DNA of 37,663 nucleotides from a virus, in the IMG/VR virus record IMGVR_UViG_3300043427_003988, positions 1-37,663 of that record; one strand, 5' to 3'. Positions within the stretch are counted from its first letter, which is position 1. Every line of letters begins with the position of its first letter. The position numbers were made by a program, and so were the translations under genes. Shown one piece after another: positions 1 to 37,663 of this stretch. The notes beneath the pieces are model-generated. The model saw only the letters and a list, made by a program, of their open reading frames with translations, was not told the DNA's origin and ran no database searches.

Positions 1-111
1 CTCACGAGCGGCTTGCCTTGAAGCCACTAGAAAGCTGGACGCGCTGACAGTGATGTTCAGCACGTGGGCTTTGGTTTCTTTGTTGGTGAGGATGAACGTG
101 TATTGCTTCAT
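1..111 (-). CDS. Hypothetical protein, N-terminal part only
   Basis: Reading leftward from an ATG at 111, the frame stays open for 37 codons to the window edge. The peptide begins MKQYTFILTNKETKAH and continues with a Val/Ala/Ser-rich stretch ending AARE. A beta-strand followed by an amphipathic, Ala-rich helix is typical of small phage accessory proteins, but I recognise no family. The segment is about 50% G+C, clearly richer than the rest of the window, and looks more protein-like than any frame on the opposite strand. No Shine-Dalgarno sequence is visible. The C-terminus lies outside the window. Confidence 0.45.
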   Translation of the reverse strand, partial: MKQYTFILTNKETKAHVLNITVSASSFLVASRQAARE

Positions 112-128
112 GTATTCAAGGTATCACA

Positions 129-166
129 CTTGCGCGAAAACGCAAGAGATTTTTTTATTTTTTTTG
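129..166 (+). terminator. Possible Rho-independent terminator
   Basis: A perfect 6-bp stem, CTTGCG at 129-134 and CGCAAG at 141-146, encloses a CGAAAA loop. It is followed by T-rich tracts at 150-157 and 159-165. The geometry suits a terminator for rightward transcription, but no rightward gene is visible to its left, and the leftward gene at 1-111 starts just beyond it. It could instead lie in that gene's leader. Confidence 0.45.
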
Positions 167-398
167 AAACTTTTTTGCTTGACAACACCCCCCCTATTTT
201 TGAAAAAAATTCATACGAGCGTTTGAATGTTTGGTCGCTGGGGCCTATTTTTAAAACTCTACAACCTATAAATCCATCTCTCTTTTACTTATCAGGGTAT
301 CCATAAACCAATAAAAACCACATACATATAATAAAAATGAATTAAAATACATGGATATATAATATGATATTATATTAGATAATTAAATTGATTATTAG
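167..398. other. Intergenic AT-rich stretch without a recognised gene
   Basis: About 230 bases between the hairpin and the metalloprotease leader. It holds a run of seven C residues at 188-194 and a very AT-rich tail from 300 on with several TATA-like strings. I see no convincing coding region on either strand, and no RNA gene. Confidence 0.5.
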
Positions 399-409
399 TG
401 TAATAATAT
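399..409 (+). promoter_or_regulatory. TGTAATA box upstream of metalloprotease
   Basis: TGTAATAATAT lies 26 bases before the preferred ATG at 436. It matches a motif that recurs before many gene blocks in the window (17287, 23363, 34433 and 36380 on this strand; 17212 on the other). It may be a phage late-promoter element. No transcript data are available here. Confidence 0.35.
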
Positions 410-435
410 GGGTAAAATGGTATAGGGTTTTATAT

Positions 436-1311
436 ATGAAATTTATAGGCGCCACCACAGATAAACAGCGCATCTTCTTATTCAGAGGTCGTAAGGGGCT
501 TAATAATGGTAAAAAAAACATATTTAAAAAAAATATAATTCCACCACCAAATCCAAACGATAATATATTATTTGATACAAGTTCTTTTGTGGGTGTTGTG
601 CCAGAACCTTATTTAACAGCTTTAAACAGTGCAGTGGTAAGATGGTCAACATACATAAAATTTAATCCAAATGTTGTAGCTTCAATAAAGGCTAATATAA
701 ATCCAAACTGGAATGGTATTAGAATAAATAATTATACTACAATCAATGACTCACAATCATATATAGCTGCATGTGGTGTAAATCAATACATTGATATACA
801 ATCGGGCGGGGGTGTGAAGTTTAACACTTATAATTTCAACTTATTTGTTAATCTTTATTATGCAAGTATTTATAGTCCAACTGACTGGGCGAATGTAATG
901 ACCCACGAACTTGGACATGCATTGGGTATTGGCATATATTGGGGAACATTCTTCCAAGCTGGTGGGGCTGTACCGCCAACCGATGCTTTCCTTTCTAGCA
1001 CAGCTTATCCATCAGCAGGAAGTGCATATAATACAATATTAGGATCAAGCCGACCAAAGATTTCTTTAGAGAATGAGGGTGGTGGGGGTACGGCTTCTGC
1101 TCACTGGGAGAATAGTTTTAGACCTTCTGGCGCCGCTGGTTCGGATGGATTCAATTATCCCGGATTACAGAACGAATTAATGGTTGGCTTTTATTCTCCT
1201 TCAACTAATTTTGTAATATCAGATCTATCAATTAAAACATTGGTAGATTTTGGTTATTTTGAGAAAAATGCTGGCGCCAATGAGGGCGTACCAACATTAG
1301 TTAATAGTTAA
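436..1311 (+). CDS. Leishmanolysin-like (M8-type) zinc metalloprotease
   Basis: Probable metzincin endopeptidase. Counting from the ATG at 436 (291 residues), HELGHALG begins at residue 157 and gives two zinc-ligand histidines and the catalytic Glu. The usual third His directly after the Gly is absent. Instead a ~60-residue insertion precedes HWE at residue 223, which is the arrangement known for leishmanolysins. A Met-turn-like NELMVG follows (Met249), then the DLSIKTLVDFGY ending typical of this group. The frame is open back to a TTG at 388, but that would add an odd hydrophobic tail, so ATG 436 is preferred. No clear signal peptide is seen. The next gene starts 5 bases later. It may be a virion-associated or lysis-time protease acting on host surface protein; the substrate is unknown. 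Confidence 0.8.
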   Translation: MKFIGATTDKQRIFLFRGRKGLNNGKKNIFKKNIIPPPNPNDNILFDTSSFVGVVPEPYLTALNSAVVRWSTYIKFNPNVVASIKANINPNWNGIRINNYTTINDSQSYIAACGVNQYIDIQSGGGVKFNTYNFNLFVNLYYASIYSPTDWANVMTHELGHALGIGIYWGTFFQAGGAVPPTDAFLSSTAYPSAGSAYNTILGSSRPKISLENEGGGGTASAHWENSFRPSGAAGSDGFNYPGLQNELMVGFYSPSTNFVISDLSIKTLVDFGYFEKNAGANEGVPTLVNS

Positions 1312-1316
1312 TAAAT

Positions 1317-1490
1317 ATGAGCGAAGAAAATATAAACATACAACATAGTGGATCACACGTTCCAGATGATGCGGTTTTTTACAAAAATTGTGGTTGCGGT
1401 CAGCATGATCACGATCACGAGCCACAAAAAATAGCAACTTTTAATATGGATACAAATACCATGTCTGCTATATTGACTGGTGAGTTTTAA
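1317..1490 (+). CDS. Small Cys/His-rich protein
   Basis: A 57-residue frame starts 5 bases after the metalloprotease stop, so the two are probably co-transcribed. The middle contains CGCGQHDHDHE (residues 25-35), a dense Cys/His/Asp cluster that could bind Zn, Ni or Cu. The rest is acidic and hydrophilic, with no membrane segment. I recognise no family. Position and metal-ligand content make a link to the upstream zinc protease attractive (metal delivery, inhibitor or partner), but this is speculation. The gene is short, so coding status rests on its clean frame, ATG and operon-like spacing. Confidence 0.6.
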   Translation: MSEENINIQHSGSHVPDDAVFYKNCGCGQHDHDHEPQKIATFNMDTNTMSAILTGEF

Positions 1491-1499
1491 TTTTTTCTA

Positions 1500-1553
1500 A
1501 TAAAAATGGCCGTCGAGTTTTCGGAGAAAAGAGTGTTCCGCCGGGATTTTTAT
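1500..1553. terminator. Inverted repeat between convergent genes
   Basis: ATAAAAAT at 1500-1507 pairs with ATTTTTAT at 1546-1553. Between them are an imperfect GC-rich inner stem and a small TTTTC/GAAAA hairpin. It lies between the rightward gene ending at 1490 and the leftward gene ending at 1576, where a bidirectional terminator would be expected. The pairing is imperfect near the centre. Confidence 0.4.
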
Positions 1554-1575
1554 CCTAAATTATTGTTCAAATCTA

Positions 1576-2796
1576 TTAGGTAATAGATGCTGTGTGCTGT
1601 ATATTAACGGCAAGAGCAAAGTTGATATCTTTGAGTTGGCCGCGAGGATTGTTAGCACCATCAACAAAGCGCCAGTACCATCCAGCATAGTCTGTACCAG
1701 CTGCTTGCATGCCGCCCGAATCATCTATGGCAGTAAAGAATATGCCACCTATAAAAGCATTAGATATGTTTGGATTTGTTGCTGGGAAAAGCAATGTAGC
1801 CCCTCTCGTATAAGATAAATTGCTATTTGAATATCCAATATTTGTAATGCTGCTTCCAGCACTACTGGTACCAACACGAACACTTGAAGCCTGCGCCCCT
1901 ATGTTATGAAAGTCTACATTTACGGCTGGAAAAGCAACTTGGGTAGAGCCGCTAGAATCTCCACCTGGCATTAAATAGCCAGAAGTTCCTGCCTGACCAA
2001 CCATACACCATGGCGTTGGCTTCCCGGTGGAGCTACCGTAATATCTATAAGACGCATCTAGTGGGGTACCAGCACTATTCATTGAGCCAAAGATGTTGGT
2101 GTAACCGCCAACGCATTTTAAAAGACCAAGGCCACTAAAACTACCGCTGCTAACATCAATATTTATAGGAGTAACGATTGCTGGTATTGTAACCTGCAAA
2201 GAGTAGGTCAATCTTAAAAATTGATATTGTTGCAACGTTACCGGAGCCGGAAGAACGAATCTTGACAGTACAGTTGTTCCTATTCCGCTATTAGTCTGAT
2301 ATGCTCTACCAGCACCTCTATTTCCTGGATCATTATAATCAGTAATTAAAATCTCTCTTACCGTATGCTGGTATGTTGTTGCTAAAAAATCATAAACTTT
2401 AGTAAATACACGAGTACCATTTACAGTATCAGTACTGACAGTGTTTGAGGTTACAGAACTGTAGCCGCTCCAGTTAAAAATTCCCGTGTTCGCATCGCTA
2501 GTTGTTGTATTCCATCCGTTTATTACGCCGCTTTTATAATTTCTATCTGTAGATGCCGTTATATCATTACCATATTGTGCAACAACCATAAGTCGCGCAA
2601 TACTTCCCCATCCAACCTGTGTTCCGGCCAACGATAGTAATCCTCTGGTCATTAAAAGATTTGGGCGCATTTCATCACCAAATGGTTTTTCTATTTCGCC
2701 ATTTGGATGTACAATTTCAACTTTCCACATGCCCTTAATAAAAGTCTCTGTCCCCAAAGTAACTTCTCTTGTCCTATTAATTATTAAATTAGCCAT
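1576..2796 (-). CDS. Surface/fibre protein, scaffold family A (406 aa)
   Basis: One of four paralogous family A proteins in this block. Shared landmarks are an N-terminal strand with W-x-V-x-I and NG-x-x-E followed by PFG (PFG near residue 38), a central SRF strand followed by a 'LRLTY' strand (about residues 180-205), and a beta-rich C-terminal half. The sequence is Gly/Ser/Thr/Asn-rich, without a signal peptide or membrane segment, as expected for a trimeric fibre or tail-tip subunit. I cannot name a published family. It is the last gene of the minus-strand block, 54 bases after its upstream neighbour, with its own promoter-like box. A receptor-binding role is inferred from context only. 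Confidence 0.65.
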   Translation of the reverse strand: MANLIINRTREVTLGTETFIKGMWKVEIVHPNGEIEKPFGDEMRPNLLMTRGLLSLAGTQVGWGSIARLMVVAQYGNDITASTDRNYKSGVINGWNTTTSDANTGIFNWSGYSSVTSNTVSTDTVNGTRVFTKVYDFLATTYQHTVREILITDYNDPGNRGAGRAYQTNSGIGTTVLSRFVLPAPVTLQQYQFLRLTYSLQVTIPAIVTPINIDVSSGSFSGLGLLKCVGGYTNIFGSMNSAGTPLDASYRYYGSSTGKPTPWCMVGQAGTSGYLMPGGDSSGSTQVAFPAVNVDFHNIGAQASSVRVGTSSAGSSITNIGYSNSNLSYTRGATLLFPATNPNISNAFIGGIFFTAIDDSGGMQAAGTDYAGWYWRFVDGANNPRGQLKDINFALAVNIQHTASIT

Positions 2797-2809
2797 AAAT
2801 TTTATTTAC

Positions 2810-2824
2810 CTATTATATTATACA
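2810..2824 (-). promoter_or_regulatory. TATAAT-like box before the 406-aa gene
   Basis: Read on the minus strand, TGTATAATATAATAG ends 13 bases before the ATG at 2796. It resembles the recurring TGTAATA box and also contains TATAAT, so it could be used by a host sigma factor or a phage one. The 54-base gap is long for this compact block, which supports a control site. Confidence 0.35.
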
Positions 2825-2850
2825 TTTAAATTAATTAAAATATTTATTTT

Positions 2851-3942
2851 TTAAATTCTATTAAATCCCCACTGCAAATTTATTGTTACTGGTGTATTTG
2901 CTGGAATTGCTTGTGGCGTATTAAATTTGTAATAAATGGCCGAATATGATGATCCTGTATTGTGATGCCATAAGTATATACCGCCAACCTCTCTAACTTG
3001 CGAAAAACCAGAAAAATGATAATTAGCTTCAATAGTGCTTGATGAATTTGTTTGTATTAAAGCTCCGGTTGTTACAACTGCTCTGTCGCCTGTTGGCGTA
3101 TAGTCCAATCTTCCTATTGGATAATTTACCGGCTCATGACCCGAAGGATAAAAGCCCACATTATTTGCCCAAAGGGGTGTGCCAAAAATATTTTGATATC
3201 TTCCGTAATTGCTAAATTCTGTTGTTTGTGAAAATGTATTGCTGTTTTGAGTAAAATCCCTAAATAGCGTAATGTTGCTGTCGCCAAGTGGTATATATGT
3301 ATTATTACCGCTTAATTGAGATAATATTCCAGTGGTATTTGCGGACAGTCTTATTTTTCCAGTAAAATCTAGCCCACCGCCAGTAAGCACAATTGGCACA
3401 TCAGAGTTCAAATGGGCAAGAAATATTGTTAGTGTATATTGAACTTTTAACCTGTCTCCGGTTTGTAGAATTAATGTGCCAGGAAAAGTAAATCTACTGG
3501 TTGCAATATCTTGAATGTCGTTTATTGCAAAGCTGCCTATTAAAATTTCTGAATATGCTACTTCAGTAATGCCGCCGGGTATCGTGTTGAATATAAAATC
3601 CCTACTTAAAGAAATAGAATTATTTGCTGGATTTATAGACGCTGTAAAACTATCGCTCTTATATGTTTGAGCTATAAGAGTTCCAACAAGTCCAGTATCT
3701 CCTCTTGATGCGGCTTGTAAACTATTTCCAGCACGACATGTTTGAATGAAAGATTGTATTCCAAACTTGTAACCACGCAGTATTGATGCGAAAAACGAAT
3801 CAAGTATTAAATTTTTTCTTTTTTCTTTTCCAAATGGGTACTCTATTCGGCCATCAGCTTTTAAAACCTCAATTAAATACTCTCCTTTTACGCCAGCTAT
3901 ATTAGAACTATTTAGCTCTATATTTTCTATATTTTTTTCCAT
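2851..3942 (-). CDS. Surface/fibre protein, scaffold family A (363 aa)
   Basis: Second family A paralogue. The N-terminal signature reads EVLKADGRIEYPFG followed by a basic stretch and N-L-I-L-D, matching the same region of its 406- and 375-residue relatives. The central SRF strand (SRFTFPG) and the following 'LKVQYTL' strand are conserved. The C-terminal half is divergent, ending in VTINLQWGF, which resembles the terminal strands of the relatives. It is Gly/Ser/Thr-rich with no export signal or membrane span. Flanked by 50- and 54-base gaps, each with a promoter-like box, it may be transcribed separately from the six genes upstream of it. Family-level function unknown; probably a virion appendage subunit. 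Confidence 0.6.
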   Translation of the reverse strand: MEKNIENIELNSSNIAGVKGEYLIEVLKADGRIEYPFGKEKRKNLILDSFFASILRGYKFGIQSFIQTCRAGNSLQAASRGDTGLVGTLIAQTYKSDSFTASINPANNSISLSRDFIFNTIPGGITEVAYSEILIGSFAINDIQDIATSRFTFPGTLILQTGDRLKVQYTLTIFLAHLNSDVPIVLTGGGLDFTGKIRLSANTTGILSQLSGNNTYIPLGDSNITLFRDFTQNSNTFSQTTEFSNYGRYQNIFGTPLWANNVGFYPSGHEPVNYPIGRLDYTPTGDRAVVTTGALIQTNSSSTIEANYHFSGFSQVREVGGIYLWHHNTGSSYSAIYYKFNTPQAIPANTPVTINLQWGFNRI

Positions 3943-3949
3943 TGCGTTA

Positions 3950-3957
3950 TATTTATA
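3950..3957 (-). promoter_or_regulatory. TATAAATA box (T4-late-like)
   Basis: An exact TATAAATA on the minus strand lies 7 bases before the ATG at 3942. TATAAATA is the known core of T4 late promoters. The spacing would give an almost leaderless mRNA. Confidence 0.35.
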
Positions 3958-3992
3958 ATAGTTTATTTTTTATTTTTTTAAAATTTAATTTA

Positions 3993-6900
3993 CTAAACTG
4001 TCATCGATATTCCAGATAGGCTATAATTTACACTCTCAAAATATAATGGTACCACCATAAACCTACCAGATATTGAATAAGAGGCAGATTCTCCAGTTAT
4101 TGGCTGGATTCCGGTGTTAATTCTGTATAGTCCAGTTACAGAGTAGCCGCCGCTTTCAATTCCAGTAAAGTCATTTCTAGAATATGTGTAGTGATAGAGT
4201 GATGTAATACTGCCAGATATGTTTTGGTATTCAGTGCTGAATCCAGTACTTCTTACAGCTTCTTCGTAATTAACAGAAGGAACGCTTGCTGTGAGTGATG
4301 ATTGTTCAATTGGGTCAGTAGCAAAAAGAACAGCTATTGCCTCAGTCAAAGTTACAGAAGATATTGTGGCTTGAATTGTTCCAGTTTCGGCAATAAACCC
4401 AGTCTGTAATCCTGTTCCAATTTCTAGGAATCCGCTTAAATAATTAACATTATTAATTGTGCCGCTTACATTGACTCCAGTTTCTTCAAACGTGCCGCCA
4501 GAAATAATAGCTAAAGTGTATGATACGCCACTAATGTTTCCAGATATGTTTGTAAGCGAGTAATCTAGTACACCCCCTGGAATACCAGTCAGCGTAATTC
4601 CAGTACCAATCCAGCCAGTAAAATAACGACCGCTGGTTATTTTAACATCTCCAAAATATGCAAATTCACCATCAATATTGCTTTTACTTATGATACCAGT
4701 AAGCAATCCATATCCAGAGGCTGAATTTCCTAAAAATCCGCTACCTCTTGTGAAGTTGAAATCTGCGTATACTACTCGCGGCAAGTATTGATTATAATTT
4801 TCTAATAACCCAGAAAATCCAGAATATACACCAGTATAATATACAAAATTTCTTGAACCAATAAAGCCAGTAATAACTCCGGAGCCTGTTGGTTGATTAT
4901 TTATGCCAGAAAATCCACTACCTTCTGGAAAACTAAATCCAGTGTATTTGTAACCATCTTCCTCGTTAAATCCAGATCTTCCAACAAACCCTTCATCTGA
5001 ATAATACTTTAATATGTTTTTAGAACCTATATATCCATATAATATTCCCGTGCCATAATTTTTAAATTGATTTGCAAGAAAATCAAATTCTATTCCTGAA
5101 AAGCCAGTTCCACCATCGAAAAATCCACTATACTCATATCCATAACCATCATCTATACCAGTTATAGACTCTTTTCCTAAAAATGTTCCAGAGAATGTTA
5201 ATATATTTTTATAGCCAATAAATCCGGTCATTTCACCAATCCCTAAAAACGGGTTATTGGGGTCTTCTCCTATAAATCCACTATTTCCAAAAAAGAATCC
5301 GCTGTATTCATAACCGTAAGTAATATCTAATCCATCTATATTTTCAAACCCAACAAAATCCCCACCGCTTGGATAAAAATATCTATCTATTGGATCATTA
5401 GACTCTACATTGTTAGTTAGGAGTACGCCACTCAGTCCATCTCCGCTGGTATAGCCAGAAAACTTACCAAAACCATCCATAAAGCCAACCCAAAAACCAG
5501 TAACTGGAGATTTTTTAATTACTTTTATTGGCGAGAATTCAATTTTATTATTACCAATATAATATCCGCTTTGTGAATTTAAATTATACAGATCAAAACC
5601 AGACCAGCCATTCTCAGGATCCAAATAGCCACTTAAAAATCCTGATATTGGTACTTGTACCGACCCTGTGTATGTAAAATCGATTTGCTGGCTATCTAGA
5701 AAATAACCACTGCCGTAATTTTGTTCAGAAGAATTGAATGGACGAAAATTATAAGCTGAATCCATTATTCCGCTTATGTATCCTGTTATCTTATCTATCT
5801 CAAATTTTCTATATGGCGGAAATACTATCGTATTGTTGTTATAATAAAAACCACTATAGCCAGAAATTGTATTTCTATTAAATCCGCTAAAATTTCCAGA
5901 AACATCACGATAACCGCTCCAAAAACCTAATATCCCATTATTTGACAGGCTTTCTCCCAGCCTTAAACTTCCATAAGTTCCCGTTGATTGGTATCCTGTA
6001 AGATAAAGTCCACTTGTTATATTAGAATTTATTTGTGTTTTTTCAACCGGAGATCTGCCAGGCCAGCCACCAAAGCAACCAAGCTGTCCGCAAAGCAATG
6101 GATCGTAAAACCATTCCCATTTGCCGAAATCTTCAACAAATATTGACGCTATAGTTGCTGTTATGTTTGAAAATTCTTTTGGGTAACCTTTGTATTCGAT
6201 TGGAAAAACTCTATAATAATCAAGTTCGGTAATATTGGCTGTGACGATTTTGCTGGCAGTATCGCTTATTCCAGAGAGCAATGCAGGAAATGATTCGTCT
6301 ATTGCGCCTACCGTTAAGCCCATATTAAATGCAATTTCTTCAGCAAAATTTGAATAATTACCTTTTATAATTAAAATTCCAGGAACTAAGTGATCAAGGC
6401 CCTCTAAATTGTAAACTTTTGACGCTAAATTTGTGCATCCGGCACCAATAACAATTCTTCTTGGAAGATCGTAATCATATACGCCAGGTCTAATTTCTCT
6501 TCTTACGTATGGTGAAACAAATTTTCCCGAATACAATCTTTCATCCCTTCCATAAAACGATTTCAATGTATAATTATCAAAATTAACTCCTACATTAAAA
6601 CAATAAAAGCGATTTGGCGTTGATCCTAGTTCTGGGTCATAAAAAGATATGGATTGTGGGCCATAATATTTTTGTGTCTCTTTTTCTGACCAATCCATTT
6701 GAAAGCCTTTTTTATCTTCTCCAAATATTTCATCATAAATATACGTTGTTCCTTGCGGTCTAAATCTACTATCTGAAAATTGTGGGGCAATAACCTGAAA
6801 CCAATCTGGAGAGTTATCGCAAACAAAATATGGGCATACTGCATTTCCCCTGTAAAGACTTCTTGCATATTCATTTGAGCGCAGATGTTTAAAAAAATAA

Positions 6901-7301
6901 AATATAGTTGACTCATCTTTTCTAAATTGAAAATCACCCTCAACATTTCCAGAAAAATTGATTATTGCCGATGTTTGGTATATTGGCCCAAACCTTCCAC
7001 CAACTTGCACATTCGAACCAACTTGTATACCACTTTCGTTCCACAGAGCCAGGCCCGGAAAAACAACGGGAGTGCCGGATGCAAGTTCGCCTATACCAAA
7101 AGCTCTGTTTCCAACGCCTATGTTTTGACTAATCCTAAAAGGATAAAAAGCAAACTTTCTATCAGGAACAATAGAGCATAAATATTCTACAAAATCATTT
7201 AGTCTTGTAATTTCTGCCCCATTGAAAAAATTTATACCCTGCCCAGTTACACGGGTAATAAAGTCATCAACAAGAGGATTGATAATATCATTATGTAGCA
7301 T
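3993..7301 (-). CDS. Giant fibre protein: family B head plus SGF repeat array (1102 aa)
   Basis: The N-terminus (residues ~1-110) resembles the family B proteins of 277 and 394 residues: a helical lead with EI-x-x-(L/I) motifs, then a YPF strand. The region up to ~420 is beta-rich and divergent, including a Cys pair in a Gly-rich loop. Residues ~424-873 are an SGF array: units such as GFLSGYLD, SGYYIGN, YTGFSFPEGSGFSG and GSGVITGFIGSRN in order. The last ~230 residues are a different Gly/Thr-rich beta region. The typical family B end (FIS-x-GY) is missing. Its ATG is 6 bases after the upstream stop. Probably an elongated virion fibre; binding target unknown. Confidence 0.7.
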   Translation of the reverse strand: MLHNDIINPLVDDFITRVTGQGINFFNGAEITRLNDFVEYLCSIVPDRKFAFYPFRISQNIGVGNRAFGIGELASGTPVVFPGLALWNESGIQVGSNVQVGGRFGPIYQTSAIINFSGNVEGDFQFRKDESTIFYFFKHLRSNEYARSLYRGNAVCPYFVCDNSPDWFQVIAPQFSDSRFRPQGTTYIYDEIFGEDKKGFQMDWSEKETQKYYGPQSISFYDPELGSTPNRFYCFNVGVNFDNYTLKSFYGRDERLYSGKFVSPYVRREIRPGVYDYDLPRRIVIGAGCTNLASKVYNLEGLDHLVPGILIIKGNYSNFAEEIAFNMGLTVGAIDESFPALLSGISDTASKIVTANITELDYYRVFPIEYKGYPKEFSNITATIASIFVEDFGKWEWFYDPLLCGQLGCFGGWPGRSPVEKTQINSNITSGLYLTGYQSTGTYGSLRLGESLSNNGILGFWSGYRDVSGNFSGFNRNTISGYSGFYYNNNTIVFPPYRKFEIDKITGYISGIMDSAYNFRPFNSSEQNYGSGYFLDSQQIDFTYTGSVQVPISGFLSGYLDPENGWSGFDLYNLNSQSGYYIGNNKIEFSPIKVIKKSPVTGFWVGFMDGFGKFSGYTSGDGLSGVLLTNNVESNDPIDRYFYPSGGDFVGFENIDGLDITYGYEYSGFFFGNSGFIGEDPNNPFLGIGEMTGFIGYKNILTFSGTFLGKESITGIDDGYGYEYSGFFDGGTGFSGIEFDFLANQFKNYGTGILYGYIGSKNILKYYSDEGFVGRSGFNEEDGYKYTGFSFPEGSGFSGINNQPTGSGVITGFIGSRNFVYYTGVYSGFSGLLENYNQYLPRVVYADFNFTRGSGFLGNSASGYGLLTGIISKSNIDGEFAYFGDVKITSGRYFTGWIGTGITLTGIPGGVLDYSLTNISGNISGVSYTLAIISGGTFEETGVNVSGTINNVNYLSGFLEIGTGLQTGFIAETGTIQATISSVTLTEAIAVLFATDPIEQSSLTASVPSVNYEEAVRSTGFSTEYQNISGSITSLYHYTYSRNDFTGIESGGYSVTGLYRINTGIQPITGESASYSISGRFMVVPLYFESVNYSLSGISMTV
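4680..6030 (-). repeat. SGF repeat array in the 1102-aa protein
   Basis: Degenerate in-frame repeats of three block types: alpha (GF-x-SGF-x-D-x-x-G-x-F), beta (SGY-x-I-x-N through FSGFSG and GY-x-YSGF) and gamma (GSGI-x-TGFIG-x-(R/K)N). I count about four to five alpha and four gamma blocks. Boundaries are approximate and from eye. Confidence 0.75.
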
Positions 7302-7307
7302 TTTTTG

Positions 7308-10300
7308 TTAATTGTAATAACCTTCCATAACAATATTGACATCTTCTAAACCAGATAGGGTATTATATATATCAAATCCAACTCTATTTTTTCCAGTAAT
7401 AAAAAATCCTATATTATATCCGAAATATTCGTTATACATTTCTCCAGAATTAATTGAAAAAGGAAAAAATGAATATTTATTACCGTATCTATCTTTGTAA
7501 TATAGCGATCCTGACAATGGAATCATTTTAGGAACATTTCTATAACCAATAATACCAGTAAAAATTCCTGTTCCGTAAGTTCTATCATATCTTAAAACAT
7601 TTCTCCAACCTATGTTTCCAGTAATAATTCCAGGCCCATCCGTACCATTATCTGATATAAAGTTTTCGTTATTATAGTTAAATGTATCTTGATTAACTAT
7701 ATATTGAAAACCAGTTATAGCACTAAAACCGCTAAGACCATTAAATCCATTAAAATTTCCAGAGCTTTGTGAAATATTTCTACTACCTATAATTCCAGTA
7801 ATTGCACCGCTTCCAGATGGTAGCATTCTGTATCCTATAAATCCTGTCATAATGCCGCGAGTATACGTCTGCGCTGTTGTTCCAGAAAAGCCGCTGCCTT
7901 CTGGAAATGAAAATCCTGTATAAGCAAATCCTAGCTGTTCATAAAAGAAATTGCTAAGCCCAGAAAAACCACTCATATTGTTTGTTGGAAATACATATCT
8001 TCTACCATTAATAAAATATCCGCTAGATCCAGAAACTGTATTAAGAAGTTGAAAGCCGGTAAATCTATTAAACGTATCTTGTAATCCACTTATATATCCA
8101 ATAACTTTTTGTAATCTTGGCGTCTGATTATAGTTGTTGATAGAATTAAATATACCAAATCCAGTATACGAATAACCAATTGAAGCATCAAATCCAGATA
8201 GGCCGTCAAATCCTCGAAAACTATCGTTAATTCCTGTACCAGTAGCAAAAAAGTATCTTGTATTATTTATAAAATATCCACTAGATGAATTTGGGTATGT
8301 GTATGGAACAAATTGCTCTGTTGATATATCTACAAATCCGCTTTGAAAGCCAGATATATTTTGGCCACTTTTTAATTTTAATGGTAAGAAATGATATTTA
8401 TTATTATCTAATATGTAACCGCTTGATCCTGAAAATCCAGTATACAAAATGAATGTATTGTTTGTTCCACTTAAAAATCCGCTAACAAAGCCAGTAACAA
8501 TTTCCTGATATAAATATGGCTGACCAATGCCACTGAATCCGCTTGCTTTTTTAAAAAACCCATCATACATATAACCAAAATTGTCAAATCCGCTTTGATT
8601 ATTGAAATTATCAAACCCTTTAGTTCCCAAATCTGTATCGTTTATTCCAGTTAAGAATCTGATTTGTAAATTATCTATAAAATAACCACTTACTCCGGAT
8701 ATATTTTGACCAGTATAATTATAACCGCTTGTACTAAAAGAAAAATCATATATTGTATTTGCTTTTATAAATCCAGAAACTTCTTGCCTTGTTGGCACAT
8801 TTCTGTATCCAATTTTTCCTATTAAAATACCAGTATTTCCACCGCTACTATCTGGATATTGACCAGAAAAGAAATTATTTTGCACATCAGAAAATATTCC
8901 AGAATATTGATAGCCCATGTATTCTTCAAATCCATACATTCCGCTAAATGCTGTAAATCTTGTATCAGGAATAACAACGCCTGTTCCAATAAATCCTGTC
9001 ATTATACCAGAGCCAGATGTTGGAAATTGCGTTCCAGAAAATCCACTACCTTCTGGGAATGAAAATCCAGAATAAACAAATCCATAACCAGTAACGTTAT
9101 TTAAAAAACCAGGCATCCCAGAAAACCCAGAGAAGAATCTTCCAGTCGGGAAAAAATACTGTCTGCTTATAAAATAACCGCTACTACCGCTTGTAAATGG
9201 ATTTGTTACATGGTATGGGGTAAATATACCTTCACTACTTACAAATCCGCTTAAAAATCCAATCACCTTTTGCTTTCTTGGCATCATGTCTCGGAAAAAA
9301 TATGCTTGGCCACTTATAAAATATCCACTAGAACCAATTATATAACCAGTTGGATCCAGCGGAAAATCGCTAACGCCTGACCCGCTAATATTATTTAAAG
9401 ATATAAAGCTTCCGCCAGAAGTTCTATATCCGCTTAGAAAACCAGAAATCACTTCTGGATATGGGGCAACTCTCCATCCAATTGTTTCTAAAAGTTCTCC
9501 AGCTGTATATTTGTCTGGTTTATAACCGCTAAAAATTATATTTTCATTTTGACTTAACTTAAAGCCAGAATAATCAAACCCAGAAGATTGAGAAAAATTA
9601 TTACCTAAACCGCTAAATCCAGAAAAATTTAATCCAGTTGGAAAATTATATTTTTTACCATTAATAAAATAGCCGCTCCAGTCTGACATGTTTGGTTGTT
9701 GATAGCAGGGATCACAGGTTTGAAGTATAACTCCTTGATTTTGTGGTATATATATTGGTAATTCATTTAAATACCCACTTATATATCCCGTTATTTCCTG
9801 TTTGTATGTTGTTGGCCCAGCACCAGAATTTCCGCATTGTATTATTAATCCAGTAAATGTTGCATCGTGCTGGCAATATTCTTCATAAATATTGTTGCCA
9901 GTATTAAGCTGTCCTTTGTTATAAAAATTAAATGTTCTTGGCATCCTGTCAAAATGAGATGCTGCCGGAAAGTAACCAAGCAAGTGGTATGAAATGGATT
10001 TCATTTCATTTGGTGCGGTCACGATATCTAAGCCTAATATATGATTAGGGTATATTTTTTTAGAAATTGGTTTTTGTATATAAACTTCTCTTGATGGTAA
10101 TTCAAAATTTGCTATAGTTTCTGAATCGATAACAGAGTTTAAATTTCTTGAATAAAATCTTCCCTGCAAAGATTGAGAGCCAGTTGCTGGATATGCACAG
10201 CTAATCGCATATCCTGTTGCCATAAAAAAATCATTTAATAAAGTTTCATTTAGATATGGGCCTCTTGCTGGCCATCTGCTATAAAAAGATACGGGGGCAT

Positions 10301-10442
10301 ACCCTTTAATAAAAAAGTTTTCGCTAACTTGAACCCCAGAAACATTCTTGACTTGTTGGCCGTCAATGTACAAAGAGTTATTTTGAGCCGTTAATATAGA
10401 TCCGTTTAAATTGATCTTTTCTATGGATAATACGCTTGGCAT
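7308..10442 (-). CDS. Giant fibre protein: family C ends plus SGF repeat array (1044 aa)
   Basis: Residues ~1-190 and ~973-1044 match modules of the plus-strand 776-residue fibre protein. Shared features are an N-terminal short helix/strand lead, the ATGY...LQGRFYSR strand pair, and the C-terminal pattern G-x-L-YY-x-D...VG-x-DIYN-x-L...NIV. Between them, residues ~214-970 form the SGF array. It contains about six or seven alpha blocks (GF-x-SGF), several SSGYFI(N/S)G blocks, two exact FSFPEGSGFSG motifs and six gamma blocks. No membrane or signal segment. The upstream gene ends 9 bases before its start. Probably a long trimeric fibre whose conserved ends assemble with, or replace, the plus-strand relative; this is inference. 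Confidence 0.7.
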   Translation of the reverse strand: MPSVLSIEKINLNGSILTAQNNSLYIDGQQVKNVSGVQVSENFFIKGYAPVSFYSRWPARGPYLNETLLNDFFMATGYAISCAYPATGSQSLQGRFYSRNLNSVIDSETIANFELPSREVYIQKPISKKIYPNHILGLDIVTAPNEMKSISYHLLGYFPAASHFDRMPRTFNFYNKGQLNTGNNIYEEYCQHDATFTGLIIQCGNSGAGPTTYKQEITGYISGYLNELPIYIPQNQGVILQTCDPCYQQPNMSDWSGYFINGKKYNFPTGLNFSGFSGLGNNFSQSSGFDYSGFKLSQNENIIFSGYKPDKYTAGELLETIGWRVAPYPEVISGFLSGYRTSGGSFISLNNISGSGVSDFPLDPTGYIIGSSGYFISGQAYFFRDMMPRKQKVIGFLSGFVSSEGIFTPYHVTNPFTSGSSGYFISRQYFFPTGRFFSGFSGMPGFLNNVTGYGFVYSGFSFPEGSGFSGTQFPTSGSGIMTGFIGTGVVIPDTRFTAFSGMYGFEEYMGYQYSGIFSDVQNNFFSGQYPDSSGGNTGILIGKIGYRNVPTRQEVSGFIKANTIYDFSFSTSGYNYTGQNISGVSGYFIDNLQIRFLTGINDTDLGTKGFDNFNNQSGFDNFGYMYDGFFKKASGFSGIGQPYLYQEIVTGFVSGFLSGTNNTFILYTGFSGSSGYILDNNKYHFLPLKLKSGQNISGFQSGFVDISTEQFVPYTYPNSSSGYFINNTRYFFATGTGINDSFRGFDGLSGFDASIGYSYTGFGIFNSINNYNQTPRLQKVIGYISGLQDTFNRFTGFQLLNTVSGSSGYFINGRRYVFPTNNMSGFSGLSNFFYEQLGFAYTGFSFPEGSGFSGTTAQTYTRGIMTGFIGYRMLPSGSGAITGIIGSRNISQSSGNFNGFNGLSGFSAITGFQYIVNQDTFNYNNENFISDNGTDGPGIITGNIGWRNVLRYDRTYGTGIFTGIIGYRNVPKMIPLSGSLYYKDRYGNKYSFFPFSINSGEMYNEYFGYNIGFFITGKNRVGFDIYNTLSGLEDVNIVMEGYYN
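7530..9800 (-). repeat. SGF repeat array in the 1044-aa protein
   Basis: The longest array of the three, with the cleanest units. SSGYFI followed by a three- or four-residue turn and a Y-x-F strand recurs many times, alternating with GF-x-SGF and GSGI-x-TGFIG-x-RN. Spacing between blocks varies, so units appear to have been gained and lost singly rather than as one fixed cassette. Confidence 0.75.
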
Positions 10443-10451
10443 ATATTTTTA

Positions 10452-11285
10452 TTACAGTGCCGATCTTGACATTGCTTTTTGAAAATTTTCTACAATATTT
10501 GTATAATTCATAATATCTAACTCATTAAAGCCATATCCTAGGCTAATAAACGACAAATTTATTTTTGCCGCAGAGGTGATTTGTGGACTAAATCTGTTTC
10601 CAAAAACAGCTATAGTTTTATCATTTTTAGGATGAATTTCTGTTGGTAAAAGCGGGAACCATTCGCCAAAAATTTGGCCATTCAAATAGCATTTTGAAGT
10701 ATTATTGCCTATAAAAAAACCTTTACCGGTAATATTTTTGTTAATCATTTCTTGTCGCAACATTCCAAATCCGCCCATATTATTAATTTTATTATAAACA
10801 TAACCAATAATTCCGTTGTTATTTCCAAAATTTAATTCAAAAGCTCCCATCTCTTCTATATTTTTTTCTATTTCTAAAGTATTAACACCCACCATTCTAC
10901 CATCATCACTTACAGAAGCTATATTTGTTCTGTTATATGCAGCTATATGAACATTTTGATATTGGGAAAACAACGTCAATGGAATTCCAGTTAATCCATA
11001 TCCGCCATTGCTAGTTACACCAAAGCTATTGTAAGTTATATCACCACCCCAAGATATTCTGTACTTACCAGGTAAAATCAAATTCGTACCCGTAGATATG
11101 CTACTCCTACCAACAAGCGGGTATACGGCTATAAATTTATTCCACAGATTGAATTGAATTAATCCATCAATTAATTGAGAAACGGCTCTTATTTCTTGCC
11201 TTAAAAAGTTTTTTTCGCCACCACCAGTGATAATAAATGGATAAACTAAAGGATTTAAAAAGTCTTTACTTTTTCTATTAAACAT
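10452..11285 (-). CDS. Surface protein, scaffold family B, short form (277 aa)
   Basis: Array-free family B protein. It shares with the 394-residue relative a helical lead ending IQFNLWNKF and then (A/I)-V-Y-P-x-VGRS, a Gly-rich central part, and the C-terminal FISLGYGFN followed by a short helix ending in SR. This resembles a beta-sandwich virion protein family found in phages and bacteria whose members end with FISIGDGL-like motifs; I name this only by resemblance. Three bases separate it from the upstream 1197-residue gene, so translation is probably coupled. Function inferred as an adaptor or tip subunit. Confidence 0.65.
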   Translation of the reverse strand: MFNRKSKDFLNPLVYPFIITGGGEKNFLRQEIRAVSQLIDGLIQFNLWNKFIAVYPLVGRSSISTGTNLILPGKYRISWGGDITYNSFGVTSNGGYGLTGIPLTLFSQYQNVHIAAYNRTNIASVSDDGRMVGVNTLEIEKNIEEMGAFELNFGNNNGIIGYVYNKINNMGGFGMLRQEMINKNITGKGFFIGNNTSKCYLNGQIFGEWFPLLPTEIHPKNDKTIAVFGNRFSPQITSAAKINLSFISLGYGFNELDIMNYTNIVENFQKAMSRSAL

Positions 11286-11288
11286 TTT

Positions 11289-14200
11289 TTAATAAACCTC
11301 TCTGGTCATAGAAAATCTAAAATCTAACTCTATTTTTTGATCTTCGTATTTTAATTGTGGAGTATCAAATATATATACCCAACCAACGCCTTTTGTGCCA
11401 GTAATTCCATTTTGAACTCCAGATGCAGGAGTCCAGTTTGGGGTACATGGATATGCCCACCATTCTGGGTCACCAGGATATGGCTTATATTTTTGGTTTG
11501 AGCATCTAGAGGTACCACATGATGGGCAGCCATCATATGAATATGAAATCATAAACCCATTAAATCCTGTTACGGTTACATTTGGATATTCTGCTGGAAA
11601 TATCAATTTGAAGTCATTATACATTGGATATGGGCCATTTCTGCCACCATTGTAATACTCTATGGCTAATCCATTGCTTGCTAATGGATACGCAGGCCTA
11701 TCATAATCCTCTGCCCAAACTACTGGCCTATAAACGCGAAAAGTGGTACTGCAATCTACACCTACGCTTTCTTCAAGGCACGATTCTTCATCTCCTGGAA
11801 AAGGAACCGCAGTCATTTTTCTAATTTGATTTGGTGGGGGAAATTGATTTACTCCCGAAGCCAGCATATTTGCTGATAAATGATATAAATCATATGGGCT
11901 ATCATATCGGGCATGATGATATATAAGCATTGGCCACCAAAAGCCTTCATTTGCCAAAACAGATTCGCCGTCTACGGCAGAACTTCCAAAAATTTTACTA
12001 TACAAACCAACTAATTTTAATCTTCCGCTTGCGTTAAAGTCTCCGTAAACAAGATTATTTCCTGTTACTGGAACCTCTTCTACAAGGGCTGGTATTCGCA
12101 TTGCTGTTTCGTAAGTTAATCTAACAAAATCTCCAACTTCAAGCTCGATTCCTGAAATATAATTTTTGATTGCAGCCAAGCCAGTTAAAACGCCAGTTTT
12201 AGAAAATTGTAAAACATTTCTATCTCCAATAAATCCAGTCAAAATACCACTGCCACTTATTGGGTACTGAAAAATATTTTTGTATCCAATAAGTCCTGTA
12301 ACTATACCACTTCCAGAATTAGTAAAGCTTATACCACTAAAACCGCTTGGCCCACCAATAAAAAATCCAGAAAATTCATAATTTTGACTGTCTGGTATGT
12401 TCTCACCATCAAATCCAGAAAATAAACTTCCTGTTTTAAAAAATAGCCTATTTGTATTTACAAAATAGCCGCTTGATGATAGTTCCGGATATATATTTTG
12501 ATATGGAAAAAATTCTTGGTATTCATTCATGAAGCCACTTAAAAAACCAAATACCATTTCTTTTTGCACAACTGGCCAACTGTATCCCGAAAAGCCAGTT
12601 CCTTCAGGAAATGAAAATCCAGTATATCTAAATCCAAGACTAGAGTCGAATCCATTCTCCCCACTAAATCCGGAAAAATTTATTCCTGTACGAAAAAATA
12701 CTTGTTTGTTATTTAAATAGTAACCGCTGTATCCTGTAAAATTTTCTATGTTTGTATTGGTAAATGCTACAAATGACCCAATTTCATTTATAAAACCACT
12801 TCTGAAGCCAATTATTTTTTGTCCAGATTTGAATGGGTCACCGCTAAATCCAGTTAATCTAATATCAAAACTTCCACCAGTAAATACTCCAGTAAAGTTT
12901 GGCAATCCTGATCTAAAAAATCCGCTATTTATATAATACCAGCCATATTCATGTGTAGGTATTCCACTTAATCCACTATATGATCCAACAAAATTTACAG
13001 TGTTTCTATCACCAATTGCGCCAATAATTTGGCCATATCCAGAATTAGAATATTCTGCTCCTGAAAATTGCGAGCCCTCTGGTAAAGCAAATCCTGTAAA
13101 TTTATAACCTAAATATTTTTCAAAAAGTGGATATTTATTTTCAAAAGCATCGAAAGAGCCACTTTTATAAAATGTTCTTTTGTGACCAATTAATCCTGTT
13201 AATATGCCATATCCAGAAGTTGTACCGTCTATTCCACTAAATCCACTAGTTCCGCTTAAAAAAAACTGAACATTAGAATATGTTTGTGTTGAAATATCAA
13301 ATGTGAATGGTTCACCATTAAATTGATTAAATGTACCGCTATATTTTAATAATACTCTATTTCCAATATCACTTGTATAATCCCCACTGCCAGTATAGTA
13401 ATTTCTATCGCCAATAAATCCGGTGACCATACATAGGCCAGAATCTCCGAATTCCATACCAGAAAAACCACTTCCTTCTACAAAACTAAAACCTGTATAT
13501 TTATATCCAAAACTTTTATTAAATAAGTATTGATTTTCAAAACCATTAAATCCAACAGATGGGAATTGAAATCTTCTATCATCTATAAAATAGCCGCTCG
13601 AACCAGATGATGGATTTAAACGATGCAAGCCAGAAAAAACGCCTGATGTATTTAAATATCCACTTATATATCCAATTATTTTTTCATTAAACTTGTTATC
13701 TCCAGAAAATCCACTATTGATATTGTTAAATCCACTATAATTATAACCCCAATCATCATAGAAATATTCTTGACCAGAAAAGCCAGAAAACATATCTCCT
13801 GTTGGAAAAACATATTTTTGACCGCTGATATTATATCCGCTAACTGGATTATCTGTATGTCCAGAAAAATTATTAAATTTATCAATTGAACCACTTATAA
13901 AGCCTGTAATTTTTTCAGAATCGAAATATCTTGTTGGTTTAAAATTGTATGATTGGCTAAAAGTAAAATAGCCGCTTGTTCCAGAAATAGACCTATCATT
14001 AAATCCAGAAAAATTACCAAATTCGTCAGAAAATCCAGAAATGAAGCCTGTAATTGGGTCTGTTCTTACCTCTGTTATTGGATTAAAATTATACTTAACA
14101 CCGCTTACAAAGTACCCGCTAAGGTTATATCTTACATCTTCATTGGTTGGAGTAAAAATTCCAAACTGATCCATATATCCGCTTCTGAAACCAAGTATTT

Positions 14201-14882
14201 TTTCATTTTTTCTGCTTTTGTATGGACCTATGATATGTTTAGCGCCATTAACGAAGACGCCACTAACCTGATCTATTTCATGCGGAAACATTCTAAATAT
14301 ACCACTATCATCCATATAACCGCTAAGAAAGCATGGGGATCCAGTTTCGGCAGTAAATAAAAATCTAGACCAGATAGCATTATTTTGTGGCCCATATCCC
14401 CAGACAGAAGATGCATATGATCTAAATCCAGCTTCAGTATATTTAATAGGTTCTATTTCCGATGTAAAGTCATAGCTTCTTCTAAATTTTGCCATTCCAG
14501 ATTCAACAATATAAAAACCTGTTCTTCTGGCATAAAATGGCCGAATATAATCTGTTTCTTTTTTAAATCTTGAAAGGCTTAAATCAGAATATTCAATAGG
14601 TTTGATTCCGGTGCCAAGTTGCATATATCCCTCGGTAAGAGTAGCAAAGCTGGCAACACCACCTAAAAATCTGAGAGCTGATGCTTGTTGTGAGCACATG
14701 AAGATTACAGAAGATAGCCAAGAATCTAAAATTGCGTTCTTTTTCATCCCAGTTCCAAATGGGTATTTTGTATAAATACCATCCGTATCTCCAGATTTGC
14801 AAATTTGAATATTCCATTCCGCAGATAAGTATGCATCTGCAGATATATTAATATTATTTACATATTCAGATTGATTTATCAT
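11289..14882 (-). CDS. Giant fibre protein: family A split by an SGF repeat array (1197 aa)
   Basis: Residues ~1-175 are a family A N-terminal half: EWNIQI, PFG near residue 45, then MKKN, up to the SRF strand near 172. Residues ~916-1197 are the matching second half, resuming with LEVGDFVRLTY. In the 406-, 363- and 375-residue relatives these two strands lie about 10 residues apart, so the ~730-residue array sits in a single loop. The C-terminal half has a Cys cluster, CPSCGTSRC plus one more Cys, that could hold a metal or disulfides, and ends IELDFRFSMTREVY as in relatives. The downstream gene follows after 3 bases. Probably a long receptor-binding fibre. Confidence 0.75.
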   Translation of the reverse strand: MINQSEYVNNINISADAYLSAEWNIQICKSGDTDGIYTKYPFGTGMKKNAILDSWLSSVIFMCSQQASALRFLGGVASFATLTEGYMQLGTGIKPIEYSDLSLSRFKKETDYIRPFYARRTGFYIVESGMAKFRRSYDFTSEIEPIKYTEAGFRSYASSVWGYGPQNNAIWSRFLFTAETGSPCFLSGYMDDSGIFRMFPHEIDQVSGVFVNGAKHIIGPYKSRKNEKILGFRSGYMDQFGIFTPTNEDVRYNLSGYFVSGVKYNFNPITEVRTDPITGFISGFSDEFGNFSGFNDRSISGTSGYFTFSQSYNFKPTRYFDSEKITGFISGSIDKFNNFSGHTDNPVSGYNISGQKYVFPTGDMFSGFSGQEYFYDDWGYNYSGFNNINSGFSGDNKFNEKIIGYISGYLNTSGVFSGLHRLNPSSGSSGYFIDDRRFQFPSVGFNGFENQYLFNKSFGYKYTGFSFVEGSGFSGMEFGDSGLCMVTGFIGDRNYYTGSGDYTSDIGNRVLLKYSGTFNQFNGEPFTFDISTQTYSNVQFFLSGTSGFSGIDGTTSGYGILTGLIGHKRTFYKSGSFDAFENKYPLFEKYLGYKFTGFALPEGSQFSGAEYSNSGYGQIIGAIGDRNTVNFVGSYSGLSGIPTHEYGWYYINSGFFRSGLPNFTGVFTGGSFDIRLTGFSGDPFKSGQKIIGFRSGFINEIGSFVAFTNTNIENFTGYSGYYLNNKQVFFRTGINFSGFSGENGFDSSLGFRYTGFSFPEGTGFSGYSWPVVQKEMVFGFLSGFMNEYQEFFPYQNIYPELSSSGYFVNTNRLFFKTGSLFSGFDGENIPDSQNYEFSGFFIGGPSGFSGISFTNSGSGIVTGLIGYKNIFQYPISGSGILTGFIGDRNVLQFSKTGVLTGLAAIKNYISGIELEVGDFVRLTYETAMRIPALVEEVPVTGNNLVYGDFNASGRLKLVGLYSKIFGSSAVDGESVLANEGFWWPMLIYHHARYDSPYDLYHLSANMLASGVNQFPPPNQIRKMTAVPFPGDEESCLEESVGVDCSTTFRVYRPVVWAEDYDRPAYPLASNGLAIEYYNGGRNGPYPMYNDFKLIFPAEYPNVTVTGFNGFMISYSYDGCPSCGTSRCSNQKYKPYPGDPEWWAYPCTPNWTPASGVQNGITGTKGVGWVYIFDTPQLKYEDQKIELDFRFSMTREVY
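12170..14340 (-). repeat. SGF repeat array in the 1197-aa protein
   Basis: About seven alpha blocks (e.g. KITGFISG, KIIGFRSGF), five or six gamma blocks (GSGI-x-TG-x-IG-x-(R/K)N) and three FSFPEGSGFSG-like motifs. The first four alpha blocks lie almost head to tail with a ~47-residue period. Later ones are separated by longer beta and gamma segments. Confidence 0.75.
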
Positions 14883-14883
14883 A

Positions 14884-16011
14884 TCATACGACTTCTATTA
14901 TATCTGTACCTGATCTTGACATAGATTGCCTTATCTGTATTACAATTTCTTTTTCTATTAATTTCGTTTGTTTATTATTTAATCTCCAAAGCCATCCACT
15001 AATTGTATTTTCTCTATCGAATTTGGTAGTTGTAAATAAAAACCCTTCGATTTGTTTTGTTTGTGTTGGGTTCCCAGATCCAAACTTATACGTAATATCT
15101 CTATAAAAATTACCATTTATATATTGTGGGGTGACTATATTTCCACTATTTTTGGTAGCTCTAAAGCCTATCCATTCTGAAACAATTGGTGCGTTGATGG
15201 TTGGATTAACAAATATATTTGCTATTAAATATCCAGTACCAAAACACTCATTTTCGCAGCCATTCAATTCTACACAAAAATTTTCACAAAATGGCATAAA
15301 GGTTGATTGTGGAGAATCTCCATATAAAATAAAAGGATTTCCATTAGAATCAAATGTTCCGAAAATATCATCGTATCTTCCGCAAAGTTTTAAACTGCCA
15401 TTCGCATTTACGGTTCCAGATGATAATGAAATTGGTATTGAATTGATCAAAGCTGGGCAACTTATTTTAAAATTATAAAATAATTTAATATATTGCCCAG
15501 GCATAAGGTTAATATTGTATGGTAAAACAAATCTTGAAAACATTCTGTTTTCATCATTTAGCTGGTTAAATCTTGTTCTAATTCCAATTTCTCTAACCTG
15601 TATTGGAGTAATTGGCTCATTAAATAAATATATTTTTTTGAACATCCTTGAACCATTTATATAATCGTCATCAATAGTGCAAGAGAAGTCATCTATGGTT
15701 GATGTGGCCTGTAACTGATTAAACAATTGTGTATCGGTTGCGCTAACTGGTATACTTGAACTACCATTAACAGCATCCCCTAACAAGAATGCAGGAACAG
15801 TATTCCAATTTAATCCATTATAGCTTGTATGATACATGTTTGAAGCTAAAATATCAAGCCCCTGATTGACAATCATATTTTTTTTCATATGTTCGCCAAA
15901 TGGAAATTCCTCCATGCCGTTTTTATGAACAATTGATATGTTCCATTCTCCGCCAATATAAATATTAGGCTCAACGGTAAATTCTTGAAATTTTTTTAAA
16001 ATTAAATTCAT
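14884..16011 (-). CDS. Surface/fibre protein, scaffold family A (375 aa)
   Basis: Array-free family A member. The signature regions are GEWNISIVHKNGMEEFPFG (residues ~20-38), MKKN, SRFVLPYNINLMPGQYIKLFY in the centre (two strands with a ~10-residue link), and a C-terminal strand ending IVIQIRQSMSRS. It contains two closely spaced Cys-containing segments around FCENFCVELNGCENECFG, a local Cys-rich loop. The gene lies 1 base before the 1197-residue relative and 3 bases after the family B gene upstream, so the three form one translation-coupled set. Likely a virion appendage subunit; not identified by name. Confidence 0.65.
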   Translation of the reverse strand: MNLILKKFQEFTVEPNIYIGGEWNISIVHKNGMEEFPFGEHMKKNMIVNQGLDILASNMYHTSYNGLNWNTVPAFLLGDAVNGSSSIPVSATDTQLFNQLQATSTIDDFSCTIDDDYINGSRMFKKIYLFNEPITPIQVREIGIRTRFNQLNDENRMFSRFVLPYNINLMPGQYIKLFYNFKISCPALINSIPISLSSGTVNANGSLKLCGRYDDIFGTFDSNGNPFILYGDSPQSTFMPFCENFCVELNGCENECFGTGYLIANIFVNPTINAPIVSEWIGFRATKNSGNIVTPQYINGNFYRDITYKFGSGNPTQTKQIEGFLFTTTKFDRENTISGWLWRLNNKQTKLIEKEIVIQIRQSMSRSGTDIIEVV

Positions 16012-16014
16012 TAA

Positions 16015-17199
16015 TTAATTCTCTACAAAGCTTAAAACAGACACAGCGGCTTCGGCCGCATCAGTTAAATAAACCCTTCTGGCCCCAAACACTGCACATG
16101 ATTTAATTTGTATTGATGCGGATAATGCATCTACATTATATCTTTTTGACTCTTCTGGATCTAATTTTCTTATATCATTAATTGGTCTAATATATCTTCC
16201 AATACTTTTTCTTGAACGATTTATTTTCATTAATGCTACAGAAGCATCATTATCTGCCACTTTTACATCTATAGGTCCAAGAACAATTTTTCCAACATTT
16301 CTAGATAAAATTTCTTGAAATTTTTCAATAATTTCATAAAAAATTTTATTCTCTTGCTGATTTAAGGCATAGCCAAAGCTTATAAAGCGCAAATTTGCTC
16401 TGGCCTGGCCAACTGTGGATGGGCCAAATATCTGATTTGAAAATAGTAAAAATGGGTGTTGGGTATAGAGTGTTCTAATGCCTTCTATTGGATCGTTATT
16501 GGTGGTTGGATTGATTCGCATTGGAAAAGGCGGATTCCCAATAACTTCTCTGCCATATTTTTCCCCATACACATAGCAAGTTTTTCCATTTACACCAACG
16601 ATTAAGCCTCTAACCTCAGAATGAAATCTATCTGAAGCATCTGTTCCTGTAAATACTGATGTCCCGTATTTAGCGGTTGCGCAAGAATAAGTAAAAATTG
16701 GAGCTTGATCAGCTGGTGCATAGGCGTCTAAGCGCCCCTCTCGTGCCCTTAAATATATTGCATGTATCCATGAAGAGCTTCCACCAGAAGTTGCACATAT
16801 TAACGGACATGTAGTGCTTGCTAAACCCCAGTCAGTGCCTGTATAAGCCGATACGTGTATATCGTTATCACTTAACCATCCTGGTGCAAAATAAGTATTT
16901 CCAAAACCATTTCCGGTATTGGTTACCCCCAACTTATCATGTATTAAAGATCCATTAAACCATCTAATCGTATGCCTAAAAGGATTTCTTAAATTTATAG
17001 AATGAGATCTTTCACTTCTTCCAACGAACGGATATATAACTCTAAATTTGTTCCACAAATTAGTTTGTATAAGCATCGTAGTTAAATAATTAATCCCCTC
17101 TATTTCGCTTGGCGTTAATTGAATGCCTATATCAAAACATTTTTGGATAAATAATGTAGCTGATGGATGTAAAATATCTCTTAATGGATATACTTGCAT
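16015..17199 (-). CDS. Surface protein, scaffold family B (394 aa)
   Basis: First gene of the minus-strand block. It has the family B lead (LTPSEIEGINYL...NLWNKF), YPFVGRS, a Gly-rich beta core, and the end motif FISFGYALN followed by a helix ending in LSRN. Compared with the 277-residue relative it has an extra ~95-residue C-terminal tail rich in charged residues (GPIDVKVADND ... SVLSFVEN) that resembles nothing else in the window. No other Met occurs near the N-terminus, so the ATG at 17199 is the only plausible start, although a promoter-like box ends one base before it. Function is inferred as tail-fibre or adaptor. Confidence 0.65.
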   Translation of the reverse strand: MQVYPLRDILHPSATLFIQKCFDIGIQLTPSEIEGINYLTTMLIQTNLWNKFRVIYPFVGRSERSHSINLRNPFRHTIRWFNGSLIHDKLGVTNTGNGFGNTYFAPGWLSDNDIHVSAYTGTDWGLASTTCPLICATSGGSSSWIHAIYLRAREGRLDAYAPADQAPIFTYSCATAKYGTSVFTGTDASDRFHSEVRGLIVGVNGKTCYVYGEKYGREVIGNPPFPMRINPTTNNDPIEGIRTLYTQHPFLLFSNQIFGPSTVGQARANLRFISFGYALNQQENKIFYEIIEKFQEILSRNVGKIVLGPIDVKVADNDASVALMKINRSRKSIGRYIRPINDIRKLDPEESKRYNVDALSASIQIKSCAVFGARRVYLTDAAEAAVSVLSFVEN

Positions 17200-17200
17200 A

Positions 17201-17212
17201 GATTATATTACA
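17201..17212 (-). promoter_or_regulatory. TGTAATA box before the minus-strand block
   Basis: On the minus strand TGTAATATAATC ends one base before the ATG at 17199. If it is a -10-type element, transcription would start at or inside the start codon, giving a leaderless message; otherwise it is a translation-related AT-rich site. It forms one side of the 101-base divergent control region. Confidence 0.35.
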
Positions 17213-17286
17213 TAAATTTTACCTGTACACTTATTAAATAATAATAAATAAATAGTTGATTTATAAAAAATATTTACTTTTATTAA

Positions 17287-17297
17287 TGTAATATTGT
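17287..17297 (+). promoter_or_regulatory. TGTAATA box before the PhoH-like gene
   Basis: TGTAATATTGT ends 3 bases before the ATG at 17301. It mirrors the box on the other strand of the same divergent region. The spacing again implies a leaderless or near-leaderless transcript if it is a promoter. Confidence 0.35.
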
Positions 17298-17300
17298 TAT

Positions 17301-18152
17301 ATGTCTAAAAAACATCCTGCGCGTAGTATGCGTAAAACTGAAGATACGAGTCCAAAGGTTTATCAGAGAGATAAGATAGATTTTGATTTAAAAATAAGAG
17401 AATTGGAGTGGACAGATAGGCAAAAAGAGTTTTTTAATTTAATTAATAACAAAGATACTAGGATTGTTTTTGTAAGTGGCCCAGCAGGCTCTTCTAAAAC
17501 CCTAGTAGCCGTTAGAGCAGCGCTTCAAATGCTTAGTGATAAAAAAGCGTCAGATATTATCTGCGTGAGAGCCGCAGTTGAAAGTGCCGATTCTAAACTT
17601 GGCTATTTGCCTGGCGATTTACAATCAAAATATGATGTTTATATGATGCCATTTGCGGATAAGCTTGAAGAGCTTTTGCCAATAGATCAAATCAAAAGAC
17701 TAAAAGGCGATAATAGGATAACAAACCAGCCAATCAATTTTTGTCGCGGTTTAAGTTTTGCTGCCAAAGTTATATTGATGGACGAAATGCAAAATGCTAC
17801 ACTGTCAGAGTTTGGAACATTATTGACAAGAATTGGAAAATTTACAAAAATGATTGTATGTGCAGATCCTTCACAGTCAGATCTCCCATTCAATAAGCAA
17901 GGGGCTTTTGAAAAAATCGTAGAATTATTTTCTTGTGAAGAATCGAAAAAGATGGGCGTTCATCATTTTCATTTTACAGAAGATGATATTTTACGTTCAG
18001 AGTTGTGCAAATTTGTTGTGAGAAAAATTACAGAGCATAAAAAAGAAGAAGCGATTAGATTGGCAGAAAAAGAGAAAAAAAATAAAACCCATAATAATCA
18101 TAGTATATCCCAAGTATATCAGGATAGCTGGTCGCCCAATCAAAAATCATAA
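17301..18152 (+). CDS. phoH: PhoH-like ATPase
   Basis: P-loop NTPase of the PhoH family, common in phage genomes; its exact role in infection is unsettled (proposed links to RNA handling and phosphate stress). Walker A is GPAGSSKT at residues 60-67 and Walker B is VILMDE at 157-162. Between them lie the family-typical VRAAVE...LGYLPGDL stretch and FCRGLSF. A basic N-terminal tail and a Lys/Glu-rich, then Asn/His-rich C-terminal tail flank the ATPase core. The 283-residue length is normal for the short phage form. It opens the rightward block that continues to the terminase, after a 101-base divergent region. Confidence 0.9.
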   Translation: MSKKHPARSMRKTEDTSPKVYQRDKIDFDLKIRELEWTDRQKEFFNLINNKDTRIVFVSGPAGSSKTLVAVRAALQMLSDKKASDIICVRAAVESADSKLGYLPGDLQSKYDVYMMPFADKLEELLPIDQIKRLKGDNRITNQPINFCRGLSFAAKVILMDEMQNATLSEFGTLLTRIGKFTKMIVCADPSQSDLPFNKQGAFEKIVELFSCEESKKMGVHHFHFTEDDILRSELCKFVVRKITEHKKEEAIRLAEKEKKNKTHNNHSISQVYQDSWSPNQKS

Positions 18153-18220
18153 AAATAAATTAAAATTAGATTTTTACTCTTTTGTTGAGTAAAATATTAC
18201 ATAATAAATTTATTTTAATT

Positions 18221-18694
18221 ATGTTAAGTTATTTCTGCTCAAATTGTGGGGGTAAAAATATTTACCAATTTCAAAAACCTAAATTCTGTTCCCATTGCGG
18301 ATCCAGTTTTGTTTTAGGATCTATTCCAGCTTCAACTAATGTTAAATCAAATCAGTTTGAAGTTAATATAAGTCCCAATAAATCAATTAATAGAAATATT
18401 GAAAATCGGTCTGAAATTTTTGAACAAGAAGAAGTTCAGGACTATAGTTCTATGAAAGGACTTGACGTTAATATTGAAAAGTATGGTCAAGATAATGGCA
18501 TAAAGCTTGGAGAGCTTGTTTCTGACGAGCCGGTAAAAACAAAAATGACAGCTAATAAAAAAGCTAATAAATCGCGTAGGGGCAGGAAGAAAATAGCAAG
18601 GTCTCTTCCTGATAGTTTCGTTTCTGAAGCTAAAATGTCTGGGCGAAATTACCAAAATTACGAAGATGTCAATATTATAGATAACGAAGAATAA
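18221..18694 (+). CDS. Zinc-ribbon protein (157 aa)
   Basis: The N-terminus carries CSNCGG and, about 14 residues on, CSHCG: two CxxC knuckles of a zinc ribbon (residues ~5-27). The rest is low-complexity and polar, with a basic patch (NKKANKSRRGRKK) near residue 120 and an acidic C-terminal end. A nucleic-acid- or polymerase-binding accessory factor is plausible. The frame is open upstream to a TTG at 18182, but the ATG at 18221 puts the zinc ribbon at the very start and is preferred. The stop lies 2 bases before the sigma-like gene, so co-expression and perhaps joint action in late transcription are likely. No family name can be given. Confidence 0.7.
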   Translation: MLSYFCSNCGGKNIYQFQKPKFCSHCGSSFVLGSIPASTNVKSNQFEVNISPNKSINRNIENRSEIFEQEEVQDYSSMKGLDVNIEKYGQDNGIKLGELVSDEPVKTKMTANKKANKSRRGRKKIARSLPDSFVSEAKMSGRNYQNYEDVNIIDNEE

Positions 18695-18696
18695 AT

Positions 18697-19380
18697 ATGG
18701 ATCGCCCTTCTTTCGAATCTTGTCTTGATGTAATAAATCAGGAGATAGCCAAGAGGCGCTCTCAGTGGAAATTAACGTCCATAGCATGGATGGATTTTAA
18801 TGATGTAGAGCAAAAATTAAGATTACATATTTTTAAAAAATGGGAAAAATGGAATCCGGAAATGCCACTACTTCCTTGGCTAAATACGGTAATTACTAAT
18901 CAGATTATTAATTTAGTTAGAAATAACTATTCAAACTATGCAAGGCCATGTCTGAGTTGTCCACACAATGCTGGTGGAAATAACTGCAAATTATATAATA
19001 CACAAAATAATAAATGTGCTGATTATGCAAAATGGGAAAAAACCAAAAAACACGCATATGACGTTAAATTACCAGTAAGCGTAAATGACGAAAGAATTTT
19101 CGGTGAAGGCAACGAATTTGACGCTAAAGCGTCAGATTCTAGCGGATTTGATTTTGAACTTTTTGTTCCCAAAGTTCATGAAACAATGCTCAAATCTCTA
19201 ACACCAATACAGCAAAAGGTTTATACTTATTTATTTATTGACGGATTTCCAGAAACAGAAGTTATTGCCATGCTTGGTTACAAGAATGGATCTACTAAAA
19301 CTGGATATAAATTTGTTAAAAAAATACGAGCGCAAATTGTAGTAAAAGCCAAAAAAATTGTCAAAGAAATGATAAGATAG
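18697..19380 (+). CDS. Sigma-like transcription factor with Cys-rich insert (227 aa)
   Basis: Resembles a compact sigma-70/ECF-type factor. Residues ~25-75 have the region 2 look (D-x-x-DV-x-QKLRLHIFKKW ... LPWLNTVITNQIINLVR). Residues ~168-220 look like region 4 with a helix-turn-helix (LTPIQQKVYTYLF ... ETEVIAMLGY). Between them Cys85, Cys88, Cys97 and Cys107 form a likely zinc site in an insert not found in standard ECF factors. Phage sigma factors redirect host RNA polymerase to late genes, as T4 gp55 does. Its place beside packaging genes and the recurring TGTAATA boxes support that role. The next gene starts 1 base after the stop. Confidence 0.75.
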   Translation: MDRPSFESCLDVINQEIAKRRSQWKLTSIAWMDFNDVEQKLRLHIFKKWEKWNPEMPLLPWLNTVITNQIINLVRNNYSNYARPCLSCPHNAGGNNCKLYNTQNNKCADYAKWEKTKKHAYDVKLPVSVNDERIFGEGNEFDAKASDSSGFDFELFVPKVHETMLKSLTPIQQKVYTYLFIDGFPETEVIAMLGYKNGSTKTGYKFVKKIRAQIVVKAKKIVKEMIR

Positions 19381-19381
19381 T

Positions 19382-20494
19382 ATGTCTGACTCTGTCCAAT
19401 TCGAATTGTCCGAAGAGCACAAAAAAAGGGTATTAGATTTTTTTTCTATTGATTTGGAGCCCGAGCTTTCAAAGCTTGTAAAAAGTGTTTTTGAAAATAA
19501 CGAGCTTGATGGAAAAACAAAAGAAGCAAGAGCAATTAAAGCATTTTGCAATGAGCAGGGTTTAAAGTTCAAAACCAGAACCGTTGTATTGAAAGGATTA
19601 TTGGATTTAACAGAAGAACAAGTCATTTATATTAATAACAATTTTCGAGTAAAAAGCGCATTAGAAATTGCTAAAGAGCTTTTTAATAACGATGAATTGA
19701 CAAATTTAAGTCAAGAATATAGGACTGTAAATTCTAAAATAGAAGAAATAAAAGAAACAATTAAAAAAGATAACACGGTTCAGTCAAGAGATGAAATCGA
19801 GATTGTTTCAATAAGTTATGACCCAGAAGATATTGTAAGATCTGAATATAGGCCGCCGAAAACACTTAAACAAACCATTGAAAAAGTAAACCATTACTTG
19901 AATTATGGATATCAAGAAGAAAATTTAAAAAAGCAACAGCTATTTGAAATGCAGCAGCTTAAAAAATATCTTAATATTTTCAGATTTATATATCAAATTA
20001 ATACTTACAAAACAAAGGGTGATAGAGATTTATTTGAAGATGCTTTTATTAGATATACGCATGATAAGCCAGATTTAACACAAGAAGACTTGGATCAATT
20101 TATAACTCTTTGCAATCAAATTGTAAGGGCCGCTGAAATTCAAAGAAGAATAGAGTCACTGCGTGCAACAATGGCAGCAGGAGAAATTTCAATGAAAATG
20201 AATGAGGCAATAAATGTGCTTCAGACAGAATTAAATTCTTGCGAAAATATTAAAACGAAACTTTATAATGATTTAACTACTAAAAGAAATAAGCGGTTAG
20301 AAGAAAAAACTGACGGATTTGAAAAGCTTATAAATCTTGTTCAGGCATGGAAAGATGAAGAATTTAGAAAAAAAACAATACATCTTGCGGAGCTTGAAAA
20401 AATGAAAGTTAAAGAAGAGGCTGGGCGCATCAACTCAATGTCAGAAATTAAAGCTCTTTTGCGAGGAGCAACAGTAGAAGAGTTAGTGGGGTAA
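19382..20494 (+). CDS. Helical protein, candidate small terminase subunit (370 aa)
   Basis: Almost entirely alpha-helical and charged. Residues ~75-100 (LTEEQVIYINNNF ... SALEIAKELF) could be a helix-turn-helix. Long coiled-coil-prone stretches cover ~105-135 and ~245-345 (many Glu/Lys heptad-like runs). It lies in the packaging cluster, 1 base after the sigma-like gene and 3 bases before the ERCC4 nuclease gene. Helix-turn-helix, coiled coil and closeness to the large terminase are the hallmarks of small terminases, although 370 residues is long for that family. No homology is recognised directly, so the assignment is context-based. Confidence 0.45.
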   Translation: MSDSVQFELSEEHKKRVLDFFSIDLEPELSKLVKSVFENNELDGKTKEARAIKAFCNEQGLKFKTRTVVLKGLLDLTEEQVIYINNNFRVKSALEIAKELFNNDELTNLSQEYRTVNSKIEEIKETIKKDNTVQSRDEIEIVSISYDPEDIVRSEYRPPKTLKQTIEKVNHYLNYGYQEENLKKQQLFEMQQLKKYLNIFRFIYQINTYKTKGDRDLFEDAFIRYTHDKPDLTQEDLDQFITLCNQIVRAAEIQRRIESLRATMAAGEISMKMNEAINVLQTELNSCENIKTKLYNDLTTKRNKRLEEKTDGFEKLINLVQAWKDEEFRKKTIHLAELEKMKVKEEAGRINSMSEIKALLRGATVEELVG

Positions 20495-20497
20495 TAT

Positions 20498-21418
20498 ATG
20501 GAAATCAAATGTGAGTTTTGTAGTGAAAAATTTTCTGGTGTTATAGATTTGTCAAAGCATATAAAAGAACATCGTATTTCGCAAAAAAAATATTTTGAAC
20601 AATTTTATCCAAGGCATGACTTATCGAATAAAAAAAAGATAGATTTTAAATCAATAGAACAATATTTCTTATCAGACTTTGCTGATAAAACTTCCATGAA
20701 ATTATGGCTTTCATCTGTTGGAAAAGAAAAAGCATTGGATTACTTATCTAATAAAATTAAAAAATATTGTGAAGTTAAAAATCTAAAACATGCACCCCCC
20801 GAATTTTTTATTCAAACAATTAGTTGTTTACCATCGATACGGTTTATTGAAAAATTATGCGGAACAGATTACAATAGCATATCGGCAAAAAGCAATAAAG
20901 AATCAAAATATAATTATTCTGATTTAGATACCAGAGCAACAAATTGTAAGCCTGCAAAACAAATCGTTGTCGATACCAGAGAAAAAAGACCATTAAAATT
21001 TAGCAAAGAATTAAGACGAGTAAATGTTGCTCTTGATTATGGTGATTATGCACTTTCTCCAGCATCTAGAATTGTAATAGAAAGAAAAAGTTTTAGTGAT
21101 TTTTTTGGCACATTTGGTGCCAATCTTGAAAGATTTGAAAAAGAATTGTTAAGAGCGCAAAATAATAACGGATATATTGTTATAATGGTGGAAGCTTCAT
21201 ATAGTTCATTAGCATATAATAAAAAACGTTGGTTTGCTACTAGTCCGGAATATATATTTCATAGAGTAAGAGATTTGTATAAAAAATATGAATGTTTTCA
21301 AATTGTATTTTGTGATGGCAGAAAGCACATGACAGATTTAATTCTAAAAATTTTAGGGCTTGGCGATGAGGTTAAAAAAATAGATTTGCAATATTGCATC
21401 GAAAAGGAAATAATATAG
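20498..21418 (+). CDS. ERCC4-type nuclease with N-terminal C2H2 zinc finger (306 aa)
   Basis: The N-terminus is a textbook C2H2 finger: Cys5-x2-Cys8-x12-His21-x3-His25. Residues ~155-300 match the XPF/ERCC4 nuclease fold: DTREKRP at 159-165, GD at 182-183 and ERKSFSD at 195-201, giving the GD...ERKxxxD metal-binding active site. Such enzymes cut branched or flap DNA, and phage versions may resolve junctions before packaging. The middle (~35-150) is helical and unassigned. The stop at 21416-21418 is 1 base before the terminase ATG, so the nuclease is likely made together with the packaging motor. Substrate is inferred. Confidence 0.85.
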   Translation: MEIKCEFCSEKFSGVIDLSKHIKEHRISQKKYFEQFYPRHDLSNKKKIDFKSIEQYFLSDFADKTSMKLWLSSVGKEKALDYLSNKIKKYCEVKNLKHAPPEFFIQTISCLPSIRFIEKLCGTDYNSISAKSNKESKYNYSDLDTRATNCKPAKQIVVDTREKRPLKFSKELRRVNVALDYGDYALSPASRIVIERKSFSDFFGTFGANLERFEKELLRAQNNNGYIVIMVEASYSSLAYNKKRWFATSPEYIFHRVRDLYKKYECFQIVFCDGRKHMTDLILKILGLGDEVKKIDLQYCIEKEII

Positions 21419-21419
21419 T

Positions 21420-23324
21420 ATGGCTATTTGGGCAGGCAACCAACCAGTAAAAGATATAGCAGATATAAATAAAGAGCTGCTAAATCTTAATGGTGAACTT
21501 GACGACAGGACAGCTAAAATCACTTTAGCTAAATTTTTACGTCATAATATTGGTTTCACTTCGCAATTGATTCTTGGAATTAATATGGAACCAATGCAGG
21601 TTATGCATATAAATGCAATGTTTGAAAAAAATAACTGTATGCTTATTTTTAGTCGTGGTGGTGGTAAATCTACCTTAGCTGGATGGTATTGTATATTAAA
21701 GTGCATATTTGAGCCGGGCACAAGAATAGTAATTGCATCAGCAAACTTTAGAACTAGCCGTAGAATATTTGAAGAAATTGTTAGGTTATTAAACACAGAA
21801 GAAGCACAGTTGGCCAGATCTTGCTTTGATAAAAAACCATATTTAAGAAATGATAAATTTCAATGGGATGTGAATGGTGGTTATATATGTGCTATTCCGC
21901 TGTCGGAAGATACTCGCGGTATGCGTTGCGATGTGCTTATTCTCGATGAGGTTTTATTGTTATCGCCGCAAATGATTAACGATGTTTTGGCGCCGTTCCT
22001 TTCGTCTCCAAGAGATGCGGCATTTAGAATCAAAGTTAGAAAATTAGAAGATGAATTAATTAAAAATGGAACATTACACCCAAACAATAAAATGATATTT
22101 GAAAATGCAGCACAGATGATTTGTTTATCATCTGCCTCTTATCAGTTTCAACATTTGTATAAAATGTATTCTGATTGGACAGATTTCGTAGAAAGGCCAG
22201 ACCTTTTAACAATGAGCGCAAAAGAAGAAGAAAGACCAACATATTTTATATCACAAATGGGATGGGAAGCAATACCAGCTACAATTTTAAACCGCGAATT
22301 TATTCAGTCTCAAAGGGCTAGCATTTCAGAGGATTCGTTTCAGCGAGAGTATGGAGCACAATTTCGTGATGGTGGCGATGGATATTTCTCGATGCGAAAA
22401 ATGAATGAATGCACAATACCAGATGGCGAATATCCTCATTCTAAAGTAACGGGTGACCCATTAAAGAAATATATACTTTCAATTGACCCTAACTATTCAA
22501 AAAGCGCATCCTCAGACTTTTTTGCGATGTCAGTTATAGAAATTGACGAAGAAAAAGAAGAGGGCGTTTTAGTTCATGGCTACCAAAGAGTTGGGGCTGA
22601 TCTTCAAGATCATATTAAATATATCTATTATATACTAACCCATTTTAAAGTAGTGCTAATCGTTGCAGACTCATCGAACTTAGATACTATAATAGATGCA
22701 TGTAATGAAAATGAATTTTTTAAAGGGTCTAATATAAAATTAACATATATAACTGAGTGGGATTCTACCAAAGACGGTCAGGATCAAGTTGATATGCTTA
22801 TTGCTTCTAAAAAGCAGTATAGTCCAGATTTGGGCTGCATGTGTATTAGACAAACACCGACAACTGACTGGATTATGCGCGCAAATTCTTATTTACAATC
22901 ATGCATTGATCATAAAAAAATATGGTTTGCCTCGCGCGCGAGTAACCATCCAGAATATATGTCTTATATGTTTAATTTAAGAATACCATTAAAATTAGTA
23001 TTTCCACACGGATCTGGCATTATAGAAGGGGACTCAAAAGAGGATAATAGAAAATTATCAATTAGGGAATTTATAGAACTTCAGGATGATATAATATTAT
23101 CAACAAAAGAGCAGTGCGCCAATATTGAAGTAACGTCCACTTCTAGAGGTCACCAAAGCTTTGATTTGCCAAGATCAGCAAGAACTTCAACAGCCAACAA
23201 TAAACCTAGAAAAGATAACTACAGCACGCTATTATTAGGTAATTGGGGTATAAAGTGTTACTTTGAATTAGTTAAAACTCAGGTACAGATAAAGCGAGAG
23301 CAATTTATACCAACTCTAATTTAA
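21420..23324 (+). CDS. terL: Terminase large subunit (packaging motor and nuclease)
   Basis: Pumps DNA into the prohead and cuts concatemers. The ATPase domain has Walker A SRGGGKST at residues 78-85 and Walker B VLILDE at 172-177, with a preceding adenine-binding-like segment (NMEPMQVMHINAMF). The C-terminal RNase H-like nuclease starts at SIDPNYS with Asp356 as a likely metal ligand and continues to VVLIVADSS, where a second Asp is expected. The 634-residue length is normal. The last ~80 residues, rich in Ser/Thr/Arg, are less conserved-looking. It follows the nuclease gene by 1 base and precedes the portal gene by 56. Confidence 0.95.
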   Translation: MAIWAGNQPVKDIADINKELLNLNGELDDRTAKITLAKFLRHNIGFTSQLILGINMEPMQVMHINAMFEKNNCMLIFSRGGGKSTLAGWYCILKCIFEPGTRIVIASANFRTSRRIFEEIVRLLNTEEAQLARSCFDKKPYLRNDKFQWDVNGGYICAIPLSEDTRGMRCDVLILDEVLLLSPQMINDVLAPFLSSPRDAAFRIKVRKLEDELIKNGTLHPNNKMIFENAAQMICLSSASYQFQHLYKMYSDWTDFVERPDLLTMSAKEEERPTYFISQMGWEAIPATILNREFIQSQRASISEDSFQREYGAQFRDGGDGYFSMRKMNECTIPDGEYPHSKVTGDPLKKYILSIDPNYSKSASSDFFAMSVIEIDEEKEEGVLVHGYQRVGADLQDHIKYIYYILTHFKVVLIVADSSNLDTIIDACNENEFFKGSNIKLTYITEWDSTKDGQDQVDMLIASKKQYSPDLGCMCIRQTPTTDWIMRANSYLQSCIDHKKIWFASRASNHPEYMSYMFNLRIPLKLVFPHGSGIIEGDSKEDNRKLSIREFIELQDDIILSTKEQCANIEVTSTSRGHQSFDLPRSARTSTANNKPRKDNYSTLLLGNWGIKCYFELVKTQVQIKREQFIPTLI

Positions 23325-23362
23325 TTTAATTTTTAAATAAAATGAATTTCAGAATACATTAC

Positions 23363-23375
23363 TGTAATAAATAAC
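23363..23375 (+). promoter_or_regulatory. TGTAATA box before the portal gene
   Basis: TGTAATAAATAAC in the 56-base gap between terminase and portal, 5 bases before the ATG at 23381. It includes the AATAAATA core close to T4-type late promoters (TATAAATA). Confidence 0.4.
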
Positions 23376-23380
23376 TGCAT

Positions 23381-25276
23381 ATGATATCTAAAAAGGGTAC
23401 AAGGTCTAAAAAGAACAAAAGGGAGATTTCGGAGCCATTAACAGCTAGCTTAGACGATTATGATAAGCTAATTGGGTCTTGCGATACCACTCCCGAAAGG
23501 GGATCTCGGGCGAATTCTGCCGGTAGTATAACCAGAATTCAAAGATTTGCTAATCTTGAAGCTGGTGTTGCTCCGTTTTTATACGAAAAAAATAGCAGCA
23601 GATACGCAACTAATATTTCATTACAAGACACAATTTTATTGTGTCAAAAGGCTTACTGGAATGTGCCAATTTTTAGAAATACAATTGATTTAATGACCGA
23701 ATTTGCTATATCTGACATTGTTTTTTCTGGGGGCAATAAGGAGTCGAGAAATTTTTTTAATGCATGGGCAGAAAAAATAAATCTATGGCAACTATCGGAT
23801 ATGTTTTTCCGTGAATACTTTAGAAGTGGGAATGTATTTATTTATAAATTATTCGGAGAATTTCCAAGAGAAAGTTTGAGAAAGCTTCAGCAAATGAATA
23901 TAGCTGAAGCGGCATTAAAAGTTCCTTTAAAATATATTATATTGAATCCATATGATATACAAGTATTGGCATCGTCAAGCTTTACGTCTCCAATATATAG
24001 AAAAAGATTAAATTCATTTGAGCTAGGCGCACTAATGCGACCATCAAATGATGAAGATAAAAAAATAGCATCTACAATACCTGAACTTAAAGATATAAAA
24101 AATAAAAATCAATCTTTAGAAATTTCTTTAGATTCTGATCGCCTTGTAAGTATTTTTTATAAAAAACAAGATTATGAGCCGCTTGCGGTTCCTATGGGCT
24201 TTCCTGTTTTAGAAGATATAAACTGGAAACTAGAACTCAAGAAGGTCGATATGGCAATTTCTAGAACTATACAGCAAGCCGTATTGCTTATTACTCAAGG
24301 AGATGAAGAGCTTGGCCCACCAAGTCAAAAAAGTCAAGAAGTCCTTCGAAAAATTTTTGAAAATGGAAGTGTTGGCCGCGTATTAATTGCTGACTATACA
24401 ACAAAAGCACAATTTGTTATTCCACAAATTGGCGATATCCTTGATCCTAAAAAATATGAAATTGTTGATAAGGATATAAGACTAGGGTTAAATAATATTA
24501 TTTTTGGAGATGACAAGTATGCAAATGCAAGTGCAAAAATGGATGCATTTTTTAAACGTTTAGAATTTGCCCGTCAAGAATTTATGACAAAATTTTTAGA
24601 GCCACAGGTTCGTGATATCGCAAAAACAATGAACTTTAAATCGGTTCCTGTACCAAAATGGAAGACACATAATTTCAGAAATGATTCTGCTGTGTTATCT
24701 CGTGTTTATACAAGACTTCTTGAGCTTGGCGCCATATCGCCAAAAGACGCTATATCAGCTATAAATACAAACGTATTACCAGAACCATATGAATTAGTTG
24801 AGTCTCAAAAGGAGATGATTTTAGAAAAAGAACAGGGATTTTATGAGCCATTGCTAAATCCAAAGCAGCCAGCTGGACAGTCTGGTAGGCCAGAGGCTAC
24901 TCCAGCAAAACAAACGACCCAAAAAATAACTCCTGTCGGTCAAAAATCTGTAGCTTCATATAAATTTAGTACTACACTTATCGCGTCGATATTGAAAGAG
25001 AAAGAAAATTTAGAAAATATTGTTTCAGAGCACTTAAAGAAAAAATATAAAGTTAAAAGATTAAACCCACAGCAAAAGCTAATTGCCTCTGATATAGCAG
25101 ATATCATTATTTCTTCTGAAGAAAAGTCAAATTGGTTATCCACAATAGATAGATATATCGAAAATCCAATATCAGATGTTACAAACAATAAAATAACAAA
25201 AGAAATTTTTAATATAGCTGCTCATCATGAAATTGGGCAAAGTGAAGCCGCAATACTTTATCATTCTAAAAAATAA
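23381..25276 (+). CDS. Portal protein
   Basis: Forms the dodecameric ring at the capsid vertex through which DNA passes. Evidence: size (631 aa), position after the large terminase, and a portal-like N-terminal half ([21 protein letters not shown] then TIDLMTEFA, residues ~80-115), followed by a '[15 protein letters not shown]' strand and a long helical region with [17 protein letters not shown] typical of the portal stem and crown. The last ~130 residues (from a Pro/Gln/Thr-rich linker) form an extra charged helical tail. The N-terminal 50 residues are basic and polar. Its TAA overlaps the next ATG (TAATG), so the two are translation-coupled. Confidence 0.88.
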
Positions 25277-26706
25277 TGAAAACATTAATTCGCGCCTCGC
25301 AGCTTCATCCTGATATTTCTGGTCTTGTAAAGACATATGCGGATCCTATGTATCCTAATTATGATAATATTTATGCAACCTCTGGCATTGTTGCTATAGA
25401 AAGCGGTTCAGCTTTGGTTTTGACATTGCAAGATGGAAATCGTGGTATAGTAAACAATATAAATTCTAAAACTGGATCTATAAATATTACTGGCAGCACT
25501 GGAATAACTACATTTTTTCAAGGATCAACATTACATATAGCAACTAGTGATGAAAATAAAGTTAAAAGTTTAAATACTTTATCTGGAAACATAAATTTGA
25601 TTGGAAAGGGAACGGTTGATGTATGGCCGTTAAATTTTAACACTATTGCTGTAAGTGGATATACTATTACTGGAACTTCTGGAGTAAAAACATATATCCA
25701 AAATAACATTCTTAAAATCGAAAGTGATGCAGTTTATAGAATTAATTCTATGTCGGGCTTTCTTAATTTTGTTGGAAGGAACGGAGTTGAAATTTCAACT
25801 ACTGGTCAAACATTATATTTTGATGCGGGATCGGCTGCATTTTCTGGAGTTAATTCCCTTAATGGAATTAAAAATGGGCCAGTTTTATTAACAGCTGGTA
25901 AAGATATACAAATTCTTAACAATGACAGTCAAAAAAATATAACAATAAATTATATTGGTAGCGGATGGGGCGTAGACAATATTGCTACAGGTAATGTTTT
26001 TGATTCTTCTTTCATTGGGAATAATAACGTTATGACTGGAAATTCTAATGTTCTTATTAATGGTTCTAATAATTTATCTGAGAACAATAGAAGAATGTCG
26101 CTTATTAATAGCTCAAATAATATTGCACAAAATAATAAAGACTTGACCGTTATAAATACTTCTGGATCTTATTTCAATAACCTTCTTGGATCTACGGTTA
26201 TAAATGGCAGATTTGAGCCTGGCACATACAACCACCCATACGGGTTTGCTGTTGGTACGTCATCCATTAATACTTTTTATAATTCTATACACATGAAAGC
26301 TAAAATCAATGGATTTAATGTGCAAAATTTTATTCCTTTGAAAAAAATGCGCGTACCCAGAACAAATTATGAGGGTATATTTTTGCAAACTGGATCGGTA
26401 ATGGTTGGCCATATTGACTACGTAGCAGCTAGATACAATATTATGGATTTTTATGCAAGTTATGATATTGCATCTGATGGTATCTATGGTAGAAAATATT
26501 TTATCGCGCAGAGAGCTACAAACGTTCAAATCGAGGTAAAAGATCAAGCAGATTTATTTGGTGGAAATGATAATTATAATGTATTTCTAAGCGGAGCAAA
26601 TGATACAAATTTATATTTAGTAGCTAGTGGATATTCTGGACATGATGTAGTTTTTATGGCCAATTTGTATTATACTCAATTTAATCTATCCCTATCAGAT
26701 GAATAA
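25276..26706 (+). CDS. Fibre protein with beta repeats (476 aa)
   Basis: Elongated structural protein. Residues ~55-230 hold four tandem units of the pattern (V)-N-x-(I/L)-N-x-x-(S/T)G-x-(I/L)-N-(I/F)-x-G, each followed by GI/GV and an L-x-(I/F) strand, a repeat common in phage fibre shafts. Residues ~240-310 are an Asn/Gly-rich stretch (IGNNNVMTGNSNVLINGSNN) that looks like a beta-roll. The C-terminal ~165 residues appear globular, possibly a tip or attachment domain. It is coupled to the portal gene by TAATG and overlaps the next gene by 8 bases. A head-neck or tail fibre placed in the head operon is unusual. Confidence 0.7.
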   Translation: MKTLIRASQLHPDISGLVKTYADPMYPNYDNIYATSGIVAIESGSALVLTLQDGNRGIVNNINSKTGSINITGSTGITTFFQGSTLHIATSDENKVKSLNTLSGNINLIGKGTVDVWPLNFNTIAVSGYTITGTSGVKTYIQNNILKIESDAVYRINSMSGFLNFVGRNGVEISTTGQTLYFDAGSAAFSGVNSLNGIKNGPVLLTAGKDIQILNNDSQKNITINYIGSGWGVDNIATGNVFDSSFIGNNNVMTGNSNVLINGSNNLSENNRRMSLINSSNNIAQNNKDLTVINTSGSYFNNLLGSTVINGRFEPGTYNHPYGFAVGTSSINTFYNSIHMKAKINGFNVQNFIPLKKMRVPRTNYEGIFLQTGSVMVGHIDYVAARYNIMDFYASYDIASDGIYGRKYFIAQRATNVQIEVKDQADLFGGNDNYNVFLSGANDTNLYLVASGYSGHDVVFMANLYYTQFNLSLSDE

Positions 26707-29029
26707 CAGTAATATAAGAGTTTCAAAATCTGATGCTATACTTAATATCGCTCAATTATACTTAAGCGGTATTAATATAAGGTTAGATGATTGGAGAGAG
26801 ACGCTTTTACTAGATGAAAAGCCTATAGTTGTTCCTGGTAATAATCAATTTGTAGTTCTTCCTTCAGAAATAGGCCTTCAGCCTCCAAATTATTTTGCCT
26901 CATTTCCTTATACTGGAATAGCTCTTTATGAAGAATACAATGCTAGTAATTATTTAGCTACTGGATGGAATTGCAGTTTAAGGGTTCCTGGATCTTTAGG
27001 CTCTGCATTAAGCGGTGCTGTTTATGTTAGATCTCTAACCAGCCCTGATCAAAAAACAATCATAGCTCCGTTTTATATTAGCGGAGGTCAATACTATAAC
27101 TCAGGATTAATTTCAGAAACTAGAGTAAGTGGTGATCATATAATCGGCTGGGATATATATACCGGAATGAACAATGCGGAAGATTTATCTGTATCTTTAA
27201 TGGGCAGATACCATGATCTTTACGAAGGAAATATTAGTCAAGGCGTAATAATGTCAAGTGGAGATGCGGCTATTTCGTTTTTTTTAGAATATGGCGCTAT
27301 TACAGGAGAAGGAATATTAGAATATTATAGCTCTAATCAATTTGTTGCAACTAGGTGGGGAATTTATTCTATGACACCAGGTTCTGGCACGCTAAATATA
27401 GATCCTTTCATTCCAACAGTACCACTTACTGGTAGATTTTATTACAGAGATCCAAAAGATAATATAAAATATACAATATCTAATTTTTATTTGCCAACTG
27501 GAAGCATTGCTGAGTGGAGAACTTTCGATGATCCATTTTATATCCCTTTTAGAAGGATCGTTGGAATAGATATTTATAACGGATTATACAATTTAAAAAA
27601 TTTAAATATTGTTTTGGGTGGTAGATCAATATCATCAGCTAACTATTTTAAAAACGTTGTTACACAAACTATATTTGATTACTACTCTGGCACATTTGAA
27701 AGTGGATATTTTACACCATTTGCTGAAGGTTTACAAAATCAATTTGATACGTTTTCTGGTCAAATAACCGGTGAGTATATTACATTTTCTGGAGATGTAT
27801 ATGAGGCATATTCTGGTTTTAGCGGTACTGTAATAAATATACTATCTAGCTTTTCTGGCGGAGTTACTGGGGACTATAGTACTTTTACGGGCTATGTATT
27901 GAATGCTTTAGATAATTTTTCTGGATACATGACTGGAACGCTTGAAGCGTTTTCTGGATACATAACTGGAAATATAAGTGGATTCCAAAATCAAATAAAT
28001 ACATTTTCTGGTCAAATGACTGGAGATTTTTATTATTTATCTGGATTTTTAACTGGACTTGTTGAGGCTGGAAATTCTGGAATGACAAGTTTAAATAACT
28101 CATATGGAGCAGTTGATATCGATGGTGTTAGCGGAGTAGAAATAAGCAAAGACGGATATCCTTCGCAAATAATTACCGTAAAATATACAAGCGGAAATTT
28201 TAACACAATTGATTTTGCTACAAATTTAGATGCCAATATTCCTCATAAGGAAGGAAGACTGTATTATAGCGATGATACTAAAACATTTAACGCATATTTA
28301 GATATACCAGATGTCACTTTAAATATTGGCCAAGAAGAATATATAAGAATAGTAAACAAAACTAGCCAAACAATTTTTAATGGTACTCCTGTTTATATAT
28401 CTGGAGCACAAGGCAGCAGGCCAAAAGCATGGCCAGCTTTAGCTACAGACAGATATCATATTGAGCACCTTGTTGGTGTAGCTACTCATGATATAATAGA
28501 TAATAATGAGGGTTTAGTAACTACACGAGGAATATTAAATGGAATTAATACAAACTCTTTTAACGCTGGTGATATTTTGTTTTTAGGTGAAACTGGAGAT
28601 ATTGTAAATTCTTTACCAAATCCAGCAACATCGTCATACGTCAGAATTGGATATGTAATTACGTCACAAAATAATGGTAAAATTCTTGTAGATTTAGGAA
28701 ATCGTCATGAGCCATCAAATGTTACAATTAAAGATGTTACTGGTAATCCGTATTATTTTACAAAATCAGATATTGGAAAAATGATTTCTTTTAGCGGAAA
28801 TATTCCTACTCAAACTGGCATTTTACAAACCGGTCTTGGTTTTGAGCCTGGGGACTATATTTCTATGATGAATTTTGGAACGGGCGAGTTGTATATTTCT
28901 TCTGGCAATGGGTGTAGGATCGTATCGCGCGATAGCGCATTCAAAGCCATTGGTCAATATTCTGTAATGGAAGCTATTTGTAAAAGTCCAAATTTTTGGA
29001 TTGTTTACGGTGATGTAACTAACGAATAA
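26699..29029 (+). CDS. Fibre protein, family C, with FSG shaft (776 aa)
   Basis: Residues ~1-175 and ~176-322 are two copies of one module, each ending in a strand pair (LSGAVYVRS / LTGRFYYRD) and a GWDIYTGMNN or GIDIYNGLYN motif. The minus-strand 1044-residue protein has the same modules at its two ends. Residues ~350-462 form a shaft of ~11-residue units such as FSGQITGEYIT. From ~530 on, the sequence matches a domain often seen in phage structural proteins (GQEEYIRIVNKT ... NGTPVYISGAQGSRP ... GVATHDI ... AGDILFLG). Start overlaps the previous stop by 8 bases; the next gene follows by 1 base. Confidence 0.75.
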   Translation: MNNSNIRVSKSDAILNIAQLYLSGINIRLDDWRETLLLDEKPIVVPGNNQFVVLPSEIGLQPPNYFASFPYTGIALYEEYNASNYLATGWNCSLRVPGSLGSALSGAVYVRSLTSPDQKTIIAPFYISGGQYYNSGLISETRVSGDHIIGWDIYTGMNNAEDLSVSLMGRYHDLYEGNISQGVIMSSGDAAISFFLEYGAITGEGILEYYSSNQFVATRWGIYSMTPGSGTLNIDPFIPTVPLTGRFYYRDPKDNIKYTISNFYLPTGSIAEWRTFDDPFYIPFRRIVGIDIYNGLYNLKNLNIVLGGRSISSANYFKNVVTQTIFDYYSGTFESGYFTPFAEGLQNQFDTFSGQITGEYITFSGDVYEAYSGFSGTVINILSSFSGGVTGDYSTFTGYVLNALDNFSGYMTGTLEAFSGYITGNISGFQNQINTFSGQMTGDFYYLSGFLTGLVEAGNSGMTSLNNSYGAVDIDGVSGVEISKDGYPSQIITVKYTSGNFNTIDFATNLDANIPHKEGRLYYSDDTKTFNAYLDIPDVTLNIGQEEYIRIVNKTSQTIFNGTPVYISGAQGSRPKAWPALATDRYHIEHLVGVATHDIIDNNEGLVTTRGILNGINTNSFNAGDILFLGETGDIVNSLPNPATSSYVRIGYVITSQNNGKILVDLGNRHEPSNVTIKDVTGNPYYFTKSDIGKMISFSGNIPTQTGILQTGLGFEPGDYISMMNFGTGELYISSGNGCRIVSRDSAFKAIGQYSVMEAICKSPNFWIVYGDVTNE

Positions 29030-29030
29030 A

Positions 29031-32000
29031 ATGTTATTAAAAGGAATAGTAGCGGTTGCTGGTAGATTAAAAAATTTATTTATAAATTATTATTCTTCTA
29101 TGGTATTGCTTTTGCGGGGCAATGGGCTTGCTGGATTCAGTGATTTAAGAAATTTTTCTGACACCTCATCATACGCTTTACCACTAACAGCAAATGGTAC
29201 TGTTAGGTTTTCATCCAATGTTAAAAAGTTTGGAAATGCAAGCATGTATTTTGATAGAGAAACAAATTGCAGAATTACTACTCCAGATAATGTTGTTTTA
29301 AATTTAAATAATACAAATTGGGCTATAGAAGCGTGGATATATCCATTTGGTAATTATAGTACTGTTAGTACTATTATTTCGAAAAGAAATAGTAATACAT
29401 CTTCATGTGATTGGCAATTATATTTAAATATAACAAATGGAGTATTATCTTTTTATAATGGCACCGTATATAATTCAACCACAACACCGCAGGCTTTTGC
29501 TTGGAGTCATGTAGCAGCAATTAGAGTGGGATCTGTAATAAAGTTATTTTTAAATGGCGTTGAAGTTCATTCGTTTATTGCCAATGCTAATGCTGGCAGT
29601 TGGACAACATCAATTGGTGGATTGACTAACGATACAGAAAAATTTCTAGGATATATTGATTCGATTAGAGTGACAAAAGGTGTTCCTAGATATTTTAATT
29701 TGAATTTTGTTCCCCCTACAGAGGAAATGTCTAGCTCTAACGATTCATATTTTGGCAATGTTTCCCTACTTCTCAACATGAACGGAACAAATGGGTCAAC
29801 ATCTTTTATCGATTCTTCAAATAATAATTTGACAATTACTACAAATGGAAATGCACAAATATCTAACGCTGTTACGTTACCAAACAGAAATCAGGCTGCG
29901 TATTTTGATGGAAATGGCGATTTTTTATCTTTAGCAGATAATGCGGTGTTTAATTTGAGTGGTATACCATTCACCATTGAAGCGTGGATTTATCCAACCG
30001 CAATTTCTTCAACAGATCAGACTATATTTTCAAAAGATCAGTATGGTGTTAATTTATCTTGGTTATTACTATTTAATAATGCTAGATTTAAATTCATGAC
30101 AAGTAATGCTAACACGGTTTGGGATGTGCCAGCATCTGTTCAGGTTAATACTTGGCAGCATGTGGCATTAGCTTACAACGGTAGTATTTTAACTTTATTT
30201 TTAAATGGCATTGCATTGGCAAGCACAACAATAACAGTAACAAATGCCAGCTCTTCGATTGCTGTTGGATGTGCAAGCCCAAATAGTCCAAACGCATTTT
30301 TCCAAGGATATATCGATGATCTTAGAATAACAAGGGGATATTCTAGATATGGTTTAACTTTTATACCGCCAGCTGCAGAATTTCCAAATAATTCTTCTGA
30401 TCAGTATTGGAACAATGTCGAATTATTACTAAATATGAATAGTAATTTTTCCGATTCATCTTCAAGCCCAAAAACAGTAACAACTGGGGGATCTCCACAA
30501 ATATCTACATCTATAAAAAAATATGGTGCCGGATCAGCGAACTTTAGTTCTGGGTATGTAAACATTCCAACAACAACAGCTCTTGGTTTTGGATCTGCAG
30601 ATTTTACAATAGAAATGTGGGTTTTTAAAAGTTCCTCAATAACAGATTGGAATACGGTATTTGAGATTGGAACTGGGTCAAATGCTTATCAAAATGGTTT
30701 GATGATTAGACTGCAGGCTACAAATAATGATCCGCTTTATATAGCAGGTACTAATTACGGATGGAATCCTGCAGCTAATTTTCCATTAAATCAATGGAAT
30801 CATCTTGCCTTAGTTAGGGTTGGTAACAAATTTGATATTTATATAAATGGAAATTCTGTATTTTCAACCATAAATACTGCAAATCTGGGAAGCTCAGCAG
30901 CTGGTTTTTTTGGGGCATCCATTCATTCTGGCGGAGGACAACTTCTTGGTGGATATATTGATGACGTAAGAATAACAAAGGGCGTTGCAAGATATAGTGG
31001 AAATTTTGCAGTTCCGCAATCTAGATTTGAAAATGATTCCGCTAATGTTTCTTTACTAATTAATTCTAGTATTTCTGATAGCGCAGTGAATTTTCTCAAA
31101 GATTCATCTCTTGCACTCACTGAATTCACGATAGTTGGAAGCCCACAGGCCACAAATGCACAAACAAGAAATGGTAATAATACATTATTTTTTAATGGCT
31201 CAACATCTCTATCTACAACAAATAATAATTTAATACTTGGTTCTGATGATTATGTATTAGAAGCATGGATATATCCAACAACAAATACTGTTGCGTGTAT
31301 TTTTAACCAAGGAAACTCTGACGCTACTGGCGCTTTTTGTTTTTATCGCGGAAGCAACCAAAAGCTTGGATTTTATGCTAATGCTGGAACAAGAATGAGC
31401 GAAAGTTCAGGAATAACAAATGTTCCACAAAACCAATGGACACACGTTGCTCTTGTAAAAAATCAATATCGTTATTCAATATTTATTAATGGAGTTTTGG
31501 ATCAAACAATTGACGGTACTGTATATTCACATACTCAAGCAGTATTTAAAATAGGAAATGGATATGGCGGTATAGGATTTTTTAATGGCTACATGGATGA
31601 TATAAAAGTAACAAGAGGTACTACTCCTATTATAAATTTGTTAGGGCTTCCCCTGCCGCAAAAAGAAGCCGCAAAATCTCCAGAGCCAAAAATATTAAAA
31701 GGTATTCCAACCAATGGTTTAATACTTTATTTGGGAGAAGAATCTTATAAAAATTTTGGGACTCAATGGCAAGATCTTTCGGAAAATGGCTATAATCATT
31801 ATTTAACATCCACAAATTTTAGAAATTCAAGTAACGTAACTGCTGTAAATTTAACATCAAATGAACGAAGATTAAGGCCTGACGCAAATAATACGTTTAC
31901 TTATGGGCCAAATTATACAGTAATTGTATGGGCAAAATTATTACCTGATGGTAAAGTCGGTGACTGGAGAACTCTTTTAAGATCTTCCCCAAATGATCAT

Positions 32001-34424
32001 GGAATAATAGTGCAAAATAATTCTAATATTGTTGGATATTATGATAATAATACAAATAGTTTTAATAGTTATGGCTTAAACTTAGGAACATTAGGATTAG
32101 AGAATTGTTGGGCCATGTACACTCTTGTTGGCCAAAATGGCGCAACATCAAAATTGTTTATTAATGATGGGTCAATAACCGGAAATACATTAAATTTTAA
32201 TTTGGTTGGAAATGCGCATCTTGAGCTAGGAAACCATGCTGGTGTACAACCATTTGGAGATGTTGGCCATTTTATGGTATATGACAGAGCATTTTCACAA
32301 GAAGAAATTGCACAAATTTTTAATACTTTAAGGCTTAGATTTGGAGCCCCATCAAATAATGATGGTCTTGTTTTACATCTAGATGCTTCGAACCCAAAAT
32401 CATATTCTGGTGGTACAATTTGGAAAGATTTATCAGAAACGATGGGGGATATAAATGTTCAGAATAGGTCTAATAATTGGACTTTTAGAAATGATCCAGA
32501 TACTGGATTAATGTGTTTATATAATGAATCAAACAGTGTTTATTATGGCGCTGGAATTAATATTCCGCTAAAAGGATTTAATAAAATAGAAGGAGCGTTA
32601 GAAATGTGGTTGAAGCCAACAGATCTTTCGGACGGTGGCGCCCATGGCTGGTTTGTTAATGCAGATGGGGCTAATTTTACAAACACAGAGAATTGGTTTT
32701 GGGTTGGGATGTGGGATAATGGTAATACTTTTTACTTGAGACAAGGAAGAACACCAAATACGTGTTGTGATCAAGATTTTGCTATAGGATCATTGCGTAA
32801 AACCCATTACCCATTAAATAAATGGGTACATATGTGCGTAACATGGGATATTGGCAATGCAAGAGCATATTTATATAAAAACGGAGTACAGATAGGATCT
32901 AAAATAAATCTTAGCACTGCTAATATACAAGACATATTTCCATCAGAAATTGGTCAAATGTTTAATAGTCATGGTCGCTCAGATAATGCGCAATTCAAAG
33001 GTTATTGTAATATTTATAAAATATATAACAGAGAGCTCAGCGCAGCACAGGTTTTAAGCAATTACAACGCTACAAGTTCAAGATTTGCATTTACAAACAA
33101 TGTAGTTTTCACAGTTGATGCGTCAAATCCTGCTTCATATCCTGGTACAACAGTTGCAAACCAGTGGTACGATTTGAGTGGAAATGGTGGAGAGTTCGCA
33201 TTAACAAACACTCCAATATTTACAAGCCAAGATGGTGGAAATATAATTTTTGATGGCACAAATGATTATGTAAATTTAGATTACAATCCATTTACCAGCT
33301 CCATGCCAAACTTTTCAATATCTGTTTGGTTTTATAAAACTAAAGATGGAACTTTATTGAGTAACCATCTTGGTTCAGTATCTTGGGAATCTGTTTGGGC
33401 AAGAACTAATGAATTTGTTGTAAATCCTGCGAATAACTCAACAAATAGAAAACAATTATTATTTAGTACGCCGTTGAATCAGTGGAATAATCTTGTTTTT
33501 ATTCATAGCCTTGCTGGTAATGTTATGAGAGTTTTTCTAAATGGAGTAGAAATAGCCACTTTAAATGACTCAGCTACTCCATGGAATACAACAGTTTTTC
33601 CATCAATAGGTGCTACCAAAACGAATACTGGAACTACAGATCAGCTTGGTGGTAGAATTGCGTCTGTTACGGTTTATAATAAAGTTTTAACTTCAAGCGA
33701 AATCTTAGCAAATTACAACAAAGAATTGCCAAAAATTCAAGAACAAGAAAGCATAAATAGAACTAATCTGGAATTATATTTAAATCTTAATCACAAGTCA
33801 TCGCCTTGGAACATAAATCTTTGGAATGATTTGAGTGGAAAGGGTAGGAATGTGACCCTGCTTAACACAATGGGCTTTGGAACAGACGCTGCATATGAAG
33901 GAACGCCAGTGCAAAAAGTTAAAAGCGTTGGGGCAAGATATGCATATTTTAATGGGACCTCCAACTATGGAACTCTTTCAAATGTTGATTATAACCAATT
34001 AACACTTTTAATGTGGGTAAGGAGAGCTAGAACAACAACATCTACGACTGTTGACAGATTATTTATGAGTGTTAATACTGGCGGTTGGGGCTTTTATTTT
34101 GTTAATAATTTTCTTACACTTGGTAAAGTAGGTACAGGCTCTACATCTTCAGCCTCACAAATACTCGATACAAACTGGAAGCTTCTTGCTGTATCGCATA
34201 CCGGAACAGAAACAAAATTTTATATCAATGGGGTTTTAGATGTTACGCGATCATATTCAGCTACTTTTGCAAGCAGTAGTGGAAATTATAGTATTGGAAG
34301 CCGGAGCGCCGGTGAATATTTTCAAGGAAGTATCTCATCAGCCGCGCTATATAGTAGAGTTTTAACAGATGCTGAGATATTGACATATTTTAATAATACC
34401 AAATCGATCTTTGGAATAAGTTAA
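29031..34424 (+). CDS. Giant appendage protein with eight LamG-like domains (1797 aa)
   Basis: Eight concanavalin/LamG-type jelly-roll domains in tandem, probably carbohydrate-binding. Type I domains at about residues 24-232, 243-450, 462-666 and 672-876 begin with LLLN or similar, contain IEAWIYP and W-x-H-(V/L)AL, and end DD(I/L/V)-(R/K)-(I/V)T(K/R)G. Type II domains at about 892-1105, 1109-1350, 1357-1568 and 1577-1797 begin with L-x-LDASNP or a variant, carry W-x-DLSGNG-like strands, and end in an EI-x-x-YN motif. Two Cys near 1240 (CC) are local. The protein has no signal peptide. Likely binds a host surface glycan; the glycan cannot be told from sequence. Confidence 0.85.
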   Translation: MLLKGIVAVAGRLKNLFINYYSSMVLLLRGNGLAGFSDLRNFSDTSSYALPLTANGTVRFSSNVKKFGNASMYFDRETNCRITTPDNVVLNLNNTNWAIEAWIYPFGNYSTVSTIISKRNSNTSSCDWQLYLNITNGVLSFYNGTVYNSTTTPQAFAWSHVAAIRVGSVIKLFLNGVEVHSFIANANAGSWTTSIGGLTNDTEKFLGYIDSIRVTKGVPRYFNLNFVPPTEEMSSSNDSYFGNVSLLLNMNGTNGSTSFIDSSNNNLTITTNGNAQISNAVTLPNRNQAAYFDGNGDFLSLADNAVFNLSGIPFTIEAWIYPTAISSTDQTIFSKDQYGVNLSWLLLFNNARFKFMTSNANTVWDVPASVQVNTWQHVALAYNGSILTLFLNGIALASTTITVTNASSSIAVGCASPNSPNAFFQGYIDDLRITRGYSRYGLTFIPPAAEFPNNSSDQYWNNVELLLNMNSNFSDSSSSPKTVTTGGSPQISTSIKKYGAGSANFSSGYVNIPTTTALGFGSADFTIEMWVFKSSSITDWNTVFEIGTGSNAYQNGLMIRLQATNNDPLYIAGTNYGWNPAANFPLNQWNHLALVRVGNKFDIYINGNSVFSTINTANLGSSAAGFFGASIHSGGGQLLGGYIDDVRITKGVARYSGNFAVPQSRFENDSANVSLLINSSISDSAVNFLKDSSLALTEFTIVGSPQATNAQTRNGNNTLFFNGSTSLSTTNNNLILGSDDYVLEAWIYPTTNTVACIFNQGNSDATGAFCFYRGSNQKLGFYANAGTRMSESSGITNVPQNQWTHVALVKNQYRYSIFINGVLDQTIDGTVYSHTQAVFKIGNGYGGIGFFNGYMDDIKVTRGTTPIINLLGLPLPQKEAAKSPEPKILKGIPTNGLILYLGEESYKNFGTQWQDLSENGYNHYLTSTNFRNSSNVTAVNLTSNERRLRPDANNTFTYGPNYTVIVWAKLLPDGKVGDWRTLLRSSPNDHGIIVQNNSNIVGYYDNNTNSFNSYGLNLGTLGLENCWAMYTLVGQNGATSKLFINDGSITGNTLNFNLVGNAHLELGNHAGVQPFGDVGHFMVYDRAFSQEEIAQIFNTLRLRFGAPSNNDGLVLHLDASNPKSYSGGTIWKDLSETMGDINVQNRSNNWTFRNDPDTGLMCLYNESNSVYYGAGINIPLKGFNKIEGALEMWLKPTDLSDGGAHGWFVNADGANFTNTENWFWVGMWDNGNTFYLRQGRTPNTCCDQDFAIGSLRKTHYPLNKWVHMCVTWDIGNARAYLYKNGVQIGSKINLSTANIQDIFPSEIGQMFNSHGRSDNAQFKGYCNIYKIYNRELSAAQVLSNYNATSSRFAFTNNVVFTVDASNPASYPGTTVANQWYDLSGNGGEFALTNTPIFTSQDGGNIIFDGTNDYVNLDYNPFTSSMPNFSISVWFYKTKDGTLLSNHLGSVSWESVWARTNEFVVNPANNSTNRKQLLFSTPLNQWNNLVFIHSLAGNVMRVFLNGVEIATLNDSATPWNTTVFPSIGATKTNTGTTDQLGGRIASVTVYNKVLTSSEILANYNKELPKIQEQESINRTNLELYLNLNHKSSPWNINLWNDLSGKGRNVTLLNTMGFGTDAAYEGTPVQKVKSVGARYAYFNGTSNYGTLSNVDYNQLTLLMWVRRARTTTSTTVDRLFMSVNTGGWGFYFVNNFLTLGKVGTGSTSSASQILDTNWKLLAVSHTGTETKFYINGVLDVTRSYSATFASSSGNYSIGSRSAGEYFQGSISSAALYSRVLTDAEILTYFNNTKSIFGIS

Positions 34425-34432
34425 TTATTAGG

Positions 34433-34445
34433 TGTAATAAATAAA
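34433..34445 (+). promoter_or_regulatory. TGTAATA box before the head genes
   Basis: TGTAATAAATAAA in the 28-base gap after the LamG protein, 7 bases before the ATG at 34453. It is nearly identical to the box before the portal gene. Confidence 0.4.
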
Positions 34446-34452
34446 TAATATT

Positions 34453-34755
34453 ATGAGCGACTTATATTTTAAGACTTCAATTTTGCTTGATGGCAAAACT
34501 GCTCCGTTTACTGGAGAGTGGGTTCCAGTTGGTAGAGGTAGAGATAATTTGTTTACATTTTACACTAATGGAGCTGGCGGTATTGATTTAGAATACAGAA
34601 GCCCATTCTTTGATGAGGGGATACAATTTCATTCTATAGCAATGACTAGCTCTGGATACGCTGACCCTACATACTCTACATCGCCAATGAGCGAAATTAG
34701 AGCTATTTGCACTGGCAATGGGCAATTTTGGGCAGCAGTAACAACTCAAAACTAA
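34453..34755 (+). CDS. Small structural protein of unknown function (100 aa)
   Basis: A compact, probably beta-rich protein (SILLDGKTAPFTGEWVPVGRG ... DLEYRSPF) with a Gly/Ser-rich middle and no export signal. It follows a promoter-like box and lies 1 base before the protease/scaffold gene, so it belongs to the head module. I do not recognise the family. The GEWVPVGRG...F-x-FYTNG pattern suggests a small sandwich domain that could decorate the capsid or plug the connector; this is a guess from context. Confidence 0.6.
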   Translation: MSDLYFKTSILLDGKTAPFTGEWVPVGRGRDNLFTFYTNGAGGIDLEYRSPFFDEGIQFHSIAMTSSGYADPTYSTSPMSEIRAICTGNGQFWAAVTTQN

Positions 34756-34756
34756 A

Positions 34757-36349
34757 ATGGCAAAAAAGAAAAAATTAGAAGAATATCCATTCAATGTACG
34801 CTTTGACAGCATTCAAATCAAGGCTGTGTCAATGGACAAAGAAGATCTTCAATATATAGCAAAAGCAAGTGCAGATAAATTAAAAAACTTGCTTCCAAAA
34901 GATTTTGATTTCGAATCAAGCTACGACATTTTAGGCGTTGCATTCAATGCATATACTCCAAATCTTGGGAATAAAAATGGTCACATGATTTCTGGCGAAA
35001 AAGGTATTGCTATTGCAAAAAGTTTTAAAGGTAAATACATAAATATCGAACATGAAAGAAAGAATGTGGTGGGTTGTATTACCGACTATGGCTTCTCTTC
35101 GTTTCCTGATGATCAGCCAATAACGGAAACAACTGCTAGCGAACTCGCAGCTGAAGGAAAAGTGTTTAATGTTGTTCTTTCTGGCATCATATGGAGAGCA
35201 GTAAATCCTGATTTTGCGGATGCTGTTTCAGAGGCTGGAGACGCATCCTCTGATAAATTTGGATCAATATCTGCTTCATGGGAAGTTGCATTTAAAGAAT
35301 TTAATATTGCAAAAGGATCTAAATATCTTAAAGAATGCGAAATAGTTGATGGCGAGGCAGTGAATGAATTAAAGGGGCGTCTTAAAACATTTGGAGGTAA
35401 CGGAGCTGATGAAAACGGAGAACCTGTTTATTTAAATCTTACTGGCGAAACAATTTTAAGCTTAGGTATTGGCCTAACAGAAACTCCAGCAGCTGAAGTG
35501 AGGGGGGTTATTACTACAGATAATAATTCAGAAGAGCAAGCAGATCTTAAGCTTGTCAAGGTTGGCTCTGAAGAGATTGAAAAAAAATGTGATAAAATTC
35601 AATCAGAAAATGTAATAGTAGAAGAAGCATCAATTAATTTAATTATGAAAATAACAGACATTAAAGATATCAATGAAAATTCCATGAAAGAACTTTCAGC
35701 TTCAGCAGTGACAGATTTTATTGCTGAAAAAATTGCTGAAAACTCAGAAGTATGGAAAAAACAAGTCGATGAAAAAGAAACACTTGCAACAAATCTTAAT
35801 GAGCAAATCGCTCAATTGCAAGCTCAATTAGACGAACTTAAAAAGTCTAAAGACGACTCAGAAGTGGCCCTTAACGAGCTTAAAAATCAAATTGCCGCAA
35901 AAGAAGCTGAAGAAGTGTTTCAAGCACGTATGGCATCTATTGATTCTGAATATGATCTAACAGATGAAGATCGTGAAATTATTGCCGAAGATCTAAAAGC
36001 CGTTGCAAGCGAAGAAGATTTTCAAAAATGGTTCAAGAAGTTTTCAACATTGGCATCTGCCAAAAACAAAGCTGCTAAAAAAGCTATGGCTGAAAAAATG
36101 AAAGAAGAAAAAGTAAAAGAAGAAATGAAAGAAGCCAAAGCTAGCGAAGAAGTCGCAGCAGAAGAAACAGTTGTTGTAACCGAAGAGGTAAAAGAAGAAG
36201 TTAAAGCAGAAGAAGTTGCTGCCGAAGCTGTTTCTGAAGCTTCTGTAAAAAATGATGTAGCCAATGCTGCGGGTGCAGTAGAATCATTAAAAGATCGTAT
36301 GGCTTCTGCATTTGGTGGAGACAACATCAAAATTAAATTAAATCGATAA
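34757..36349 (+). CDS. Prohead protease-like/scaffold fusion (530 aa)
   Basis: Residues ~1-255 look like a capsid maturation protease domain. His99 in INIEHERKN and Ser170 in FGSISASW are spaced as the His and Ser of HK97-type (U35/S78-like) proteases, which would cleave the scaffold and capsid proteins; the third catalytic residue is not certain. Residues ~300-500 are a long Glu/Lys/Ala coiled coil typical of internal scaffolds. The C-terminus ends FGGDNIKIKLNR, a possible capsid-binding tail. Many phages encode these as overlapping or separate genes, so the single-frame fusion is notable. It lies directly before the decoration-like and capsid genes. Confidence 0.7.
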   Translation: MAKKKKLEEYPFNVRFDSIQIKAVSMDKEDLQYIAKASADKLKNLLPKDFDFESSYDILGVAFNAYTPNLGNKNGHMISGEKGIAIAKSFKGKYINIEHERKNVVGCITDYGFSSFPDDQPITETTASELAAEGKVFNVVLSGIIWRAVNPDFADAVSEAGDASSDKFGSISASWEVAFKEFNIAKGSKYLKECEIVDGEAVNELKGRLKTFGGNGADENGEPVYLNLTGETILSLGIGLTETPAAEVRGVITTDNNSEEQADLKLVKVGSEEIEKKCDKIQSENVIVEEASINLIMKITDIKDINENSMKELSASAVTDFIAEKIAENSEVWKKQVDEKETLATNLNEQIAQLQAQLDELKKSKDDSEVALNELKNQIAAKEAEEVFQARMASIDSEYDLTDEDREIIAEDLKAVASEEDFQKWFKKFSTLASAKNKAAKKAMAEKMKEEKVKEEMKEAKASEEVAAEETVVVTEEVKEEVKAEEVAAEAVSEASVKNDVANAAGAVESLKDRMASAFGGDNIKIKLNR

Positions 36350-36379
36350 AAATTATTTAGGAAAAAAATAAAATCTAAC

Positions 36380-36392
36380 TGTAATATATACT
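36380..36392 (+). promoter_or_regulatory. TGTAATA box before the capsid genes
   Basis: TGTAATATATACT lies 18 bases before the ATG at 36411, in the 61-base gap after the protease/scaffold gene. It would give the two most highly expressed head genes their own late promoter. Confidence 0.4.
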
Positions 36393-36410
36393 AAGAAAAA
36401 TTAAAACACT

Positions 36411-36950
36411 ATGAATATCAAACCTCTACGTGCAGTCAATCAATACGACATTGTTCCGTTCTTCTCATATGACGGAGCAACAGCCAACAAAGGTACATTT
36501 GTTACCGCTGTTGGTTCTGGTCTAAACTTAAAAGACGAGCTAACTCTTGAAAATCTATCATCTGTTGATGGTACACTTTCAGCAACATTCAATGTTCCTT
36601 GGCTCGTAGAAGCAGCCCCATCTGGTGCAGCAAAAGCAAGCGTTCTCGGAATGCTTCTTAAAGATGTCCGCACAGTTGACGAAAATGGCTACCCACTAAT
36701 TTACGATCCACGTAAAGCAGCCGAAATGGATGTAACAGTAAGCGGACAAGCCGCTCCAGTTGCAACAAAAGGCTTTGTTCTTTACAATGGAATTGTTGGA
36801 ACACCAGCATTTGGTTCTGGTGCAGCAATCGCAGACGCTGGTGATGGCTCACTCAAAGTTGTAGCCGCAACAGACGCAAAAGCAATCGGGCGTTTCCTAG
36901 GTCCTAAAAATGACGAAGGATATGCTCCTTTAGAATTCAATCTTAACTAA
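36411..36950 (+). CDS. Probable capsid decoration/head protein (179 aa)
   Basis: Beta-rich protein beginning MNIKPLRAVNQYDIVPFFSYDG, with an Ala/Gly/Val-rich C-terminal half ending IGRFLGPKNDEGYAPLEFNLN. The A/G-rich strand-and-loop C-terminal part recalls trimeric decoration proteins that coat capsids, but no specific family is recognised. It lies 31 bases before the major capsid gene and shares that gene's codon style (many GCA/GCC, CTC, CGT, GAC), unlike upstream fibre genes, as expected for a very abundant virion protein. No strong Shine-Dalgarno is present; the leader is A-rich. Confidence 0.6.
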   Translation: MNIKPLRAVNQYDIVPFFSYDGATANKGTFVTAVGSGLNLKDELTLENLSSVDGTLSATFNVPWLVEAAPSGAAKASVLGMLLKDVRTVDENGYPLIYDPRKAAEMDVTVSGQAAPVATKGFVLYNGIVGTPAFGSGAAIADAGDGSLKVVAATDAKAIGRFLGPKNDEGYAPLEFNLN

Positions 36951-36981
36951 TTAATCAAGGAGAATATAAAAAATTAAAAAT

Positions 36982-37663
36982 ATGAAAATCGAATTCAAAA
37001 ATACACCAGAGCAAGTAGCCCTAATCAAGGCCATGGCTTCTAACAATAAAGTCGAAGCCGCTGAAGCTCAAGAGGCATTTGCAGCTTTCTTAAGCCCAGT
37101 TGTTCAAGAAGTTTTGATGCATGCTGGATCAGCTGCTCAAATCTATCGTGATGAAGCATACAATGAAGATGATTCTCCTTCGTTCCCAATCGACACTCTC
37201 TTTGGACAAGGATACGGAGATATCTCCATCTGGTCACAAACAGTCGGTGGCGGTCTCCCAACAAATGAAGTTGCTGGAGCAAGCGAAATCAAACTTCGCA
37301 CATATGACCTCGACAGCGCAATCAGCTTCGATAAGCGTTATGCTCGCAGAGCACGCCTAAACGTTGTAGCTCGCTACATCGAATTCGCAGCTAACCAACT
37401 CTTAGTAAAACAAGAGCGCAATGCATGGGCTGTTATCATGAAAGTTCTTGCTGACGCATCAACAGCTGGCAAAGATCACGTTTTCCGCTCAGCAACAGCA
37501 GGAACGTTTATTCCTGATGACTTGAGCGCAATGTGGACACTAGTAAGCCGCTTTAATAGCGATTACTTAGGTGGAACATCAACAGCCTCAGCTGCTGGAC
37601 TTACAGATCTTTATGTAAGCCCAGAAATTAAAGCCCAAATCCGTGCATTTGCTTACAATCCAG
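36982..37663 (+). CDS. Major capsid protein (HK97 fold), 5' part
   Basis: The frame is open to the window end (227 codons), so the C-terminal part is missing. It starts MKIEFKNTPEQVALIKAMAS, a helical N-arm, then a segment (FLSPVVQEVLMHAGSAAQIYRD ... FPIDTLFG) and a strand-rich core (ISFDKRYARRARLNVVARYIEF ... AANQLLVKQERNAWAVIM) that fit phage major capsid proteins in order and style. Codon use is strongly biased to C-ending codons, marking high expression. An AAGGAGA at 36957-36963 is 18 bases before the ATG, too far for normal ribosome binding, so the start again relies on an A-rich leader. Confidence 0.9.
   Translation, partial: MKIEFKNTPEQVALIKAMASNNKVEAAEAQEAFAAFLSPVVQEVLMHAGSAAQIYRDEAYNEDDSPSFPIDTLFGQGYGDISIWSQTVGGGLPTNEVAGASEIKLRTYDLDSAISFDKRYARRARLNVVARYIEFAANQLLVKQERNAWAVIMKVLADASTAGKDHVFRSATAGTFIPDDLSAMWTLVSRFNSDYLGGTSTASAAGLTDLYVSPEIKAQIRAFAYNP

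Follow-up and report, generated by a model that had tools for sequence, protein, structure and literature searches.

Closest described systems and the three array proteins

Recursive insertion of a domain into its own copies has been described for the Si3 region of the cyanobacterial RNA polymerase beta' subunit, which is built of HABAS domains (PMC11515920, PMC13114784); their fold is given there as a four-stranded open sheet with a GD-box-like motif (PMC11515920). In phages of lactic acid bacteria, a binding domain is reported to be inserted in proteins of the tail or adhesion device, including the evolved Dit (PMC10688798, PMC9692632). The locus analyzed here would resemble Si3 in that a small beta domain sits in its own copies with branch nodes (up to six levels in Si3), and the evolved Dit in that a domain is inserted within a phage tail protein. 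Si3, however, belongs to a cellular enzyme, whereas the phage domain, for which no fold match was significant, would also enter unrelated scaffolds and, unlike in Si3, occurs in differing numbers in phages whose terminases are nearly identical. To our knowledge, the insertions of the evolved Dit are single, consist of known carbohydrate-binding folds and are not nested in themselves, and no recursive self-insertion in phage fibres was found in the literature searched.

The window, i.e., the whole analyzed stretch of 37,663 nucleotides (IMG/VR record IMGVR_UViG_3300043427_003988), encodes three minus-strand array proteins, P0001 (1102 aa), P0002 (1044 aa) and P0003 (1197 aa), whose coordinates and lengths in the initial annotation were correct when checked on the sequence. 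According to that annotation they share one SGF repeat array. Indeed, the arrays are homologous by BLASTP, with best E-values of 1e-35 (P0001/P0003), 5e-38 (P0002/P0003) and, for the weakest pair, 1.5e-20 (P0001/P0002). The protein ends had been assigned to three different families, each also present array-free, which holds clearly for families A and C and weakly for B. The two ends of P0003 aligned in hhalign with columns 13-167 and 167-377 of the array-free family A, and the first P0003 domain interrupts scaffold A at one site. The ends of P0002 matched two stretches of P0009, and on these alignments its first domain falls between two modules of scaffold C. P0001 had no BLAST match among the family B proteins, and its hhalign match to the family B profile (E 1e-4, probability 57%) was most confident over approximately the first 60 residues. 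That the scaffolds might be a single family was checked with profiles, and all six cross-comparisons of A, B and C gave E 0.13 or worse. Among the array-free family A proteins, P0006 and P0008 weakly match the PHROG 4176 profile ('tail fiber protein'); P0007 had no match to it, and P0003 reached only E 0.015.

Three kinds of part recur in the array, namely alpha (the opening unit, 44 aa), beta (the middle body) and C (the closing strand, at times found alone). A domain is one alpha, one beta and one C, and whole domains may sit at two internal sites, s1 and s2. The initial annotation did not mention a nested order of these parts. In the following list, the domains and their nesting are predicted, and each domain is named after the first residue of its alpha unit.

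P0003, 11289-14882 (-): scaffold A with seven nested domains, D180[s1:D228[s1:D276[s1:D324[s2:D401]]]; s2:D689[s2:D776]]
P0003 residues 1-179, 14346-14882 (-): N-terminal part of scaffold A (hhalign family A, E 1e-19)
P0003 residues 911-1197, 11292-12152 (-): C-terminal part of scaffold A (hhalign family A, E 5e-24)
D180, 12153-14345 (-): discontinuous; alpha 14214-14345, beta 12906-12980 (hand-added), C 12153-12200 (hand-added)
D228, 12993-14201 (-): alpha 14070-14201, beta 13059-13154, C 12993-13058
D276, 13167-14057 (-): alpha 13926-14057, beta 13233-13331, C 13167-13232
D324, 13344-13913 (-): alpha 13791-13913, beta 13701-13790, C 13344-13391 (hand-added)
D401, 13392-13682 (-): continuous leaf in D324 at site 2
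D689, 12207-12818 (-): alpha 12678-12818, beta 12585-12677, lone C 12207-12272
D776, 12267-12557 (-): leaf in D689 at site 2
P0002, 7308-10442 (-): scaffold C interrupted by D216 + D331[s1:D392] + D548[s2:D648[s1:D695[s2:D779]]]
P0002 residues 1-215, 9798-10442 (-): N-terminal part of scaffold C (hhalign P0009 residues 15-233, E 5.5e-12)
P0002 residues 973-1044, 7311-7526 (-): C-terminal part of scaffold C (hhalign P0009 residues 241-308, E 2.5e-10)
D216, 9459-9797 (-): leaf; C 9459-9503 (hand-added)
D331, 8790-9452 (-): alpha 9285-9452, beta 8862-8957, C 8790-8855
D392, 8970-9269 (-): leaf in D331 at site 1
D548, 7527-8801 (-): alpha 8640-8801, beta 8529-8615, lone C 7527-7589
D648, 7590-8501 (-): alpha 8373-8501, beta 7653-7754, C 7590-7655
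D695, 7767-8360 (-): alpha 8232-8360, beta 8136-8219, lone C 7767-7823
D779, 7815-8108 (-): leaf in D695 at site 2
P0001, 3993-7301 (-): scaffold with weak B similarity, D456[s1:D504[s1:D551[s1:D599]]]
P0001 residues 1-455, 5937-7301 (-): N-terminal scaffold, weakly family B (hhalign E 1e-4, probability 57%)
P0001 residues 872-1102, 3996-4688 (-): SG-rich C-terminal part, of another type in L063 and L065
D456, 4689-5936 (-): alpha 5805-5936, beta 4728-4826, C 4689-4733
D504, 4839-5792 (-): alpha 5661-5792, beta 4905-4994, C 4839-4904
D551, 5007-5651 (-): alpha 5520-5651, beta 5094-5183, C 5007-5072
D599, 5196-5507 (-): leaf
P0006, 14884-16011 (-): family A without domains (BLASTP; PHROG 4176, E 2.3e-7)
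P0007, 1576-2796 (-): family A without domains (BLASTP)
P0008, 2851-3942 (-): family A without domains (BLASTP; PHROG 4176, E 5.7e-6)
P0004, 10452-11285 (-): family B without domains (BLASTP to P0005, E 1e-21)
P0005, 16015-17199 (-): family B without domains (BLASTP to P0004)
P0009, 26699-29029 (+): first ~310 residues are an array-free relative of scaffold C (BLASTP, hhalign)

Bracket-like order of the array parts

The preferred reading, to which we give a probability of approximately three in four, is a nested architecture produced by insertion of one domain, first into unrelated scaffolds and later, recursively, into itself. A beta-rich domain of ~97 residues (opening strand with alpha body, beta body and closing strand) would have entered unrelated scaffolds of fibres or baseplate arms, and afterward its own copies at s1 (between alpha and beta) and at s2 (past beta, ahead of the closing strand). 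The first and last strands of the domain may lie side by side, whereby a complete domain, its own kind included, could enter a hairpin turn.

The order was tested with the grammar 'domain = alpha, domains*, beta, domains*, C' on 20 arrays from eight related phages. The automatic token strings required 18 edits in total to fit this bracket rule, compared to 112 on average (minimum 91) in 200 full shuffles and 80.5 on average (minimum 63) in 300 shuffles with the ends kept. Unaided, the automatic calls were parsed in 6 of the 20 arrays. After 20 hand changes (18 additions and 2 removals, two above the cheapest repair, a cheaper one existing for P0003 and L060 B), all 20 arrays parsed into 88 domains, 48 interrupted and 40 leaves, with a depth of up to 5. 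In all 20 completed arrays the counts of alpha, beta and C were equal; short betas and lone closing strands were also equally numerous and in the right order. With adjacent beta and C kept joined, none of 5000 random orders of the completed strings parsed for P0003 and, likewise, none of 5000 for P0002, while 2 of 5000 did for L060 A, which had zero hand changes. For the B-slot order aaaa-BBBB, roughly one in five random orders fits the rule, and P0001 is therefore uninformative by itself. The L060 C and L068 C arrays are plain alpha-beta-C repeated three times and, together with L068 A, are without nesting. Overall, the order of the sequence parts is that of copies within copies over several levels, and P0003 and P0002 do not have the unnested unit order of a linear tandem-repeat shaft.

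The same bracket order would be produced by a long hairpin, with an alpha limb running out and a beta limb running back, paired lengthwise and possibly strand-swapped in a trimer, with no separate domains. The B-slot arrays of the window (W), L059, L063 and L065, with four units out and four back, agree with it, and recursively inserted HABAS domains are sometimes domain-swapped, according to PMC11515920. We consider this hairpin unlikely, however, given how common free-standing alpha-beta-C copies are (the 40 leaves), and given that P0003 and L060 B require a branch point, i.e., children at both sites of one domain.

Thirteen of the 18 hand-added parts are clear of their controls, while the parses of L068 A and of the outermost L060 B level are insecure. 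Among the 13 hand-added closing strands, 10 outscore each of 4,403 other array windows, and three from the B slot are exceeded by 2, 2 and 6 of these windows. The first closing-strand score, over 22 columns, did not separate three P0003-type candidates. A 14-column core was then used. In non-array proteins, 10 of 11 candidates outscored all 8,481 windows; in the comparison with array windows, 2,275 windows lying on opening strands were treated separately (the best, at 3.1, beats the L060 B candidate only). Three of the four hand-added beta bodies match the outer A-slot beta of L060, L064 and L065 better than any of 416 array and 547 other segments; the beta of L068 A received no support, with 344 of the 416 array segments scoring as high. 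The general beta profile singled out none of the four (14, 102, 191 and 283 of the 416 segments as high); for L060 B, the outer alpha scores weakly, at 2.9 bits.

Pairing, inheritance and change between relatives

Near-duplicates were dropped before counting: L062 (close to L063), L066 and L067 (close to L065) and L069 (close to L060). Six of the eight array-protein pairs checked were identical, and the other two differed at 2 and 7 positions. The L061 and L064 contigs stop short of some slots. A 59-domain set excludes L059 and L063, and the 63-domain association set excludes L059 and all of L063 except its B slot; in other analyses, both members of the close pairs W/L059 and L063/L064 were counted.

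In the 63-domain set, the alpha and beta of one domain were associated beyond consistent mis-pairing (z 4.3, 0/500). The association of beta with C was lower (z 2.5, 4/500), and that of alpha with C failed the stricter control (z 0.25, 187/500), so the side-by-side position of opening and closing strands is without covariation support. Domains rebuilt from distant pieces clustered by position: A root (99/97, seven phages), C first (100/98, six) and B root (96/97, five). Judging from these clades, the scaffold-level domains are old, inherited per scaffold, and predate the split of these phages. Units matched the same slot in other phages in 51 of 81 cases for alpha and 51 of 82 for beta (29.6 and 30.0 when shuffled). 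Slot-to-slot likeness of units revealed no homogenization (concerted evolution) within a phage, as between-slot values for one phage and for different phages were 0.375 vs. 0.372 for alpha and 0.388 vs. 0.396 for beta.

These patterns bear on the proposal of the initial annotation that the array is a portable module, in its strong form a set of cassettes now shuffled between scaffolds as a host-range reservoir. What stands is one homologous repeat family in unrelated scaffolds, together with differences in presence between related contigs: in L068 (record G015), the P0001 orthologue is without the array, and the P0003 orthologue carries an extra complete domain in the C-terminal part of scaffold A, at a position empty in every other family A protein examined. 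A single linear array placed into carriers does not agree with a unit of ~97 aa that, in 53 of the 88 domains of the hand-completed arrays, lies inside other copies. Present movement between scaffolds was not borne out either, with units staying per slot, no homogenization, and scaffold-level domains older than the phage split. One mixed-scaffold clade (99/96), uniting the L063/L065 B leaf with the L063-L065 A s2 domain, would favor a recent jump; it was not taken as such because the raw identity shows no such closeness. The domain tree contains 17 slot changes as a raw count. We consider ongoing shuffling unlikely.

Between close relatives, sites are occupied in one phage and empty in another. 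L060 B has one extra domain at s2 of the second level, P0003 exceeds L060 A by one, at s2 of D324, and L063-L065 C have one each at s1 and s2 beyond L060 and L068. Array-slot orthologues are 32-72% identical, and PhoH 85-92%, which favors a variable surface role of the array proteins. In pairwise alignments, in which repeats align ambiguously, 1 of 55 large indels fell on a complete sub-tree (chance 5.5%), a negative outcome for change by whole sub-trees. This low number, the plain arrays of L060 C and L068 C, and the aaaa-BBBB order, which could equal two shaft zones, are what a linear shaft of tandem alpha and beta repeats, stacked in sequence order, would account for, the bracket order being accidental. 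Such an accident is quite unlikely in view of the 18 edits of the automatic calls against at least 91 in shuffles, the equal counts of parts, with lone closing strands matching the short betas in number and order, and the failure of all 5000 random orders each of P0003 and P0002. Moreover, matching alphas and betas by rank (k-th with k-th) gives a weaker association (207.6) than nested pairing (215.5).

An artefact of assembly or binning, fusing repeats from different genes, has a negligible probability: although repeats can mislead assemblers and the contigs are metagenomic, a second IMG/VR record differs from this contig by one mismatch over 24,684 bases, the gene order is the same in seven other phages up to each contig's reach (the records of the eight carrying different metagenome numbers), and the frames are open throughout, and the array is no assembly accident of this contig. 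The terminases of the related phages are 93-100% identical. Tandem Repeats Finder detected only short arrays of 24-45 bases within or near the array genes.

Structure models, wider searches and meaning

The structure models were mediocre, with a pLDDT of 76 for the array and 57 for L068 A. The array model had no Foldseek match at E 0.001 in PDB or BFVD, and its best VIA Z was 3.5. The pLDDT of the leaf domain exceeded that of its cut parent; since the leaf alignment was also deeper (25.4 vs. 7.5 rows), this is no evidence for nesting and was dropped. Of the 50 structural matches listed for the model of L068 A, most lie on 181-273, one grammar domain partly below pLDDT 50, a point in favor of the nested reading. 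PAS-like matches on one domain of this model (Z ~4-5) were set aside, and no fold is named from them. Four entries with VIA Z 6.0-6.7 cover 2-294 of the model: the phi812 arm segment 9fko (6.7), the baseplate chains 9euj_H (6.5) and 9euf_b (6.0), and Listeria phage A511 gp105 (6hhk_C, 6.7). The tail chain 9h4p_BD of Haloferax virus HFTV1 reached VIA Z 10.8 (Foldseek best E 0.013). The fold likeness of modeled scaffold A to these tail and baseplate chains is tentative because the pLDDT is 57 and Z below 8 may reflect a common arrangement only. We know of no array in the phi812, A511 gp105 or HFTV1 proteins.

When the three proteins were scanned against Pfam, NCBIfam and PHROG, no useful family was obtained for the array, nor did it match carbohydrate-binding module families there at E 0.1; a choline-binding repeat (Pfam PF21540) was rejected at 15.2 bits against a curated cut-off of 27. 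The array profile had no sequence match, and no HABAS sequence relation, among PDB chains. P0003 found nothing outside this group among 50,697 phage records at E 0.01, and P0006 (family A), P0005 (family B) and P0023 (the last, cut protein of the window) had no match in phage records at E 0.1; an additional family A scan gave no new phage. In IMG/VR, a FPEGSGFSG-type DNA pattern hit 11 stretches, three from this group and eight in which neither the alpha nor the beta HMM matched at E 0.01, and profile A6 hit five loci, all of this group; in genome_contigs, 312 pattern matches yielded zero relatives. Since these searches target short conserved stretches, distant relatives may be missed.

Under the nested reading, the chain would form branched, tree-like arms, growing and shrinking through recombination of whole sub-trees. 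The arms probably serve host adhesion, with the number of domains setting their reach or valency. On balance, and by a smaller degree of confidence, we favor a family that grows mainly by insertion of whole copies into its own two hairpins, a context-free bracket rule giving dendrimer-like adhesion arms whose tree shape (depth and tips) evolution would adjust between close relatives.

The usual reading of a repeat protein is a linear string. The order found here suggests that many of the 'repeats' each form one half of a discontinuous domain, with up to ~670 residues of sequence between the halves. If true, this would be a natural case of recursive domain insertion, in a viral surface protein that evolves fast; with two, three, four, five, six or seven domains per protein, the relatives would stand at different stages, so that the steps of nested growth could be traced and tested. 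Similar phage proteins, missed by tandem-repeat tools, could then be annotated by a simple rule.

Phage fragment and carriers of the array

The window (virus record G000) is a partial sequence from an uncultured tailed phage and agrees with IMGVR_UViG_3300044701_004558 (51,766 bases) over 24,684 bases with one mismatch. Eight fibre-type genes occupy the minus strand between 1.6 and 17.2 kb, and the plus strand from 17.3 kb on gave PHROG matches to PhoH, sigma factor, ERCC4-type nuclease, terminase and portal; a tRNA search of the window found none. The sign of the GC skew (1-37663) reverses around 17-18 kb, at the switch in gene direction. Three further frames were noted:

388-1311: open frame with a HELGH motif, which we take to be zinc-protease-like, and without PHROG match at E 0.01
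26699-29029: P0009, array-free relative of scaffold C, with a Phage_cement_2 domain (Pfam) at residues 547-660 (25.5 bits against a cut-off of 24) and an SG-rich stretch at residues ~345-460
29031-34424, plus strand: 1797-aa protein with several mutually similar segments, presumably repeated lectin-like (LamG/ConA-type) modules from their look; the NCBIfam TafC fimbrial profile lies on four stretches (E 1.9e-23, 83 bits, cut-off 410 not reached)

As the initial annotation had proposed, one repeat family is common to the three long minus-strand proteins P0001, P0002 and P0003 (B, C and A slots), with BLASTP E-values of 1.5e-20 to 5e-38. Its assignment of their ends to three carrier families held for A and C by profile matches, and for B there was weak likeness only (P0001, hhalign E 1e-4, probability 57%). 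The P0003 array is flanked by family A sequence (P0006, P0007, P0008; hhalign E 1e-19 before and 5e-24 after), both flanks meeting at family A column 167; the insertion point in the alignment is a short stretch between 'SRFVLP' and 'L..GQ..RL.Y' that appears to be a hairpin turn. P0002 aligns with P0009 (hhalign) over 15-233 and 241-308, on either side of the array. In the B-slot proteins of two related phages (L063:1752-5597, minus strand, and L065:8591-12376) the C-terminal part after the array differs from the SG-rich end of the window protein, being of the GLKTD..WD.I..C.MAGPRT type and weakly B-like (hhalign E 0.018, probability 2.6%).

Bracket-like order of the repeat units

Iterated profiles resolved an alpha unit of 44 positions (84 sequences) and a beta unit of 53 positions (82 sequences), the latter made up of a body plus a closing strand (C; G.G..TG.IG.RN type). 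In some places a new alpha comes after a beta body that has no closing strand, and some closing strands occur by themselves further along. This order is described by a bracket rule: a domain is alpha, any number of domains, beta body, any number of domains, C. Taken as called automatically, 6 of 20 arrays parse, and 18 edits in total would fit the whole set of 20, as against 112 on average (minimum 91, 200 shuffles) when tokens are shuffled within each array and 80.5 (minimum 63, 300 shuffles) when both ends are kept. Hand completion took out two split alpha calls and put in 18 tokens (13 C, 4 beta, 1 alpha), two changes above the cheapest repair. With it every one of the 20 arrays parses, giving 88 domains at levels 1 to 5, placed directly on the scaffold (35), at site 1 between alpha and beta (33) or at site 2 between beta and C (20). 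Another domain interrupts 48 of the 88 overall and 12 of 18 in the window. When completed strings were randomly reordered, with adjacent body and closing strand kept as one, none of 5000 orders parsed for P0003 or for P0002, and 2 of 5000 did for the A array of L060, which carries no hand change. P0001 alone is uninformative, since 1039 of 5000 orders parse.

The added tokens were scored against controls. Ten of the 13 closing strands outscore every one of 4,403 other array windows, and the remaining three, in B slots, are outscored by 2, 2 and 6 of them; an earlier 22-column score did not separate the three P0003-type candidates. The general beta profile did not set the four added bodies apart, 14, 102, 191 and 283 of 416 array segments scoring at least as well. 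With a second profile, built on the outer body in the A slots of L060, L064 and L065, the added betas of the window, L059 and L061 score above all 416 array and 547 other segments, and that of L068 is equalled or exceeded by 344 of 416. The sole added alpha (L060 B) has 2.9 bits. In all, the controls leave 13 of the 18 added tokens well separated, and neither the A array of L068 nor the outermost level of L060 B is secure.

If the rule groups the right parts into a domain, their sequences should go together. Against mis-pairings consistent across phages (63 domains), association was higher for alpha-beta (z 4.3, 0/500), somewhat higher for beta-C (z 2.5, 4/500) and not higher for alpha-C (z 0.25, 187/500). 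Permutation within proteins (59 domains), a null that ignores kinship, was passed by all three pairs (z 4.8, 5.2 and 3.2). The test is supportive, not conclusive, because alpha and beta or beta and C already adjoin in part of the domains.

Proposed array trees in related phages

A terminase search returned 23 loci at 93-100% identity, and P0003-type sequence was present in 13 of these 23 records. Twelve stretches were taken, leaving 8 phages, window included, after removal of near-duplicates; fibre gene order is identical in all as far as contigs extend. Array-slot orthologues share 32-72% identity with the window (best BLASTP stretch, excluding slots beyond reach of the L061 and L064 contigs), as against 85-92% for PhoH. 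Array-bearing proteins measure 633-1236 aa in the A slot and 576-1044 in the C slot; B-slot proteins have 1102-1281 aa with an array and 546 without. In seven records of the group (51,766 to 170,518 bases, fragments), the profile matches at E 0.01 fall within open frames sized like the three slot proteins. Relatives carry smaller or slightly altered trees on the same scaffolds:

Domain trees by slot (domains named by first alpha residue; s1 and s2, sites 1 and 2)
A, window (P0003): D180[s1: D228[s1: D276[s1: D324[s2: D401]]]; s2: D689[s2: D776]]
A, L060: D171[s1 chain of three; s2 chain of two]
A, L061: D167[s1 chain of two; s2 one]
A, L063-L065: D[s2: D]
A, L068: one canonical domain and one elsewhere
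C, window (P0002): D216 + D331[s1: D392] + D548[s2: D648[s1: D695[s2: D779]]]
C, number of domains: three, plain (L060, L068); five (L063-L065); seven (window, L059)
B, window (P0001): D456[s1: D504[s1: D551[s1: D599]]]
B, others: chain of four also in L059, L063, L065; that chain with one further domain at s2 in L060; no domain in L068

These differences can be described as complete sub-trees gained or lost, but a blind alignment test gave no sign of this, 1 of 55 indels falling on a complete sub-tree (chance 5.5%). In a maximum-likelihood tree of rebuilt domains, outermost domains group by scaffold and position:

Clades of outermost domains (support; phages)
A root: 99/97; 7, L068 excepted
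C first: 100/98; 6, L060 excepted
C second: 97/74; 6, L068 excepted
C third: 96/80; 7
B root: 96/97; 5

D401, found only in the window and L059, clusters with D228 from its own protein (96/88), which would be expected of a copy made within one array. In L063-L065, domains from A and B slots share one clade (99/96) that does not stand out in pairwise identity.

In the L068 A-slot orthologue (L020:1678-3576 = L068:4406-6307, record G015), one additional whole domain (residues ~404-503) sits within the C-terminal portion of scaffold A, at a position empty in every other family A protein examined. The L068 B-slot orthologue (L068:8915-10555, 546 aa) has no domain, and its end consists of another kind of short repeat (GIYGASGIRQINDNLIYGIKET type). 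L062, L063 and L065 have no copy of the third family A gene (P0008, 2851-3942 in the window) between their B-slot gene and their final A gene.

Structure models and known systems

The AlphaFold2 model of P0003 689-872 (26 rows) is mainly beta (pLDDT 76, pTM 0.53), with no PDB or BFVD match at E 0.001 (best VIA Z 3.5). The pLDDT is higher for leaf D776 than for the D689 half, which was cut before its closing strand; nothing follows from this, because the alignment of D776 is deeper too (25.4 against 7.5 rows). In the model of the A-slot protein from L068 (633 aa; pLDDT 57 with 19 rows), the scaffold resembles HFTV1 tail chain 9h4p_BD (VIA Z 10.8, 247 residues, 4.1 A) and, over 2-294, the phi812 arm segment and A511 gp105 (Z 6.7). 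Most other matches listed (Z 3.4-5, many PAS-like) lie on 181-273, one domain of the bracket rule, within which 203-248 has pLDDT under 50. In HFTV1, both the tail fibres, made of gp42, and a hub are described as trimers (PMC12494034).

As proposed here for the phage array, domain copies are nested in one another over levels in the cyanobacterial RNA polymerase insertion Si3, for which HABAS domains inserted recursively into each other, with six levels and branch nodes, are described (PMC13114784, PMC11515920). Binding modules inserted into phage tail proteins are described for evolved Dit proteins. Among the matches listed, in open PubMed Central text and in titles and abstract openings, none described nested insertion in phage fibres. 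Given the gene cluster, the PHROG tail-fibre match of family A, the tentatively arm-segment-like scaffold and the divergence against near-constant neighbours, the array genes would fit host-adhesion arms.
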